DNA of 64,000 nucleotides. Origin: Myxococcales bacterium (GTDB taxonomy: Bacteria > Myxococcota_A > Polyangia > Polyangiales > Polyangiaceae). The DNA is taken from the NCBI GenBank assembly GCA_004193285.1, contig SECP01000031.1, positions 1 through 64,000 of the forward strand, read 5' to 3'. Positions 1 to 64,000 of this stretch are shown here, piece after piece. A program made the position numbers and the translations under genes. The notes under the pieces are model-generated. The model did no database searches, was not told the DNA's origin, and saw only the letters and a list, made by a program, of their open reading frames with translations. Every line of letters begins with the position of its first letter. The first letter of the stretch is position 1.

Positions 1-177
1 GTATATATGAACTTATTAGAAGCAACAATGATAGTAATTAAATAAGGAAACAGAAGACAAGACTTGTATTGTATCTTTTATGTTTTAAATCCTCACTATT
101 AACAGTATTGCACAAGCATACAAACTAAAAGCAAAAAACATATTTGGTCTTATAAATACAATAAACAAACCATGAAG

Positions 178-3100
178 CTACATCCGTTGTTTCCTTCTGC
201 TGAAAGAGCTGACATGTTCCTCTTCTTGTTGCTGTTTCTTCTCCTCAACTTCTCTCCGCTGTCGCAGCTTAGCCACCTCCTCACGTACGCGCTGTACTCG
301 CCTCTTGGCCAAGAACTGTCTCACAAGGCTCTGCATAATTGTGGCGCATAAGTCATACGTCTCTCCCTTGAGCACAATAACTTCTTCTTCGTCTTGTAGC
401 TGAGCTTGTTGCCAGAGGCTTTCGTTGAACAGGTAGGGCAGGTAGTGGGGGTGAACACGCAAAAGCGCCTTGAACAGCACATCATCCAAGATACTGATAT
501 TGAACTGCTGCCCAGCAGCCAAGTGTTGCTTCACGGCATAGATATAAGGATTGCTGGACTGCTCCTTTAGGTGCATGTTACTCTGCTTTCTGTAGCGGTT
601 TTCCGGTGTTTCTTGATATTCCACCTTGTAAGGCAATCCAAGAGAAGTGTAGAAGTCAGGCTTAGACAGGTGTCTCTGTAATATCTGCTGCACAATGAAT
701 TTGCGCACCTCATCATCATAGCACACTCGCCATCGAAAGCACAGGTCAATAAAGTCTACAATAGGTAGTAACTCTGCACCAGCAGTTTGGATATATTGAA
801 TAAATAATCGTCTCGCGACTTGCATGATTGGCACACGCGAGGCAAACAAAGTGTAAACTGCTGATAACCCTATACTGTTCATAAATCTTGAGTGAATAGA
901 GAAGGTATTCTGTCCGCCGTAAAGAGGTTTGATGTACTGCATGTAGCAGGAGTTGAGTCGAACCATGGATTCTTTAGCCTTCTTGAGAGTGGCCTTAAGA
1001 GCTTCCAGCAGCTCCTCTCTAGTTTTGTCATGCTTGACTCCCTGCTTTATTTTATCTCTAAGAGTCTTAACGTAGTTTTCCGCATCCACAGATGTGTAGA
1101 AGGTGTAATAGAACACTACCAGCTGACCTATCGTCTTCTGCACGAAGTAGTTATGAAATCCAAGCAACGGAATTGCCATGTCGATCATATCAAGGTACAT
1201 ACTTTGAGCTAAGATAAATAGTCCGGTGGTCTTGTACATGTCTGCTACTAAGCTGAACAGATTTAACGCATATAGCATACCTTCTCCCTCGTTGATCGAA
1301 AACCTGTTCAGACATACTCGCACGGTTCGTTCAGCATCATCCCAACATTGCTTGTAGATCTGGTAGGCCAGCAGCTGCAGTTCTTTCGGCTTACCAAACA
1401 CATTAGACAGTGCGAGTGTAGTATTGGATGAAGAGAATGTTGCAAACGTATTAGCGTCGGAATCAGTCAATAATGACACAATCCCACTGTGCGTGTCACT
1501 TTCATCCTGGTCCATCTGCTGCATATCAAGCACGCTGAGATTTACAGAGAGTAAAGGAGTAGACAAGTCCTTACGGAATTCCATGTTGGCCAACTGGTTT
1601 TCCAAGGCAACAATCTGACTGGCAGAGTCTCTGGAAGCCAATCTCCCCTCTCCAGCATCTTCAGCTAGCTGTACCATATCGACACCCTTTACTGGCCAGG
1701 TAGATGGAAAGTTTTTTCGCATCATGCGTGGAATTGCCAGAGATATCTTGCCATACAAGCGCTTTCTCACACTACACATCATGCAAAGACCCGCATCGAC
1801 ATTGTCTTCTTTTCCTTCCGATGCTTTCCCTTTGTGACGGGCAAATCCAATGAAGCACATTAAACAGCGAACACTGTGAGTCTTCCAGTCGCTGATAGAC
1901 ACGAGAGAATTGAGGTCGTAAGCTTTCTTGTAGTGATCATCATACTCACTTTGGATATAGGAAAGCAAACAAAAGTATGCATGCATTGAAAGGGCTATCG
2001 AAGGAAACGTTGGAGAGATATCAGCTTGGATAGGGCAGAGATGAATGTATACCCATGCAGATAAAGGAATCTTCTGCAAGTTAAACAGAATAGACTGACT
2101 AGGAAAGTAAATTGGTCTGGATAAATACAGCATAATGTTTCGGGGCTGGAAATCCAATATATTAGACAGCCTCGCAGTAGTCTGTTCGCCAGATTGCAAC
2201 CTCTTGACGGCTGTTTTAACGTCTGATGATGAGTTCTGGAGAGCTTTCTCCACCACATTGGTTTCTTCTGGCGCTACATCTAAAGTGGCTAAACTCATAG
2301 TACTTCCATCTTCAATCATTTCAATGTTACTAATACTGCTAACCTGAGCTCCAAAAGTTTCTCCGCTAAGCACAGTGCTGGAACCATACTCACTTTCCGT
2401 GGTACTCTCAAGTAATTTATCTGCGAATTCAGCGACCAACTCTTCATTATGTGTAAAATAATCGTGTGGAGAATCTGTAGACACGACAACCAGCCGATTC
2501 TCATTCTCTGCATCAGGTAACAAAAACTGCACTCGACGGCTTTTTCTAGACATCGCTCTGCTGACACTTGCTGAATCATTCTCTTGATTGTCAGAGGCCA
2601 CGACCAGACTCATGCTCATGCTCTCTTGTATTTCGCTATTAGTCTCAGCAGATAATGCAACAACTGTACTGGCGATTGATTGATCACACATTGAGTTATC
2701 ATACATAACGAGTGTACTGGAATTTATTACATCAATACTAGTAGATGATTCTAGTTCGAAGGGATTTTGACTACCCTCAGCGGCAGAACCGACGCCCTTC
2801 TCTTGGGTACTCCTAATACCAGTACCTTCATCCTGGACAATGTCTGAAATCTCTGCAATCTGCTGAGGGAGTTCGTATCCCATTTGATAATCGCCATCTA
2901 CTGACTGGCCATTATCCTTCGCCACATCTAACTTACTCAAAAATATGCTACGCTCTCGCCCCTTATCCACATCTTCATACATACTGCCACCTCCATAATC
3001 AGTCATTCTTTGTCCACTCCCGTTCTGTAGTTGCAACACACGCTGCTCGGTGGTCTGCCAGATCTCGAACTCCTTTTGCATGTACTTGTCTGCTAGAAGT

Positions 3101-6100
3101 ATACTGCGGTCGGTATGGCGATCATCTAGACCAGTCTCTTCCAGCAACTCTTTGACTCGGTTCTTCAGCCTCAACTTCTTATTTGGTACATACTTTTTCT
3201 TAGGATCTTTCCCTTCAGCAACAGCAATCGCTGCAGCATCCAAAACCTGCTTGTTTAGATACTTCACCAATGATTCAAGTTTCAAGAAATGAGCACAGGG
3301 TAAGTTCAACGTGCACAGAGGACAACGAGGTGGCTCGCTTGCCTGGGCAGTTCTGCGCTCTTCTTCCTGTTTCCTCTTTTTATCTTGTTCCTCTTCATAC
3401 AGCTGCTTGGCTCTAAGCTCAAATTCGCTTAACTCTCCTTCCTCTTCATCTTCCTCGAGAAGCTGTTGCTGGCGCCTATTAGCTACATTAACTCCTGCAG
3501 ATACTGTAGAAGAAGCCTCAGCATTATTGATTAGCCTGTGCGAAATAGTTTTCAGATGATGGTGTATATTTGTAGCACTCGCCATGTTGGAGAGCCCATG
3601 TTGTGCTAGTAAACTCATAAACAAAGCATGTCGCTCCACATTCTTCGGACTAGCTGCAATTTTGTTCCTTTCTACAAGATCCTTCAATTCTTCGTATGAA
3701 TAAGCTTCTGCTAGCTTTAGCACATCGACAGCATTCAAATATTTAACACCCATAATTTCGTCTTCCAACAATACTTCCACAACTGTCTTGTTCATATAAG
3801 TAGGCAGAGGCATTGCACCGGCATATGCCAAGATGTTGTAGCCCTGGTTATCCACAGCTGCAAGATTGCTGCTATGTCTTAACAACTCAATCAAAACATC
3901 TGTGTCGTGTAGTTTGGCAGCCAACATTAATGCAGTGATGCCATCTCGGTTGCAGTACACGACACCGGTGCCTTCTCGCTGTAGCAACCGGATACTACGA
4001 ATGTCAGATAATAACACAGCACACATAAGCGGAGTAAGAGCAATGGGCTGCGCACCGCACTCGGTATTAGGATAAGTGTATCCCTGTCTTATCAGTCTGC
4101 ACATCTCTTCCATAAGTTCGCGCAGTCGGTCAATGAGAGGTTTCTTCTCTGCCTGCTCCTCAGCACTGGGTACGTGTTTAAGATCATAGAGGCCTGCAGG
4201 ATAGTACTCTACACCTCTCTGTAGTATATATCGATGATGGTTGTCGATGAATAGTCGCATCTCCTTTGTATTCATTGCTCTACTATAAACTGGGCAGATA
4301 AACGGATGAAACTGAGAGACAGTTTTTTGCACTACACTAAGGTAGATTTTGCCAAATTCTAATAACAAATCTCGCGTTTTCAGAAATCCAAACCTTGCTT
4401 GTTTCTCAAACTGAATGTCAGCATAAGTTTCTACCTTCATTGCTCCAGCTGCCACCTTCTTCTCCAACCAATCAGCCAGCTCGCCAAAGCCATTGTTCCG
4501 TGCAACTGCCGTCGCAGTACGCCCCACACTGTTACGTACATTAGGGTTTGCTCCGAGATTGAGCAAGACATGGCACATGAGAGTGTTGCGGACAGAGGCA
4601 GCCAATATTAATGCAGTGCTGCCATCCTCGTCTACGGCATCAAGAAACCTCACCACTCTCATTGAGTCTCCCACCCCCTCTTTCAAGTAGTCAACCAGAA
4701 CCTTGACTATCTCCTCGCTATGGTGCACAACGCAGTGATGCAGTACAGTATAATTATTAGCTCCCTTAGTCAAGACATTAGCGTTCCTCTTCATGAATAT
4801 GTGTACTGTCCGAATGTCACGCAGTCTGGCAGCATACATGAAAGCAGTCATGCCATTTTTGTTGGGTGCATTCATATCTGCCTTATCTCTAATGAGATCC
4901 TCTACCTTTTCTCCAGGAGCCTCATTGAGCACCATGCATATCAGAGGTGTAACCCCTCGACTTGACTCTTCATTCACCCCAGCCCCCCGTCTAATGAGGG
5001 TGCGCACATGATCAATCTGATTGTTATCACACGCATCGCGCATCTGGCTCTGCAGCATATCCTTGGACAACTTCATGACCTGCTCTTTCTCCTTCTTATG
5101 CATCTCAGCTCGACTGTCATTGCGCATCTTGGCCTCATTGGCCTTACGCAGCGCCTCTAAGTGCGTTGCAATGCGCTCTCGATATATGCCGCACCTCTCC
5201 TCCATGTCTTTCACCACGCCTGTGCAGGGAGACAGCCCTAACCGCTGGCACTGTAGTCGCAGCTTAATAGCCTCCTCCATGGTATTGGCATCGGAGTAGG
5301 TAGGGGGGTCGATCTGCACCTCATGCTTGTGGTTGCGACCCCCATCCGCATTGCGCTTCATGTTGCAGCTCTCGTTGTCCCTGGTGCACAACACCTCGAA
5401 GATATACTTCTCCCCTGAAAACTCCTCATAGATGGCCTTGATCTTCAGAACCCTGGACGCGATGTCGTTGTACTCCTGCGCATCGACCTCGCTCTTGTGC
5501 TGCATCATCTCGTAGGCTACCTCGTAGTAGTGGTCGACTAAATCCTTGACAATCTCCATGAGAGAAATGGAGTCATAGGGAAAGAACCCCCGATTCTCAT
5601 CGCGCTCAAACCAGTCCATGAAGGGCTTAGCTTCTGCTCGCGTGATGGGTTGATGCACTCCCCATACGCAGCGCTGGTTAGTGAGTGCATTACGAATCCA
5701 GCTCTTCAGCTTCTCTGGCTCATGGAACTCTTCATGCTCAAACAGCTGCACTCTAAGGTTCATTTTACGTTGATCAAGAATTGGGCGTGAGCAGCCTACG
5801 ATGGTGTTGCACTTAGCACATATTGGATTGCCTTTCCGGTCCAGAGGGAAGCCAATAGGAGGCCGTTCATCAGGCATGACGTCAATCAAGTTAGGGTCAA
5901 TCTCCATAACAAAAGTAATGAATCTACGCTTCGCCATGTCCTTCGGCATGCCTTTGAGCTTACGCCACGCTTCCCATTTGTGTCCTTCGGTGGTTTGTAA
6001 GTTCTCCGGCGGAAGATCGCTATTGTCTCCATAGACTGCTTGCTTATACAACGATTGGAGCTTCAGCACTTGTTTCGGGGTCCTCGGTCCAGTATAGACT

Positions 6101-6255
6101 TTCCAGTTATTGTACACAGACTGGAAATACTGGTTTAATATAGCCGGATCATAACGCCATCCAGCGCGAAGCCTCTTTCGAACTATGTCGGCCGATTCGA
6201 ATCGGTCTTTCCACTTCCTCCCCTCATCCTCATCCTTATTTGTGCTAATACTCAT
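178..6255 (-). CDS. Giant ACBP-ankyrin-IQ domain protein (eukaryotic)
   Basis: This is an uninterrupted 2,025-residue frame. Residues about 40-125 look like an acyl-CoA-binding domain, with the LYKQA...GDN, KWEAW.KLKGM and K..FI..V pattern of ACBP. A short Cys motif (CAKCNTIVGC) follows near residue 145. Ankyrin repeats lie at about 399-602 and 735-818, with TPLI..., G.TAF.YAARL and DGSTALILAA cores. A second Cys/His cluster (CPLCTLNLPCAH) is near 972, within a charged coiled-coil-like stretch. Residues about 1,650-1,900 are helical and TPR-like. The C-terminus has an IQ-like, probably calmodulin-binding helix (about 1965-2000) and a basic/Gln tail. ACBP plus ankyrin is a known pairing (ACBD6, plant ACBP1/2), but those proteins are far shorter. 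A lipid-sensing scaffold is an inference. A hydrophobic stretch at about 1365-1435 may be an unspliced in-frame intron. The gene is divergent from ERCC8, 138 bases away. Confidence 0.8.
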   Translation of the reverse strand: MSISTNKDEDEGRKWKDRFESADIVRKRLRAGWRYDPAILNQYFQSVYNNWKVYTGPRTPKQVLKLQSLYKQAVYGDNSDLPPENLQTTEGHKWEAWRKLKGMPKDMAKRRFITFVMEIDPNLIDVMPDERPPIGFPLDRKGNPICAKCNTIVGCSRPILDQRKMNLRVQLFEHEEFHEPEKLKSWIRNALTNQRCVWGVHQPITRAEAKPFMDWFERDENRGFFPYDSISLMEIVKDLVDHYYEVAYEMMQHKSEVDAQEYNDIASRVLKIKAIYEEFSGEKYIFEVLCTRDNESCNMKRNADGGRNHKHEVQIDPPTYSDANTMEEAIKLRLQCQRLGLSPCTGVVKDMEERCGIYRERIATHLEALRKANEAKMRNDSRAEMHKKEKEQVMKLSKDMLQSQMRDACDNNQIDHVRTLIRRGAGVNEESSRGVTPLICMVLNEAPGEKVEDLIRDKADMNAPNKNGMTAFMYAARLRDIRTVHIFMKRNANVLTKGANNYTVLHHCVVHHSEEIVKVLVDYLKEGVGDSMRVVRFLDAVDEDGSTALILAASVRNTLMCHVLLNLGANPNVRNSVGRTATAVARNNGFGELADWLEKKVAAGAMKVETYADIQFEKQARFGFLKTRDLLLEFGKIYLSVVQKTVSQFHPFICPVYSRAMNTKEMRLFIDNHHRYILQRGVEYYPAGLYDLKHVPSAEEQAEKKPLIDRLRELMEEMCRLIRQGYTYPNTECGAQPIALTPLMCAVLLSDIRSIRLLQREGTGVVYCNRDGITALMLAAKLHDTDVLIELLRHSSNLAAVDNQGYNILAYAGAMPLPTYMNKTVVEVLLEDEIMGVKYLNAVDVLKLAEAYSYEELKDLVERNKIAASPKNVERHALFMSLLAQHGLSNMASATNIHHHLKTISHRLINNAEASSTVSAGVNVANRRQQQLLEEDEEEGELSEFELRAKQLYEEEQDKKRKQEEERRTAQASEPPRCPLCTLNLPCAHFLKLESLVKYLNKQVLDAAAIAVAEGKDPKKKYVPNKKLRLKNRVKELLEETGLDDRHTDRSILLADKYMQKEFEIWQTTEQRVLQLQNGSGQRMTDYGGGSMYEDVDKGRERSIFLSKLDVAKDNGQSVDGDYQMGYELPQQIAEISDIVQDEGTGIRSTQEKGVGSAAEGSQNPFELESSTSIDVINSSTLVMYDNSMCDQSIASTVVALSAETNSEIQESMSMSLVVASDNQENDSASVSRAMSRKSRRVQFLLPDAENENRLVVVSTDSPHDYFTHNEELVAEFADKLLESTTESEYGSSTVLSGETFGAQVSSISNIEMIEDGSTMSLATLDVAPEETNVVEKALQNSSSDVKTAVKRLQSGEQTTARLSNILDFQPRNIMLYLSRPIYFPSQSILFNLQKIPLSAWVYIHLCPIQADISPTFPSIALSMHAYFCLLSYIQSEYDDHYKKAYDLNSLVSISDWKTHSVRCLMCFIGFARHKGKASEGKEDNVDAGLCMMCSVRKRLYGKISLAIPRMMRKNFPSTWPVKGVDMVQLAEDAGEGRLASRDSASQIVALENQLANMEFRKDLSTPLLSVNLSVLDMQQMDQDESDTHSGIVSLLTDSDANTFATFSSSNTTLALSNVFGKPKELQLLAYQIYKQCWDDAERTVRVCLNRFSINEGEGMLYALNLFSLVADMYKTTGLFILAQSMYLDMIDMAIPLLGFHNYFVQKTIGQLVVFYYTFYTSVDAENYVKTLRDKIKQGVKHDKTREELLEALKATLKKAKESMVRLNSCYMQYIKPLYGGQNTFSIHSRFMNSIGLSAVYTLFASRVPIMQVARRLFIQYIQTAGAELLPIVDFIDLCFRWRVCYDDEVRKFIVQQILQRHLSKPDFYTSLGLPYKVEYQETPENRYRKQSNMHLKEQSSNPYIYAVKQHLAAGQQFNISILDDVLFKALLRVHPHYLPYLFNESLWQQAQLQDEEEVIVLKGETYDLCATIMQSLVRQFLAKRRVQRVREEVAKLRQRREVEEKKQQQEEEHVSSFSRRKQRM

Positions 6256-6393
6256 TATAATTTCAATTTACCGTAGCAATCGCCATGCTTTGCAGCGCTT
6301 GACTGTTAATGCATAAAAAAATATGCAAAAAGCCATCAGCAAGAAACCGTCCGCCAGCAACGCGATTTTGGCGAGGTCTCTCCCACAAACAAA
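6256..6393. promoter_or_regulatory. Short divergent promoter between ACBP-ankyrin gene and ERCC8
   Basis: Only 138 bases separate the two divergent start codons, so this stretch must hold both 5' leaders and promoters. It contains an A-rich tract (aaaaaaatatgcaaaaag) near the middle. I see no convincing TATA box at a fixed distance from either start. The call rests on gene arrangement alone. Confidence 0.4.
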
Positions 6394-8049
6394 ATGCAAG
6401 GGAGAAGGCCCGAGAGTCTCATACAGTCACTATTTGTCACTCAAGTATCGTTGTCATGTCATGGTCAGTTGTATAAGTTGACGAGGAGGCGAAGGATTGA
6501 GCAGCTTACGCTCTGTGGGAGCAAAGACTTCATCTCTCCTCATCCGAATGTGATTGTCAACAGCCTGTGTCTGGATAATATTGATGGGAACTTTTTGCTG
6601 ACGGGGGGCTATAATGGTTGCATTGGATTGTATGACTTTAGCCAGTATGAAGTGGAGAGACAGCAGGATACCTTCCCTTCGTCTTCGGGATTCTCTTCAT
6701 CTAATATGTCTCATAAGTCAAGATCAGCAACCAAACCACGAAGAGAACTATACAATCCTATCAACATATCAAACCACCAAAGGACTATGATATCTTGCCT
6801 ACAATGGTACACGTTAGATTGCGGGTTGTTCTTGTCTTCTGACATGGCTGGGAATGCTGTCGTGTATGACACAGAATCCTTTAGCCCCGTCAGCCAAACG
6901 AATTTCGCACAGCAGAAAGTCTATCATGCTAGATTCCATCCATCTGTACACAGAAGCACATTGGTGGCATGTGCGCTGGACGATGGTTCAGTGCGTCTGT
7001 GGGACATGCTGTCTCAGGACTCCCTGCAGACCATCTCGGCCCACAAGGCTGCTGTCAGCACTGTGGACTGGCACCCTTATTACGAGTACCAGTTGCTGTC
7101 AGCAGGCCATGACTGCGGTGTGAGAGTGTGGGATATACGCAAGGCGGCGATCGGGGTGCGTGGTCAGCATGTGCTGCACAGCCAGGCTATTCTGAGTCTG
7201 GACTGGAGGCAAGACCACCAGCACAAGGCAGACAAGGCGACCATTCTGTCAGAGCATGGGCTGTCTACAGAGCAAGGCCTGCACCAGCCTAGATATCAGC
7301 ACCCTTTGCAGGTGAGCAAGCAGGCGAGTACTGCCACGGCAGCGCTGGGTCGAGCACATGACGGTCCGGTGCTCTCTGCCAGATACACCCCCTGTGCTCG
7401 CAACATCCTCACTGCCGGGGCAGACGGCCAAGTGCGTCTTTGGCAGAGCGAAAGCGGACGGTATGAGTATGGGGTGCGGTATGAGGCTACCTGCAGTTTG
7501 GCTCTGCCCTCGAGACTACAGGTCAGCGAGGAGGATGGCTTATTGTTCTTGCCCAGCACTGCCAACAGCACCAGGGATGGCAACAGCAAGGGAGAAGTGG
7601 CCGTATTGGGGGTGCATGATGGTCGTTGCGTAGCTCGACTGACCGGTCATGTTTCAACAGGGATTAATGCTGTGGTGTACAAGAAGAACACGCAACAGGT
7701 GGTGTCAGCTGGCAGAGACACGATGATTCTGCTCTATGAGGCTCCGCAAAGCACTGTGGACCACGATGACGCTGATGATGGACGAGTTAGAGTGGTGCTA
7801 GTAGATAGATCAATAGCTCAAGCTGAGTCTTCTAGTGGTGCTGGTGATCCTCCTGGTCAGCAAAGGGAGAGGCGTCTGTATGTCCCTCCGATTGTGCAGC
7901 AATACCGAGAAGAGGCTGAAAGAGCTCGCCAAAAGAGACAGAGGGAGGGAGATACAGAAGAGCGTCAGATTAATCCTATCCTGGATCGTAGAAATAGACA
8001 GCCAAGAGGGGATTTGGATTGGAACAAAATCGATGAGCTCTTTAAGTAG
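6394..8049 (+). CDS. ERCC8: CSA/ERCC8-like WD40 protein
   Basis: This 551-residue WD40 protein resembles Cockayne syndrome protein A. In the family, CSA is the DDB1-CUL4 ubiquitin ligase substrate receptor that acts in transcription-coupled nucleotide excision repair in the nucleus. WD-type blades are visible at about 52-84 (LLTGGYNGCIGLYDF), 128-160, 218-250 (QLLSAGHDCGVRVWDIRK), 315-353 (ILTAGADGQVRLW) and 416-449 (VVSAGRDTMILLYE). The WDIR at about 247 matches the WDxR box used to dock DDB1. The order and spacing follow human CSA, including the DGSVRLWD blade and the final LTGH...GINAVVY blade. It is longer than human CSA (396 residues) because of a Ser-rich insert near 95-120 and a basic, Arg/Glu-rich C-terminal tail. 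The ATG at 6394 is the first in frame. No intron is needed. Confidence 0.85.
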   Translation: MQGRRPESLIQSLFVTQVSLSCHGQLYKLTRRRRIEQLTLCGSKDFISPHPNVIVNSLCLDNIDGNFLLTGGYNGCIGLYDFSQYEVERQQDTFPSSSGFSSSNMSHKSRSATKPRRELYNPINISNHQRTMISCLQWYTLDCGLFLSSDMAGNAVVYDTESFSPVSQTNFAQQKVYHARFHPSVHRSTLVACALDDGSVRLWDMLSQDSLQTISAHKAAVSTVDWHPYYEYQLLSAGHDCGVRVWDIRKAAIGVRGQHVLHSQAILSLDWRQDHQHKADKATILSEHGLSTEQGLHQPRYQHPLQVSKQASTATAALGRAHDGPVLSARYTPCARNILTAGADGQVRLWQSESGRYEYGVRYEATCSLALPSRLQVSEEDGLLFLPSTANSTRDGNSKGEVAVLGVHDGRCVARLTGHVSTGINAVVYKKNTQQVVSAGRDTMILLYEAPQSTVDHDDADDGRVRVVLVDRSIAQAESSSGAGDPPGQQRERRLYVPPIVQQYREEAERARQKRQREGDTEERQINPILDRRNRQPRGDLDWNKIDELFK

Positions 8050-8112
8050 GACTTGCTGTGATGTACGTACTGATCTATTATTTGTATACAATGTAAATAC
8101 AAATGAATCTAT

Positions 8113-8118
8113 AATAAA
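8113..8118 (+). other. Polyadenylation signal AATAAA after ERCC8
   Basis: A canonical AATAAA lies 64 bases beyond the ERCC8 stop codon, in AT-rich sequence. It is consistent with eukaryotic 3' end formation and with the eukaryotic origin of this half of the window. Confidence 0.6.
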
Positions 8119-8280
8119 TGTAATACAGTGCTATTTTAGGTGTCGTCAGCGCTGAGCTCGTTGCTGTTCTTATAATGCGCGTTTATGAGTCTCATCCTGC
8201 TGAATGGATTCATTTCCGAATTACAAAGGTTTTTCTATAAACAGCTTACTCATTTAGCTCATTTTCTTTATCCTGATACA

Positions 8281-8899
8281 ATGCTGAACTCACAGCTCAA
8301 GGCTCCTCTGCAAAATCAAGGAGATGCCAACAAGAGGAAGTTCCCCAGCACTTTTTTCGGCTGCTGCTCCTATAAGAACCCTGAGGTAATTTCTCAATAT
8401 ACTGAACCTTTCTTTTCTCGATTGATGTTTCATGCATTCTGTGGTATAATTTTTGTGATAGGGGAATCCTGTTTGCTTTCCGGCCTTTTGTCCTCAAGCA
8501 ATTATCTGGTAAGCTGCCTCATCTCCTATCATAGTATAAATACAAATAATCACCCTCAATTACGCATGTAGCACCAACGCTATCGTGGGAAAGGTGTGCA
8601 CTAAGATAAACAAGGAAGAGGAGATTTGTCTGGAGATGGGACCCACTGGTCTCTGTGTCTGTGCCGCCATGATTCCTCTAGGCGTATACACCCCCACTGG
8701 TGGCGTTGGCATCTATTGCTGTCTCACCAACTTACTCCGCAAGCGCACCATGGAGGAGTACAACATCGAGGAAGAGTCTGTACTGTGTGCGGGTCCTACG
8801 TCCCCTCCCTGTGTGAACTTTCTGGTGCATGGCATCTGCTACCCCTGCTCGGTCTTCCAGCTCTACATTGCGCATAAGGAATTTGCTGCCAAGAAGTAG
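8281..8899 (+). CDS. PLAC8-like cysteine-rich protein, two exons
   Basis: Two open stretches appear to make one gene. Exon 1 (8281-8385) encodes 35 residues ending in FFGCCSYKNPE, followed at once by a donor-like GAG|GTAATT. Exon 2 (about 8572-8899) begins after an acceptor-like CATGTAG and encodes KVCTKINKEE...LRKRTMEEYNIEEE...PCVNFLVHGICYPCSVFQLYIAHKEFAAKK. The paired cysteines and the LRxxYNIxxx...C..H..CYPCSVxQ pattern resemble the PLAC8/Cys-rich domain. This small membrane-associated family is linked to cell size and metal handling. The splice phases do not match: exon 1 ends in phase 0, while exon 2 needs phase 2. Either a different junction is used or one base is wrong. Removing one A from the AAA at 8590-8592 would restore the frame. 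An in-frame ATG also exists at 8185. Confidence 0.5.
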
Positions 8900-9184
8900 A
8901 TAGGGAGCAGATGAGCGAAATTTTGTGCATGTCAGGAGGTAGTATGTTTGTGATATGGTAGGTGTGCACTTTTTATGATAGATAGACTATGATAGAATTT
9001 GGAATGATAATGGTGTTGGATATGCAGGTAAAACATACATACATAAGCTGGTCAGTATGCTGACGAGATTTGTATGTATAGCATGTATTCTTTCCGCATA
9101 CACTTTTGATTTATGCGTGTAATGCAAGCACTGTGTGCTAATTTTGTAACCTTACGTAAACTACCCATGACACTTTTGATGAAC

Positions 9185-11086
9185 TTACAACCCTAGTTTA
9201 CTTCTCAAAAACAAAAGTAGCGGCTCTTCCAACACATATGCACATCTCTTCTGCTTGCATTCGCTACACAGCTCCAGCCACGCATAACTGCTCTCCAGAT
9301 TCGTGTGCACACAAGCCAGGTGACTAGTGAGCAGCACAAAAAGAGCCCTGGATCGCAAGTAGTCCACCTCCAGTCCAGGCACGGAGAGTGACGTGGCTAT
9401 GGACTGCATGCTCCCTGTAGGATCGGTTAGTAGTATGAGCTGTTCTGTGCACACTAGAGCAGACTGCGGATCGTTTGAAAGTATGAGATGCACCATGTCC
9501 ACCTTGAGTTGCAAACACACTAGCACCTCTTGTATGGTCTCCGGTAGGCAGGTTGAGAAGTACCGCAGCAATCTATCGACATATCTCCTCAGGGCCTCCA
9601 GCGTTGCAGTTGAGCTGACGGGGTTCCACTGCTGGGTTAGGACATGTAGCTGCATGTCGAAGAGCTTCGCATACACCACTATCAAGTCCTCATGTTTGCA
9701 TAGCCGGCCGAACAGCACAATAGCTCTGTAGACACTCAATGCGGCTAGATAATAAGACCCCTGTTTGCACCAGAACTCTGCTGTCATGACCGCCGCGAAC
9801 ATGTACCGCTGAATGTAGTTTTCGTTCACAGTAGCGGGATGTTCAGTGATGGTGTGCTGTGCCTGCTGCTGCTGACGAAGCAACAGGGGATTATTGGTGC
9901 TACCACCCACATCATCGAGGCTATCCTTTAGGCACCTGTGCTGCGCATAATGGTATGTTAGGCTTGTCTCTCCATGCAGTGCGAACTGCAAAAGTTCCCA
10001 AATGTGCTGTTGCCGCCAGTCGGTTGACTTGGTCGGGGTACAGGAAAGGCAGGATCGGATCTTGAATGCACCTAACAGCAGAGCAGCATTGGCTACAAGG
10101 TCATGCAATTGATGTCCTGCAGCTCTGCTGATTGCCCTCTGTATAGTGTCCTCCACCTCCTCTCGAGTCATCTTGCCATCGTCATACAGAGCCAAGTAAT
10201 GAAGGTACACCAGGCACTTGGCCACCGACGCGTGATCCCCCCGCTGGTGCGCAGTGTTCAGCGCCTCCTCTATGGCTGTCATGGTCTGCTGATAGTTCTT
10301 AGCGTGCAGGTGCATGATAGCCAGACTCATCATGCTGTGCTGGTACTTGGACTGGAAGGCCTTGTCGGTCTTGTGCGTCAGACCCATTAGCTCACTCTGT
10401 ACAGGATATGACACCACAGGGCGAGATTTGAGAACCAAACTGCTGCCATCTAAAAGGGAGTCATAGTGCTTGTGGATATATTCCTCCACACTCGCTGGAT
10501 CCCTGTGCTTGAGGTAGTTGTTAGCTACCTGCAGGTAAGAAGCGGACTTTTGTTGAGAACTTTGTGTATGTCCATTTTCCTCGCAAATAAATAAAAGATA
10601 TGAGTCAAATACATCGCACATTTCATCAAACAGCATGGATTGCCACTTAGCCAAGAGGGTCCGCACGAATATGCCCAGCATGCTGGCCTTGGACAGTGTG
10701 TTTGGGCCCCACAAACTGTTCTGCGAGCACTTCCCGTCTAGTACAAATAGCGTCTGACCTTTCTCTATAAAGTCTGATAGCAGATCATGCGAAGATATTT
10801 CTCTATAAAAATTTGCCAATCGATCAATCACATCATCTTTGAGACCTAGCTTCCTTAACTCAGCTAAAAATTCAGCAAACGAGTCATAATGCCTCGAAGA
10901 GCCTAAGTTTATGGTTCTCGACAGGTATAGCAAGATTTTCATTGTGCTTTTGCGGTCCTCGACTACATCTGAGTTGTCATGAGATGCATCATTGTCTTCA
11001 AATCGGTTTTGCAGTGTCGTTCTCAATATGAGTAAGTAGTGTAATATATCAGAAGAACTCATCATTCTTGCTGACTCAAACTCCAC
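9185..11086 (-). CDS. ANAPC5: Anaphase-promoting complex subunit 5 (APC5)
   Basis: This 633-residue helical protein carries the conserved APC5 segment at about residues 245-300. It has the YQHSMMSLAIMHLHAKNYQQ / AIEEALNTAHQRGDHASVAKCL pattern, matching the family's TPR (ALLNLAxLHxxFGxYxxAxxAxxEAIxxAQExxDxxCLxxxL). APC5 is a scaffold subunit of the APC/C ubiquitin ligase platform that triggers anaphase. The N-terminal 230 residues fit the family's poorly conserved helical domain. At 633 residues the protein is shorter than human APC5 (755), and the C-terminal TPRs are weak. It may be divergent, or a 3' exon may be missed. It is divergent from the giant TPR gene. The ATG at 11086 is followed closely by two further in-frame ATGs (residues 8 and 9). 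Confidence 0.75.
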   Translation of the reverse strand: MEFESARMMSSSDILHYLLILRTTLQNRFEDNDASHDNSDVVEDRKSTMKILLYLSRTINLGSSRHYDSFAEFLAELRKLGLKDDVIDRLANFYREISSHDLLSDFIEKGQTLFVLDGKCSQNSLWGPNTLSKASMLGIFVRTLLAKWQSMLFDEMCDVFDSYLLFICEENGHTQSSQQKSASYLQVANNYLKHRDPASVEEYIHKHYDSLLDGSSLVLKSRPVVSYPVQSELMGLTHKTDKAFQSKYQHSMMSLAIMHLHAKNYQQTMTAIEEALNTAHQRGDHASVAKCLVYLHYLALYDDGKMTREEVEDTIQRAISRAAGHQLHDLVANAALLLGAFKIRSCLSCTPTKSTDWRQQHIWELLQFALHGETSLTYHYAQHRCLKDSLDDVGGSTNNPLLLRQQQQAQHTITEHPATVNENYIQRYMFAAVMTAEFWCKQGSYYLAALSVYRAIVLFGRLCKHEDLIVVYAKLFDMQLHVLTQQWNPVSSTATLEALRRYVDRLLRYFSTCLPETIQEVLVCLQLKVDMVHLILSNDPQSALVCTEQLILLTDPTGSMQSIATSLSVPGLEVDYLRSRALFVLLTSHLACVHTNLESSYAWLELCSECKQKRCAYVLEEPLLLFLRSKLGL

Positions 11087-11344
11087 CTATGTTTAAAATG
11101 GCATGAAAAAACCAAAATGATTTAAAATGTGCTGCGAATGAGGTTCAAGTAACCAAATTTAGCTTTGATACCTAAAGAATGAGTATTGATTTGAAATTTA
11201 TGTAATTCCTCTAAAATGTTGTAGGGAATTCCGTTGTTATAAAGTGAAACCGTCGGCAAGAAGGCAACGATAAAGAATTAAATTAACCACATTTTGAAGG
11301 TATTCTTGGTGATTGAGCGCTTTACTTTCCTTTTATTGATAGTT
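11087..11344. promoter_or_regulatory. Divergent intergenic region between APC5 and giant TPR gene
   Basis: This 258-base AT-rich stretch separates the two divergent start codons and must contain both promoters and 5' leaders. I see no clear TATA box, initiator or repeat in it. The TPR reading frame stays open upstream to 11294, but only with a TTG, so the leader is taken to run to the ATG at 11345. Confidence 0.4.
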
Positions 11345-14300
11345 ATGAAGCCGTTAGATGAGTTGGAGAAGGATCTTCAAGACACATTGTTACTGCACGG
11401 TGAAAAGTCTGAGGCAGTAGCTCGTGTGAAAGGGTTGATTGGAATTTACCACATTGACCACGAGGACCTCCAACGTGCCCTAATTTATCTTGATGATGCC
11501 TCTGGATTATGCAAAGCTTTGGGTATTGACCATAACGAAATCGGCTTGGACATTGACTACCGTAGAGCCAAAATCATGGAGCTGCGAGCGGCAGATGATT
11601 CAGGCAGAGACGAGGCTTTCTCTCTGCTGCAAGAGATTGCGGAGCGGCGAAAAGCCTTTGACGACAATGCCACAGAAAATCATCGTGTAGCTTCTCTTGA
11701 TGAGGCCCTAGACTCCACTCTAGTGTATTACGATGAGGCCTTACAAATCGGTGCACCTGACGGAGACCCTTCAGGTGCTGCAGCACTCATGGATAAGTGC
11801 TTGGTCTTGCGACGCAAAAAGTTTGGCCAGCACTCCCCCGCTCTGCTAAATGTTATGTTGGACTATGCAGACATCTTGCGCAGCACAGAGCACTTCAGTA
11901 AGGCTCAGACTACTCTGGCTGAGGCGTTGGAGATAGCAGTCAAAGGGTTTGGACGACCTCATCCCAGGGTAGCAGAAGTACTCAATAGCATGGGAAATTT
12001 ACACAAGGTTATGTGTGAGTACGATGCAGCGGAAGGCATGTTGATGGAGTGTCTGCAAATCCGAAAAGAAATATTGCCAGAGAATGACATCCAGATTGGC
12101 TCCACACTGAACAACCTTGCAGAGCTGAAGCGTGACCAGGAACGCTACATAGAGGCAATTGCTCACCACATGGAGGCATTGTCATTGCTGGAGCAGCATG
12201 CAGGTGCAGATCATCCTGCTACGGTGAACGCCAAAGGTAATTATGGGGTGACGCTGCATAGGTATGCGCTAGAGTGCCAGAGCAAGGGAGATGCTTACCT
12301 TGCCGAAGCTGTGGACTTCTTACATCACAAGAAATATGACGAAGATCATCCATGGATTAAAAAGTTTGGATATGAGCAGCTTCTTGCTACTGCGCGCAGA
12401 CTAACTAGTGAGGGGGAGTTCGATCGCAGCATTGCATTGTACACCTCACTCATCTCTCAGCAAGAAACGCACCTTAAGCAATTAGTAGAGGATAGAGAGC
12501 TAGTCAAGAAGGGGATTGAAGATGCGTTGTACCAGTTACAGATTGAACGGTTTGAGGTCATGCTCAAGAGCACTGAAAAGCTCATTGCCAGTAACCAGTT
12601 CGGCGCAGCCTTCCAACAGCTGAGACAATGCGAGCGGTACATTGCACCCCCTCCGTCCAACGATCCCACGGGGCTTGCTGCGCTGAACGCCTCCACTGTG
12701 TCTTCGCTGGATCATGTGCATCTTGTCCATCTAGACAAGAGCATGCAGGAGTTTGAGCTCTACATTGAAGTTCTGCATTTGAAAGCGCGCTTGTACAAGC
12801 TAACTGCACAGTACAGTGAGACGGTGTTCCTGTTGGAGTCTATTATCAAGCACATTAACAAGAGGAAGGGTAAAGATCCGCAGCATAAAGTTGGGTTTAT
12901 GCTACTGCTCGTAGAGGTACAGTTTGAGATGGGCTTGTACAAAGCTGCAGAAAGTGGCATCGCTCTGGTACTCACGCAGGTCGAAGACAATATGGATAAA
13001 GACATGCGAATCGTGAATCGTCACACAATGGCAAATGTTCTTTTGCTGCTACGAGCGCTATTGGTTGTCACTAATCTTCGTTTGTTGTCCAACAACTTTG
13101 AGGTGGTAATAAAGTATTTAGATCGCATATATGCCCTTGTTCAGGAGCATGCACTGGTTAGTCATCCTCTTTATGTTCAGTACATTCAAGTGACGTGCTC
13201 CATCAATAGAATATATGGCATATATGACCATCTTGCAACCTCCATGGCCACAGCCATCAACTTACAGAACAATTTGTCTGGCAGAGAGCACTTGAAATAT
13301 ATCGATTTGACATTAGAGCAAGCGCTCGCGCTCATTCAAAGAGGTGCTGGTCTGGATGCTCTGAGGTATATTGATGAGGCTCAGCAGCTGCTGGAGAAAG
13401 TGTTTTTGAATTACGAGAAGATGTTTGAAGATGAGTCTGAGGACAATTCTGCTCGAATCATTCGCAATCTGCAGTCCTTAGATTCCAACAAGGCTGCCTT
13501 TCAATTCAGTCGCTATCAGCACCCTGTCTATGCCAAGCTTTACTTTGTTAAGGCTAGGCTGTATCATTTGCTGTATCGGCTGAATGAGTCCTTGGAATAC
13601 AACGCGAAGTCTGAGGCGATCTACAGACAGCTGTTTGGTGAGGAGTACAATGGCTTGGTAGCAAACTGCGTCCTGTCTGCCGAGGTCTATATCTACAAGG
13701 CAGAGTGGAAGAAAGCGATTGAGCAGTGCACTTTGGCCACGAACATTAGGGATTTGTACAGCATGGCTGATGGCGTAACTTTTGACTATGATCAGTTGTA
13801 CTTGCAGTTCTTGACCACCGCTACGAATGTAGAGAAGGGTAATATTTATTATGTCAAACAAGAACTAGAGGCTTTGCTCCCTAAGGTAGCGATGATTAAG
13901 AAGCAGTTTAAGGGCTTTGGGGTGCTGCTTTTGGAGGCGCATGTGCATTATTACTATGGTCGATTGTTACTGCATACTCGAGACTATTACAAGTCGAGGC
14001 ATTTTATTAACCAGTCTGGCATATTGTACTACGACTATTACAGCAAGTATAACAATATCTACATACTTAGATCCTTGTTGCTAGCTGTGGAGTGTGCTTT
14101 GTTTTACAACAAGTTCAAGGACGCTAAGGTATTGTTGTCCTACATTTACTCTGCGTTGTACTTGCTGTTCAGTTACCAGTATGCCAACCATCCTTTGTTC
14201 GTGGAGACCTATCTGCAAGCTATTGATATGATGAGAATGGTTGGCTACTACAATGATTGTATGGAGATGCAAGCTTCCTTGCAACAAATCATCAGTGTGA

Positions 14301-17300
14301 CTTATAACCATTTGACCACTCAGAACCTTATGACCAAGCTGATGCAGGCTAGATTATATAAAGATCGCAAGAAGTTTAGTAAGGCTGAAAGTGTGCTGAA
14401 GGAAATTGAGAGTGCCATCATATTGTTGTACAACGAGCAGTCTCTGTACTACATTCAGTACAAGATGGAGGTAGCTGAGGTCTATCTTAACCAAGAGCAG
14501 GTTATGGAAGCAGAGAAGACGCTTACAGATACACTTCTTTTGGTACAAAGAGCCCACTACAACAACCAGAAAGCAGATGTAGATTTTCTCAACAAGTACT
14601 TTGGGGACCTATACGAGACGACAGATGTTACTGCCTTGCCCTTGTCAATATATGAGGTCCGCATTCTTTGCTCGTACAATCACTTGAAGCTCTTTAGCAA
14701 CAAGCCTAACGTGATTCAAAATGCCATGAATAACTTGCAGAAGCTCTTCATTCCCTATCTGCAATTCTTCTTTAACAGAGAGATGGATGATATCCCTGTT
14801 TCTTCTACGCAGCACTTGTACATGATATTCATCACTGGTCTTCATGCCATGCTGTCGAATAAGTTCAAATTCAACTCTGGACGCAAGCAGTTGTTTGAAG
14901 TTTTCCGCTGCTTCGATGAGTTTAGTTTTCCCATTCCCTTCGACCATCCCTTTGTCTTAACATTGGGGGGTTATGAGAAAAGCACGAGCAAGGATCGACT
15001 GAGCAAGAGCGTCAAGGAGCATCTGTTCTATCCCTGGACGATCAATGCGCACAACCTGAATCACAGCCATGACCATGCCAGTATATTGCCTAAAAACATT
15101 TTTATTGATTTGGCAAATCATGATCCGAAGCTTTGGTCTGGAGTGCATTTTTATGGGACAGAGGCCACTTTGTCTGATGGAGCACCTACTGCAGAGAAGA
15201 GAGGCAGAGGAAAGGAGAAATCTGGAACGCGTTCGCGCTCTCCCTCGCCTACTAATGAGAAAACAGGTAGCAAGCCTGTCATGACCAATGCAACTTTTGA
15301 CGAGGCGCTTCAAGCGGAACAGAAAGCACGCCGCGCAGCTGAAGACGAGATTGTTCTGCTGAAACATCGTGTGCAGGACCTGATTGACCAATTGCAAGCT
15401 GAGCAAGATGTTACTGCCAAGCTGACATCCGAGTTGGAGGTGTCAATCAAGAAGAATTTGGACTTTGAGGACCAGGTAGCTAAGATTCAGGCAGCGTTCG
15501 GAGAGTTGACTAAGAAGTTCAACGAGGCTGATCAACAACTGAAGGAATTGCAGCACATTCGAAAGCTTGAGGAAGAAGAGAAACTACGTAAGGAACAGGA
15601 GATAATGGAGCAGCAAGCTAAGGAGGAAGAAGAAAAAGCTAGATCGATGGACCCTAAGCTCGTAAAACAACTTGAAGCCGCAGAAAGTATGTTTAAGAAA
15701 GCAAACATCTACACCATACAAGGATATTACTACCATGCAATGCCTCTCATCGAGGAAGGTATCGAGATTCGTCATCGTATCTGGGGCAAGAATCACTTGC
15801 TAACCTTGCAAAGCTATTTAGTAAAAGTTGACAACTTGATAGCTATGGGTTACTATGAGGCTGCCAAGAGCTTGGTTGAAGACATGCTCATTCACGTGCA
15901 AACCGAAATGACTAAGATAGTAGGCTACTACCCTGAGCTGGAGTTTGAGATGACCGCTGTTTTGTACTACTTGTATTACTTAGAAGGGTACATAGGTTTC
16001 TATTCTCAAGATCTGGACGCATTGTTGAAAGACCTAACACTCAAAGTACAGAATAACACTGGTAGCGCAGAGAACGGTCAGGTTGTGAGTAAAGTGGATG
16101 TTAGTAAGCTCAATACCGTGCTTGGCAGACTATTTAGCTTTCAGGCCTTTATTTATATGGAGCAGAGCCGCATCAGTGAGGCCAAGGTGACAATTGATAA
16201 GAGTAATGCTATTTTGTACAAAGAAGTTGGAGGGCTGCATGCGTACACATTGGATGCCCTGCATTTCAAGGCAATGATCTATTGTTACAATAGCAAGTTC
16301 AAGGAGGCTATGTCATTTTGTGAACAAAGAATGATTGGCATCAAGGTCATGTTGAAAGCTCATCTGGACGAACATGGTGATGTCTCTACGTTCGTGCAGT
16401 TGCTCAAAGATATCGCAGAACCTCCTGCCAACACAGCTCCGGTTGGCAAGAGAGAGAATGTTTTCCATCCGTCAGTCGCCCAGACAAGCTTACTCATGGC
16501 TAGGTGTTTACTAGGACTGAATAGTTTTACAGAGGCTAAGAACAAGTTAGCGCTGTGTGAGACGATTATGAACATGTATTACAAGCATGGCCACATAATG
16601 CTCCAAGAGCTTCAGTACTTGCAGTGTGAAGTTATGGCAGCATTTGGCGAGTATTACAAGGCGCTTGATGGTCACTACATGGTCATTCAAGAGAAAGAGA
16701 AGGGTTGGAAGTATATTCTGAACAATGCAAACTATATGAACTATCAAAGTGTTCCAGTCATCAACAAATTTTCCACAAGTACTGGGGGCAGCGGTGTCAT
16801 GATTGGCATTCAGGACAAAATTCAGTTCAACATTATGTCGCACACATCCTTCATTGAGTCCCTTTACTCGCTTGTCATTGTCTACATGAAGCTGGGTTTG
16901 TATGAGAAAGCAGCTGGCTATTGCAACAGCATCATCAAACTGAAGCATTATAACAGCAAGATTGTTTTTGTCTATTTTGCCCGCCTTATGTTGTTGTATA
17001 TCGACGTATGCATGGGTAAATATGTGGATGTTAACTTGCAGATTGAGCAACTACTTGAAGAAGTCAAGGGGAACGTCAGTCTGCAGAAGGAACACAACTT
17101 GTACATATATCTTAACTTCTACCTTGGTGTCAGCTATCATGTTGTGGGCAATAACCTGTGTGAACGCTACCTTGGTAAAGCCATCAAATACTCAAAACAG
17201 GCGTACACTGAGCACTCTATCCTCATTGATTGCTACTTGTACTTTGTGGATATTTACATGAGCAGCAAGAACTTCAATAAAGCTCTCGAGTGCTTGATGA

Positions 17301-20300
17301 TAACCAAGAGCATTGTCATGAATTTATACGCTGCTTCAACTATGCACGAGTACCACAGCCTAGTAAAGCTATACGAGGGAAAGGTACTTTTATATGCTCT
17401 AGTTAATGATGTGGATATCAATAGTATCCGTTCTAGCGAGAAAGTAGACAAAGAAGCTGACTCTGCTACAGAGATAAAGGGTGAAGTGCAAGTGGAGAAA
17501 GAAGCCGACAAGGCTACTGATGTGAAATGTGCAGAACTTGTGGATTTCAATGTGCCAAATGACGAGGAAAAAATGGAAGATGACGCAAGGGAAAGTGCTG
17601 GTGAAGGTGAAGCAGGTAGAGAGCAAGCCGAGATGGTGCCCATTATGAAAGAAGTTCCTGTGTTTGATAATCGATCCTTTCAAATCATTAGTGATATTCT
17701 TGAGGACGGATTGTTGCGAATTTCCGACACATTCCAAGTTACTGGCTTGCGTCAATCTTCAAAGGTACAGGAGTTGTGCAATCAGCATCTCTTGCCTCCC
17801 ATTTTTCACTACTTTCAAGGATTGTTTGCCTATATACAGTTGTTCGAGTTCACATCAATTCAGGCATTTATTGAGGCGCTGAGCACAGAAGAAAAGCAGG
17901 CGTATTTCACAGAACAGATGAATATGGTTCTGGAAAGCAAGCAGTCCAAGGCGAAAGCTGCAGTAACCTTTGAATACAACAATTTTCAGAGCCAGAACAA
18001 TGGAGGTATGGGTGGCGGCAGCAAGTTAAGCAAAACGCAGCCTGACCCTCCAGGCCTGAAGTTGCTTCAGAACTCTATCAAGAGCCTGCAGAGCACCTAC
18101 CACTTGCCTGCCCTGCATGTTATTGTCAAGGAGTTGACTGACATCCTCAATGCACTGATGTTACAATTTAACCCGCTGCAAATTGCGCAATATAATTACC
18201 AGAAGGCTCTCCACTACTTCGCAGAGGGTAACTATATCTATGCGAATAAGCTCTTCAGCTATTGCATATCCTTATACTTTAACTGCTTCGGGTACATCGA
18301 GGCGTCCAAATCCTATATCTTGGCAGAGCTGCTCTACTACAAAGCAATGACATGCTTTTACCTTGCTTACAGCATGCCCTTTGTGTCTAATTTGTACATG
18401 TTATCGTTGCGTATCTACAAGCTGCACATGACAAGCGTTGACGGACAGGACGTTGGTGATAAGTTCGACCTCTTTATGAGCAATATTTATATTGGTTTAA
18501 GTTTTTTGCACACGCAGCAGATGCTTTATGATAGTGCTTTCAACCTGCACTTCAATCTAGACGTTATGCTATACAGCGAGAAGACCAAGACAGATCTAAG
18601 CAATGTGGATGTGCAGCTGTTTGCCATTCGCCTCAAGGTGCTGTTAGCTCAGGACTATATTGCTATGTTTCAATTTGACAAAGCACAGATTGCCAACCAA
18701 GACGCCTTGCGACTGTTGAAGGACATGAGGCATGTACATGACTTACCTCCTCCTCGTAACTCCTTGTCTGCCACTAATGAGAACATTCAGGCTCTCTTGG
18801 CTGAGCTGCTTATTTCTGTCTATCTGAATGAAGTGATCCTCTTGGATTATTTTGGCTCATTCAAGCTTGCGGAGGAATACTTTAGCCAAGTGGACAACAT
18901 TCTGGCATCTTGGGAGAATCCTGTAGAGAAAGACTCGAAGCCAGAGCTACGACGCACGAATAGTCAAGGAAGTATTTTCAGCCAGGTGGTCAGCACTCAT
19001 CCTCATGACGACGTGTCCAGCGTCGCATCGGTCGTTTCCAGTCACCAAACTCATGCGATAACACAGACCCACAGCAAGCCGAAGGAGGTCTATGAGCCAG
19101 CTGAACTTGGCAGATTGATGCAGTGCAAGGCTAGGTATCTGCATGTAAAGGCTGAACATATGTTGTTGCTGACAAAGATGAATGAGGTTGAGGGACTTGT
19201 CAATGCCTCGCTGGCTATCAAGTACTCTCTATTCAATATCCACTATGGTGAAAATCTCATGCATGTTGTAAGCGGGGGCAAGAAAGGAGCGAAGGGTGGA
19301 GCAAGTGTATGTGGCGCTGGCGGGGGGGGAAAATATTCTGCTGATTACGTGTGGTCTGTCGAGAAGGAAGAAGAGGTGAATGCAGCGTGTATGCAGACCT
19401 TGGAAACATTGTTCACGAATAATCACGCTACTGAGGTTGAGATTGACCCTGTGGACAAGAAAGAGGAAGAAAAAGCAGAGAAGAAAGACAAGGCAACTGG
19501 AGAGCTCTTGGACGATATAATTGAGGCAGGCAATAAGGAGGTCATGCAGGACTATGCATCGTTGATATCAGCGTTCAGCGACAATTCTGACAACCAAAGT
19601 GTCTCTAATATGTCTCTGCAAGATGCGTTTGATATACACAGCAAATCCTATGTTTTCAATCGGATACTGACTTATGGCGAGCAGAAGTTTACTCCACACT
19701 TTGTCTTAACTGAGAGTTTCATGTTGCTGGTCAAGCTGTATATGGCTAGAAGCGAATTGCCACGATGCAAGGGGTGCTTAGAACTAGTGCAGAGCTCACT
19801 AGCTATCTTGTTACCCCAGCACAAGAAAACACATATATACGCGCTCTATGTGTCTTTCTACATTGCAGAGTACAAGTTTCTTACTAACCACACAAAGGAT
19901 AGCTTGGATATGCACAATTTTGTCCTTGAAAACCGTCTGTCTTTCTACACCAGCACCAGTCAGAGTAATTGGCACTTGTGTGATTCGTACTTTGCTATAT
20001 GTAGGCTATACTTAGTCTATAACAACTACGAGGAGGCAATGATCTATATCAATAAGTCCCTAGGCATCATGCGAGAGATTTTCCGCTATGAGAAGGAGGA
20101 CCACTTCTACATCCAGTACTTGCTAGTGTTCTGCGCGGGTATATTGTTCCATAAAGGTTACTATCAAGATGCTCAAGTGCTCATTGACAAGATCATCACT
20201 CATCTCCGAAATGTCTTCAACGATTTACACACCTTTTTGGGGCACGCATATTTGCAGAAGGCAACTATTTTGACTGAGATGGATAAGTACCAGGAGTCCA

Positions 20301-23300
20301 TTAGTGTTCTGAACTCAGCCAAGAATATCTACAACATCCTGCTACCAAAAGATGGTTATGAAATTGGTTTGGTCTACCACAACCTCGCGCGGAACTACTC
20401 ACTGATGAATCAGCATTACATCTGCAAGCAGCATTTGGACATGTCCATCGTGATTGTGCGCAGATATATGGGAAAGTATCATCTTCATACCTTGCTTGTC
20501 CTACTAGACATTGCTGTCAACTTCTATGACATGGGCAAGTATAATATCGCCATGCACATTCTGGAGCGCAATATGTACCTATTGAAGAAGTATCTAAATG
20601 CGGACAATACCTATATTGCACGAGGCAACTATTATCTGGGTTTGCTGCATATGGCAATCGGTTCGCCCATTGAGAAGATAATGGGGTTCTTTAACTCCGC
20701 TCTATACATTTATCGCAAGATCTACAGTACCGACCGTCACATTGATGTGTGTACTATTTTAGTTCAGATTTATTACTTGCAGGGCATGGACTACAAGTCA
20801 GACAATCATCACTTCGACATGATAGTCCATCACTTCGACAACCTGTTGGCTACAATGAAGCTCATCTTCAATACTCCATACCATATTCACATAGCTTATG
20901 CCACCTACTACTTGGCCAATCTGTATTACTTGTACAATAAGTTATTCGATGCGAACACAATGTTTGGTAAGGTGGCAGACATGATGAAGCACATTTACGC
21001 AAGCAATAATACCACTAGCAACACCGAGCACATCCTTATGTACATGGCATTTGCTGGTCAGGGCCGTATATCATATCAATTGGGCAGTTTCGAAGCATGC
21101 AAGTCGCTAATCGAGCGTTGTGTCATGAACTACAAGGAACTTTTGCATCCTAGCCATCCTCAAATAGCCACTGTGTTGACTCTACTGGGGCAAATTTATC
21201 TAGCCATGGGCAAGTATAACTTGTGCAAAGATGTTCTTCTGGAGGCAAATAACATTCGCCAACGTGCTCTGGCTTCTGTTAACCCTACACACCCTGATCT
21301 GTCAGAGACCTTGTTGGTGCTAGCTGAGTACTGTCAAGTGATGGGTCTGTATGAGAACCTCGCGGAGAAGAGAAGAAAGGAGTTGGAGAGGAAGAGGAAG
21401 TTGCAGAAGACGAAAAAGTCGAAGTCCAAGAGAATTCTGGAAGATACTGATGAGAACGAGAAGGACGGGGAAGAAGTGGATGGCGACCGACCTGATACTC
21501 CTGGTGTCAATCGCACTGACGCTCCCTCGAACAACCACATGGAGGAGTCTGGAGAAGCATTAGATGATAGCATGCTAAAGTCTTCTTTGGCTATTATTGG
21601 GCCGAATTTAGATAATCCTAGTAGCGCTGAGAATGTTGGCACTGTGACCTTGCTGTTACCTTCTACTGTGACCCCTGTCCTGGCAGAGGTGCTTGATGAT
21701 ACCAAGCCAGATGAGTCTGCGCCTGACCTTGCAGAAGCAAAGGACGACATCATATCTGTTCCTTCTGTCATGATTTCTGCTATTGAGCATATGGATGACA
21801 ACCAAAGTGTTAGTAGCTTCAAAGAGAAGGAGATGTCGATTCAGGAGGCAGAGTTCAACAGCACTAACCTTCTGCAGAAAGCATCGTTCATTTACTCCGC
21901 GTACTTGCAGTCAAATCTCAATCACTACTTCATGTTCAACACGAAGCACTTGCAAGCAGAGCTACTGAAGTATGTAGGCAAGCTAGAAGATGCCTTGGAC
22001 TTGCATGAGGAGATTTTCCAGCAGCGTCGCAAATACCTTGGGGACACCCATCTCGACACCATTAGATCACTGCTAGCCATTGCAGACACACTCAGGCTAT
22101 TGAAACGAGTTTATCCGAATGTGAATAGATACACCCATACAGACGCAGCACACAAGCATTCCAAGCTTCAATCTGGGCAGGCAGGAGATGAGAGCAACTT
22201 GAAGGACTTGGCGAAGATGGGCGGTACTGTTACACTGCAGGATCACTTATTGGCTCTAGCCAAACCATTGCCCATGGGCAGTGCCACGACTAAGCCATTG
22301 ACATTGGATGAGCAGAAGTTGTTGACTGATTTGCATCCTGAGATGCACGGGAAGAAAAAGAAGACTTTGCCCTTGCCCAAAGGTTACATGGGTTACTCCT
22401 TTCCGACCAACAAAAACACCATGTCCAGACCAGCCACGGCTAATGAACTCCTGGCAGTATTCAATACAAGCCAGGTGGGCGGAGGCACTCCAGGTAGCAC
22501 CATGGTAAAGCCTCTAAACAATCCACTGCACGATCCCAAGAAATGTCTAGATACTGCCATGTCTCTGCTCAGAAAGGTGCTGAACAAGGATGACCCTATT
22601 CATAGCAACACGAACAACATCATCATCAACAAAAAGGAGATGGCGAAAATGGAGATCGATCATCCCATGATTGCCATGGTACTGTACTATCGTAGCGAAG
22701 TCTACCGCATCAAGGGAGACTATGTCAATGCCTTGAAGTACCTAGAGCAGTGTCTAACCATGCGCAGAAAGCTCTATCGCTCAACTCATATGTACCTGTC
22801 TGACTGTATGTTGTCCATGGCTATGCTCTTGTACTATGACCAGCGCTATGTGCAGTCTTTGCCGCTTTTCAACAAGTCATTGGAGATCCGCATTTTTAAC
22901 TTCAACTCTGCTCATCCGAGCATCGCGGAGATCTACAACATGATGACCTTGCTGTACATTAAGCTAGGCGACCTACAGCAGGGCAAGGAGTATGTTGAAA
23001 AAGCTATGGCAATTTGCACACAGATGCTAGGTAACGACCATGTGGCTACTGGGAATGTCTACATCAACTACGCAGCATTGATGCAGGCATTGAACAAACG
23101 AGACGAAGCTCTACAGTACTACAAGAAGGCGTTGCAGAGTAAGCTTGCTTTGCACCATGGCGACAATCACCCAGAGGTTGCCAGTTTATATAACAACATC
23201 GCGATCTTGTACCGCGGCTTGGGTCAGACTGAGGAAGCACTGGAGCACTACGAGAAAGCTCTGGAGATACAGAAGCGCATCCTAGGAGCAAGCCATCCTG

Positions 23301-23992
23301 ACGTAGGCACGATTATGCATAACATGGGCACCCTCCTAGCTTCCATTCCTTCCAGAAAATATGAGGCCAAGGAGATGTACAAGGCGGCTCTGAACATCCG
23401 CACGGATAGTGTCGGCAAGGAGCACATCCAGGTGTCAAACACCATGAACAACTACGGTCTGCTGCTGTTTGAGCTGTGCGAGTACAAAACCGCCAAGGAG
23501 CTGCTGCTGGAAGCCTTCAACATTCGCCAGAAGATCTTTAATGGGAACAACTATAATAACATGCACCCCTTGCTAGCAGAGAGCCTGAGCAACCTAGCGT
23601 ACTGGGAGTACCATCAGGGCAGTCTGAGCGAAAGCATCACCCTCTATGAGCAGGCGCTGACGATGAGAAAGAAAATCTTCCAGAGCAACTTGATTATCAC
23701 GAACACCTGCTTACAGCTGTCTGCCGCGTACTACAAGCAGCGCAACATTACCAAGGCAATGCAGTATGCTGAGGAGGCATACTCCATGCGTCTCGATCTG
23801 CTAGGAGAACTGCATGCCGACAGCCTGGCAGCGAAGAAGGCCCTGGAGTTCCTGAACGAGAAGCTGAATGCGCTGCAGAACAGGAAGCAGTTGGAGCTGA
23901 TGGAGAAGAAGGCAGGGGGAAGGGCTGTATTGGAGCTGGGCATAGGTGAGGGTAGCCTGGTCATAGGGGAGGAGGCTATGGAGAATTATTAA
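11345..23992 (+). CDS. Giant 4,215-residue TPR protein (kinesin-light-chain/nephrocystin-3-like repeats)
   Basis: One uninterrupted frame encodes about 4,215 residues, almost all TPR-like helical hairpins. KLC-type repeats (GxxHPxVAxxLNxLAxLxxxxGxYxEA) are clearest at about 60-310 and at the C-terminus (about 3768-4180, with NHPEVASLYNNIAILYRGLG and ALEIQKRILGASHPDVGTIMHN). The central repeats are divergent and rich in Tyr, Leu and Asn. Interruptions include an SR/SP-rich stretch near 1293, a heptad coiled coil at about 1315-1440 (Glu/Lys/Gln rich), an acidic segment at about 2022-2100, a Gly-rich loop near 2642-2666, and a Lys/Arg then acidic segment at 3338-3400. The protein is probably a large cytosolic or ciliary scaffold. 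Nothing fixes its partner. The start is the ATG at 11345 (MKPLDELEKDL); the frame is open upstream only with non-ATG codons. The stop is TAA. Confidence 0.8.
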   Translation: MKPLDELEKDLQDTLLLHGEKSEAVARVKGLIGIYHIDHEDLQRALIYLDDASGLCKALGIDHNEIGLDIDYRRAKIMELRAADDSGRDEAFSLLQEIAERRKAFDDNATENHRVASLDEALDSTLVYYDEALQIGAPDGDPSGAAALMDKCLVLRRKKFGQHSPALLNVMLDYADILRSTEHFSKAQTTLAEALEIAVKGFGRPHPRVAEVLNSMGNLHKVMCEYDAAEGMLMECLQIRKEILPENDIQIGSTLNNLAELKRDQERYIEAIAHHMEALSLLEQHAGADHPATVNAKGNYGVTLHRYALECQSKGDAYLAEAVDFLHHKKYDEDHPWIKKFGYEQLLATARRLTSEGEFDRSIALYTSLISQQETHLKQLVEDRELVKKGIEDALYQLQIERFEVMLKSTEKLIASNQFGAAFQQLRQCERYIAPPPSNDPTGLAALNASTVSSLDHVHLVHLDKSMQEFELYIEVLHLKARLYKLTAQYSETVFLLESIIKHINKRKGKDPQHKVGFMLLLVEVQFEMGLYKAAESGIALVLTQVEDNMDKDMRIVNRHTMANVLLLLRALLVVTNLRLLSNNFEVVIKYLDRIYALVQEHALVSHPLYVQYIQVTCSINRIYGIYDHLATSMATAINLQNNLSGREHLKYIDLTLEQALALIQRGAGLDALRYIDEAQQLLEKVFLNYEKMFEDESEDNSARIIRNLQSLDSNKAAFQFSRYQHPVYAKLYFVKARLYHLLYRLNESLEYNAKSEAIYRQLFGEEYNGLVANCVLSAEVYIYKAEWKKAIEQCTLATNIRDLYSMADGVTFDYDQLYLQFLTTATNVEKGNIYYVKQELEALLPKVAMIKKQFKGFGVLLLEAHVHYYYGRLLLHTRDYYKSRHFINQSGILYYDYYSKYNNIYILRSLLLAVECALFYNKFKDAKVLLSYIYSALYLLFSYQYANHPLFVETYLQAIDMMRMVGYYNDCMEMQASLQQIISVTYNHLTTQNLMTKLMQARLYKDRKKFSKAESVLKEIESAIILLYNEQSLYYIQYKMEVAEVYLNQEQVMEAEKTLTDTLLLVQRAHYNNQKADVDFLNKYFGDLYETTDVTALPLSIYEVRILCSYNHLKLFSNKPNVIQNAMNNLQKLFIPYLQFFFNREMDDIPVSSTQHLYMIFITGLHAMLSNKFKFNSGRKQLFEVFRCFDEFSFPIPFDHPFVLTLGGYEKSTSKDRLSKSVKEHLFYPWTINAHNLNHSHDHASILPKNIFIDLANHDPKLWSGVHFYGTEATLSDGAPTAEKRGRGKEKSGTRSRSPSPTNEKTGSKPVMTNATFDEALQAEQKARRAAEDEIVLLKHRVQDLIDQLQAEQDVTAKLTSELEVSIKKNLDFEDQVAKIQAAFGELTKKFNEADQQLKELQHIRKLEEEEKLRKEQEIMEQQAKEEEEKARSMDPKLVKQLEAAESMFKKANIYTIQGYYYHAMPLIEEGIEIRHRIWGKNHLLTLQSYLVKVDNLIAMGYYEAAKSLVEDMLIHVQTEMTKIVGYYPELEFEMTAVLYYLYYLEGYIGFYSQDLDALLKDLTLKVQNNTGSAENGQVVSKVDVSKLNTVLGRLFSFQAFIYMEQSRISEAKVTIDKSNAILYKEVGGLHAYTLDALHFKAMIYCYNSKFKEAMSFCEQRMIGIKVMLKAHLDEHGDVSTFVQLLKDIAEPPANTAPVGKRENVFHPSVAQTSLLMARCLLGLNSFTEAKNKLALCETIMNMYYKHGHIMLQELQYLQCEVMAAFGEYYKALDGHYMVIQEKEKGWKYILNNANYMNYQSVPVINKFSTSTGGSGVMIGIQDKIQFNIMSHTSFIESLYSLVIVYMKLGLYEKAAGYCNSIIKLKHYNSKIVFVYFARLMLLYIDVCMGKYVDVNLQIEQLLEEVKGNVSLQKEHNLYIYLNFYLGVSYHVVGNNLCERYLGKAIKYSKQAYTEHSILIDCYLYFVDIYMSSKNFNKALECLMITKSIVMNLYAASTMHEYHSLVKLYEGKVLLYALVNDVDINSIRSSEKVDKEADSATEIKGEVQVEKEADKATDVKCAELVDFNVPNDEEKMEDDARESAGEGEAGREQAEMVPIMKEVPVFDNRSFQIISDILEDGLLRISDTFQVTGLRQSSKVQELCNQHLLPPIFHYFQGLFAYIQLFEFTSIQAFIEALSTEEKQAYFTEQMNMVLESKQSKAKAAVTFEYNNFQSQNNGGMGGGSKLSKTQPDPPGLKLLQNSIKSLQSTYHLPALHVIVKELTDILNALMLQFNPLQIAQYNYQKALHYFAEGNYIYANKLFSYCISLYFNCFGYIEASKSYILAELLYYKAMTCFYLAYSMPFVSNLYMLSLRIYKLHMTSVDGQDVGDKFDLFMSNIYIGLSFLHTQQMLYDSAFNLHFNLDVMLYSEKTKTDLSNVDVQLFAIRLKVLLAQDYIAMFQFDKAQIANQDALRLLKDMRHVHDLPPPRNSLSATNENIQALLAELLISVYLNEVILLDYFGSFKLAEEYFSQVDNILASWENPVEKDSKPELRRTNSQGSIFSQVVSTHPHDDVSSVASVVSSHQTHAITQTHSKPKEVYEPAELGRLMQCKARYLHVKAEHMLLLTKMNEVEGLVNASLAIKYSLFNIHYGENLMHVVSGGKKGAKGGASVCGAGGGGKYSADYVWSVEKEEEVNAACMQTLETLFTNNHATEVEIDPVDKKEEEKAEKKDKATGELLDDIIEAGNKEVMQDYASLISAFSDNSDNQSVSNMSLQDAFDIHSKSYVFNRILTYGEQKFTPHFVLTESFMLLVKLYMARSELPRCKGCLELVQSSLAILLPQHKKTHIYALYVSFYIAEYKFLTNHTKDSLDMHNFVLENRLSFYTSTSQSNWHLCDSYFAICRLYLVYNNYEEAMIYINKSLGIMREIFRYEKEDHFYIQYLLVFCAGILFHKGYYQDAQVLIDKIITHLRNVFNDLHTFLGHAYLQKATILTEMDKYQESISVLNSAKNIYNILLPKDGYEIGLVYHNLARNYSLMNQHYICKQHLDMSIVIVRRYMGKYHLHTLLVLLDIAVNFYDMGKYNIAMHILERNMYLLKKYLNADNTYIARGNYYLGLLHMAIGSPIEKIMGFFNSALYIYRKIYSTDRHIDVCTILVQIYYLQGMDYKSDNHHFDMIVHHFDNLLATMKLIFNTPYHIHIAYATYYLANLYYLYNKLFDANTMFGKVADMMKHIYASNNTTSNTEHILMYMAFAGQGRISYQLGSFEACKSLIERCVMNYKELLHPSHPQIATVLTLLGQIYLAMGKYNLCKDVLLEANNIRQRALASVNPTHPDLSETLLVLAEYCQVMGLYENLAEKRRKELERKRKLQKTKKSKSKRILEDTDENEKDGEEVDGDRPDTPGVNRTDAPSNNHMEESGEALDDSMLKSSLAIIGPNLDNPSSAENVGTVTLLLPSTVTPVLAEVLDDTKPDESAPDLAEAKDDIISVPSVMISAIEHMDDNQSVSSFKEKEMSIQEAEFNSTNLLQKASFIYSAYLQSNLNHYFMFNTKHLQAELLKYVGKLEDALDLHEEIFQQRRKYLGDTHLDTIRSLLAIADTLRLLKRVYPNVNRYTHTDAAHKHSKLQSGQAGDESNLKDLAKMGGTVTLQDHLLALAKPLPMGSATTKPLTLDEQKLLTDLHPEMHGKKKKTLPLPKGYMGYSFPTNKNTMSRPATANELLAVFNTSQVGGGTPGSTMVKPLNNPLHDPKKCLDTAMSLLRKVLNKDDPIHSNTNNIIINKKEMAKMEIDHPMIAMVLYYRSEVYRIKGDYVNALKYLEQCLTMRRKLYRSTHMYLSDCMLSMAMLLYYDQRYVQSLPLFNKSLEIRIFNFNSAHPSIAEIYNMMTLLYIKLGDLQQGKEYVEKAMAICTQMLGNDHVATGNVYINYAALMQALNKRDEALQYYKKALQSKLALHHGDNHPEVASLYNNIAILYRGLGQTEEALEHYEKALEIQKRILGASHPDVGTIMHNMGTLLASIPSRKYEAKEMYKAALNIRTDSVGKEHIQVSNTMNNYGLLLFELCEYKTAKELLLEAFNIRQKIFNGNNYNNMHPLLAESLSNLAYWEYHQGSLSESITLYEQALTMRKKIFQSNLIITNTCLQLSAAYYKQRNITKAMQYAEEAYSMRLDLLGELHADSLAAKKALEFLNEKLNALQNRKQLELMEKKAGGRAVLELGIGEGSLVIGEEAMENY

Positions 23993-24103
23993 GGGGATTA
24001 TTATGACTGTGGTTAGTTGTGATACCTATTTATATATAATGTGTTTTGTGTGCTTTAATGTGTTTTTAGCAAGGTATATATGTGAGATGACGTGAAGAAT
24101 TTT

Positions 24104-24109
24104 AATAAA
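24104..24109 (+). other. Polyadenylation signal AATAAA after the giant TPR gene
   Basis: AATAAA lies 112 bases after the TAA stop, in AT-rich sequence. This places the eukaryotic transcript end before about 24,140. Confidence 0.55.
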
Positions 24110-24262
24110 TGCTGAATGATGTGTTATTAGTTAACTATAAGTTTATTTATTTTACACCCAAGATGTATTTCCTTGCATTCATGAGGGTACCTACGTAAAA
24201 AGCAGTTCTACAAGTTAGTATAATATGTCAGGGTTAGGTAGCTTAATATGTTAGATAGCGTA

Positions 24263-24304
24263 GTATGGTATATGGTATATGGTATATGGTGTATGGTATA
24301 TGGT
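24263..24304 (+). repeat. Six tandem heptamers (A/G)TATGGT
   Basis: Six head-to-tail 7-base units run GTATGGT, ATATGGT, ATATGGT, ATATGGT, GTATGGT, ATATGGT. Degenerate copies continue (TTATGGTATATGG, GATATATGGTG) to about 24,350. This is a small AT-rich minisatellite of the eukaryotic segment, close to the junction with bacterial DNA. Confidence 0.85.
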
Positions 24305-24479
24305 GCATGAAGTTTTTGTTATTATGGTATATGGAATGATATATGGTGTCTTATCATTTGCATTTATTTGGTGTATGCATGTATGGCTGCATGTGTCCTG
24401 AATGGAGTGTGTATGGTATGATTATTGGTTGGTTATTGGTTCTATTCCCTTCCCCCTGAAGCTATATGCTGGGTTGGGA

Positions 24480-24575
24480 TTGGGGCTGAGGGATTCTGTC
24501 TGTCCTTCAACCCCCACACCTGTCACCTCACCACCCTTCATGTGCAGTGGGGGAAGGGAGGAGAGGGGGCGCCGG
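24480..24575. other. Junction between eukaryotic and bacterial DNA
   Basis: Base composition, codon usage and gene type switch here. Upstream are polyadenylation signals, AT-rich repeats and eukaryotic genes. Downstream, from about 24,570, the DNA is strongly GC-rich and every recognisable gene is bacterial. The join itself looks like C/T-rich then G/A-rich low-complexity sequence (about 24,505-24,575), so an exact breakpoint cannot be read. No IS end, target duplication or integrase gene is visible. A chimeric assembly is the simplest reading. Confidence 0.75.
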
Positions 24576-24606
24576 GGAGGCGAGCTCCCCGCCCAGCTGG
24601 GCGGGG
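24574..24606. terminator. Overlapping GC-rich hairpins downstream of the DUF6184-like lipoprotein gene
   Basis: A perfect 20-base palindrome (CCCCGCCCAGCTGGGCGGGG, 24587-24606) lies 30 bases after the stop of the minus-strand lipoprotein gene. Its outer arm can pair alternatively with GGGGAG at 24574-24579 through CTCCCC at 24585-24590. It could be a transcription terminator for that gene, but there is no T tract. A perfect palindrome beside an assembly junction could also be an artefact. Confidence 0.3.
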
Positions 24607-24636
24607 TCGCGATGGATGAGACTGGGCCTACCTGTA

Positions 24637-25068
24637 TTACTGGGCGGCGCGCTGCTCGATGCAGATTTGGGCGGCGGTGCATTCGGTGATGCGCGCGAGG
24701 GTATCGAACGGGTTCTCGCAAGCTTCCGCTCGGATTTGACCGAGGCACTGGTCGAGCTCTTTTTGGTTGATGCCGCCTGGGCAGTCGCGGCCGTTCAAGT
24801 CTTCGCGCCAGTCGCTCTGGATGCGGGTGAAACATTCCTGGGAAGTGGCGTACTTGTTGTCGTTGCCGATGTTGCCGCACTGTTGTTCGCGCTCGCAGCG
24901 AGACTCGGCGATCTGTTCGGCGGCGGTGCGCGCGCGGGAAGCCGGGGCGAGCACGGAGCTCTCCTTGGCGGCCGTCGCCGGCGCGGGCTCGCTCACCTTG
25001 TGGCAGCCGGCAAGGGCGACCACGGCGAGGCCGAACGCACACAGACCCGATCTCGAAAGCTTGTTCAT
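24637..25068 (-). CDS. Small secreted lipoprotein, DUF6184-like
   Basis: This 143-residue protein has a lipoprotein signal peptide (VVALAGC, lipidated Cys22). Its mature part has six regularly placed cysteines: SRCEREQQCGNIG, QECF, RDCPGGINQKELDQCL, EACENPFD, ITECTAAQIC. The pattern matches, from memory, the myxobacterial lipoproteins called DUF6184 (natural-product-biosynthesis lipoprotein). The real function is unknown to me. It is probably an outer-membrane or periplasmic lipoprotein stabilised by disulphides. It is divergent from ffh, 136 bases away, and is the first clearly bacterial gene after the junction. Confidence 0.7.
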   Translation of the reverse strand: MNKLSRSGLCAFGLAVVALAGCHKVSEPAPATAAKESSVLAPASRARTAAEQIAESRCEREQQCGNIGNDNKYATSQECFTRIQSDWREDLNGRDCPGGINQKELDQCLGQIRAEACENPFDTLARITECTAAQICIEQRAAQ

Positions 25069-25162
25069 ACCTGGCCCGGTGCACGGTGCGTGCCGGGGGC
25101 CGCGCGGGGATGATCGCGGTATTTCCCGGGGAAACGCGCGGCAAATCTACACGGAGGGGCGT

Positions 25163-25192
25163 TTGTGTCCTATGCCGCTAGGCCTGTGCTAA
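25163..25192 (+). promoter_or_regulatory. Possible sigma-70-type promoter for ffh
   Basis: TTGTGT (25163-25168) and TGCTAA (25187-25192) are separated by 18 bases, just before the GTG start of ffh at 25205. Transcription starting about seven bases after TGCTAA would give an almost leaderless message, and no Shine-Dalgarno sequence is seen next to the GTG. This is consensus matching by eye only. Confidence 0.25.
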
Positions 25193-25204
25193 GACGCGGC
25201 CGCC

Positions 25205-26829
<1,625 letters not shown>

Positions 26830-26833
<4 letters not shown>

Positions 26834-27582
26834 AGGCAACGCAAGCTCTCGTGACGATGGCGCTCCTCTTCGGGGCCGGCTGCGCGCAGTTGCCAGCAGG
26901 AAGCACGGAAGAAGACAGGCCGGAGCTCACGCCCGAGCTCAAAGCCTTGGTGCTCGAATCGGCCCCGACGGACATTCCCAAGCCGCTGTATATCGACTTC
27001 AACGGTAAGGCGGAGCTGGTCGGCTACTCACTAGAGCCGGCGACGATGGCCGCGCCGGGCAGCAAGCTGTCGCTGAAGCTTTACTGGCGCTCCACGAGCA
27101 GGCTCGGGTCCGGCTACGCGCTGTTCACCGAAATCGTGACCGGCAACGGTAAGCGCTTCGAGGTGGAGGGAGCGGGCCCGCTGCGCAGCGGCGCTCTTTC
27201 TCCTGGAAATTGGGAGCCCGGCAAAGTGTACGTGGACGAGCTGGACGTGACGGTACCGGCCGAGCTGGACTCGTCGCGCTTCTCCATCGTGGTCGGTCTG
27301 CGGACCGCGCCGGTGGCGACGGAAGAGGCGCCGGCGGAAGACGCCAAAAAGGACGACAAGGCCGGCAAAGACGCGGCCAAGCCAGCGGCTGGTCAATTCG
27401 GCGCGGTTTACTTGAGCGTGCTCAGCGGCCCCGCGGATTCGAAGCACGGCGGCGTCATCGCGACGCTCGAGACCGGGCTGACTCCAGGCGCCCAGCGTGC
27501 GCGCGCGGCCAAAGACGGCAAGCCGATGAAGCGCCCTCTCGCGCCCCGTCCGGTCTCCGCCAAGCCGCGCCCCACTCCCTAA
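26830..27582 (+). CDS. Lipoprotein with beta-rich LVGY/KLYWR module
   Basis: This 250-residue protein has a lipoprotein signal peptide (LLFGAGC, Cys18). Residues about 58-160 form a module with the skeleton AELVGYSL...PGSKLSLKLYWRS...GYALFTEI...G...WEPGKVYVDELDVTVP...IVVGL. The same skeleton occurs in the next gene. It resembles beta-sandwich domains found at the end of some membrane glycosyltransferases, which share the vGY-L...pG..l.v.lYW...V..hl pattern. A Lys/Ala-rich linker and a Pro-rich, basic tail follow. Function is unknown; a cell-surface carbohydrate or partner interaction is a guess. The GTG start overlaps the ffh stop, and the gene is followed four bases later by its paralogue. 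Confidence 0.75.
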
Positions 27583-27586
27583 CTCC

Positions 27587-28882
27587 GTGGTGACGACGAA
27601 GTCGTCCGCGCATTTCGGCGCTCCGAGCTCGCTCTGGGGCGCCGCGCTCTTTTGTCTCCTTTGCGCCTCCGCGTGTGCACGGAAACCCAGCGAGCTGGAC
27701 AAGCTCGAGGTCGCCACGACGCCGCCAGGGCTGAGTCGCCTGGATCAAGTGTTCGGCGGAGCGCTCGAGCTGGTGGGCGCGCAAGTCGTCTCGCCAGTGC
27801 AGGCGGTGAAGCCTGGAGGCCGCGTGGAGCTGAAGCTCTACTGGCGTAAGGTCGGCGACGTACCGAGCGGGTATCGGCTGTTCACTCACGTGCTGGACGA
27901 AGCGGGCGAACGCATCCTGAACCTAGATGCCACCGGAGCGCTGCGGCGCAGCCAGCTTGGCGAGCCGCTGTACCCGCCGAGCGTCTGGGAAGAGGGCAAG
28001 CTGTACGTGGACGAGCTTTCGTTCTTCGTTCCGACGACGGTGCGCACGGACACGATTCGCGTCGCCTGCGGTGTGTACCGGGGCAGCGACCGACTCACCA
28101 TTGCGGGCCGAACCGGCGCAGAGGCAGCGCGCGCCACTGTCGCGAAGCTGAGCGTCGCCCAACCGCCGCTTCCGGGCACAACCACGACGCCAGTCTTGTG
28201 GGTGCAGCGGAGTCGCTCCCCCATTCGAATCGACGGCAAGCTGGACGAAGACGCCTGGCAGCACGCCTCGCTTACGGGGCCGTTCGTGAACGTCACGACG
28301 GGGCGCCCGGTGACGGGCAGCGAGCTCGGAGGGCGTGCCAAGCTCCTCTACGACGACAGCGCGCTCTTCCTGGGCATCGAAGTCGTGGACGAAGATTTGC
28401 GCGGCGGCTTCCCACCGAACGAGCCGGACCCGCACCTGTGGTCGAAGGACGCGGTCGAGATCATGATCGACCCCGACGGAGACGGCGATAACTTGGACTA
28501 CTACGAAGTCCAGATCGGCCCGCAGAACCTCGTCTTCGACTCGGTGTTCGACGCGTACAACCAGCCGCGAGTCGAGCCTAACGGCCCCTTTGGTCATCAA
28601 GAGTGGTCTTCCAAGCTGACGAGCGCGGTCACGCTGCGCGGCACCTTGGACGACGACGAAGAAGACGAAGGCTACACGGTGGAGCTTTCGATACCGTGGT
28701 CGTCGTTCAATCGCGCCAAGCGCACTCCGCCGACCTCGGTGGATACGTGGCGCATGAACCTCTACGCGATGCAGAGCGGTAGCGCTTCCGCGTGGTCACC
28801 CATCTTGGGCCAAGGCAACTTCCACAAGGCGTCTCGCTTCGGTCGCTTGCGTTTCGCGGCTCGGCCGCGCGCCACTCCGTAG
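27587..28882 (+). CDS. Lipoprotein with LVGA/KLYWR module and CBM9-like domain
   Basis: This 431-residue lipoprotein (CASAC, Cys30) has two parts. Residues about 55-165 repeat the module of the preceding gene (LELVGAQV...GGRVELKLYWRKV...GYRLFTHVLD...WEEGKLYVDELSFFVP...VACGVY). Residues about 215-425 look like a family 9 carbohydrate-binding domain. The supporting patterns are IRIDGKLDEDAWQ, AKLLYDDSALFLGIEVVDED, LWSKDAVEIMIDPDGDGDNLDYYEVQIGP and GYTVELSIPWSSF. CBM9-like domains bind sugar chain ends and are common in secreted polysaccharide-handling proteins. It is probably an outer-membrane surface sugar-binding lipoprotein. GTG codons at 27587 and 27590 could each start it. With the gene before it, it looks like a duplicated pair co-transcribed with ffh. 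Confidence 0.8.
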   Translation: MVTTKSSAHFGAPSSLWGAALFCLLCASACARKPSELDKLEVATTPPGLSRLDQVFGGALELVGAQVVSPVQAVKPGGRVELKLYWRKVGDVPSGYRLFTHVLDEAGERILNLDATGALRRSQLGEPLYPPSVWEEGKLYVDELSFFVPTTVRTDTIRVACGVYRGSDRLTIAGRTGAEAARATVAKLSVAQPPLPGTTTTPVLWVQRSRSPIRIDGKLDEDAWQHASLTGPFVNVTTGRPVTGSELGGRAKLLYDDSALFLGIEVVDEDLRGGFPPNEPDPHLWSKDAVEIMIDPDGDGDNLDYYEVQIGPQNLVFDSVFDAYNQPRVEPNGPFGHQEWSSKLTSAVTLRGTLDDDEEDEGYTVELSIPWSSFNRAKRTPPTSVDTWRMNLYAMQSGSASAWSPILGQGNFHKASRFGRLRFAARPRATP

Positions 28883-28976
28883 TGTAGGCAAGCGCGCCCC
28901 GCCGCACGGCCGAGCGCAGGCGCAAGTTTTGGTGGATCGGGCGAGGCGGGCGGCCTAGCGTGGCGGGTCCACTTCG

Positions 28977-28984
28977 AGAGGAGA
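28977..28984 (+). promoter_or_regulatory. Shine-Dalgarno site for the Gly/Pro-repeat membrane protein
   Basis: GAGAGGAG lies nine bases before the ATG at 28994, an unusually strong match for this window. It fixes the start of the downstream gene. Confidence 0.7.
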
Positions 28985-28993
28985 TCGAGCCCC

Positions 28994-30457
28994 ATGTTGG
29001 AAGGGATCGTGAGCGTGTCTGGCGGCGGCGGCTATCCACCCGGTGGTGGCGGCCCACCTCCTGGAGGTTGGGGGCCTCCTCCGGGATCCCCTCCCGGCGG
29101 CGGTTACGGTCCACCCGGCGGCGCTCCTCCCGGCGGCGGTTACGGTCCACCCGCCGGTCCGCCTGGTGGCAATTACGGTCCACCCGCAGGACCGCCCGGC
29201 GGCGGCTACGGTCCTCCGCCCGGCGGCGCCCCGCCTGGCGGTCCTCCTCCCGGTGGCGGTTGGGGACCTCCGCCTGGTAGCCCCGGCGCTCCTGGGTACG
29301 GTCCGCCCGGTGGGCCCGGACCCACTCCATACGTGCCGCCTGGAGCTCCCGGCGGTGGAGGCCTGCCACCCGGATACGTGCCGCCCGGTGCCCCCGGATA
29401 TGGACCTCCTGGTGGTCCACCTCCTGGTGGTGCGCCTCCTGGTGGTCCATATGGCCCGCCCGGCGGTGCTCCTCCCGGCGGCGGCTACGGCCCACCTGGC
29501 GGTGCCCCTCCCGGTGGCGGCTACGGCCCACCCGGCGGTGCTCCTCCCGGAGGCGGCTACGGCCCACCCGGCGGTGCTCCTCCCGGAGGCTATGGTCCTC
29601 CCGGCGGCGCTCCTCCCGGCGGCTACGGTCCTCCCGGCGGCCAACCTCCAGGAGGCTACGGTGGTCCTCCGGGCTACGGTCCTCCCGGCGGCGCTCCTCC
29701 CGGAGGCTTCGTGCCTCCGATCTACGCGCCGCCCGGCTCGCCCATCGGAGGCGGCCCCGGTGGCGCCTGGACGCCGACCGAGGCACTCGGCTTCGGGTGG
29801 AACGCCATCATGGCGAACTTTCAGGGCGTTGCCCTGCCGATCGCGGTTCTGCTGCTCGTGGTGGCGGTCGCTTCCGGCGTCCCCTCCGGCGGGCTCAGCG
29901 CGATCCTCACGCGCGTAGCGATCGAGGTCGTGGATCCAGGGTTTTTGCCGTTCATCAACCTGTTCATCCAGCTGCTCGGCCACATGATCGGGCTCGTCGT
30001 GAGCTCGTACTTCATGGGCGGCGTGGCGGAGTTCGCCTTGAAGGTGGCGCGCGGTCAGACGCCGGCGTTCAACGACGTGTTCGGCGGCGGTAAGTACTTC
30101 GGCCCGATGTTCGTCGCCAACCTGCTTTCGCAGTTCGGCGTGGGTATCGGCTTCGCCTTCTGCATCGCGCCCGGGCTCATCTTGGCGGCGGGCCTATCGA
30201 TGTACCAGTCGCTGATCGTGGATCAGAAGCTCTCCGGGGTGGACGCGCTGAAGAAATCTTGGGAGATGACGACGGGGCACAAGGGGACGCTCGTGGTGTA
30301 CGTCCTCCTGTGCATGCTCGTGGCTGCCGCGGGTGCTCTGGCCTGCTGCGTCGGCGCGCTGCTCGTCTCCGGCCCCATGATCACGATCGCCAGCGCCTAC
30401 ATCTACTTGAAGCTCACTGGTGAGCAGCCGCGGCTGCCCGCCAAGCTTGGCCAGTAG
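28994..30457 (+). CDS. Membrane protein with long Gly/Pro/Tyr repeat N-terminus
   Basis: This protein has 487 residues. Residues about 10-250 are a low-complexity array of PPGG-type units, many as YGPPGGAPPGG, with Gly, Pro and Tyr making up nearly everything. Residues about 268-475 form a hydrophobic domain with roughly six membrane segments. It includes the segments VALPIAVLLLVVAVASGV, LLGHMIGLVVSSYFMGGVAEFALKVARGQ and KSWEMTTGHKGTLVVYVLLCMLV, which resemble integral membrane proteins of the DUF975 or glycerophosphodiesterase-membrane-domain type. The repeat has no signal peptide and should be cytoplasmic. A Gly-Tyr-Pro tail could drive self-association, as in other Pro/Gly/Tyr-rich disordered tails. 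It is transcribed from its own start after a 111-base gap. Its stop is one base from that of the convergent lipoprotein gene. Confidence 0.75.
   Translation: MLEGIVSVSGGGGYPPGGGGPPPGGWGPPPGSPPGGGYGPPGGAPPGGGYGPPAGPPGGNYGPPAGPPGGGYGPPPGGAPPGGPPPGGGWGPPPGSPGAPGYGPPGGPGPTPYVPPGAPGGGGLPPGYVPPGAPGYGPPGGPPPGGAPPGGPYGPPGGAPPGGGYGPPGGAPPGGGYGPPGGAPPGGGYGPPGGAPPGGYGPPGGAPPGGYGPPGGQPPGGYGGPPGYGPPGGAPPGGFVPPIYAPPGSPIGGGPGGAWTPTEALGFGWNAIMANFQGVALPIAVLLLVVAVASGVPSGGLSAILTRVAIEVVDPGFLPFINLFIQLLGHMIGLVVSSYFMGGVAEFALKVARGQTPAFNDVFGGGKYFGPMFVANLLSQFGVGIGFAFCIAPGLILAAGLSMYQSLIVDQKLSGVDALKKSWEMTTGHKGTLVVYVLLCMLVAAAGALACCVGALLVSGPMITIASAYIYLKLTGEQPRLPAKLGQ
29030..29755 (+). repeat. GC-rich coding repeat (PPGG/YGPPGGAPPGG units)
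   Basis: About 725 bases are built from 9-33-base variants of CC(T/C)GGCGG(T/C) and CTCCTCC. The best-preserved copies, at about 29,450-29,640, encode YGPPGGAPPGG in 30-33-base periods. The repetition leaves all six frames open for long distances, creating spurious antisense frames. It is likely to expand or contract by slippage and to be hard to assemble. Confidence 0.85.
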
Positions 30458-30458
30458 C

Positions 30459-31490
30459 CTACGGGCACGCTACCGGTTCGTCATCCAGTACGACGTCGTC
30501 GATCCACGCTTCGTGGGCGCCGGCGACGTCGTGCTGGTAGCTCTCCCAGCCTACGGAGATGTTCTTGAAGGTGGGCGCGTACCACTTACCGTCCACGCCC
30601 TTTTCGGTGCAGGTCTGGTCGGTCTTTTCGTTGCCGAGCACGTGCACCTCGCTCACCTCGCTCGCGCCGAGCCAAAACCGCATCTCGTTGCTGCTGCCGT
30701 CGAACAGGAAGCCGACACACTGCCATTTGCCGGTCGGGAAGCTCTGGTCCTTCGTTTGCCAACAGTCGGTCGGGCTCGGCTTCGTATCGCGGTAGTAGTT
30801 GGCCATCAGGTTGCCCATGCCGCCATAGTTGTAGGTCGCGGTCGTCCCTGTCTGCCCGTAGGGGCCGTCCCCGTGGGCGAAGGTCCAGTGCACGCTCTTG
30901 TCCGGGATGCGGTCGGTGTAGATCATGAAGCGGCCGTAGACCTTGTTGGCGGCGAGGGGCAGCAGCGGCGCGCCGTCTAGATTCAAGAACGCGCGCCGGT
31001 AGGTGCTGGTGGTGGTGGTCGCGCTGAGACTCAGCTTCACGGAGTACTTGCCGCTCACCGCTCGCGAGTCGTCCAACGTGACGGTGCCGTCGCTCTCTCG
31101 CAGCTTCCACGGGGCTCCGGGCTTACCCCCGGGCGTGGCGCCGTTTTCGAAGTCATCACACACGAGGCGCCCCGCGCAGCTCAGCGCAGCTGCGCCGGCA
31201 CTGCCCGCGCTGCCGGCGACACCGCCGCCGCCTTGTCCGCCGCCCGCGCCTCCCACGCCACCTTGTCCGCCGCTCGCGCCTGCGGTGGCTCCGCTCCCGC
31301 CCGAGCCGCCCGCGCCGCCACCGCCCAGGGCGGCGCTGCCGCTGGCGCCCGCGGTGCCGGCGCTGCTTGCGCTCCCGCCGCTCGGCGCCCCACCTACGCC
31401 ACTCGGAGTTGGCGACTCCGTACCGCAAGCGACGGCGCCCACGCACGCACCGCACACCACGACCCAACGCACCCGGGCGACGCTCGGCAT
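30459..31490 (-). CDS. Surface lipoprotein with Gly/Ala/Ser linker and jelly-roll-like domain
   Basis: This 343-residue protein has a lipoprotein signal (GAVAC, Cys22). A linker of almost only Gly, Ala and Ser runs from about 30 to 103, typical of myxobacterial surface lipoproteins. The C-terminal domain (about 104-343) opens with a Cys-flanked LVCDDFENG motif and continues with VSGKYSVKLSLS, NKVYGRFMIYTDRIP, NEMRFWLGASEV and EAWIDDVVLDDEPV. The D-DFE...YG...F...W.DD pattern fits concanavalin-like/Cip1-type or polysaccharide-lyase jelly rolls. Carbohydrate binding or cleavage is therefore plausible, but no catalytic residues can be assigned. It is convergent with the membrane-protein gene, and follows rsmI on the same strand after 30 bases. 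Confidence 0.7.
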   Translation of the reverse strand: MPSVARVRWVVVCGACVGAVACGTESPTPSGVGGAPSGGSASSAGTAGASGSAALGGGGAGGSGGSGATAGASGGQGGVGGAGGGQGGGGVAGSAGSAGAAALSCAGRLVCDDFENGATPGGKPGAPWKLRESDGTVTLDDSRAVSGKYSVKLSLSATTTTSTYRRAFLNLDGAPLLPLAANKVYGRFMIYTDRIPDKSVHWTFAHGDGPYGQTGTTATYNYGGMGNLMANYYRDTKPSPTDCWQTKDQSFPTGKWQCVGFLFDGSSNEMRFWLGASEVSEVHVLGNEKTDQTCTEKGVDGKWYAPTFKNISVGWESYQHDVAGAHEAWIDDVVLDDEPVACP

Positions 31491-31520
31491 GGCTTCAAGA
31501 TACCAAGCACCGCGCCGCGG

Positions 31521-32369
31521 TCACGGCCTGCTTGCGTTTTTAACCTCGAGCACCAGCGCGTACACTTCCCGACGTGAGCGCCCGCTCACTTCCGCGAGCA
31601 AGTCGGCGACCGCGCGCACGGAAGCGCCGCTCTCCACGAGCGGAAGAGCACGGCTGCGAATCTCCGCGTCGCTCGAGCCAGCGACGGGTAGCTCGGCAGC
31701 CTCCCCCAGCACCAGCACGATTTCTCCCAGCCACTCGCGCTCCACCCCGGCAAGCTCACGCAAGCTGCCGCGGAGCGCTTCTTCGTGCAGCTTGCTGAGC
31801 TCGCGGCACACCACCGCCGCGCGCTCCGGGCAGGCGGCGGCCAAATCCTGAAGCGTGTCTGCCATTCGATGAGGCGCCTCGAACAGCACGACCGGCAGCG
31901 TCTCCCGGGCGACGCGCTCCACTTGCTCTTTGCGACCGCTCCCTTGCCGCGGCAAAAAGCCCAAAAATAGGAAGGGCCCACCGACGAGCCCGGAGAGCGC
32001 GACCGCGGTCGTGACCGCGCTGGCGCCGGGCAGGGACGTGATGGGCACGCCGGCCGCGACCGCAGCGTTCACGAGCGCTCGCCCCGGATCGCTCACGCCC
32101 GGCGTGCCGGCGTCCGTCACGAAGGCCACGCTTTGCCCCTCCTTCAAGAGCCCAACGACGCGCGCGACCGCCCGCTCGGAGGCGTTCGCGTCCAGCGTCG
32201 TCAGCTCCTTTCCGGTGATGCCGAAGTGGGAGAGCAAGCCGCGTGTGCGGCGTGTGTCCTCGGCGGCGATGTGCGGAACGGCGCGCAGCGTGACGAGCGC
32301 GCGCTCGGTCATGTCGCCCAAATTGCCGATGGGCGTCGCCACGAGGTAGAGCGTGCCGGGCTCGGCCAC
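31521..32369 (-). CDS. rsmI: 16S rRNA 2'-O-ribose C1402 methyltransferase RsmI
   Basis: This 282-residue tetrapyrrole-methylase-fold enzyme uses S-adenosylmethionine to methylate the ribose of C1402 in the decoding centre of 16S rRNA. Family motifs are all present: GTLYLVATPIGNLGDMT at the N-terminus, EDTRRTRGLLSHFGI, VAFVTDAGTPGVSDPG, ITSLPGASAVTTAVALSGL, FLFLGFLPR and LFEAPHRMADTL. The length is normal for the family. The GTG start at 32369 lies two bases beyond the stop of the sigma-factor gene, so the two are co-transcribed. Confidence 0.95.
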   Translation of the reverse strand: MAEPGTLYLVATPIGNLGDMTERALVTLRAVPHIAAEDTRRTRGLLSHFGITGKELTTLDANASERAVARVVGLLKEGQSVAFVTDAGTPGVSDPGRALVNAAVAAGVPITSLPGASAVTTAVALSGLVGGPFLFLGFLPRQGSGRKEQVERVARETLPVVLFEAPHRMADTLQDLAAACPERAAVVCRELSKLHEEALRGSLRELAGVEREWLGEIVLVLGEAAELPVAGSSDAEIRSRALPLVESGASVRAVADLLAEVSGRSRREVYALVLEVKNASRP

Positions 32370-32371
32370 GG

Positions 32372-33571
32372 TCAGCTCAGCTCGACCGCGTCGCCCAGCG
32401 TCTGCTTCAAGTAGTCACGTAGCTTGCCGGTCAGGCGCGCTTCCAGTTGGCGCACGCGCTCGCGCGAGACGCCGAACTCGTCGCCCAGCTCTTGCAGAGT
32501 GAGGGGCTCGTCCGCGACGACGCGCTTGTCGAAGATGATGACGTCTTTGCCGGTCAGCTTCTCGCGGAACTCGCTCAGGCGCTCTTGCAGCATCTCGGAC
32601 AGCTCCGCGCCTTCGGCCAAGCCCTCGGGGGTGCTGCCGGGCGCGGGCATCAACTCCACCCGGGCCACGCTACGGCCGTCGCTCTCACCGACGCTCGCGT
32701 CGAGCGATGCGTCGGAGCGCGCCAAGCGCTTGTCCATCTCCGCGACCTCGGCTTCGGCCACGTTGAGTCGCTTGGCGATCTCCGCGTCCGTCGGCTCGAT
32801 GCCCATGGCGGTGAGCTTGGCCTTCTCTTTACTCAAGTTGAAGAACAGCTTGCGCTGGGCTTGGGTCGTACCGAGCTTCACCAGGCGCCAGTTGTTCAAG
32901 ATGAAGCGCAGCATGTACGCCCGGATCCACCACGCGGCGTAGCTCGAGAGCTTCACGCCGCGGTACGGGTCGTACTTCTTTACCGCCTGCATGAGCCCGA
33001 TGTTTCCCTCTTGAATGAGGTCCATCATGTTCTTGTAGGCGCGCCGGTACTCGTAGGCGATCTTGACGACCAGGCGAAGGTTTGCGGTGACCAGGCGCGC
33101 CGCCGCCGCCAAATCCTCCGGGTTCTTCTGGTACGTGACCGCGAGCTGGTGCTGCTCGTCCGCGCTGAGCAATGGGTGACGTTGCACCTCGCGCATGTAG
33201 GCGGAGAGCGGATCGAAGCGCCCCAGGCCGCCCTCGCTGGAGCGGGTGATGGCGGCGCTGTTCGGTTGCTCGTCGTCCTCCCCCTCGGCGGCCGTGCCTT
33301 CCGAGTCTTCCTCGCGAGCGCCCAAGAGGTCGTCGTCGCTTTCGCCCTCCGCGAGGTCCGCCGAGGCGTCCAGCACCTCCGGGTCGTAGGTGTCCTGACC
33401 CTCGGCGGGCTCGAGCGACTCGTCTCCGGCCTCTGCGCCCTCGGCCGCTTCGTCCTCGCTCTCCTCGCCCCCGTCACTCGAAGCGGCTGCCGAAGACTCG
33501 CTGGCCTTCGATTTCTTCATGGTGTTCGCGGCCTTGGCGGCCTTCGGCTTCGGGTCTTTGGGGGCTGTCAC
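32372..33571 (-). CDS. rpoH: Sigma-32/RpoH-type RNA polymerase sigma factor with acidic N-terminal extension
   Basis: This 399-residue sigma-70-family protein has region 1.2 at about 122-150 ([23 protein letters not shown]). Region 2 is at about 155-240 ([53 protein letters not shown]). It is followed by [20 protein letters not shown], the RpoH box that separates sigma-32 proteins from RpoD. Region 4 is at about 330-390 ([24 protein letters not shown]). The first 120 residues are an acidic Glu/Asp/Ala/Ser extension absent from E. coli RpoH. Related RpoH-like factors in Myxococcus act in development and stress, so the symbol is approximate. The start is GTG at 33571; an ATG 17 codons later is an alternative. 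Confidence 0.85.
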
Positions 33572-33829
33572 GGGAAGGCTCGGGCAGGGCAGGCGGCTCG
33601 GACCCGCCGTTCAGAGAGGGATGGCGGAGCCTGGGCCTCAGGGGCGGAGGCGTCAAGCGACAGCCGATTTTGGCCGTGTGAGCCGCGCGGAGACGCTTCG
33701 GCCACTGACAATGAGCTGACGCGAGAGGTGCCGAGATACCCGCTACCCGCCTGCGAAATGCCTAGGAGCAAAGGCCCTATCGGCGCTTCCGCCGAAGCTC
33801 CAGATTCGGTATGTGACGGAGCCCTAACC
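33572..33829. promoter_or_regulatory. Divergent region between sigma factor and hybrid kinase genes
   Basis: These 258 bases lie between the divergent starts and must hold both promoters. ACGGAG at 33816-33821 is a fair Shine-Dalgarno site for the kinase ATG at 33830. An upstream in-frame ATG at 33758 would shorten the region. I see no clear operator or hairpin. Confidence 0.4.
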
Positions 33830-35056
33830 ATGCCGCGGAATCTCGATCCGGAGGCGTCCCTCGCGCAGGAGGTGGCGGCCGATAGCGACCCTCGCTCGTC
33901 GCGGCAGTGGTCGTCCGCGCAGCGCCTGGCGTCACTTGGGCGTCTAGCGGCTGGGGTCGCCCACGAGATCAACAACCCGCTCGCCTACGTGCTCGGCAGC
34001 GTGGAGCTACTGGAGCGAGCGCTCCAAGAAATTGGCGGGCTACATCTCGGCGCCGAGCGCACCGAGCAGATCATCGTGGGTGCTCAGGCATCGCTGCAAA
34101 ACGCGAAAGAGGGAGTGGAGCGCATTCGCACCATCGTCCGCGACCTCACCGCTTACTCGCGCGCGGCCCCGAGCTCGCGTCGCCCCGTCGATGTGGAAGC
34201 AGTGCTGGACGCGACCCTTCAGCTGGCTTGGAACGAGGTCCGGCACCGCGCACGCGTCATCAAAGCGTTTGTCGGTGCGCCCTTGCTCCTGGCGGACGAG
34301 GCGCGGCTCAGCCAAGTCTTCCTCAACCTGCTGCTCAACGCCGCGCAGGCCATCCCGGACGGCCGACAAGGCGTCATCCGCATTTCCACTGTCAGTGAAG
34401 GTGGAAAGGTGGCGGTTTCGGTGGAAGACGACGGCATTGGAATCACGCCCGAGGACTTGCCGTACGTTTTCGAACCGTTTTTTTCGACCCATGGGGCGTC
34501 AGCCGGCTCGGGGCTCAGCCTTGCCATCTGCAGGAATGTGGTGACGGATTTGGGCGGGACCATTACTGTAACGAGCGAGCCCGATGTAGGGAGCCGCTTC
34601 ACGGTGACCCTGCAGGCGGCCGCAGCCTCCTCGGCTTCGGACGTAGGGAATCGGGCCGGAAGCCGGGAACGTGTGACCAATCGCGCTCGCATCCTGATCA
34701 TCGACGACGAACCTCTGCTCGGGCAGACCCTCCGCTTCGCCTTTCAAGATCGTCACGACGTGGACGTCGCGGCCAGTGGGCGGGAGGCGCTGGAGCGGCT
34801 CACGACGGACGCTGACTACGACCTCGTGCTGTGCGACTTGATGATGCCGGACGTGAGCGGCGAGCACGTGTACCGCGCGGTGCGCGACCGCACACCGGGC
34901 CTGCTGCCCCGCTTCGTCTTCATGACCGGTGGCGCGTTCACCGAGCGCGCTCAGGAGTTCCTCGCCCACTTCGACGGGCGGCAGCTGGAGAAGCCCTTCA
35001 ACATCGACGAAGTCGAGTCGCTGCTCTCGGAAATCTCCGCCGCCGGCGCCGCGTAG
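33830..35056 (+). CDS. Cytoplasmic hybrid histidine kinase with C-terminal receiver
   Basis: This protein has 408 residues. It has no sensor or membrane segment before the dimerisation helix LASLGRLAAGVAHEINNPLAY, whose phospho-acceptor His is near residue 46. The HATPase domain is at about 130-265, with the N box FLNLLLNAAQA, G1 VEDDGIGI, F box YVFEPFFSTH and G2 GSGLSLAICR. A receiver follows at about 285-405 (ILIIDDEPLLGQTL, LVLCDLMMPDVSG with acceptor Asp near 336, and LEKPF). This layout suits a soluble kinase that takes its input from a partner and phosphorylates its own receiver or a separate regulator. No cognate regulator gene is adjacent. The ATG at 33758 is an alternative start adding 24 residues. 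The open frame upstream of that runs antisense to the sigma gene and is not coding. Confidence 0.88.
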   Translation: MPRNLDPEASLAQEVAADSDPRSSRQWSSAQRLASLGRLAAGVAHEINNPLAYVLGSVELLERALQEIGGLHLGAERTEQIIVGAQASLQNAKEGVERIRTIVRDLTAYSRAAPSSRRPVDVEAVLDATLQLAWNEVRHRARVIKAFVGAPLLLADEARLSQVFLNLLLNAAQAIPDGRQGVIRISTVSEGGKVAVSVEDDGIGITPEDLPYVFEPFFSTHGASAGSGLSLAICRNVVTDLGGTITVTSEPDVGSRFTVTLQAAAASSASDVGNRAGSRERVTNRARILIIDDEPLLGQTLRFAFQDRHDVDVAASGREALERLTTDADYDLVLCDLMMPDVSGEHVYRAVRDRTPGLLPRFVFMTGGAFTERAQEFLAHFDGRQLEKPFNIDEVESLLSEISAAGAA

Positions 35057-35094
35057 CCCGCCCCTCGTGAGGCGAGCTTGCGAGGGCGCAAGAT

Positions 35095-35151
35095 CTCGAG
35101 CTCTCCCGCGCGCCGCTGGGGGGTCGCGGCCGGTGCTTCGCGGAGCTCGAG
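35095..35151. terminator. Inverted repeat between convergent kinase and TerC genes
   Basis: CTCGAGCTC (35095-35103) and GAGCTCGAG (35143-35151) are perfect nine-base arms around a 39-base GC-rich loop. They fill the gap between two convergent stop codons. This could be a bidirectional terminator, but the loop is long and there is no T tract. Confidence 0.3.
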
Positions 35152-35152
35152 C

Positions 35153-36103
35153 TCAGGCGGGCGCGGTGGCGCGCGCCAAGCGCTTGTCCCGGCGCATGGA
35201 GAGGAGCACCGCTCCGGCGAGGGTCAGGCAGATGAAGCTGAGGGAGAGCCAGATCGGGATCTTGATCCAACCCATCAAGAGCATCTTCACGCCGACGAAG
35301 CCGAGCACGAGCGCCAGCGCGGGCTTGAGGTAGTGGAAGCGCTGCACGAAATCCGCGAGGACGAAGTACAGCGAACGCAGGCCGAGGATCGCGAACACGT
35401 TCGACGTGAACACGATGAACGGGTCGCTCGTCACCGCGAACACCGCGGGGATGGAGTCCACCGCGAAGATGAGGTCCGTCACCTCCACGAGGACGAGCAC
35501 CAAGAATAGCGGCGTGGCCAGGCGGCGCCCGTTTTGCACGGTGAAGAAGCGCTGACCGTCCAGAGTGGGGCTGGTGGGCACGACCCGGGCCAGGAATTTG
35601 TACACCTTGCCGTCCAGCGGGGACTCTTCCGGCGCCTCGCCCGGCTTCTCCCGCCACAGCTTGATCGCGGTGAACACCAAGAACGCGCCGAACAGGTACA
35701 TCAGCCAGTGGAAGCGCGCGAGCAGGACGCTACCGGCGGCGATGAACCCCGCGCGCATCACCAGCGCGCCGAGCACTCCCCAAAACAGCACCCGGTGCTG
35801 CGAAGTTTGGGGCACTTGAAACGCCGTGAAGAGCACGACGAACACGAACAGGTTGTCGACCGACAGCGCCTTCTCGATCACGTAGCCAGCCGCGAACTCG
35901 AGCGCCCGCTCCTGGCCGAACATGAAGTACACGAGCCCGCCGAACACCGCCGCCAGCGCGACCCACACGAGGCTCCAGGTGAGCGCCTCCTTGACCTTGA
36001 CCGCGTGCGCGTGGCGATGAAACACGCCGAGGTCCAGCGCCAGCATGGCCAAGACGAAGGCTACGAAAGCGATCCAGTGAAGGGGGCTGCCGACGGAATG
36101 CAC
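35153..36103 (-). CDS. TerC/Alx-family membrane protein
   Basis: This is a 316-residue integral membrane protein with about nine hydrophobic segments. It carries the acidic intramembrane motifs of the TerC family: KALSVDNLFVFVVLF (about 90-105) and EVTDLIFAVDSIPAVFAVT (about 215-235). TerC/Alx proteins are linked to tellurite resistance, alkaline stress and manganese export. Metal ion export at the inner membrane is the likely role here. The central YLFGAFLVFTAIKLW and the cytoplasmic loop with KVYKFLARVVPTSP are typical. It is divergent from a LysR regulator, and the shared 164-base intergenic region holds a LysR-type dyad. I looked for a yybP-ykoY (manganese) riboswitch in the short leader and did not see one. 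Confidence 0.92.
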   Translation of the reverse strand: MHSVGSPLHWIAFVAFVLAMLALDLGVFHRHAHAVKVKEALTWSLVWVALAAVFGGLVYFMFGQERALEFAAGYVIEKALSVDNLFVFVVLFTAFQVPQTSQHRVLFWGVLGALVMRAGFIAAGSVLLARFHWLMYLFGAFLVFTAIKLWREKPGEAPEESPLDGKVYKFLARVVPTSPTLDGQRFFTVQNGRRLATPLFLVLVLVEVTDLIFAVDSIPAVFAVTSDPFIVFTSNVFAILGLRSLYFVLADFVQRFHYLKPALALVLGFVGVKMLLMGWIKIPIWLSLSFICLTLAGAVLLSMRRDKRLARATAPA

Positions 36104-36175
36104 TCGTGATCCTCGCTGAGAGAGGGAGTTTGCGCGTCGGCGTCACATCGCTCCAATAGATACGTAATATGCGCC

Positions 36176-36194
36176 GCATTGGCTAAACCGATGC
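36176..36194. promoter_or_regulatory. LysR-type operator dyad between terC and the LysR gene
   Basis: GCATTGG-ctaaa-CCGATGC is a 7-5-7 inverted repeat with one mismatch. It contains the T-N11-A core expected of LysR-family boxes. It lies 73 bases before the terC start and 74 bases before the LysR start, where a LysR protein usually binds to control itself and the divergent gene. A looser pair, GATACG (36159-36164) and CGTATC (36207-36212), flanks it. Confidence 0.55.
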
Positions 36195-36267
36195 AAAAGC
36201 CTGTGTCGTATCGGCCCAGCCTAAGCCGCCTTGACGCCCCGGCGCGGCCGGACCCATCCTTTCTGCC

Positions 36268-37161
36268 GTGGAATGGCTGAATTATCATCATCTTCTCTAC
36301 TTCTGGACCGCGGCGCGCGAAGGCGGCGTCACGCGCGCGGCCAAGAAGCTGCGACTGGCTCAGCCTACCGTCAGTGAGCAAATCAAGCGGTTGGAGGAGC
36401 TGCTCGGACATCCGCTCTTCGAGCGCAAAGGGCGCTCGCTGGTGCTGACGGATTTCGGACGCACCATCTTCGGCTACGCGGACGAGATCTTCTCCCTGGG
36501 CCGCGAGCTGATGGACGCGGCAAAGACTCAAGGCGCCGGTCGCCCACGGCGGCTGGTGGTCGGCGTCGCGGACGTGCTCCCCAAGCTCATCGTGTACCGG
36601 CTGCTGGAGCCGGCGCTGCGCTTGGGAATCGAGCTCGTCTGCCGTGAAGACTACATCGACCAGCTGCTGGCCGGCTTGTCCATCCACGAAATCGATCTGG
36701 TGCTGAGCGACTCCCCGGTGGGAGCGAACGTCGGCGTGCGCGCCTTCAATCACTTGCTGGGGGAGAGCTCGATCAGCTTCTTCGCGGTCAAGAGCGAGGT
36801 GCCGCGGCTGAAGCGCACGTTCCCGGCCTCTCTCAACGGGGAGCGATTCTTGTATCCGGAGGAGCAGACGGTCCTCCGCCGTTCCCTCGACCAGTACTTC
36901 GAAGACAGCGGCGTGCACCCGCTGTTCGCCGCCGAGTTCGCGGACAGCGCCCTGGCGATGTCCTTCGGTCAGGCGGGGGCCGGTATCTTCGCGGGACCGA
37001 CCGTGATCGAGCGCGAGATCAAGAAGCAATATGGCGTTGCCGTGATCGGCCGCGCCAAGCAGGTGCGTGAGCGGTACTACGCGATCAGCGGGGAGCGCCG
37101 ATTGGCGCACCCCGGCGTGCTCGCCATCTCCCAGGCGGCCCGGCGCCTGCTCAGCGCTTGA
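36268..37161 (+). CDS. LysR-family regulator, NhaR-like
   Basis: This 297-residue LysR-type protein has an N-terminal winged helix (about 6-65: NYHHLLYFWTAAREGGVTRAAKKLRLAQPTVSEQIKRLE) and a typical periplasmic-binding-like effector domain (about 95-290). The opening MEWLNYHHLLYFW and the phrases LIVYRLLEP, ELVCREDYIDQLLAGLSIHEIDLVLSDSP and GAGIFAGPTVIE closely follow NhaR, the regulator of sodium/proton antiporter genes. Here the neighbour is terC, not nhaA. Control of a metal or ion exporter is the likely role, inferred from divergence and the central dyad. The start is GTG. The stop overlaps the convergent lipoprotein gene by 11 bases. Confidence 0.9.
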   Translation: MEWLNYHHLLYFWTAAREGGVTRAAKKLRLAQPTVSEQIKRLEELLGHPLFERKGRSLVLTDFGRTIFGYADEIFSLGRELMDAAKTQGAGRPRRLVVGVADVLPKLIVYRLLEPALRLGIELVCREDYIDQLLAGLSIHEIDLVLSDSPVGANVGVRAFNHLLGESSISFFAVKSEVPRLKRTFPASLNGERFLYPEEQTVLRRSLDQYFEDSGVHPLFAAEFADSALAMSFGQAGAGIFAGPTVIEREIKKQYGVAVIGRAKQVRERYYAISGERRLAHPGVLAISQAARRLLSA

Positions 37162-37897
37162 GAGCGACCTTGTGGCCCGGCGTGGGGATCTCGCCGAGGA
37201 GCACCGTCGTATCGAACTTCGCGTGCTCCAGCTTGCGGCTGGAGGCTCCTAGGTCGAACGCCAGACCCCACTCCGCTCCCTCCGCTACCTGCACGAAGAA
37301 GGTGGTGGACTCTTTGCACCCTTTGGCGAAGCGCTCGATGGTGTCGCCCGTCATCGACAGGTCCGGTCCGGCCATGCCCTTGCTCCGCTTGCTGGCGGTT
37401 CCGCCGGAGAGCTTCCACACCGCGGTGCCATAGTCGCTCGTTACCATCCCGACCACACTGCAAGGGGGCGCTTGCACCTTGGCCTCCGGAACGAAGCGCT
37501 GGTCCGCGCTGAAATCCTTCCGCGTCTCGGTCCGGATCGTGATCGAGCTAGGGTTGGTCTTCCCTAGCTCGTCCAGAAACGTGACCACCCACGGCACCTT
37601 CGTCTGCCGGTCCACGATGAGGGTCACGTCCTTGCCTTCCAGCCACTTCTTCTGGTCGGCGAGCAGCTCGGTGAGCTTCGCTTTACCTTCCGGATGAATG
37701 AGGAGGGCGCGCTCCGTGCCGACCTTGGGGCTGATCGTGTCTATCTCCAGAACCGGGGGCGCGTCCGCCTTGGGCGCGGCGGCGACGGGCGCGTCTTCCA
37801 CCGCCGCCTCCTTTGTCGGCGGCTCTTTCTTCGGCGGCTCCTCGCAGCCCAAGATTGCCCAGCAGAGCCCGACGAGCGCTACTTCAAGTTGTCGCAC
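37151..37897 (-). CDS. Lipoprotein with ExbD/TolR-like periplasmic fold
   Basis: This 248-residue protein has a lipoprotein signal (WAILGC, Cys18) and a Lys/Glu/Pro-rich linker. The segment at about 60-120 (KLTELLADQKKWLEGKDVTLIVDRQTKVPW VVTFLDELGK...ITIRTET) matches the beta-alpha pattern of ExbD/TolR periplasmic domains. Those domains transmit energy from the inner membrane, but they have an N-terminal membrane anchor, not a lipid. The C-terminal half is not recognised and carries two cysteines. It overlaps the start of its upstream neighbour's last codons by 19 bases, so the two lipoproteins are translated from one message. Function is unknown. Confidence 0.6.
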   Translation of the reverse strand: MRQLEVALVGLCWAILGCEEPPKKEPPTKEAAVEDAPVAAAPKADAPPVLEIDTISPKVGTERALLIHPEGKAKLTELLADQKKWLEGKDVTLIVDRQTKVPWVVTFLDELGKTNPSSITIRTETRKDFSADQRFVPEAKVQAPPCSVVGMVTSDYGTAVWKLSGGTASKRSKGMAGPDLSMTGDTIERFAKGCKESTTFFVQVAEGAEWGLAFDLGASSRKLEHAKFDTTVLLGEIPTPGHKVALKR

Positions 37898-38664
37898 AGC
37901 GGCTCATTTCGCGAGAGGCGGATGGTGCTCACGCACACACTCTCGGTCTCGGTCTCGGGCAAGCAGATGCCAGACGCGCAGTCGCTGTCCGCCGTGCACG
38001 CTTCGCCGGTGCCGGAGCGCTCGATGCAGTGGCTGACCTCCGCGTCTTCCGCGTCGGGAACGCAGTGGTCGGTGGGCGCGCACTCGTAGTCGCCCTCGCA
38101 GGGCCGGGTCGTCTTGTAGCTGACGCAGTTGTCGTTGCAGTAGTAGCCTTCTTCGCAGACCTGCTTCACGCCCGTGCAGTCGTCAGCGCGCTCCACGACC
38201 TCGGGCTGCGCGCAAACGCCCGTGTCTGCGCTCTGCTTCTTGACGCACATGAAGCCATCCGCGGTGTTGCAGTCGCTGTTCTTGCTGCAATCGTCGCCGT
38301 CGTCGGCGGTGCCGCTGGAGAGCATGTCGCACGGGGCGTCGAGGTGGAGCACGACGCCTAGCTCGTCCGCGCTCAAATCGCCGTCTTCGTACGCGGCCGC
38401 TACTGCGCCGAGACAGCTCTCCGCGTGAACGCTGGAGTAGCTGCGGGGCACCAGGTCCAAGCACACGTCTTTTTGGGTCGCTTGGCACGCGCTCACCTTG
38501 GCCGTGCAGTAGTCGACGACCTTCGCCGTGCAGGCGGCTTCGGCCCACGCCTGGCAGAAGCCGTCGCGCGAGGCGAGCGGGTTCGGCGGCTCCTCCGGGT
38601 CGCTGCTACAGGCCAGGGGCAGGGTGAGGACGAGCGCGAACAAGGCGAAAAGCGGCTTCTTCAT
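37879..38664 (-). CDS. Cysteine-rich secreted lipoprotein
   Basis: This 261-residue protein has a lipoprotein signal (LPLAC, Cys19) and about two dozen further cysteines. The pattern (DDCSKNSDCNTADGFMCV, ADDCTGVKQVCEEGYYCNDNCV, RPCEGDYECAPTDHCV, GEACTADSDCASGICLP) is the Dickkopf/EGF-like C-x-S-D-C...C repeat. It is common in myxobacterial surface lipoproteins and often seen with protein-protein interaction roles. No enzyme motif is present. It lies first in a two-gene minus-strand unit with the ExbD-like lipoprotein. Confidence 0.75.
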   Translation of the reverse strand: MKKPLFALFALVLTLPLACSSDPEEPPNPLASRDGFCQAWAEAACTAKVVDYCTAKVSACQATQKDVCLDLVPRSYSSVHAESCLGAVAAAYEDGDLSADELGVVLHLDAPCDMLSSGTADDGDDCSKNSDCNTADGFMCVKKQSADTGVCAQPEVVERADDCTGVKQVCEEGYYCNDNCVSYKTTRPCEGDYECAPTDHCVPDAEDAEVSHCIERSGTGEACTADSDCASGICLPETETESVCVSTIRLSRNEPLCDNLK

Positions 38665-38735
38665 ACGGGGGGCCGACGATACAACGGCAGAACCGTTTTG
38701 GTCACTTTTGGGGCGCCACGCGGTACGCTCCGCCA

Positions 38736-39659
38736 GTGCTAGCCCTGGCCGCTCTCGCGGTACCTCGACTCTCGCGCCGCCCGACTGCTCCGCCTCCGCG
38801 GATTCCGTCGCCGCTGCAAGCCGCGGTCCTTTGGCTCTTGGCCATGGTGCTGGTGGTGGCGGCAGGGATCGTGGTCGCCGGGGTGGCGGCGCTCATCGCC
38901 CTGCGCACCGGGCTGGCTCCCGACCGCGCGATCGAGCTCCTGCTCGATCCGATGGGGTCGCCGCTCGTGACGACTCCGACCTGGATCTCGATTTCGATCT
39001 TGGCGAGCGACCTGGTGCTGGCGCTCTTGGTCTGGCGCTTTTTGCGCCGACATCGCCTCTTTCTGCACGAGGTGTGTCCACTCGGCGTGCCTTCTTTGCG
39101 CGACCTCTCGGGGGCGCTCTTGTGCGTGTTCGGGCTCGCGCCCCTGTCGCGTATGCTGGCGGAGCTGGCCCGTCGTCATTTGCCGCACGACGTGAACAAC
39201 GCGGAGACGATGGTGGTCGCGCTCACGCGGGGCATTTCCGTGGGGGAGCTGTGCGCGGTGCTGCTCGCCACCGCGCTCGTCCCCGCGGTGGTGGAGGAGC
39301 TGTTGTTCCGAGGCGTACTGACGCGCGGCTTTCTTCGCAGCAACCTGCTTGCGGTGTGCGTCCCGAGCGCCATGTTTGGGCTGTTCCACCTCGAGCCGAC
39401 CCAGGCCGCGGGGGCGTTCGTGCTGGGCGTCGGTTTCGGTATTGCGCGCCTCTACACGGACAGCGTGCTCACCAGCATCGCGTGTCACTTGGCCTACAAT
39501 GCCTACGAGCTCATCGACGTGTACACCGGCGGCCAAGTCGGCAGCACGGACTTGCACCTGGGCCGCGTCGCGCTCGGCTTGTCGCTGGCCGCAGTGGGTT
39601 TCGGCCTGATGGTGGTGCACCCGGGTCAGCGTTTGCCGCGGCGTGAAAGGGCCAGATGA
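38736..39659 (+). CDS. CPBP/CAAX-type intramembrane metalloprotease
   Basis: This 307-residue membrane protein has about eight hydrophobic segments. The glutamate-pair motif ALVPAVVEELLFRGVL (about 183-200) and the later histidines in AMFGLFHLEPTQ and SIACHLAYNAY match the metal-binding motifs of the CPBP (Abi/Rce1) family. In bacteria these inner-membrane proteases process or control membrane peptides and proteins; the substrate here is unknown. The start is GTG at 38736. The stop overlaps the ATG of the next gene (ATGA), so it leads a three-gene operon with two alpha/beta hydrolases. Confidence 0.88.
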   Translation: MLALAALAVPRLSRRPTAPPPRIPSPLQAAVLWLLAMVLVVAAGIVVAGVAALIALRTGLAPDRAIELLLDPMGSPLVTTPTWISISILASDLVLALLVWRFLRRHRLFLHEVCPLGVPSLRDLSGALLCVFGLAPLSRMLAELARRHLPHDVNNAETMVVALTRGISVGELCAVLLATALVPAVVEELLFRGVLTRGFLRSNLLAVCVPSAMFGLFHLEPTQAAGAFVLGVGFGIARLYTDSVLTSIACHLAYNAYELIDVYTGGQVGSTDLHLGRVALGLSLAAVGFGLMVVHPGQRLPRRERAR

Positions 39660-40552
39660 AAAGACGCGCGTTGCTGTCGCTCGCCGCGAGCCTCGGCCTG
39701 AGCGCGCGCGCCTCCGCCAAGGAGCTGGTGTCGGACGAGCTGTCGCTGGAGGAGCTGAGCCTCAGCGGTGATCCGGCTTTCGGCCGGTACTTGCTCGCGG
39801 TTCCCAAGAACCTGCCCCCTGCGCCGGATTTGCTGGTGTTGCTCCACGGCCTGGGAGAAACGGTAGAGCAGCGGATGGGCTCGCGCGCTTTCGCCGAGCG
39901 CTACGGTTTGCTGAGCGCGGTCGCGCGCCTCACCCATCCGCCGCTCGAGCGCACGCTAACGCGGGTGGACTACTTCGGCGCGGGCCGGCTGGAGGAGCTA
40001 AACACCGCCCTGCTCGGTCGCCCTTACCGGTGTCCCGTCTTGCTCTGTCCGTTTACGCCCAATCCTTACAAGGCGGGCGGAGACCCGACCGTCGCGCGCT
40101 TCGCTCACTTCGTCGGCGGACCGCTCAAATCTGCGGTAGAAGCCCGGCTGAACGTGACGTTCCCGGCCTCTCGCGCCATGATCTCGGGTGTTTCACTCGG
40201 TGGCTACTTGGCGGTCGAGCTCTTCCTGAAGACCCCGGAGCTGTACGCGGCCGTCGGCACCGCGCAGGGCGCGTTCGGTCCCCAGCAAGCGGCGCGCTAC
40301 GCGGCCGGCATCGCCGGCGCGGTGAAGCGCGTGGGGCCGCGCCGGGTGGAGATCCTCACCTCCAGTGAGGACTCGTACCGGCCGGCCAATGTCGCGTTTC
40401 ATCGACATTTGCAGAAGCTCGGCCAGGCGGCGCGCCTGAGGGTATCGCCCGGCCCGCATGACCAACGCTGGCTCAACGAGTCGGGCGTCATCGAGATGCT
40501 CGTCGCTGCGGACGACGTGTTCGCGGAGTGCCGCGCGGGAGGCGGCTCATGA
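39656..40552 (+). CDS. Secreted alpha/beta hydrolase, esterase-like
   Basis: This 298-residue protein has a signal peptide (about 1-22, ending ASA). It has an oxyanion-hole motif LLVLLHGLGE (about 60-69), the nucleophile elbow ISGVSLGGYLAVE (Ser near 179), a candidate acid in SSEDSYRP and a catalytic His in SPGPHDQRW. This is the complete alpha/beta-hydrolase triad, closest in style to esterase D/PHB-depolymerase-like enzymes. The substrate cannot be inferred. It overlaps the genes on both sides (ATGA at each end), implying translational coupling with the protease and a second hydrolase. Confidence 0.82.
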   Translation: MKRRALLSLAASLGLSARASAKELVSDELSLEELSLSGDPAFGRYLLAVPKNLPPAPDLLVLLHGLGETVEQRMGSRAFAERYGLLSAVARLTHPPLERTLTRVDYFGAGRLEELNTALLGRPYRCPVLLCPFTPNPYKAGGDPTVARFAHFVGGPLKSAVEARLNVTFPASRAMISGVSLGGYLAVELFLKTPELYAAVGTAQGAFGPQQAARYAAGIAGAVKRVGPRRVEILTSSEDSYRPANVAFHRHLQKLGQAARLRVSPGPHDQRWLNESGVIEMLVAADDVFAECRAGGGS

Positions 40553-41604
40553 TTCGCCTGCTCACGCGCCGGGTGCTCGGCTCCGCGGCGGCGGCGGTGG
40601 ACCTGATGGCGACCGCGGCGGTCACGGCGCACGCGCAGCGCACCGTCGCCTCTCGCCCGCGGCCGCACGCCGATCGGGTGCGACTCCTGGAGCGCCTCGA
40701 GGAGCGCTACCGTGACGCGGAGCTCTCTGGCTTCTTCGCGGAGCGCAGCCAAATAGCGCCAGGCGTGCGCCGCGTGCGCGGCTTCGGGCGCGACGGCACG
40801 GTCACGGACTTGTCGTGGACCAGCGCCTTTTCCACGTTGGACCTCGAGGTCAGCGCTCGGTACGCTTCGGCGAGCGAGAACGGCGTCGCGGTCGCGCGCC
40901 GCTTTCAACGAGGCTCCCGGCGCCCGGTCGTCATCCTCGTCCACGGGTACATGGCGGGTCCGTTCTCGTTCGAAGAGCGGATCTGGCCCCTTTCGCGGAT
41001 GGATCAGGCGGGGTTCGACGTCGTGCTCTTCACACTGCCGTTTCACGGCCTGCGGGTGCGGGCGGGCCGCGGAGCGGTGCCAGAGTTTCCAGGTGAAGAT
41101 CCACGCTTCAACGTGGAGGGCTTCCGCCAGGCAATCTTCGATTTACAGAGCTTGGTCGCGTGGCTGCTCGCGGAAGGGCACCCGCGCGTCGGCGTCATTG
41201 GCATGAGCTTGGGGGGCTACACCGCCGCCCTGCTCGCCACCGCCGAGCCGCGACTGGACTTCGTGGTGCCGGTCATCCCCCTCTCGTCCCTCGCGGATTT
41301 TGCGCGCGAGCAAGGCTCGCTGAGCCCGAACCCGGACGAAGCCGCGATGCAGCACCGCTTGCTCTCGAGCATCTACCGACGCGTTGACCCGGTGGCGCGC
41401 CCGGCGCTCGTTCCTCCCGAGCGCTGCCTCGTCATCTCCGCGAAGGCGGACCGAGTGACTCCGGCCGCGCACGCACGCCGCTTGTCCGTGCACCTGCGCG
41501 CGCCGCTACAGTCGTTTTACGGGGGACATCTGCTGCAGCTAGGCCGGGCCGAGGCTTTCGAGCGCGTCATCGAGCTGATGGCCGCGCCTCGCTCTGCCGA
41601 ATAG
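40549..41604 (+). CDS. Alpha/beta hydrolase, third gene of the operon
   Basis: This 351-residue protein has a twin-arginine-like or Sec signal at the N-terminus (RLLTRRVLGSAAAAVDLMATAAVTAHAQ). It also has VVILVHGYMAGPFSFE (oxyanion region), IGMSLGGYTAALLA (nucleophile Ser near 221), ISAKADRVTP (acid Asp) and FYGGHLLQLG (catalytic His). The triad is complete. It is not closely similar to the preceding hydrolase, so the pair is not a recent duplication. The start ATG overlaps the upstream stop. The convergent DoxX gene ends 58 bases later. Confidence 0.82.
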   Translation: MIRLLTRRVLGSAAAAVDLMATAAVTAHAQRTVASRPRPHADRVRLLERLEERYRDAELSGFFAERSQIAPGVRRVRGFGRDGTVTDLSWTSAFSTLDLEVSARYASASENGVAVARRFQRGSRRPVVILVHGYMAGPFSFEERIWPLSRMDQAGFDVVLFTLPFHGLRVRAGRGAVPEFPGEDPRFNVEGFRQAIFDLQSLVAWLLAEGHPRVGVIGMSLGGYTAALLATAEPRLDFVVPVIPLSSLADFAREQGSLSPNPDEAAMQHRLLSSIYRRVDPVARPALVPPERCLVISAKADRVTPAAHARRLSVHLRAPLQSFYGGHLLQLGRAEAFERVIELMAAPRSAE

Positions 41605-41662
41605 TGGAGCGCGCGGCCGCCCCGAAGAGCAGCCGCGCGCTCGGCGCACCGGGCAACGTTGC

Positions 41663-42169
41663 TTACGTGTGCGCGTGAGCGTGCTCCGGATCGACTACTC
41701 CTTCCTCATGCTCGAGCACGCCAGCAGGGTCGCCTTGTGTCTCGGCGTTGCGCCGAGATAACCAATGATCGAGCGACAATCGCCCGGAGCCGAAGACGGC
41801 AAACGCGGTCAACATCGCCAGCACCAGGGCCGCGAATTCCAGCGACTGCCCGGCGCTGAGCAGGCCCTCGCCCACGTGCACGAGCAGCACCGCGCCGATC
41901 AGCGGCGGCACTTGGAGCGCCGCTGCGACGCGCGTCCCCAAGCCCAAAGCTAGCAAGATGCCGCCGCACAGGTGAGCCGCCACCACGTACTGCGAAATCG
42001 CCAGCGGGACGAACCAGCTGTCCGTGCGCTTGAGGAACTCCAGCAGTACCTCGGGTCTGCCGATGAACAGTGCGCCGCGCACCATCAGCCCAACGCCGAG
42101 ATAAATACGCACGACGTCCAGCCCCAGGCTTGGGTCTTGCCACCACGCTCTCTTCGAATCGGATGTCAT
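41663..42169 (-). CDS. DoxX-family membrane protein
   Basis: This 168-residue protein has four hydrophobic segments in the DoxX pattern: DVVRIYLGVGLMVRGALFI, AISQYVVAAHLCGGILLALGLGTRVAAALQVPPLIGAVLLVHV and FAALVLAMLTAFAVFGSGRLSLD. DoxX proteins are small inner-membrane proteins linked to quinone, thiol or redox stress functions. The C-terminal tail ends in HAHAHT after an acidic stretch, a possible metal-binding tail. It is divergent from the next lipoprotein gene by 300 bases. Confidence 0.85.
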   Translation of the reverse strand: MTSDSKRAWWQDPSLGLDVVRIYLGVGLMVRGALFIGRPEVLLEFLKRTDSWFVPLAISQYVVAAHLCGGILLALGLGTRVAAALQVPPLIGAVLLVHVGEGLLSAGQSLEFAALVLAMLTAFAVFGSGRLSLDHWLSRRNAETQGDPAGVLEHEEGVVDPEHAHAHT

Positions 42170-42469
42170 CGCGCCTCCTGAAAGGGAAAAAGCGAGAAAC
42201 CTCCCGTACCAAAGTGAACGAAGAAACCGCGAGCCCCCAGCTCGCGAACCTCATTCTGTCATCGAACGCGGTCGCCGCCTATCGGTATCTCGCCCGTGAG
42301 TCGGAGTCAGCGCACGTGACGTGACGTGCTCGAGCGTCCGTGCGCCGTGTGGGCGCGTCCGCTCGCCAGGGAAAAGTGAGGAGTCGCGCGAGCCTAGGTG
42401 GATCCGCAGGCCTCCCGGCGCGAGGGGCGGAGCTGGCGGCGGCGGCGGCTTCCGGTGTAGCCTCGCGTC
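42170..42469. promoter_or_regulatory. Divergent region between doxX-like and lipoprotein genes
   Basis: These 300 bases contain no gene that I can support. At 42312-42329 there is a palindromic element, GCACGT-gacgtg-ACGTGC, which also reads as three CGTGA-type pentamers. It is a possible operator. Otherwise nothing stands out. Confidence 0.35.
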
Positions 42470-43204
42470 GTGGGCGGTGTACCCCAAGCCGTTGTATCTC
42501 TCGCGCTAGCTGCGCTCGTCAGCGGCATGCTCGTCCTCAGCTGTGCGGATGGCGAGTCCGCCAAGGCCAACGGTCGCGTCGCGCCGACTCGAGTCTCCGT
42601 GCGAGACATCGCTTGGGGGGGCGCAAGGGACGGAGCGGGAGGCGACGGAGGGGGAGGCGAAGCCGGGGCAGGTGACGCGCCGCTCAGCGCGGGTGGCGCC
42701 CCCTCGAGCGTGCCCACGGAGGGCGGCGGCGGCCAGGCCGAGCCCGGCGTCCTGCCCCTCGAGGGCAGCGGCGGGGAGCCGCCGAGCTGCGGAGACCAGA
42801 GCGGCGCGGTGTGCGGCGCGAGCATGGTGCCCGCTTCGGACCCGGCCATGCGTTACTTCTGTTCGCACGGCGACCTCATTGCTCAGGCGCGCTGTCCGGG
42901 CGTGTGCCTCACGACGAACAACTCCTGCGGTATGGGCAACGGCACCGGCGACGGCTCGGACGGCACTCCGCTAGGAGTCTGGCTGCACTGCCGCGAGTGC
43001 TTGTCCGTGGACTGCAAGGCTCCGCTCGTCGCGTGTGACGCTGACCCGTGGTGCGCAGCCCACATGGACTGCAAGGAGAGTTGCACCATCGACGAACCCT
43101 GCCTGTCCACTTGCCGCGCGGCGTTTGCAGAGGATGCGCTCATGGACGAGCTCGACCTCTGCGCCGCGACCACGAAGTGCCCGCCAGCGTGCGCCGGTAT
43201 TTGA
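42470..43204 (+). CDS. Secreted lipoprotein with Gly/Ala linker and Cys-rich domain
   Basis: This 244-residue protein has a lipoprotein signal (VLSC, Cys25), a Gly/Ala/Ser/Glu linker at about 40-105, and a Cys-rich C-terminus. The latter has 14 cysteines in patterns such as LHCRECLSVDCKAPLVACDADPWCAAHMDCKESCTIDEPCLSTC. The final segment resembles Cys-rich repeats of other myxobacterial lipoproteins, which suggests a surface binding role; no enzyme motif is seen. The start is GTG. It lies 45 bases upstream of the kinase gene on the same strand and could be the first gene of the signalling operon. Confidence 0.7.
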   Translation: MGGVPQAVVSLALAALVSGMLVLSCADGESAKANGRVAPTRVSVRDIAWGGARDGAGGDGGGGEAGAGDAPLSAGGAPSSVPTEGGGGQAEPGVLPLEGSGGEPPSCGDQSGAVCGASMVPASDPAMRYFCSHGDLIAQARCPGVCLTTNNSCGMGNGTGDGSDGTPLGVWLHCRECLSVDCKAPLVACDADPWCAAHMDCKESCTIDEPCLSTCRAAFAEDALMDELDLCAATTKCPPACAGI

Positions 43205-43249
43205 GCGCATGAGCAACCTTTGCTCGCCTCGTTGTCACGGAGCCACGCC

Positions 43250-44710
43250 ATGCTCGGTCTAAAGCCCGGCGTGCGCGTCGCGGGCCGCTACGAGCTTTTG
43301 CAGCCGCTGGGTGAAGGCGGCATGGGCGAGGTGTGGTCGGCGCTGCACCTCATTACTGGCAAGCGGATCGCGCTCAAGGCGCTGAAGGCCGACAAAGCCG
43401 CCCGCCCCGAGCTGGTTCACCGCTTCTTCCGCGAGGCGCGGGCCGCCACCGCCGTCACGCATCCGAACGTCGTTTCGGTGCACGACGTGCTGAGCTACGC
43501 GGGCGCGCCCGTGATGGTGATGGAGCTGCTGGAAGGGGAGTCGCTCGCGGAGCGGCTGCGCCGCGAAGGGCGGCTGGAGCTTCCTCGGCTGGCGGAGTTG
43601 CTCGTGCCCATCGTTTCCGCGGTCGGCACTGCGCACGCGCGCGGCATCGTTCACCGGGATTTGAAGCCGGAAAATATCTTCCTTTCGAGCTCGCCCAGCG
43701 GCGGCGTGATCCCCAAAGTGCTGGACTTCGGCATCGCCAAGCTCACGTACGACGACGCCGCGGGCCTCTCCGCGCTGACCCGCACCGGTTCCATGGTCGG
43801 TACGCCGTTTTACATGTCACCGGAGCAGGCGGCGGGCGAAAAAGACTTCGACCACCGCTGTGACGTGTGGGCTCTGGGGGTGATCTGCTTCGAGGCGCTG
43901 AGCGGAGCGCGCCCCTTCCAAGGCGACAATTTCGGTCAGGTGTTCAAGCGAATCATCACGGAGCCGGCTCCCTCGCTGAAGCAGCGGCGCCCGGAGTTAC
44001 CGCGCGCGGTGGTGGAGCTGGTAGACGGCATGCTGGCCAAGGATCGCGCCGCGCGCGCCGCGCTTTCGGAGGTGCTCGCGGTGCTCTCCCAACACACGGA
44101 CGTGCGCGCGCCGCGCTTCGGCGCGCCTCAAAGCGAGCTGCCGCCCGAGCCTGCGGCAGGCTTCACGCGCGACTCGCTGGAGGCCGCTCCCGCCCTGGAG
44201 CCGGTGGCGACCCTGGCCGATGCCAACGCGACTGCCGAAGAGCCCCTACCGGAATCTTTGCCGCCTTCGTCGCCGCTCCTGGAAACGCTCGGGGCCACCA
44301 CTCTGGGGGACGCGGTGCGGCCGAGGCAGCGCCGAGCCCTGCCCCTCGGTTCGCTTGCGCTCGGCGCCGCGGCCTTGCTCACGGTAGCGAGCGGTATCTG
44401 GTGGAGCTTACCTCGGCCGTCGGCTGCGCCAGCGCGCGAGCCGTCGCCACCCATCGCGGCCCGAGCGGCGACCCCGCCACCCGCGCCTTTCGAGGCCCCC
44501 GCGCCGACACCGCCCGCGTCGGAGCCGCCGCCCGCCGCCTCGCCGGGGAAGCCGCTCGCGTCCCACGTGCCGCGCCTGCTCGCTGCGCCAGGCGTCGCCA
44601 AGCTGCGCGAGGCGGCACCTAGCGCCTCCGCCTTGCCGGCCCGCGGGGAGCCAGAGCCCCCCAAGAAGCTCCCGGGTGGCATCTTGGATCAGGACCGTGC
44701 GCCATTCTGA
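43250..44710 (+). CDS. Hanks-type Ser/Thr protein kinase with one membrane segment
   Basis: This 486-residue kinase has its kinase domain at about 10-285. It includes the Gly loop LGEGGMGEVW, the lysine IALKALK, the catalytic loop IVHRDLKPENIF, the metal-binding DFGIAK, the activation segment GSMVGTPFYMSPEQ and DVWALGVICFEAL, so it should be active. A Pro/Ala/Glu-rich juxtamembrane linker leads to a membrane helix (about 364-388, GSLALGAAALLTVASGIWW). A roughly 95-residue Pro/Ala-rich extracytoplasmic tail without a known sensor domain follows. It heads a run of overlapping genes ending in an FHA-domain AAA+ regulator, a natural reader of its phosphothreonine signal. The ATG at 43250 is preferred because the kinase domain starts directly after it. 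Confidence 0.92.
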   Translation: MLGLKPGVRVAGRYELLQPLGEGGMGEVWSALHLITGKRIALKALKADKAARPELVHRFFREARAATAVTHPNVVSVHDVLSYAGAPVMVMELLEGESLAERLRREGRLELPRLAELLVPIVSAVGTAHARGIVHRDLKPENIFLSSSPSGGVIPKVLDFGIAKLTYDDAAGLSALTRTGSMVGTPFYMSPEQAAGEKDFDHRCDVWALGVICFEALSGARPFQGDNFGQVFKRIITEPAPSLKQRRPELPRAVVELVDGMLAKDRAARAALSEVLAVLSQHTDVRAPRFGAPQSELPPEPAAGFTRDSLEAAPALEPVATLADANATAEEPLPESLPPSSPLLETLGATTLGDAVRPRQRRALPLGSLALGAAALLTVASGIWWSLPRPSAAPAREPSPPIAARAATPPPAPFEAPAPTPPASEPPPAASPGKPLASHVPRLLAAPGVAKLREAAPSASALPARGEPEPPKKLPGGILDQDRAPF

Positions 44711-45716
44711 CCTCCGCTTATGGCTCGGCATTTCGCTGTCGGTCATCGGTGCGGTCGCGGCGCCAGTCGCGGCGCAATCGGTGGAAGAGCCGGTGCAGGT
44801 CGAGCAAGCGCGCGCGCTCTTCCTCGAAGGGCTGAGCGAGGTTCGTAGAGCGCATTGGGGCGAGGCGCTCGCTGCGTTCGAGCGCTCTCAAGCGCTACGC
44901 GCGCACCCTCTGACTACCTACAACATCGGTGCGTGCGAGCGCGCGCTGGGCCGGTACACGCGCGCACGTCGTGCCCTGGAGAGCGCGCTTTCCGGGGCAG
45001 GGGCGGACGAGCTCCCGCCCAGCGTGGTGTCCGACGCGCGCGCGTTCCTTCAGGAGATCGAGCAGCTCCTGGTGCGGCTTGCGGTCACGGTGGAGCCGGC
45101 CGGCACGCGCATCGCGGTGGATGGTCGCGCGCTCGAGCCGGAGCCGTCGCCCGGCGGCGCGCCGTCGCTCGTCGCCGGCACGCTGCCGCCCGGTCGCGGC
45201 GTGATCGCGCCTTCCGGCCGCTTCTTCCTCCTCGCAGATCCTGGCGTGCACGTCGTCACTCTGTCTCGTCAAGGCTACGGCGACGTCGTCGTGAACAAGA
45301 CCTACCGCCCCGGGCAAGTCGCAGTGGAGCGCTGGGTCCTCTCGGAGCTACCCGCGACGATTCGCATCTCTTCCAACGAGGCGCGGGCGCTCGTTAGCGT
45401 CAACGGCAAGGACGTGGGCGTCGCTCCCATCGACGTCCTCCGTCCGGCGGGGCTGCACCGCGTCGAGGTGAGCAAACCTGGCTTCGTGCCTTACGTCGCG
45501 GACGTACGGGTCAAAGCCGGGCAAGAGAGCGCACTACGCTCGACTCTCGTGCCCGAGAAGCAGTCACTCCTCGGGCAGTGGTGGTTCTGGACGGCGGCGG
45601 TGGCGCTCGCGGGAGGAGTCGCCACCGCGACTTACTTCGCGGCCCGCAGCGAGCCCGCCCCGCAGCGCCCCCCGCTGGACGGCGGCAGCTTGGGCTGGAC
45701 GGCGAGGATCCCGTGA
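44697..45716 (+). CDS. PEGA-domain envelope protein with TPR-like N-terminus
   Basis: About 339 residues. A signal peptide (LWLGISLSVIGAVAAPVAAQS) is followed by a TPR-like helical region (about 25-120: ARALFLEGLSEVRRAHWGEALAAFERSQALRAHPLTTYNIGACERALGRY). Beta-rich segments come next, with a PEGA domain at about 220-288 (NEARALVSVNGKDVGVAPIDVLRPAGLHRVEVSKPGF...V). A C-terminal membrane helix (WWFWTAAVALAGGVATATYFAA) ends the protein. PEGA proteins with this TPR-PEGA layout commonly accompany Ser/Thr kinases in myxobacteria. The start is uncertain: GTG at 44697 overlaps the kinase gene by 14 bases, and GTG at 44676 by 35. The stop overlaps the next gene's GTG. Confidence 0.75.
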   Translation: MRHSDLRLWLGISLSVIGAVAAPVAAQSVEEPVQVEQARALFLEGLSEVRRAHWGEALAAFERSQALRAHPLTTYNIGACERALGRYTRARRALESALSGAGADELPPSVVSDARAFLQEIEQLLVRLAVTVEPAGTRIAVDGRALEPEPSPGGAPSLVAGTLPPGRGVIAPSGRFFLLADPGVHVVTLSRQGYGDVVVNKTYRPGQVAVERWVLSELPATIRISSNEARALVSVNGKDVGVAPIDVLRPAGLHRVEVSKPGFVPYVADVRVKAGQESALRSTLVPEKQSLLGQWWFWTAAVALAGGVATATYFAARSEPAPQRPPLDGGSLGWTARIP

Positions 45717-47722
45717 AGCTGGTTTCGCTCGCGTTCGCGCTGCCATGGCTCGTCGCCTGCTCGGGGAAGCCGGCCGAGCTCGACCCCTACGGCGAGGTGC
45801 TCGTCCAGGTGGACACGAACTTGCGCGTCCCGCACGCAGTCTCGCGCGTCAGGCTGGACTTGTTCGACGCCGAGCGACGGTGGCTGGAGTCTCGAGACTT
45901 CTCGACGCCGGAGCCGAGCGACTTTCCCCTGAGTTTCAGCATTTACGAAGCGGCCAGCGGCGGTCCGCGCACCGCTTACCTTCGCGCGCGCGGCTACACC
46001 GACGACCACGTGCGCGATTACCGCGGAGAGCGCTTCGAGGAGCGCGTTGCCTTCGAGGCGCCCACCACGAAGGCTTCGCTCGAAGCCGCATGCTCCGACG
46101 CGCCCGTGCTCGCGCTCGGAGAGCTACGGACGCTTCGTCTGCGAGGCGAGGCTTTCCCGGAGGGCGGCCTTTCGTGCACGGCGAGCGCAGGCGATTTCGA
46201 CAAGCGCACATCGAGCGGGCTCGCGGTGTTTCGCTTGCCGATCGAGGACGCGGGCCGCTACCGCGTCAGCGTGGCGACCTCGAGCCCCGGCGTGGAGTGG
46301 GCGCCGGTTGCAGACACGTTGCTCTCGCTGCGCACGGTCTGTGCGGATGCGCAGAGCGAGCTTGCATGCAACGACGACGAGCAGTCCGGGCAAGGCGCTC
46401 TCTCGGGGCTGAGCCGCACGCTGGAGCCGGGCGACTACTTCGTGCTCATCGGCAACGTGGCGCCTGGGCCCATGGACGTGGGCGTGTTCGTCCAGCAGCG
46501 TGACGCGTTCTCCAACGTGCCCACCGACGATCCGGTCGAGCTCGCGCGCGAGGAGCCGCGCCTGATCGTCGCGGGCGTGGATCAGACCCCGCAGCTCGAG
46601 CCCGAGCCGTACCTAGCCGTAGACCGCTTGGCGCGCATCGACGTGGAGCCAGGGGTGCAGCGCACCGCGCAGCTGCTGCTGGAGGGCGAGTGCCTGGGCA
46701 CGATGGCGGACCTGCAGGGTCTGCGGAGCTGCCTTTCGGAAGAGGGCGTGCTCAGCGCGGTCGAAGCGGAACCGCTGGCGGCGGGGCGCGCGCGCGACCG
46801 CGAAAGCGTCAGCGCGGTCGGCACTTGGGCCAAGTACGAGCACCCGGGCTGCGCGGAGGCGACGACGCCCACGACGCCGGGCCTGTACGACGAGCGGGTG
46901 TGCGTGACCGGGGGCGCGTTCTTGCTCGGTGACGCGACGCTGATCGAACGCGGCGCGGACGGAGGCTACCCGGAGCGGCTGGCCGTCATTCCCAGCTTGT
47001 TCGTCGACCGCTACGAGTACACGGTCGGCCGCTACCGCGACGCGCGAGCGCGCGGCTTCGAGCCGCCGGACGGAGGTCCGTTCAACAACTTCGAACGCAT
47101 CGCGCTGGACGCCGCGGACCTCACGCGGGCTTGCTCGTACAGCGAGCTACTGGACGGCTCGCCGCAATTTCCGGAGCAAGAGGACTTTCCCCTCTCGTGC
47201 GTCTCCTGGCTGACCGCGAGGGCGCTGTGTGAGCTGGACGGCGGGCGCCTGCCGACCGTCGCGGAGCGAGAATACGTAGCCTCCGCAGCCGGCCGCGACT
47301 TCGAGACCGCGTACCCGTGGGGCGAGCGCAAGCCCGCCTGCAACGAGTCGCTGTTCGGTCGCTGGTACGAGCCGAGCCACGGCAGCACGGACTGCGCCGA
47401 GGAGGCTTCAGGCCCGGCGCCGGTGGACGCGGAGCCGTGGGCATCGTTCGATGTCACGCCGGAGGGAGTGGTAGGCCTCGGTGGCAGCCTGGCGGAGTGG
47501 ACCGCCGACAGCCACCGCGCGTATTCGGACCCTTGCTTCGAATCGCAGCCGCACTTCTCGCCCCGTTGCGATGAGGCGGAGGCGCCGCTGCGCACCATTG
47601 CCGGCGGCTCCTGGCGTAGCCCCGCCGCCGGCACGCGCGCGGCGTCGCGCACGGGAGGCGCGGTGGCCGGAATCGACCCCTGGGTCGGCTTCCGCTGCGT
47701 CTACGAGGTTCCCGAGCCATGA
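45713..47722 (+). CDS. Lipoprotein with C-terminal FGE-fold domain (probably not catalytic), first of pair
   Basis: 669 residues with a lipoprotein signal (LVAC, Cys16). The N-terminal beta-rich region begins GEVLVQVDTNL and is shared in outline with the next gene. The middle (about 120-280) resembles a pre-peptidase-like domain (GDYFVLIGNV, CNDDEQSG). Residues about 398-669 are a formylglycine-generating-enzyme (FGE/SUMF1) fold: CVTGGAFLLGD, FVDRYEYTVGRYRD, PLSCVSWLTARALCELDGGRLPTVAEREY, YPWG, LGGSLAEWT, AGGSWRSP and WVGFRCVYE. The active-site cysteine segment of true FGE (S-x-L-C-x3-Y-C after the GGS) is replaced by WRSPAAGT. Enzyme activity is therefore unlikely, and a binding or structural role is inferred. 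Translation is coupled to both neighbours. Confidence 0.8.
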   Translation: MKLVSLAFALPWLVACSGKPAELDPYGEVLVQVDTNLRVPHAVSRVRLDLFDAERRWLESRDFSTPEPSDFPLSFSIYEAASGGPRTAYLRARGYTDDHVRDYRGERFEERVAFEAPTTKASLEAACSDAPVLALGELRTLRLRGEAFPEGGLSCTASAGDFDKRTSSGLAVFRLPIEDAGRYRVSVATSSPGVEWAPVADTLLSLRTVCADAQSELACNDDEQSGQGALSGLSRTLEPGDYFVLIGNVAPGPMDVGVFVQQRDAFSNVPTDDPVELAREEPRLIVAGVDQTPQLEPEPYLAVDRLARIDVEPGVQRTAQLLLEGECLGTMADLQGLRSCLSEEGVLSAVEAEPLAAGRARDRESVSAVGTWAKYEHPGCAEATTPTTPGLYDERVCVTGGAFLLGDATLIERGADGGYPERLAVIPSLFVDRYEYTVGRYRDARARGFEPPDGGPFNNFERIALDAADLTRACSYSELLDGSPQFPEQEDFPLSCVSWLTARALCELDGGRLPTVAEREYVASAAGRDFETAYPWGERKPACNESLFGRWYEPSHGSTDCAEEASGPAPVDAEPWASFDVTPEGVVGLGGSLAEWTADSHRAYSDPCFESQPHFSPRCDEAEAPLRTIAGGSWRSPAAGTRAASRTGGAVAGIDPWVGFRCVYEVPEP

Positions 47723-49131
47723 AGCGCGCGCTCTCGCTCGCGACCGCGGCTGCGCTCGTCGCCTGTGGCGGTGAGACGACGCTGCCCCCGCAAGGGCAGA
47801 TCTTGCTCTACATCGATACGGACGCGCCGCTCGCGCCCGCGCCCGGCAGCCCCGCGGAAGTGGGTCTCCCGCCGGCGCTCTTCGATCGCCTGCGCATCGA
47901 GGTGCGAGACCAGGAAGCTCCGGAAGGCTCTCCGCCGCTCGCCCGCCGCGACTTTCCGCTGCATCGAGGTTATTTTCAGGGGGCGCCGGAGTCGGTGGGC
48001 ATCGTGCCCGAGCGGAGCGGCGGCCGCCTGCAAGCGCGCGCGCGCCTCTACCGCAGCGTGAACGTCCGGGCCGGTGAGCTCGCCGTCTCGAGCACGGTGG
48101 ATGTCGTCCAGGAGCTGCCGCCGGTACCGGCGGAAGGCATCGTCAGGGTGCTGATGGAGCTGCGGATGGAGGACACCGGCATGCCGCGCTCCTTACCCCG
48201 AGCGGAGCCGCTCGACGCAGCGCCGCGAACCTCCGCCGTCGGCTCCTGGAGCGGCGCGGCGCAGCGGCCTTGCTCGGGCGAGGCCGGAGAGGGCGAGCTT
48301 TGCGTGCCTGGCGGCGCGTTCTGGATGGGCGACCCGGCCTTGCGTGACGACGGTGAGGTGGCGGACGCCGCTCGCGAGCGACTCGTGGTCGTGTCGCCGT
48401 TCTTCATCGACGCTCACGAGGTGACGGTAGCCGAGCTGCGCGCTCACGCCGACGACATCGCCTCCGCCGGTGCCGAGCTGCCCCCCGAATGGAGCGGCAG
48501 CAGCGCGGGCATCTCCGAAGACGATTTTTCTACGTACACTCCCGGCCCTTCGTCGAGCGACCCGGTGGACCAGCAGAGCGCGCTGCCGGTCAATGGCGTG
48601 TCCTGGCACACCGCGCGCGCTTACTGCCGCGCCGTCGGTAAGGACCTGCCGAGCGAGGTGATGTTCGAGTTCTTGGCGAGCGGTCGCGGTCGGGAGCAGG
48701 AGTACGTGTGGGGCAACGACGAGCCTCAGTGGTGCGACGGGAGCGTCGTTGCGGCTCGCGCTGGCTTCGGAGCGTACGCCACGTTCGACGGTACGTGTCG
48801 TCCGGCGGATAGCATCGGGGGACCCCTGCCGATGGGCGGCGGACTCCGTGACCGCGCGCAGCTCGCGCAAGGCGAGGTGCTGGATCTGGCTGGCAATTTG
48901 AGTGAATGGACGCTCGACTGGTTCAACACGGAGAACGAGGGCGTCTGGGCGACGAGCAGGGTGCTCACGGACCCGGTCGCCGACGAGCGGGGCGCAGCCG
49001 GCGAGCGGCGCACGCTCCGCGGCGGTTCCTGGCGCGGCCGCTACGTCCAGCTCCGCGCGGCCACGCGCCTGGGCCGCGAGCCCGAGATGGTCAGCCGCGC
49101 CGTCGGTTTTCGGTGCGCGCGGCGTCCGTAG
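47719..49131 (+). CDS. Lipoprotein with C-terminal FGE-fold domain, second of pair
   Basis: 470 residues with a lipoprotein signal (LVAC, Cys16) and a start like its neighbour's (GQILLYIDTDAPL). It lacks the middle domain of the first gene. Residues about 195-470 are FGE-like: CVPGGAFWMGD, FFIDAHEVTVAELRAH, PVNGVSWHTARAYCRAVGKDLPSEVMFEFLASG, YVWGND, VLDLAGNLSEWTLDWF, LRGGSWRG and RAVGFRCARR. As in the first gene, the catalytic cysteines after GGSW are absent (RGRYVQLRAATR). The two lipoproteins probably arose by duplication. They sit outside the cytoplasm, between a membrane kinase and an FHA regulator, which suggests envelope sensing or surface binding. The ATG overlaps the upstream stop (ATGA). 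Confidence 0.8.
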   Translation: MKRALSLATAAALVACGGETTLPPQGQILLYIDTDAPLAPAPGSPAEVGLPPALFDRLRIEVRDQEAPEGSPPLARRDFPLHRGYFQGAPESVGIVPERSGGRLQARARLYRSVNVRAGELAVSSTVDVVQELPPVPAEGIVRVLMELRMEDTGMPRSLPRAEPLDAAPRTSAVGSWSGAAQRPCSGEAGEGELCVPGGAFWMGDPALRDDGEVADAARERLVVVSPFFIDAHEVTVAELRAHADDIASAGAELPPEWSGSSAGISEDDFSTYTPGPSSSDPVDQQSALPVNGVSWHTARAYCRAVGKDLPSEVMFEFLASGRGREQEYVWGNDEPQWCDGSVVAARAGFGAYATFDGTCRPADSIGGPLPMGGGLRDRAQLAQGEVLDLAGNLSEWTLDWFNTENEGVWATSRVLTDPVADERGAAGERRTLRGGSWRGRYVQLRAATRLGREPEMVSRAVGFRCARRP

Positions 49132-49168
49132 CGCGCAGCCGCCCGCTCTGACTAAGATACGAGGCCTC

Positions 49169-50581
49169 ATGCCGCGCGCCCTCACCCTCACCGCGACGCT
49201 GGATGGCGTGGACGCGGAAAGCGGCGGAACGGCGCAGGAGCCGGCCGCCCCTGCGCTCGTGCTGATGTGGAGCGAGCACGAGCCGGCGCGCGTGGGTGAG
49301 CTGATCTTCGCCGAGCGGCTCCCCACGTTCTTCGGGCGCGACACCGAGGCCGCGGAGGTGCGAGCGGCGCTCGTGCGCCAGCGGCCGGGCAAGAACGAGA
49401 TCATGGCGCCCCCCGCCAATGCGTTCCTTTCGCGTCGGCACCTCAAGCTCAAGTCGATCGAGGACGACGGCATCGCCCTCGAGTGCCTCGGCAAGCGCCC
49501 ACTGCTCGTGAACGGCACCGAGCAGGAGCGAGCGGTGGCGCGGCCCGGTGACTGGGTGGAGGTGCGCGGCTTGTACGCGTTTTTCTGCACGGAGCGGCCC
49601 CGTCGACTACCCGAGCACGTCGAGCCAGCTCACCCGTTCGGCGAGCCGGACCTGGACGGCATCGTGGGCGAGAGCCCCGCGGTCTGGGACTTGCGGCGTC
49701 AAATGGCGTTCGCGGCGCCGCGCGCGGCTCACGTCCTCGTGACCGGGCCGAGCGGCTCGGGCAAGGAGCTCGTGGCGCGTGGAATCCACCGTCGCTCCGG
49801 GCGTAGGGGGCGGGAGCTGGTGTCGCGCAGCGCGGCAACGCTGCCGTCTGGTCTCATCGACGCGGAGCTCTTCGGCAACATCGCGAATTACCCGAACGTC
49901 GGCATGCCGGAGCGGCCCGGGCTGCTCGGTCAGGCGCACGGGTCCACCCTGTTTTTGGACGAGATTGGCGAGCTCTTGCCGGAGCTGCAAGCGCACCTCT
50001 TGCGCGCGCTGGACGCCGGTGAATACCAGCGCCTCGGCGATGCGCGGCCGCGCGTCGCCGACTTGCGCTTGGTCGCAGCCACCAACCGCGCGCCCGCGGA
50101 GCTGAAGCCGGACTTGGCGGCCCGCTTCACCCTGCGCATCGAGACCCCCGGCCTCTCGGAGCGCAGCGAAGACGTGCCGCTGCTGGCTCGGCACCTGGTC
50201 CAGCGCATCGCGCGGCAGGACGCCGCGATCGCGCGCCGCTTCCTCGGCGCAGACGGCTCGCCCCGCTTCACGGTGGAGCTGGTGCGGGCTCTGTGCCGCC
50301 ACCCGTACGGCACTCACGTCCGCGAGCTCGAGGGCTTCCTCTGGCGAAGCCTGCAAGGGAGCGGGGGTGAGTCGTTGGAGCTCACGCCCGAGCTTGCCAG
50401 CGTGTTGCGCGCTCCCCTCGAGTCGCGGGCGGCTCAGTCCGTGAGCGCGGCGGAGCTGCGCGACTGCCTGTCACGACACGGCGGGGTGAAGGACAAAGTG
50501 TGGCGGGAGCTGGGGCTCAGCAGTCGTCACGCGCTGCACCGGCTGATGAAGAAGCTGGGCGTGGCCGACGCCGCCGACTGA
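49169..50581 (+). CDS. FHA-AAA+ (sigma-54 activator-like) regulator lacking the GAFTGA loop
   Basis: This protein has 470 residues. An FHA domain (about 50-140: FFGRDTEAAEV, FLSRRHLKLK, ALECLGKRPLLVNGTE) should bind phosphothreonine. The AAA+ domain (about 165-385) has Walker A VTGPSGSGKELVARGIH (near 192), ELFGNIANYPNVGMPERPGLLGQAHG, Walker B TLFLDEIGEL (near 261) and LRLVAATN. Where sigma-54 activators have GAFTGA, this protein has NYPNVG, so normal contact with sigma-54 is doubtful. A Fis-type helix-turn-helix (DCLSRHGGVKDKVWRELGLSSRHALHRLMKKLG) ends it. It is probably a DNA-binding ATPase controlled by the upstream kinase. The ATG at 49169 lies 37 bases after the previous stop and avoids overlap with that gene. 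Confidence 0.85.
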   Translation: MPRALTLTATLDGVDAESGGTAQEPAAPALVLMWSEHEPARVGELIFAERLPTFFGRDTEAAEVRAALVRQRPGKNEIMAPPANAFLSRRHLKLKSIEDDGIALECLGKRPLLVNGTEQERAVARPGDWVEVRGLYAFFCTERPRRLPEHVEPAHPFGEPDLDGIVGESPAVWDLRRQMAFAAPRAAHVLVTGPSGSGKELVARGIHRRSGRRGRELVSRSAATLPSGLIDAELFGNIANYPNVGMPERPGLLGQAHGSTLFLDEIGELLPELQAHLLRALDAGEYQRLGDARPRVADLRLVAATNRAPAELKPDLAARFTLRIETPGLSERSEDVPLLARHLVQRIARQDAAIARRFLGADGSPRFTVELVRALCRHPYGTHVRELEGFLWRSLQGSGGESLELTPELASVLRAPLESRAAQSVSAAELRDCLSRHGGVKDKVWRELGLSSRHALHRLMKKLGVADAAD

Positions 50582-50586
50582 GCCAA

Positions 50587-51174
50587 TCACAGCGCTTCCA
50601 GCGGCACCGTGCGGCGGAGCTCGGCGATGGCCTGGGTGCGGCTCTTCACGCCCAAGGTCTCGTATACCTCGTGCAAGTAGGTCTTCACCGTCGCTTCACG
50701 GAGACCGAGCTGCTCGGCGATCTCTCGGTTTTTGAGACCTTGCGCCACGAGCGCGAGGAGCTGCTGCGAGCGCAGCTTGAAGCCGTAGCGCTCGCGCAGC
50801 CGCCGCGAAAATAGCGCCCGGCTCGGCGCGTAGTGGCGTAGCCACACGAGCACCCGGCCGCCCGGCGCGCGGTCTACCTCCAGCAAGCGATGCTCGGGCA
50901 AGCTCGCGAGCCGCGAATGCGCCGCGCAGGCGCCGCCGGCGAGGCGAGCTCGAGCGGCGGCTTCCAGCTCGGGAACGAGTCGTCCGCCTTCGGTCAACCC
51001 CTGGGCGTCGCCGTGCTCAGCCAAGACCGCCAGCGCGGCATCGCATTCGATGACCAGCTGCCCGCTGAGGGCGAGCGAGCGTTGCAAGAGCTTCGTCTCG
51101 AGATCGGAGGAGGGAGCCACAGCCCCGACATCGCAAGGCGTATGCCACGGCCGAGGCAGCGAAAATTGCGGCAT
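50587..51174 (-). CDS. LuxR-type DNA-binding regulator
   Basis: This 195-residue protein has a LuxR/GerE helix-turn-helix at about 128-190 (LRSQQLLALVAQGLKNREIAEQLGLREATVKTYLHEVYETLGVKSRTQAIAELRR), typical of stand-alone or NarL-type regulators. The N-terminal 120 residues (two short Ala/Leu/Arg-rich segments, LVIECDAALAVLAEHGDAQG and HRLLEVDRAPGGRVLVWLRHYAP) are not a recognisable receiver or autoinducer domain. It is divergent from the alpha/beta hydrolase fusion. A perfect 13-base direct repeat lies just upstream of its start. Its stop is six bases from the convergent FHA regulator. Confidence 0.85.
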   Translation of the reverse strand: MPQFSLPRPWHTPCDVGAVAPSSDLETKLLQRSLALSGQLVIECDAALAVLAEHGDAQGLTEGGRLVPELEAAARARLAGGACAAHSRLASLPEHRLLEVDRAPGGRVLVWLRHYAPSRALFSRRLRERYGFKLRSQQLLALVAQGLKNREIAEQLGLREATVKTYLHEVYETLGVKSRTQAIAELRRTVPLEAL

Positions 51175-51190
51175 TTACCTCGGTCAGCGG

Positions 51191-51224
51191 CGCGCGCGCG
51201 CACGGCCGCGCCGCGCGCGCGCAC
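51191..51224. repeat. Direct repeat of CGCGCGCGCGCAC upstream of the LuxR-type gene
   Basis: Identical 13-base copies lie at 51191-51203 and 51212-51224, 21 bases apart (two helical turns), inside the 155-base divergent region. The first copy is 17 bases before the LuxR-type start codon. Such spacing fits two dimers on one face of the DNA. The alternating CG runs could also adopt Z-DNA. TTGACT follows at about 51242 and may be part of the plus-strand promoter. Confidence 0.45.
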
Positions 51225-51329
51225 CTGGTGAACTAACTTTGGTTGACTGACTTGGTCGTCCGCCACTGGCACTCTCGCGGGGGCCGATTTAAGACCAGGG
51301 TGCGGTGGGGGAGTGAAAGCGGTAGTCCC

Positions 51330-52709
51330 ATGACGAGAGCACAGATCCATTTCTGTTCGGTTGGTTCCCAGCGCGTTGCCTTCGCGGTTCAAGGCTCGGG
51401 TCCGGTGCTGGTGCTCGGTCCAGCCTGCGTCAGTGACTTGGAGCGGGATACGGAAGAGCCCCGCCTGCGCGCATTTTACGAGCGCCTAGCCGCGCGCTTC
51501 ACCCTGGTTCGGTACGATCACACCGGTGTGGGCTCGAGCGATCGCGGCCGCGATGACTTCTCGTTCGAGCGGGAGGTGGCAGAGCTCTCGAGCGTGGTGG
51601 ACTGCGTGTCGCGGCAGCAGCCGGTGGTGCTGATGGGCGGCTCCTTCGGAGGCCCAGTGGCGACAGCCTTCGCCGCGCGCCACCCAGAGCGCCTCTCGCA
51701 GCTCGTTCTGTACGGCACGTTCGGCGCGGGCGAGCAGCTCGCGCCCGCAGGCGCCCAACGAGCGATCACGGACATGGTGCGCGCGCATTGGCGGCTGGGT
51801 GCGCGCATGCTCACGTCCATCGTCGCGCCTGGTGTGTCGGAGGAGGAGGCGAGCCGCTACGCGCGTACTCAGGTCGGCGCGGTCAGCGCGGAGACCGCCG
51901 CGAATTTGCTGCAAATGATGTACCGCATGGACGTGAGGCACGAGGCGGCCCTCTTGCGGACTCCCACCCTCGTCATCCACCGCCGGCACGATCGCTCCAT
52001 CCCGCTCGAGGCGGCGCGGGACGTCGCGTCGCGCATCCCTGGCTCGGGGATGATCACCCTCGAGGGTCAGGTGCACTTACCGTGGTTCGAGAGCAGTGGC
52101 GTGCTGGACGCCGCTCTGGAATTTCTCAACGTGGACGACGCGGACGAGCGTAGCCGCGAGAGCGGTGAGCACGCGGAGCTGATCCGCAGCGGAGACGTGT
52201 GGGCCATCGGCTGGGCTGGCAGTCGTCAGCACCTCAAGCACGCCAAGGGCCTGTCGGATATCGCGACCCTCGTGCAGAGTCCCGGCACTGGCATCGCAGC
52301 GCTCACCTTGGCGGAAGGCATGACGCACGCGGGGCTGGAGGTGTCGGCGCAGCCACTGCTGGACGATCAAGCGCGGCGTGAGTTTCGCCAGCGTCTGCGG
52401 GACATCGACGTCGAGCTGGGTGAGGCGGAGGCGCACGTGGACCTGGCGCGGCAAGAAAAGCTCACCGTCGAGCGCCAAGCGTTGCTCTCGGAGCTCTCGG
52501 CGGCCGCTGGCCTTGGGATGCGTAAGCGCGTCTTCGCGAGTGACGCGGAGCGCGCGCGCAAGGCCGTCACCGCACGGCTCCGCGACGCGATCGCGCGGGT
52601 TCGGAGCGTGCATCCTACCCTGGGCGAGCACCTGGACGGCTCGATAGTCACTGGCCTCACTTGCATGTACCGCCCCGCTCGCCCCATCCGCTGGCGCACC
52701 GCAGGGTAG
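51330..52709 (+). CDS. Alpha/beta hydrolase fused to a regulator-type C-terminal domain
   Basis: 459 residues. Residues about 1-280 form an alpha/beta hydrolase: GSGPVLVLGPACVSDLERD, TLVRYDHTGVGSSDRG, VLMGGSFGGPVATAFAARHPERL (Ser near 106), IHRRHDRSIPLE (Asp) and GQVHLPWF (His). Residues about 295-455 are a different domain: IRSGDVWAIGWAGSRQHLKHAKGLSDIATLVQSPGTGI, DDQARREFRQRLRDIDVELGEAEAH, ERQALLSELSAAAGLG, AERARKAVTARLRDAI and HPTLGEHLDGSIVTGLTCMYRP. From memory, this domain ends large AAA/TPR regulatory ATPases and cyclase-like proteins, where it may bind DNA or relay signals. The hydrolase may sense or cleave a small ligand. It is divergent from the LuxR-type gene. The ATG at 51330 is chosen. 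Confidence 0.8.
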   Translation: MTRAQIHFCSVGSQRVAFAVQGSGPVLVLGPACVSDLERDTEEPRLRAFYERLAARFTLVRYDHTGVGSSDRGRDDFSFEREVAELSSVVDCVSRQQPVVLMGGSFGGPVATAFAARHPERLSQLVLYGTFGAGEQLAPAGAQRAITDMVRAHWRLGARMLTSIVAPGVSEEEASRYARTQVGAVSAETAANLLQMMYRMDVRHEAALLRTPTLVIHRRHDRSIPLEAARDVASRIPGSGMITLEGQVHLPWFESSGVLDAALEFLNVDDADERSRESGEHAELIRSGDVWAIGWAGSRQHLKHAKGLSDIATLVQSPGTGIAALTLAEGMTHAGLEVSAQPLLDDQARREFRQRLRDIDVELGEAEAHVDLARQEKLTVERQALLSELSAAAGLGMRKRVFASDAERARKAVTARLRDAIARVRSVHPTLGEHLDGSIVTGLTCMYRPARPIRWRTAG

Positions 52710-52760
52710 AGGCAACTCTGCGCGCGGCCGCTGGCCTTTCTGGTGGTAGCCTGCGACGTC

Positions 52761-55034
52761 ATGTCGGGACGCGCTTGGCTGATAGCTCAGCTGGATGCGA
52801 TGCATCGCAGCCGGGGCGGAGACTGGTACTACCGAACGTTCGCGCCGGGGCGGGCTCTCGCGGAGCTGCCGGGCGTGCACGTGGTGAACGTGGACCAGGC
52901 CCACCGCAAGCTGCCGCAGATCTTGGAGGGCGCGGACGTGCTCGTCGTGAACGGCGTGTGCAGCGCGGACTTGCTCGGCGTCATCGAGCAGCGCCGGCGT
53001 GCCGGGCGCACCACCGTCTTCGAGATCAACGACGACGTGCAGGAGATTCAAGACGATAATCCGCTCGCCGGCTTCTTTCGCCGGCCGGAAAACGTGCGCT
53101 TGTTCCGCCGCCTCGCGAAGCAGGCCAACGCCGTGCAGTACAGCGTGCCAGAGCTGGAGCGCCTCTACGGCTCGCTGAACCCGCAAGGTCGCGTGTTCGT
53201 GAACCAGCTCGCCGCTGCTCCGCCTCTCCCCGCGCTCCGCACGGAGGGTCCAGTTCGAGTAGGTTGGGGCGGCTCCGCGGGTCACTACGAGGACATGGCC
53301 GAGGTCGCGCCGGCGCTGGTGCGCTTCGTTCGTCAGGAGCCGCGCGTGACGCTGGAGCTGATGTGCTCCGATCGCATCTGGAACTTGTTCGAAGCGCTGC
53401 CCGCCGAGCGGAAGCGCCGCACGCCGGTCGGCAGCTTGGAGCAGTACTACGAGTTCGTGTCGCGGCTGGATATCGGCATCGCTCCCAACCGCGATCGCGG
53501 CTTCAATCGCGCCCGCTCGGACGTGAAGTTCCTGGAGTACGCAGCTTTCGGGGCGGTGGCCGTCGTTGCTCGTTTGGTGCCGTACCTGGCCAGCGTGAAA
53601 CATGGCGAAAACGGCTTCTATTTCGAGGGCTCGTCGGGGCTTCTGCAAGTGCTCGGCGCGCTGGTGAACGACTCGGCAGAGCGGCAGCGGGTTCGTGAGC
53701 GCGCGCACGCTTACGTCTCGCAGCACCGGCTGCAATCGGCTCACGCGGCGGAGCGGCTGCAATTCTATGCGGAGCTGCAGCCCTCAGCCCCCTCCGGTTC
53801 GGAGCCGCAGCGGCTCTTCGAGGCTCTCTCCGCGCTGGAAGGCGCCGAGGTTCTGGGGCGGCACCTCACGCTTGCCCACACGCGCTACGAGGAGTCACTC
53901 CACGATGGCCTCGTGCTGGTACAGAGTAAAGACGGGGGAGAGCGCGGCGCGAGCCTGCTGCGGGCGGCCGCGGAGCTCGAGCCGCAGCTCGACCTTCCGC
54001 ACCTCTACCTAGGCGCGGGCTTGGACTCGGAAGAGGAGCTGCTGGTCGCGCTCGTCAAGAACCCGGCCTCCGTTCAAGCGGCGCTCGCCCTGGGGGAGCA
54101 CTACCTGGCCCGCGGAAAGCTCATGCCGGCACTGCAGCGCTTCTTGGCGGCGGCGGAGCTCGCACCGGGCTACGAGCTGCCGTACCTGCTGGCCGCGTCT
54201 ACGATGCGCAAGCTGCAAGCCAACAAGGAAGCCGAGGAGTTCGAGCGGCTCGCGCAGAACCTCGCTCGCGCCGTCGCGCCGCCCCCTCCGGCGCCCAGCA
54301 CGCGCACGGTCGAGCCCGCTTGGCGCCTGCTGGACCAAGGCGTGCACCTGGAGACCCTGAACCCGAGCTACGCGCCCGTCGGCCTGCTCGAAATGATCCT
54401 CACGCCGCCCAAGCGCGTGCTGGACGTCGGTTGCTTTTGCGGCGGTACCGGGCGCTTCCTCAAGCGGCGATTCCCGGGCTGTGAGGTCGTGGGGGTGGAG
54501 ATGCTGGAGCCTGCAGCGCGTCTGGCCGCCGAAGCTTACGATACGGTGTTGCTGGGTACGCTCGAATCGCTGGATTTCCACGAGGTAGGGCTGGAGCCCG
54601 GGAGCTTCGACGCCATCGTGCTAGCGGACGTGCTCGAGCACCTCTTCAATCCCTGGCAAGCGCTGCTCCGGCTGCGGCCGCTCCTGGCGCCGGGCGGCGC
54701 GCTCTACGTGAGCTTGCCCAACGTGCGCAATCTCAAGGTCATGAGCGACCTCGCGCGCGGTGATTTCGACTACGCGGGGGCGGGAATTCTGGACGTGACG
54801 CACGTCCGGTTCTTCACGCGTAAAACCGCGACGGAGATGCTCACCCAAACCGGGTTCGTGGTCGAGGACGTGGGTATCAACCCGGATTCCCGGCTCGCCC
54901 CCGTCTTCGATGGCAAGGACCTGACCCAGCTCACTCGCGTGGAGCTCAATGGTCTTGCCCTGAGTGACCTTCGTCACGAGGACGTGCTCGAGCTCCTTGC
55001 GCTGCAGCTCTTCTTTCGCGCGCGGCTCGCCTGA
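52761..55034 (+). CDS. Glycosyltransferase-TPR-methyltransferase fusion
   Basis: About 757 residues. Residues about 1-345 resemble a GT4-like glycosyltransferase (VFEINDDVQEI, VRVGWGGSAGHYEDMAEVAPAL, GSLEQYYEFVSRLDIGIAPN, RSDVKFLEYAAFGAVAVVA, HGENGFYF). Residues about 345-510 are a TPR-like linker (ALALGEHYLARGKLMPALQRFLAAAELAPGYELPYLLAASTMRKL). Residues about 540-720 are a class I SAM methyltransferase (VLDVGCFCGGTGRFLKRRFPGCEVVGVE, DAIVLADVLEHLFNPWQALLRLRPLLAPGGALYVSLPNVRN, THVRFFTRKT). It probably builds and caps or modifies a surface glycan. It converges on the capsule operon's last gene, but whether it acts on that capsule is unknown. A GTG at 52743 is an alternative start. Confidence 0.85.
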   Translation: MSGRAWLIAQLDAMHRSRGGDWYYRTFAPGRALAELPGVHVVNVDQAHRKLPQILEGADVLVVNGVCSADLLGVIEQRRRAGRTTVFEINDDVQEIQDDNPLAGFFRRPENVRLFRRLAKQANAVQYSVPELERLYGSLNPQGRVFVNQLAAAPPLPALRTEGPVRVGWGGSAGHYEDMAEVAPALVRFVRQEPRVTLELMCSDRIWNLFEALPAERKRRTPVGSLEQYYEFVSRLDIGIAPNRDRGFNRARSDVKFLEYAAFGAVAVVARLVPYLASVKHGENGFYFEGSSGLLQVLGALVNDSAERQRVRERAHAYVSQHRLQSAHAAERLQFYAELQPSAPSGSEPQRLFEALSALEGAEVLGRHLTLAHTRYEESLHDGLVLVQSKDGGERGASLLRAAAELEPQLDLPHLYLGAGLDSEEELLVALVKNPASVQAALALGEHYLARGKLMPALQRFLAAAELAPGYELPYLLAASTMRKLQANKEAEEFERLAQNLARAVAPPPPAPSTRTVEPAWRLLDQGVHLETLNPSYAPVGLLEMILTPPKRVLDVGCFCGGTGRFLKRRFPGCEVVGVEMLEPAARLAAEAYDTVLLGTLESLDFHEVGLEPGSFDAIVLADVLEHLFNPWQALLRLRPLLAPGGALYVSLPNVRNLKVMSDLARGDFDYAGAGILDVTHVRFFTRKTATEMLTQTGFVVEDVGINPDSRLAPVFDGKDLTQLTRVELNGLALSDLRHEDVLELLALQLFFRARLA

Positions 55035-55067
55035 GAGCTGCACCGCCGCTTCCGCAACCCGCGGCCC

Positions 55068-55754
55068 TCACGAGTACGAGTCCGCTTCCGGTATGGGGGT
55101 GCGGGCGGCCCCGGCTCGTGCCGTTCCCCACGCGCGTCGACACCGCTCGTCGAAGGCGGCCCGAGCCGCGGGCAGGCGCGCGGTCAAAACCTCGGGCAAC
55201 AGGGCATACACCTTCTGCAGAATGTCCGGCGCGATGCCGTGCGAGCTCCACGCGAAGCCCTGTGCGTACAGATCCGCTTCCGCGTCCGTGCCTGGGCCCG
55301 GAAAGGCTCCTGCGCTGCGGATGACGGGCACGATGTGCTGCTCTTCCTGAGCGAGGTGGGGCTCCAGCAGCGCTCGGAGCTCGCGCACGACGGCTAGCGC
55401 CGGGCCAGGGCTCGGTAGCTCCGCAAAGGCGCTGTCCCCGCGCGTCAGCAGTGGATCGATCTGTCGGTGCTGCTCGGCCAGGTCGTCGATGCAGGCGGCG
55501 AGCGCCGGGCTGACTTCGCGCATGCGCGGAAACATGCCCGTGTCCTCGACTTGATGATGGCCGTGCAGGGTCGCGCGGTAGCTCTGCCACTCCGCTCTCA
55601 GGGCTTCGACCTGCGCCTCGTCCAGGCGCCCCTCTCTACCGAGCGCTCGCTCGAAGCGCAGCAGGTCCCGTCTCAGGCCGTGGTGCGACATCATGAACAT
55701 CGTCGCCATCGACGCGCTGCCGTCGTCGTTCAGTAGATTGGGGGGAGTCGGCAT
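55068..55754 (-). CDS. Hemerythrin-domain protein
   Basis: This 228-residue protein carries the helical-bundle hemerythrin HHE ligand set: FMMSHHGLRRDLLRFE (about 22-37), LHGHHQVEDTGMFPRM, DDLAEQHRQIDPLL and LEPHLAQEEQHIVPVI. This should hold a di-iron centre that binds oxygen or senses redox or nitric oxide. A longer C-terminal region (about 155-228) ends in an Arg/Ala-rich stretch. It lies 42 bases downstream of kpsS on the same strand, so it may be read from the capsule operon, though a functional link is unproven. Confidence 0.85.
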   Translation of the reverse strand: MPTPPNLLNDDGSASMATMFMMSHHGLRRDLLRFERALGREGRLDEAQVEALRAEWQSYRATLHGHHQVEDTGMFPRMREVSPALAACIDDLAEQHRQIDPLLTRGDSAFAELPSPGPALAVVRELRALLEPHLAQEEQHIVPVIRSAGAFPGPGTDAEADLYAQGFAWSSHGIAPDILQKVYALLPEVLTARLPAARAAFDERCRRAWGTARAGAARTPIPEADSYS

Positions 55755-55796
55755 GTCATCGCCTAGGGCGCCCCCTCGCCCGCGACAAGGCCCCGC

Positions 55797-56981
55797 TCAG
55801 CGGAGGAGCCGCGAAGGATCTTCCTCGAGCCGGCTCCACACACTGCCGCGAAGTTGGTTCGTTTCGCGCAGCCAGTGTCGGTAGCGCTTGTAGAGGGCTC
55901 GATCGACCGGCGCTGGCTCGCGCAAAAAGCTGGCCAGTGAGCCTTGGTGGGTCAATCCCGGCAGGTCATAAACGGCCGTGCCCTGGCATTTCACCGGCGT
56001 GCCGTGAGTCAGGGACGACAGCCCGACCGTGCTGTTGATGACGATGGTGCCGCGCGCGCCGCGGAGCGCCGCGGGCAAATTCACGACGTCCACGTAGTGC
56101 AAGCGGCCGCGTAGCCCGTGGCGCTGCGTCAGCTCGGACAAGAGCGCACCGTAGTCGCGGTAAGCGCGATCCATGGGGTGTAGCTTGACCACGAGCGCGT
56201 GATCTTTGGGCGCGTGCTCGGCAAACGTTTCCACGACCTCGCGGATGAAGTCTTCGATGCTCGCGTAGCCGGAGTGCCCGAGCTGCGAGTCCAAGTGCAC
56301 TTGCAGAGGCACGAAGAAGTAGGGGCCCAGCGCGCGCGTCTCCAGTTGCCGGGCAAGCTCGCGGTCCCGCACCGCATGGAGGGCACGCCTCACCGCGCCG
56401 CGCAGCCAGAATGCGGCCTGAGGCACCGGGCGGATATCGCGGTGGTGCCGGTATCGAGGGTACAGCGGGCGTAGGGCCGCCGCCGCGGTGGCATAGGCCG
56501 CGGTGTGCAGCGCAGACTTCAAGAATGCGTGCTGAATGGGCGGGTAGGGCGACTCCGCCTGGGGCGTCACTTGCTCGTAAAAGGCCGGATCGCGCGGAAT
56601 TCGTGAGTGCCCGTTCACGCCGCCTCGCTCGAGGGTCACGAAATCGGGGCGCAAGTAGCCTTCTTCGAACACGAATACCTGCAGGCTCAGCGAATTCGCC
56701 CGCTCCACTGCCGCCCGGTGCAGCGGTCGACAGTCACCGAACAGAACCACGCCGTCTACCGCGTGCTCCTTCACCAGCGCCTCGAAGAATTGCGGCCATT
56801 GCTCCACCGAGCCGCGGTAGCGGACCACGTTGCGGCCGCGGTAGTACAGGTCTTCCCCCCCGTTGAAGTTCACCTTGGTGACGCGCGCGCCCGCGCCTGC
56901 GAGCTGCCGCGCCACGCGTGCAAAGAAGGGCCCCGCTGGCCCTTGCAACAGCAGCAGGTGCCGCCCGCTCAGCTCAGGCAC
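55797..56981 (-). CDS. kpsS: Capsule beta-Kdo transferase KpsS
   Basis: This 394-residue member of the KpsS/capsule polysaccharide modification family has GRHLLLLQGPAGPFFARVARQLAGAGARVTKVNFNGGEDLYY at its start. VVLFGDCRPLH, VFEEGYLRPDFVTLERGGVNGHS and a central FFVPLQVHLDSQLGHSGY follow. LVVKLHPMDRAYRDY and IVINSTVGLSSLTHGTPVKCQG complete the pattern. In E. coli, KpsS adds the first beta-Kdo to the phosphatidylglycerol anchor of group 2 capsules. It is the last kps gene here and overlaps kpsC by eight bases. Confidence 0.9.
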   Translation of the reverse strand: MPELSGRHLLLLQGPAGPFFARVARQLAGAGARVTKVNFNGGEDLYYRGRNVVRYRGSVEQWPQFFEALVKEHAVDGVVLFGDCRPLHRAAVERANSLSLQVFVFEEGYLRPDFVTLERGGVNGHSRIPRDPAFYEQVTPQAESPYPPIQHAFLKSALHTAAYATAAAALRPLYPRYRHHRDIRPVPQAAFWLRGAVRRALHAVRDRELARQLETRALGPYFFVPLQVHLDSQLGHSGYASIEDFIREVVETFAEHAPKDHALVVKLHPMDRAYRDYGALLSELTQRHGLRGRLHYVDVVNLPAALRGARGTIVINSTVGLSSLTHGTPVKCQGTAVYDLPGLTHQGSLASFLREPAPVDRALYKRYRHWLRETNQLRGSVWSRLEEDPSRLLR

Positions 56982-59043
56982 GGCGCAGCTCCCGCCCGTG
57001 CCACCACTCCGCGCCCGAGCGCGCCAGGCTTCGCAGCTTGATCGCGAGCCGTGGTAGCGGAACCCGGTCCCGCCTGCCCGCCTCCTGGAGCTCGCGGACC
57101 TTGTCTTCCGCGCTCACGAAGCAGCGCGCGGACCAGCTCACGTAGCGCGGGTAACGCAAGAGCGCGCCCGCCACCAGCTCGTCGAGCTGCAGCCTCCGTG
57201 TACGACGGGCCAGGGGAGCGTGATCGCGCGTGAGCCCCCAACCCGCATAAAATGGCTGGCCATACGTCACCACGGGCAGCCCCCGCAGGAGCGCCTCGAA
57301 GCCGACCAGCGACGTCATGGTGTGTACTTCGTGCGAGAGGGCCAGACACGCAGAGAGCGGAACCTGGCCGACTAGTGCGTCCCACGGAGGCTCGACCACG
57401 CCGTGGAGCGCCCCCGCGCGATTGCCACTCAGCACGTCCGGGTGCGGCTTGTAGAGCAAGTACGCGTCGGGGTTGGCGCCGCGTACGGCTCGAAGCAGTG
57501 CAAGATTGTCGCCGATGCTCTGAGTGCCGAGCCGCACCGACGCGTCGTCCGCCACCTGGCCCGGCACGAGCACGACGCGTTGACCCGGTCGAGCTCCCAA
57601 TCGCAGCGGCTCACGCGACGGCAGGTTGTACTTGCTGACCCCGCTCGCCACGATCATCTTCCGGAGCGCCGCTGCGCGTTCGAGCTCTCCGGGGCCGAAG
57701 CTCGCGTGCTGCAAGATCTCCTCCAGCCGGCTCGCACGCGAAGGATCGTAGTAGATGCCGTCCGGATCCAGCACGAGCGACCCCGGCGCGGTGAGGTCCG
57801 AGCCAAGCCCCGCCGAGCGCAAGAAGCCGTCTTCCATGCTCCACAGCGGCACCCCGCGCGCGCCCGCCCACGCCTCCAGCTGGGGAGACTTGCGACTCGC
57901 CCACACCACTCCCGTCGCTCCTCTCACGTCCGCTTCCGTGCCCAGCTCCGCCGGCGAAGCGACGAAGCGCACGCAGCGCCCCGGTGAGCGCAGGTAGCGG
58001 CGCACGAACGGGCGCTTCCAGTAGCTCATGCCAAAACACACGAAATTACGGCTATTCTCCGCGAACACGCCGCGCTGTAGCGCCAAGTGCTCGAGCACTG
58101 CCTCGGCCTCGCAGCTCTGACCCGAAAGCGGGTGCCGGTAGCGCGGGTAGAGCAGCAGCGCGCCGGCCACCAGCTCCGACAACTGCAGCCGCCGTGTGCG
58201 GCGCGGCGAAGCCACCTGATCCGTGGTCAGCCCCCATCCGGCATAGAACGCCTGCCCGAAGCACGTCACCGGCACGCCCGCGAGCAGCGCCTCCAGGCCC
58301 AGCTGAGAGCTCACGACGTACGCGTGACGAACGCGGCGCAGCAGGGCCTGCGGGCTCACGTCCACGCCCAGCGAAGTCACGCGCGACCCATGCTCACGCC
58401 CCGCGAGGTAGCCTCGCTTCTTGCCCGCGACGGTCGCGGGGTGCACCTTCACCACCACCTGCGCCTTCGGGTGCTCGTCGAGAGCGCACTCGAGCGCACG
58501 GTCGAAGCTGCGCGCGTCCGCCAGCGCCCCGCTCACCGACGCGTCGTCGTAGGTCTGGTCCACCACGAGCACCAGCTCGCCCCCGGGCAGCTCGCCCGGC
58601 AGCTCCTCCGGCGCATGATTGTACTTGGAGACCCCGCTCGCGACCATGCGCGCGCGGAACCGCTCGGCCCGCTCCAGCAGCGCCGCATCCGTCAGCCGCG
58701 CATCCGTCTGCAGCAGCGCCTCCAACCGCGAAGGCCCGCGCGCGTCGTAATAAATCCCCAAATCGTCCACCACCAGCGACAGCGGCGGCTCCGACGCAGC
58801 GAGCCCAACCGAGCGCAAAAATCCGTCCTCCAGCGCCAAATACGGCAGCCCATGGCGCCGCGCGTACTCGCGAGCGCGCGCCGCCGTCGCCTTGTGACCC
58901 CACCCGGCGACCGCATCCAGCTCTCGCGCGACTCGGTCGCCGGGGCGGAAGCGAAGCTGGTCAGCGCCCAGCAGCTCCGCAAGCCCGCGCAGGCGCAGCA
59001 TGCCCGCCGAAAATAGGCCCACGCTGCCCCACCGCTCGGTCAT
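56974..59043 (-). CDS. kpsC: Capsule poly-Kdo linker transferase KpsC
   Basis: The 689 residues show an internal duplication typical of KpsC. LPYLALEDGFLRSVGL in the first half is echoed by VPLWSMEDGFLRSAGLG in the second, and each half has an FYAGWGLT segment (GVPVTCFGQAFYAGWGLTTD and GLPVVTYGQPFYAGWGLTRD). The two halves are the alternating beta-Kdo transferases (GT99/GT107 type) that extend the poly-Kdo linker between lipid and capsule polymer. Each half also has YNHAPEELP/YNLPSREPL and VVKVHP/LLYKPHPD motifs. It overlaps kdsB (kpsU) by four bases upstream and kpsS by eight downstream. Confidence 0.92.
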   Translation of the reverse strand: MTERWGSVGLFSAGMLRLRGLAELLGADQLRFRPGDRVARELDAVAGWGHKATAARAREYARRHGLPYLALEDGFLRSVGLAASEPPLSLVVDDLGIYYDARGPSRLEALLQTDARLTDAALLERAERFRARMVASGVSKYNHAPEELPGELPGGELVLVVDQTYDDASVSGALADARSFDRALECALDEHPKAQVVVKVHPATVAGKKRGYLAGREHGSRVTSLGVDVSPQALLRRVRHAYVVSSQLGLEALLAGVPVTCFGQAFYAGWGLTTDQVASPRRTRRLQLSELVAGALLLYPRYRHPLSGQSCEAEAVLEHLALQRGVFAENSRNFVCFGMSYWKRPFVRRYLRSPGRCVRFVASPAELGTEADVRGATGVVWASRKSPQLEAWAGARGVPLWSMEDGFLRSAGLGSDLTAPGSLVLDPDGIYYDPSRASRLEEILQHASFGPGELERAAALRKMIVASGVSKYNLPSREPLRLGARPGQRVVLVPGQVADDASVRLGTQSIGDNLALLRAVRGANPDAYLLYKPHPDVLSGNRAGALHGVVEPPWDALVGQVPLSACLALSHEVHTMTSLVGFEALLRGLPVVTYGQPFYAGWGLTRDHAPLARRTRRLQLDELVAGALLRYPRYVSWSARCFVSAEDKVRELQEAGRRDRVPLPRLAIKLRSLARSGAEWWHGRELRRA

Positions 59044-59825
59044 TGCTTTTCGAAGAGGGCTCGGACGCGGATGAGATCGGCCTCGGTATCGACTCCGCCG
59101 GCGGGAAGCTCTGGCACGAGCGCGACTTGGATCTTCATCCCCAGCCAGAGTGCCCGCAGCTGTTCCAGCCTCTCCGCGAGCTCCAGCGGCGCGGGCCGCG
59201 CCTGGCTCAGCGATAGCAGGGTGGATACCCGGTAGGCATACACGCCAATGTGTCGCAGAAAGGTCTCTTCCGGGCGAGACGTCCCGTCCTGCTCCAGGGG
59301 GTTGCCGTCACGTGACCAGGGGATTGGCGCGCGGCTGAAGTACAGCGCCCGGTGGCCCTGATCCAGCACCACCTTCACTACGTTCGGGTCCGTGAGCTCG
59401 CGTAGCTCTTTGATGGGGGTAGCGAGGGTGGCGAGCCCCGCGTCAGGGTCTGCCGAGAGGGTCTGCGCTGCTCTCGCGAGAAGCTCGGGTGGGAGCGCGG
59501 GTTCATCTCCCTGCAGGTTGACGACTATGGTCTCGGGGTCCAGATGGAGCCGCCGCGCGACCTCCGCGAGCCGATCCGTACCTGTCTCGTGCTCGCTGGA
59601 AGTCAGAACCGCATCTCCGCCCGCGCTAGTCACCGCTTCCGCGACGCGTTCGTCATCCGTGGCCACCACGACGAAAGTTGCTCCCGCACGGGTTGCAAGC
59701 TCCATCACCCGGACCACCATCGGCTTACCGCCGAGCGAGGCCAGCGGCTTCCCCGGCAAGCGCGTGGACGCGAAGCGGGCGGGGATGATCACGCCGAACT
59801 CGACCTTGGTTGTCTGCTCGGTCAT
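59040..59825 (-). CDS. kpsU: CMP-Kdo synthetase (3-deoxy-manno-octulosonate cytidylyltransferase)
   Basis: This 261-residue enzyme activates Kdo with CTP for the linker made by KpsS and KpsC. KdsB motifs are all present: VIIPARFASTRLPGKPLASLGGKPMVVRVME, VVATDDERV, AVLTSSEHETGTDRLAEVA, IVVNLQGDEPALP, YFSRAPIPWSRDG and HIGVYAYRVSTLL. It sits between kpsD and kpsC with four-base overlaps at each end, as kpsU does in E. coli region 1. It could equally be the cell's only CMP-Kdo synthetase (kdsB) for lipopolysaccharide. That cannot be told from one window. Confidence 0.93.
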   Translation of the reverse strand: MTEQTTKVEFGVIIPARFASTRLPGKPLASLGGKPMVVRVMELATRAGATFVVVATDDERVAEAVTSAGGDAVLTSSEHETGTDRLAEVARRLHLDPETIVVNLQGDEPALPPELLARAAQTLSADPDAGLATLATPIKELRELTDPNVVKVVLDQGHRALYFSRAPIPWSRDGNPLEQDGTSRPEETFLRHIGVYAYRVSTLLSLSQARPAPLELAERLEQLRALWLGMKIQVALVPELPAGGVDTEADLIRVRALFEKQ

Positions 59826-61528
59826 AGGATGGCCACCACGACCGCCGCCGAGACGGCGATTTGATAGATGATCTGCGTCACGTCGACCGCGTTCTGCAGC
59901 AGCTTCGTGTCCACCTTCGGTGGTACCAGGATCTCGTCGCCTGGGTACACGGGTAAGTCCGTGTCACCCACGGCGATCTCCGCGTTGGCGCGAATCACGA
60001 TCACGCGCCCTCGGTCCGACCGATCGGTGTAGCCGCCGGAATCCGTGATGTAGTCCTCCGCGGTAGCACTGGGCCGGAACATGACCGCTTGCGTCATCAT
60101 GACCTCACCGCCGACGCGCACTACGTTCGTCCGCGCCGGGATGACGATCACGTCCTCCGCCTCTAGCACCACGTTGCGCTGCTGGTTCGCACGCGCCGTC
60201 ACGACGCGGCCGAGCGGTTGAATGAGCCGCGCCCGTTCGACGAATTTCTGCGTCAGCTCCGCTTCCCTGACTCGAATGTTCGCTTCCCCCTGGGAAGCCG
60301 AGAGCGCAAGCAGCGCGCTCCGCTCGAGTCGAAAGAGCGCGTCGTCGATCGCGGTTTTCTGGGCCTTCGCCACCGAAGATCTTCGCACGTGGACCGCCTT
60401 CGGGTTGGCCAACACCGGGTCGACCGACACGTAATTGAGCACGTCTACCAGCCGCGCGCCTCGCCGCACCGCCAGCACGGAGGGCCCGTTGAACTCACCT
60501 TCCAGACGCACCAAAATGGTTCCCGCGCGCCCATCACCTCTGAGTGTGATGGAGTCGCCGTCCCGCAGCGCGAACGTCTTGAACCCCGCGACGCTGAGCG
60601 TGCGGCTGATGGGCACGCCGTCCCGGACGCCCTCGATGGTTACCTGCGTCGCCCGCGCAGCTCCCGGGACGACGGCCAGCGCGTCCACCCCCGAAACCGC
60701 GCCGGCCTTGAACTCCAACGTCGCGGGCAGCGATACGTCCCCCCGCATCTCGATGATCTGCCCACGTGGGTTCACGAGCACGGTGTCGCCGTCTTTGAAT
60801 TGCAGGCTGGGCAACGTGCCGTGCAGCAAAAAATCGTAAAGATCGATGTCGGCGAGCTTTTGATCGCCGCGCAGCACGGTGAGGCTACGGTAGCTACCCA
60901 ACCGCGGGTCGATGCCGCCCGCCTGCTCCAAAAAGAACAGCACGGAGTCCGACGGTACTCCCGCATAGCGCCCCGGCCGCGTGACGCCGCCCGTCACGAA
61001 AACGGCGACCGGTTTTGCGCTGAGCAGGTTCGTATAAACCTCGAAATTTCGCGCGTACACGCGGTTCAGCCCGGTTTTCACCTTGAGCGTGAGCTCGGAA
61101 TTCTTCGTCCCTGCGACTTGAATCGGCCCCACGTTGGGCAAGAAGACGTTTCCCTGCGCGTCCACCAAGTACACGTTGCTGGATTCGAAAGCCCCCCAAG
61201 TATTTACCTGCACCCGATCACCGGGCATCACGACGTACTCGGGATTCAGGCCGTCTTGCCGGGTGCGAGAGAAGTTCCCGGTGAACAGCCGAGACCCGAA
61301 GGGCTCGGGAGGGCCGCTTGGGGCCGGGAGGGGGCCATTGATCGCGTTCGCTGGGGGCGGCGCCGGCTTGGTGTCCTTCTCTTCCGCGAACTGGGCTTTG
61401 GGGATCTCTTCCGTCGTGCCGAGCTGAGGCGGCTTGGCGGGCAGAGGCGGAACTTGAGCTCGAGCCGAGCTGGCGCTACTCAGGAGCCACACCAACGCCG
61501 TCAGCAGCAAGATCGACCAACGACTCAT
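59822..61528 (-). CDS. kpsD: Outer-membrane capsule export protein KpsD-like
   Basis: This 568-residue protein has a cleavable signal peptide (LLLTALVWLLSSASSARAQ) and a Pro-rich linker. A polysaccharide export (Wza/KpsD) domain follows at about 85-190 (YVVMPGDRVQVNTWGAFESSNVYLVDAQGNVFLPNVGPIQVAGT, VFVTGGVTRPGRY), then several SLBB-type beta-grasp repeats. The C-terminus has YPGDEILVPPKVDTKLLQNAVDVTQIIYQIAVSAAVVV, the usual ending of KpsD-type proteins. It forms the periplasmic/outer-membrane conduit for capsule. It overlaps kpsE and kpsU by four bases each. Confidence 0.9.
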   Translation of the reverse strand: MSRWSILLLTALVWLLSSASSARAQVPPLPAKPPQLGTTEEIPKAQFAEEKDTKPAPPPANAINGPLPAPSGPPEPFGSRLFTGNFSRTRQDGLNPEYVVMPGDRVQVNTWGAFESSNVYLVDAQGNVFLPNVGPIQVAGTKNSELTLKVKTGLNRVYARNFEVYTNLLSAKPVAVFVTGGVTRPGRYAGVPSDSVLFFLEQAGGIDPRLGSYRSLTVLRGDQKLADIDLYDFLLHGTLPSLQFKDGDTVLVNPRGQIIEMRGDVSLPATLEFKAGAVSGVDALAVVPGAARATQVTIEGVRDGVPISRTLSVAGFKTFALRDGDSITLRGDGRAGTILVRLEGEFNGPSVLAVRRGARLVDVLNYVSVDPVLANPKAVHVRRSSVAKAQKTAIDDALFRLERSALLALSASQGEANIRVREAELTQKFVERARLIQPLGRVVTARANQQRNVVLEAEDVIVIPARTNVVRVGGEVMMTQAVMFRPSATAEDYITDSGGYTDRSDRGRVIVIRANAEIAVGDTDLPVYPGDEILVPPKVDTKLLQNAVDVTQIIYQIAVSAAVVVAIL

Positions 61529-62745
61529 AGGCGCGCGTGCTCCCGAACCGCGGCGACGCTCATCGTGCCGATTCCGAACAAGAGGAAGCTGATCACGAAG
61601 GCCGCAAGGACACCGCGTGCACGATGAGGGTACGTGGATTCGTCGGGCTTCGAAGGTGCCGCGATGATCGCTACGTACCGGTGCTGGCGATCTGCGTCTG
61701 CGCGCGCCACCTCTAGGGAAGCCATCGCGGACTCATAAGCTTTTTGCGCGAATTCCTTTTCCACCATCGCCGCTTCGAAATCGACCAAAGAAGCATTCAG
61801 GCCGTTCGAGGCTTTCGGATCGACCAAACGCCGGCTCTCGCTGGAGACCTGCGCCGAAAGCGACTTGACCCTCTCGGTCGCCGCCAATACCTGCGGTGCT
61901 CCCGCGTTCATGTAGGACTTCAGCTGCATGAGCTCGGCTCGGGCTTTGGCGAGCTCGCCCTCCAAGGCGGTGCGGATCGTCATTGCGGCCGTTGCCGTCT
62001 GCAGTGGATTGAAGTCCGCGTGCTTCTGTTGAAGCTCCACGATTCGCTCACGCGCTTTGCCCAATCTTTGCTCCGCTTTCGCGATGTCTCCCTCCGCGTA
62101 GGCGGTACGGTCCCGACGCTCGCGCTCGGACAGCTTGTTGACCATCTCTTCGCCGTAAGAAAGAATCGCGGCGGAGGTCTTCGCTGCCTGAGCGGCATCG
62201 AACGCTCTAACGCGTACCGTTAGCGCGCCCGAAACTTGGTCGTAGTCGACGTAGACCTTCTGCCCGAAGTACTCGTAGGCGTCCTCGAAGGTCGCATCCG
62301 CCGGCAGACGGGAGACGAAATCTACCTGACGGTTTTTGTAGTGGGCGATGAACCCGAGCTCCTTGTCCAGCCGGGCTAGCATGTCGCGCGAGAGCACATA
62401 GTCCCGAACGGCCAGGGCGTCGTGCCCGGCCCCCGTGCTGGTTGCAAGCCCCGCCAGCAGCCCTTCCATGCCGAACGCTGGTCTAGCGTCGGACGACTGC
62501 ACGTTGAAGATGGCGAAAGACTCGTACTGCTCGCTCGCTATGACCCCGAAGTAAATACCTGCCAGCAGCGTTGGCAGCGCGACGAAGATGGAGAGGCGAG
62601 AGACGAGGCGCCGGGACCTTGCGCGCCGGAGCGCCCGCGCGTGTGCTTTGGTGGAGCCGCTCGGGATCCTTTCGCCGCTCGGCAACGGGCTCACTTCCGT
62701 CAAAGGGGGGCGCCCCTCGCTCTTCTTTTCCGCCGGTGCGCTCAT
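61525..62745 (-). CDS. kpsE: Inner-membrane capsule export protein KpsE-like
   Basis: 406 residues. A Pro/Arg/Lys-rich cytoplasmic tail leads to a first membrane helix (about 52-70, LSIFVALPTLLAGIYFGVI). A long coiled-coil periplasmic arm (about 205-345: AEGDIAKAEQRLGKARERIVELQQKHADF, AMTIRTALEGELAKARAEL) follows. A second membrane helix near the C-terminus (about 378-398, GVLAAFVISFLLFGIGTM) completes the two-helix polysaccharide co-polymerase layout. This protein spans the periplasm and links the KpsMT ABC transporter to KpsD. There is no attached tyrosine kinase. It overlaps kpsT and kpsD. Confidence 0.9.
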   Translation of the reverse strand: MSAPAEKKSEGRPPLTEVSPLPSGERIPSGSTKAHARALRRARSRRLVSRLSIFVALPTLLAGIYFGVIASEQYESFAIFNVQSSDARPAFGMEGLLAGLATSTGAGHDALAVRDYVLSRDMLARLDKELGFIAHYKNRQVDFVSRLPADATFEDAYEYFGQKVYVDYDQVSGALTVRVRAFDAAQAAKTSAAILSYGEEMVNKLSERERRDRTAYAEGDIAKAEQRLGKARERIVELQQKHADFNPLQTATAAMTIRTALEGELAKARAELMQLKSYMNAGAPQVLAATERVKSLSAQVSSESRRLVDPKASNGLNASLVDFEAAMVEKEFAQKAYESAMASLEVARADADRQHRYVAIIAAPSKPDESTYPHRARGVLAAFVISFLLFGIGTMSVAAVREHARL

Positions 62746-63392
62746 GATGCCGCCTCGTATGCGGATTGCGCTTCCTCGACCGTCTCGAAGCCGCGCAGCT
62801 TACCCTCGATCAGCACTGCGCAGCGCTGACAGTACTCCCTCACCGTCCCCATGTGGTGCGAGACGATGATCACCGAGGAGCGGCCGCTGCGCTCCTCGAA
62901 GGCCTTGCGGCACTTTGCTTGAAAGCTAGCGTCTCCAACCGCAGTGACTTCGTCCACCAGATAAGCGTCGAACTCGATCGCCATGCTCAAGCCGAAGGCG
63001 AGGCGCGCGCGCATGCCGGAAGAGTAGGTCTTTACGGGCATGTAGAAGTACTCCCCGATCTCGGCGAAGTCGTAAGTGAAGCCGACGACCTCGTCGAGGT
63101 CAGCCCCGTAGATGCGCGCGACGAAGCGGCAATTCTCCTCGCCGCTGAGCGAGCCGTTGAAGCCACCCGCAAAACCGATGGGCCACGATACCGCGCCGCT
63201 GCGTACGACGCTCCCGCTGTCCGCTTGTTCGGTCCCGGCGATGATGCGCAGCAGCGTGGACTTTCCGGCGCCATTCTTGCCCAGGATTCCAATGTTGGTT
63301 CTCGCGGGGAACGAGAAGCTCACCCGATCCAAAACCACGTTGGAGCCGCTCTTGGTCGCGTAAGCCTTGGTGATTCGATCGAGCTCAATCAT
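62742..63392 (-). CDS. kpsT: Capsule ABC transporter ATPase KpsT
   Basis: This 216-residue ABC ATPase powers export of the lipid-linked capsule across the inner membrane. It has Walker A GILGKNGAGKSTLLR (about 36-44), VSWPIGFAGGFNGSLSGEENCRFVARIYG, signature TYSSGMRARLAFGLSMA and Walker B AYLVDEVTAVGD. The switch His is in IIVSHHMGTVREYCQRC. The length matches KpsT (about 219). The start is the ATG at 63392, overlapping the kpsM stop (ATGA). The open frame continues upstream to 63776, but that part is antisense to kpsM and not coding. Confidence 0.95.
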   Translation of the reverse strand: MIELDRITKAYATKSGSNVVLDRVSFSFPARTNIGILGKNGAGKSTLLRIIAGTEQADSGSVVRSGAVSWPIGFAGGFNGSLSGEENCRFVARIYGADLDEVVGFTYDFAEIGEYFYMPVKTYSSGMRARLAFGLSMAIEFDAYLVDEVTAVGDASFQAKCRKAFEERSGRSSVIIVSHHMGTVREYCQRCAVLIEGKLRGFETVEEAQSAYEAAS

Positions 63393-64000
63393 GAGACTTC
63401 CAGCCGCCGCCGGGCCGTGCGTTCCAACGTCAAACCGAAGAAGAGAAATACCAGAATCCAAGCGCAGACGTACGAGCCGTCCACATGGCGCGCCTGGTAC
63501 CCAGGAAACCACCCATCTCTCGTCATCTCGATGGCGTGCACGACGGGGTTGAGGAGCAAAATGTCGCGCGCCGCCTTGGGCAGGGTCTCGACCGGGTGGA
63601 ACAGCGCGGACGCCCAGAAAATCAAACGAATGAAGCTCGGAAACAGCCGTTCGACGGTCGCGCTGTACACGCTGAGCCCACAGCACAAGAGGCCCAAGGA
63701 CGCACCCAAGCCGAGCGCGAGCGCGAGCCCCGCTAGCGTCTCGAGCCAGCTGTCGACCCGTAGCGCGCCGTCCCACAGCGCCACGCCGCCCATGAGCAGG
63801 ACCATGACAATCAGGTGCGTCGCGCCTTCCAGGATCGCGCGGGCGATGACCAGGTCCAGCGGGCGGACCTGCGGGTAGAACAGCAGCCCCTTGTTGGCTT
63901 CGATGGCCGACAGGCAGCGCTGCGCCGTGTCACGGAACAACGAGAAGGGCACGATGCCGGTCGCTAAAAAAGCGACCACCGAGAGGCCAGGTGGCGTCAT
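63389..64000 (-). CDS. kpsM: Capsule ABC transporter permease KpsM (5' end outside the window)
   Basis: The last 203 residues of an ABC-2-type permease. The phrases FLATGIVPFSLFRDTAQRCLSAIEANKGLLFYPQVRPLDLVIARAILE, LFHPVETLPKAARDILLLNPVVHAIEMTRDGWFPGY and the final short membrane helix match KpsM closely. Several membrane segments are present. An ATG happens to sit exactly at the window edge. The family is about 258 residues long, and the missing part corresponds to the N-terminal helix region, so the true start most likely lies beyond 64,000. KpsM should head or lie near the head of this operon. Confidence 0.9.
   Translation of the reverse strand: MTPPGLSVVAFLATGIVPFSLFRDTAQRCLSAIEANKGLLFYPQVRPLDLVIARAILEGATHLIVMVLLMGGVALWDGALRVDSWLETLAGLALALGLGASLGLLCCGLSVYSATVERLFPSFIRLIFWASALFHPVETLPKAARDILLLNPVVHAIEMTRDGWFPGYQARHVDGSYVCAWILVFLFFGLTLERTARRRLEVS

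Follow-up and report, generated by a model that had tools for sequence, protein, structure and literature searches.

Enhancer-binding proteins with an FHA domain were reportedly described in Myxococcus xanthus by Jelsbak and colleagues in 2005, and are thought to read phosphorylation by Ser/Thr kinases. Myxobacterial proteins of this type are therefore already known, and the regulator analyzed here is a variant of them. Other AAA+ regulators, namely NtrC of Rhodobacter capsulatus and Caulobacter and VspR of Vibrio, have no GAFTGA motif and reportedly work at sigma-70 promoters (excerpt of PMC10274813). Ser/Thr kinases (STKs) of Planctomycetota carry TPR and sulfatase-modifying-factor domains, which are mostly periplasmic on single-pass kinases (excerpt of PMC11032199); chlamydial kinases carry a C-terminal NirV/DUF323 domain, of the FGE fold, and in Mycobacterium tuberculosis there is the EmbR-PknH pair and FHA genes are clustered with Ser/Thr kinases (excerpt of PMC1262709). 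Among the open-licence texts and excerpts searched, none described the operon presented below or a GAFTGA-less FHA subfamily. Genomes of the order Polyangiales contain 34–356 first-look Ser/Thr kinase candidates each (59 genomes), and to our knowledge only a few of these kinases have a known input and output.

Gene layout and protein domains

The locus lies in a window of 64,000 nucleotides, the whole stretch of DNA analyzed (contig SECP01000031.1 of the Myxococcales assembly GCA_004193285.1). A sequence-only reading had placed there five plus-strand genes, encoding a kinase, a PEGA protein, two FGE-fold lipoproteins and an FHA-AAA+ regulator, joined by three overlaps and a 37-base gap. We found the same genes at the same positions in the order kinase-PEGA-FGE-FGE-FHA-AAA+, with the same junctions (−14, −4, −4, and +37 bases, 5' to 3'), and recovered the domain types as well: Pkinase, PEGA, two FGE-sulfatase and Sigma54_activat domains by Pfam, and FHA by comparing a family profile with PDB. 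A Cys-rich lipoprotein gene, also mentioned by that reading as a possible member, precedes the kinase gene after a gap of 45 bases, which gives a candidate operon of six genes:

42470..43204, + strand: Cys-rich lipoprotein, 244 aa, GTG start; probable first operon gene
43250..44710, + strand: transmembrane Hanks-type Ser/Thr kinase, 486 aa (Pfam Pkinase, E 7.3e-50, and motifs)
43778..43804, + strand: activation-loop T177, T179, and T185, candidate phosphothreonine sites for the FHA domain (from sequence position)
44697..45716, + strand: PEGA protein, 339 aa, GTG start (Pfam PEGA, E 8.9e-18)
45713..47722, + strand: FGE-fold lipoprotein 1, 669 aa, GTG start (Pfam FGE-sulfatase, E 4.3e-24)
47719..49131, + strand: FGE-fold lipoprotein 2, 470 aa (Pfam FGE-sulfatase, E 3.1e-33)
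49169..50581, + strand: FHA-AAA+ regulator, 470 aa, weak C-terminal HTH (Pfam Sigma54_activat, E 3.9e-36)
49250..49615, + strand: putative divergent FHA region, aa 28-149 (G56-R57, S88-R89-x-H91, N115-G116; family profile versus PDB)
49886..49921, + strand: L1-loop region NYPNVGMPERPG of the regulator, site of GAFTGA in sigma-54 activators

In a congeneric genome (G006), all five spacings (45, −14, −4, −4, and 37) and the start codons are identical. The dN/dS values between window and G006, in gene order from lipoprotein to regulator, are 0.25, 0.16, 0.13, 0.12, 0.16, and 0.15, and all six genes are under purifying selection in this comparison. Because the 45-base spacing is the same in G006, the Cys-rich lipoprotein, for which no Pfam or NCBIfam model scored above cut-off, is probably part of the operon. 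The DNA 5' of its gene is only patchily similar in the two genomes. A promoter scan of the locus found none, and a terminator scan found five, versus 4.1 in shuffles. Elsewhere in the window, bases 1-24,400 look eukaryotic, and the contig is probably chimeric.

The kinase domain (aa 14-276) has the Hanks-type catalytic motifs GEGGMGEV, ALKAL, HRDLKPEN, and DFG, and is followed by a hydrophobic segment from aa 363 and a Pro/Ala-rich tail. The PknB-type PASTA model NF033483 gave 244.5 bits (cut-off 450), the match being limited to aa 8-272, and a Pfam search detected no PASTA repeats. The activation-loop threonines T177, T179, and T185 presumably resemble the autophosphorylated threonines of PknB. 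The PEGA protein consists, by eye, of an N-terminal signal-like segment, the PEGA domain and a C-terminal hydrophobic stretch; the N-terminal hydrophobic segment alone exceeds the threshold, and TPR matches fall below the Pfam cut-off. Judging from the signal-like segment, the protein appears to be exported. A cytoplasmic kinase could therefore reach only its short C-terminal tail, which would make PEGA phosphorylation a poor first test of the pathway.

The FGE domains of the two lipoproteins span aa 393-663, after a long N-terminal region, and aa 192-468, respectively. Both proteins show a lipobox by eye (LVAC-S and LVAC-G, to which we assume the lipobox rule applies). The segments GGSWRSPAAGTRAASR and GGSWRGRYVQLRAATR, which we take to be the place of the paired-cysteine motif of FGE, contain no paired active-site cysteines in the two window domains inspected, and because these are missing both domains probably serve for binding and not as enzymes. 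The alternative, that they are enzymes of sulfatase activation or of ergothioneine/PvdO-like oxidation merely controlled by the kinase, could draw on the above-cut-off Pfam FGE-sulfatase matches of both proteins and on weak NCBIfam matches to SenA, EgtB, and PvdO. Yet no NCBIfam model reached its cut-off (the best, the GldK/PorK lipoprotein model TIGR03525, gave 72.2 and 37.6 bits against 350), which, together with the cysteine-free segments of both window proteins, makes enzymes of this kind very improbable.

Two units joined in one operon

The sequence-only reading had named two results that would speak against its proposal, the first being a gene order not conserved in relatives. Among the genomes searched, we found the five-gene order in the window and G006 only. 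The order as a whole is thus not conserved, but two sub-units are, each separately: the five-gene operon is a join of unit A (kinase-PEGA-FGE) and unit B (FHA-AAA+ regulator).

Unit A combines a Ser/Thr kinase with a PEGA membrane protein and, usually, two FGE-fold proteins. Searching for the PEGA protein gave 58 anchors in 44 genomes, and at E ≤ 1e-50 the PEGA subfamily is present in 43 of the 183 genomes of the order. Of the 45 anchors with at least 1.5 kb upstream (13 of the 58 being left out for short flanks), 37 have a kinase immediately 5' in the same orientation. Among the 32 with 5 kb on both sides (26 of the 58 left out), a kinase occurs within 3 kb in 29, at least one FGE gene within 5 kb in 27 and at least two in 21. 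The Cys-rich motif, a pattern defined after inspection of the window and locus L157, is found at 13/65 unit-A loci (window and G006 counted) versus 3/76 regulator-only loci; the lipoprotein gene stands directly 5' of the kinase only in the window and G006, among 37 unit-A kinases. We also considered that unit A might recruit AAA+ regulators generally. Such regulators lie within 5 kb at 7/32 loci, which is not clearly above the roughly three given by density (an arithmetic estimate), and we rejected this idea. Besides the window and G006, the seven are, with domains read by eye, L138 (canonical FHA, GAFSGA), L195 (FHA, GAFTGA), L150 (GAF-like, GSFSGA), L223, and L227 (both receiver type); at L205 an AAA+ regulator lies 4.2 kb from unit A, and this locus was left out by the flank filter.

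The regulator subfamily of unit B has 78 matches in 53/183 genomes. In 32 of 73 places a kinase domain lies no more than 400 bp away (1.3 expected), and in 45 of 70 no more than 1.3 kb away (3.9 expected), after 6 and 9 rows, respectively, were dropped for short flanks; the 79 rows from which these counts start include L245 (220 bits), a non-member by its loop, which was kept in the denominators. The profiles used to search for neighbors came from the first of these loci themselves, and gaps are those between matched domains. The expectations assume 22 kinases per Mb, approximately the median of first-look counts, and are by our own arithmetic probably upper bounds; even a doubled kinase density would give 7.6 within 1.3 kb against the 45/70 observed (P ∼ 1e-26). 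The genomes counted are not independent of one another. In a small control with 1.5-kb flanks, a kinase was present at 1/13 generic AAA+ loci versus 8/16 family loci. Beside a second copy of the regulator in the genome of the window (L044), a same-strand kinase follows 67 bp downstream. The 25/70 regulators with no kinase within 1.3 kb include those of the window and G006, where the kinase domain is 5.1 kb upstream. When named genomes were scanned with the regulator alignment, no named family member was found; the 80 loci retrieved (29–41% identity) are presumed generic AAA+ regulators.

Because the regulator subfamily adjoins Ser/Thr kinases far above chance, a link between kinase and FHA regulator is likely. 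The genes could also be neighbors by chance and form no functional unit, since kinases and AAA+ regulators abound in such genomes (168 and 87 first-look candidates, respectively, in this one). We give this hardly any credence, as kinase-PEGA-FGE and kinase-regulator pairs recur far above density, the genes overlap, and their spacing is identical in G006.

In a FastTree phylogeny, the window kinase groups with those of unit A: its supported set of 45 is made up of 28 out of 36 unit-A kinases plus 17 others, and all 47 regulator neighbors lie outside it. It thus falls outside the usual neighbor lineages of the regulator, and partner recognition may not carry over. In a competing view, the regulator acts locally as a transcription factor, is driven by a unit-A promoter through chance, and has an FHA domain that answers to another kinase, in which case no direct line would run from the FGE/PEGA complex to the regulator. 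This tree position and the restriction of the join to two genomes speak for such an explanation, whereas the exact spacing in G006 and the purifying selection on all six genes speak against it. Moreover, the kinases beside the subfamily have varied orientations and do not form one clade, so that partner exchange is plausible. On balance we regard a chance acquisition of the promoter as rather unlikely, if a serious competitor.

The FHA-AAA+ regulator

The N-terminal region of the regulator escapes standard domain searches: the Pfam FHA model stays below its cut-off (E 0.091 for the regulator of the window; E ≤ 0.01 in 2/22 aligned members), and a comparison of its profile with those of two canonical FHA regions gave a weak match (28% probability). 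When a profile of this region from 20 members was compared with PDB, the 12 best matches were chains of GarA/Rv1827-type proteins, aprataxin, OdhI, and TB39.8, all of which we take to be FHA proteins. Their E-values were 0.0018 and 0.0020 for the best two and 0.0036–0.076 for the rest, and the alignments fell mostly in its second half. The FHA core residues R57, S88, and R89 are present in 22/22 members; at position 91, 18 members have Q and 4 have H, and 13 have N at position 115. These PDB matches and core residues suggest that the region is a divergent FHA domain. At the C-terminus, HTH_8 matched the window protein with E 0.075, and an HTH was detected at E ≤ 0.01 in 8/22 aligned members. 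A single-sequence structure prediction of the regulator had a mean pLDDT of 34.9 and was left out of the analysis.

The regulator might still be an ordinary FHA-type sigma-54 enhancer-binding protein as in M. xanthus, where such proteins are known, its variant L1 loop still making contact with sigma-54. The sigma-54 interaction (AAA+) domain is indeed found in 22/22 aligned subfamily members, with invariant Walker A and Walker B residues, and the Sigma54_activat match is strong. However, GAFTGA or GAFSGA occurs in 0/79 rows of the subfamily table and 78/79 share a Y/F-P/T loop in its place, and other GAFTGA-less proteins are reported at sigma-70 promoters (excerpt of PMC10274813). Because GAFTGA is missing, the role of an ordinary sigma-54 activator is unlikely for this AAA+ protein, and retention of the contact through the variant loop seems improbable to us; the regulator probably works without sigma-54. 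Of the route from envelope through kinase to FHA regulator drawn by the sequence-only reading, the kinase-regulator link is the part that gains support.

A possible envelope-to-DNA pathway and its relatives

The reading we tentatively prefer, at somewhat less than even confidence, is an envelope receptor in separate parts, with its kinase connected to an AAA+ regulator that reads phosphothreonine, all in one operon. In the route that we infer, including the signal, phosphorylation, FHA binding, every other signaling step, the target genes and whether they are turned up or down, the two FGE-fold lipoproteins, with the Cys-rich lipoprotein, would form a ligand- or surface-binding complex outside the inner membrane. 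The C-terminally anchored PEGA protein would pass the state of the lipoproteins to the Ser/Thr kinase, a single-pass protein in which no sensor domain is recognized. The kinase might then autophosphorylate its activation-loop threonines or phosphorylate the regulator, and the regulator, encoded by the last gene, would bind the resulting phosphothreonine through its FHA domain. Binding could shift oligomerization or DNA binding of the AAA+ and HTH parts and so alter transcription, with no canonical GAFTGA contact to sigma-54.

A broader proposal, which we hold with more reserve, is that the order contains an undescribed, recurrent class of split transmembrane Ser/Thr receptors (kinase, PEGA adaptor and paired FGE-fold binders) and, separately, a kinase-linked, sigma-54-independent FHA-AAA+ family. 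Their fusion into one operon in this lineage would then make a complete envelope-to-DNA phosphothreonine pathway and exemplify a regulator that changed its partner kinase. If our reading is right, unit A would stand for the input and the FHA-AAA+ subfamily for the output of such systems, each of them recurrent, and a single operon would suffice to rebuild so small a set. The subfamily-wide lack of GAFTGA would also make transcription control by a phosphothreonine-driven, not receiver-driven, AAA+ regulator testable.

With the FHA enhancer-binding proteins of M. xanthus, the regulator shares an FHA domain, here putative, joined to a sigma-54-type AAA+ domain; unlike them, its subfamily lacks GAFTGA, diverges in the FHA region, mostly with Q for H, and has recurrent kinase neighbors. 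EmbR is not an AAA+ protein, and we know of no PEGA or FGE partners of EmbR-PknH. What the mycobacterial systems have in common with the present one is an FHA protein that is co-encoded with a Ser/Thr kinase or phosphorylated by one (excerpt of PMC1262709). As in chlamydial kinases, a Ser/Thr kinase is tied to an FGE-fold domain, but there the two are fused, and the excerpt describing them includes no PEGA or FHA regulator (PMC1262709). Planctomycetota STKs likewise combine a cytoplasmic kinase with a TPR or FGE fold outside, in a fused single chain, whereas here the parts are separate genes with PEGA and lipoprotein anchors (excerpt of PMC11032199). Finally, like NtrC and VspR, the regulator is an AAA+ protein without the sigma-54 contact loop; their input is an aspartyl phosphorylation site, and in NtrC the loop is deleted (excerpt of PMC10274813), whereas the present regulator would take its input through an FHA domain and has the loop replaced by a conserved YPNxGM segment.

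A locus shared with a close relative

The five genes that the sequence-only reading had proposed as a candidate signalling operon were borne out together with their coordinates, joined by overlaps of 14, 4 and 4 bases and a 37-base gap ahead of the last gene. A lipoprotein gene that it had named as a possible further member lies just upstream:

42470-43204, Cys-rich lipoprotein gene, 45 bases upstream of the kinase gene
43250-50581, plus strand, genes for a Ser/Thr kinase, a PEGA protein, two FGE-fold lipoproteins and an FHA-AAA+ regulator

All five junction spacings are equal in the window and in G006 (one genome, same genus), as are the start codons (GTG, ATG, GTG, GTG, ATG and ATG in gene order); the encoded proteins share 72-84% identity and the genes show dN/dS values of 0.12-0.25. 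Because G006 DNA aligns across this region (window 41606-42261 and 42325-52699 with order kept, 35152-37997 in inverted orientation), the locus is common by descent and no assembly accident. A convergent LuxR-type gene lies 5 bases past the operon end.

The start of the window has another composition. GC content is 43-51% over positions 1-24400 versus 63-72% from about 26 kb on, and the large ORFs there look eukaryotic, encoding an ACBP plus ankyrin protein (2025 aa), a WD40 protein, an ANAPC5-like protein and a TPR protein of 4232 aa that has an NPHP3-like match. The stretch is probably protist DNA in a chimeric contig, the alternative being a very odd island; the genome's contamination figure is 7.78%, and the ACBP-ankyrin ORF had no match at E ≤ 1e-10 in the seven other genomes of the genus.

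Distribution of the two units

As a conserved set, the five families did not hold together: their order is not conserved, because among the 78 regulator places in the order, a PEGA protein and an FGE pair adjoin the regulator in the window and G006 alone. The sole other case is a weak FGE match 5.3 kb from the L189 regulator (search within 6 kb, the downstream flank often being just 3-4 kb). Elsewhere, regulator and PEGA protein on one contig are never nearer than about 246 kb (G169), a distance to be read knowing that short contigs could mask linked cases. Many genomes are drafts, neighbour counts here vary with contig ends, and some of these very loci went into building the neighbour-search profiles.

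The regulator's subfamily (unit B) is sharply set apart: in the sorted matches from 59 genomes, scores drop straight from 226 bits to 150. It gave 78 matches in 53 of 183 genomes of the order (E ≤ 1e-60), all taken into the neighbourhood analysis (77 places plus the window), and is found in 35 of 377 genomes sampled across the phylum. A kinase domain lies within 400 bp in 32 of the 73 regulator rows with enough flank (1.3 expected) and within 1.3 kb in 45 of 70 (3.9 expected, 7.6 at double density). The divergent layout is commonest (26/45), followed by a same-strand kinase downstream (13/45); the second regulator copy of the window genome, L044, has a kinase 67 bp downstream. In a small control with flanks of 1.5 kb or less, kinases were found at 1 of 13 generic AAA+ loci versus 8 of 16 family loci.

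Unit A comprises the Ser/Thr kinase and PEGA protein, usually with a pair of FGE-fold proteins. The PEGA subfamily gave 57 matches in 43 of 183 order genomes, which with the weaker L153 make 58 anchors in 44 genomes. Of the 45 anchors whose upstream flank is 1.5 kb or longer, 37 have a kinase immediately upstream on the same strand. With 5 kb required on both sides, 32 anchors remain. Of these, 29 show a kinase no more than 3 kb away; FGE-fold genes occur within 5 kb of 27, with two or more at 21; and 19 combine a kinase with two FGE genes. Gene order and orientation differ among loci. At L150:2-6169 (G035), one strand carries in succession an FGE-fold gene, a GSFSGA AAA+ regulator, a single-chain protein bearing two kinase domains and a unit-A PEGA gene. 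At L138:4566-14201 (G050), beyond unit A (FGE pair, kinase, PEGA) lies a convergent gene for a different kind of FHA-AAA+ regulator, which contains GAFSGA and FHA motifs clear by eye; unit A may here have paired with an FHA regulator independently.

The lipoprotein lies directly upstream of the kinase in the window and G006 only, among 37 unit-A kinases, and its repeat region matched, across 39 genomes, only these two and one site in G022 that lies about 1.1 kb away from an FGE pair. A lipoprotein-like Cys-rich motif occurs at 13 of 65 unit-A loci, the window and G006 among them, versus 3 of 76 loci that have the regulator only (Fisher p 0.003), an apparent excess that is indicative only because the genomes are related and the pattern was chosen after the fact. 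Cys-rich repeat proteins near unit A (L134, L146, L147, L196, L213, L214, L216) have two or three CxxCx4C(C) copies. After three of the closest regulators outside the genus, L154, L155 and L157 (55-58% identity), come small secreted proteins rich in Cys, and after these a kinase, an echo of the window's lipoprotein-kinase pair. They are the three regulator-only loci in the motif count, and their motif precedes the kinase domain by 163-172 bases (171 in the window).

Protein features and a candidate pathway

The catalytic motifs of the kinase are intact, and a single hydrophobic segment leads into a Pro/Ala-rich tail; the domain search found no recognised sensor domain in this protein. The PEGA protein has a signal-like segment at its N-terminus, a PEGA domain above the Pfam cut-off, TPR matches below cut-off, and a C-terminal hydrophobic stretch visible by eye but under the threshold of the hydrophobic-segment scan. 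It is probably located outside the membrane, where the kinase could reach a short tail only. Pfam places FGE-fold domains in both lipoproteins, and the paired cysteines of formylglycine-generating enzyme, at what we take to be the location of that motif, were found in neither. The nearest NCBIfam model is GldK, at a score far under cut-off. Relatives' proteins are termed FGE-fold proteins, not lipoproteins, because a lipobox was matched by pattern in some only.

In the regulator, the FHA region is divergent, the AAA+ domain is of sigma-54 type and the C-terminal HTH is weak. Pfam FHA falls under cut-off in the window regulator (E 0.091) and reaches E ≤ 0.01 in 2 of 22 aligned members. A profile built from 20 of these 22 and searched against PDB sequences had as its 12 best matches (E 0.0018 to 0.076) chains of GarA, aprataxin, Mb1858, Rv1827, TB39.8 and OdhI, which we take to be FHA proteins; those ranked next are designed proteins, and matches fall mostly in the region's second half. 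Compared as a profile with two canonical FHA regions, the region scored a probability of 28%. R57, S88 and R89 are invariant (22/22), position 91 holds Q in 18 members and H in four, including the window regulator, and position 115 is N in 13. The phosphothreonine-binding motifs of FHA are GR, SxxH and NG, according to PMC1262709. GAFTGA or GAFSGA occurs in none of 79 regulator rows, and a Y/F-P/T loop is common to 78, the remaining row being the non-member L245; regulation of sigma-70 promoters is reported in PMC10274813 for proteins without GAFTGA.

The reading we favour is a split receptor, in which the FGE-fold lipoproteins would bind something outside, the PEGA protein would relay their state, the kinase would phosphorylate, the FHA domain would read the phosphorylation, and the AAA+ and HTH parts would act on DNA.

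Joining of the units and known systems

A quick FastTree build with 138 kinase domains puts the window kinase in a supported set of 45. This set takes in 28 of the 36 unit-A kinases along with 17 others, and the 47 regulator-adjoining kinases all lie outside it; neither of these two classes forms a single clade. The simplest history is that an ancestor shared by the window genome and G006 came to carry a unit-B regulator behind a unit-A operon. If the regulator is functional in the joined operon, it would have accepted a new partner kinase, which would be the most interesting, and is the least tested, of our claims.

Among the listed matches in open-licence papers, we found none that describes unit A, the FHA subfamily lacking GAFTGA or the join between them. 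A role in reading Ser/Thr kinases has been proposed for the M. xanthus enhancer-binding proteins with an FHA domain. These proteins are already known (Jelsbak 2005). In mycobacteria, FHA genes clustered with Ser/Thr kinases were likewise already known (PMC1262709).
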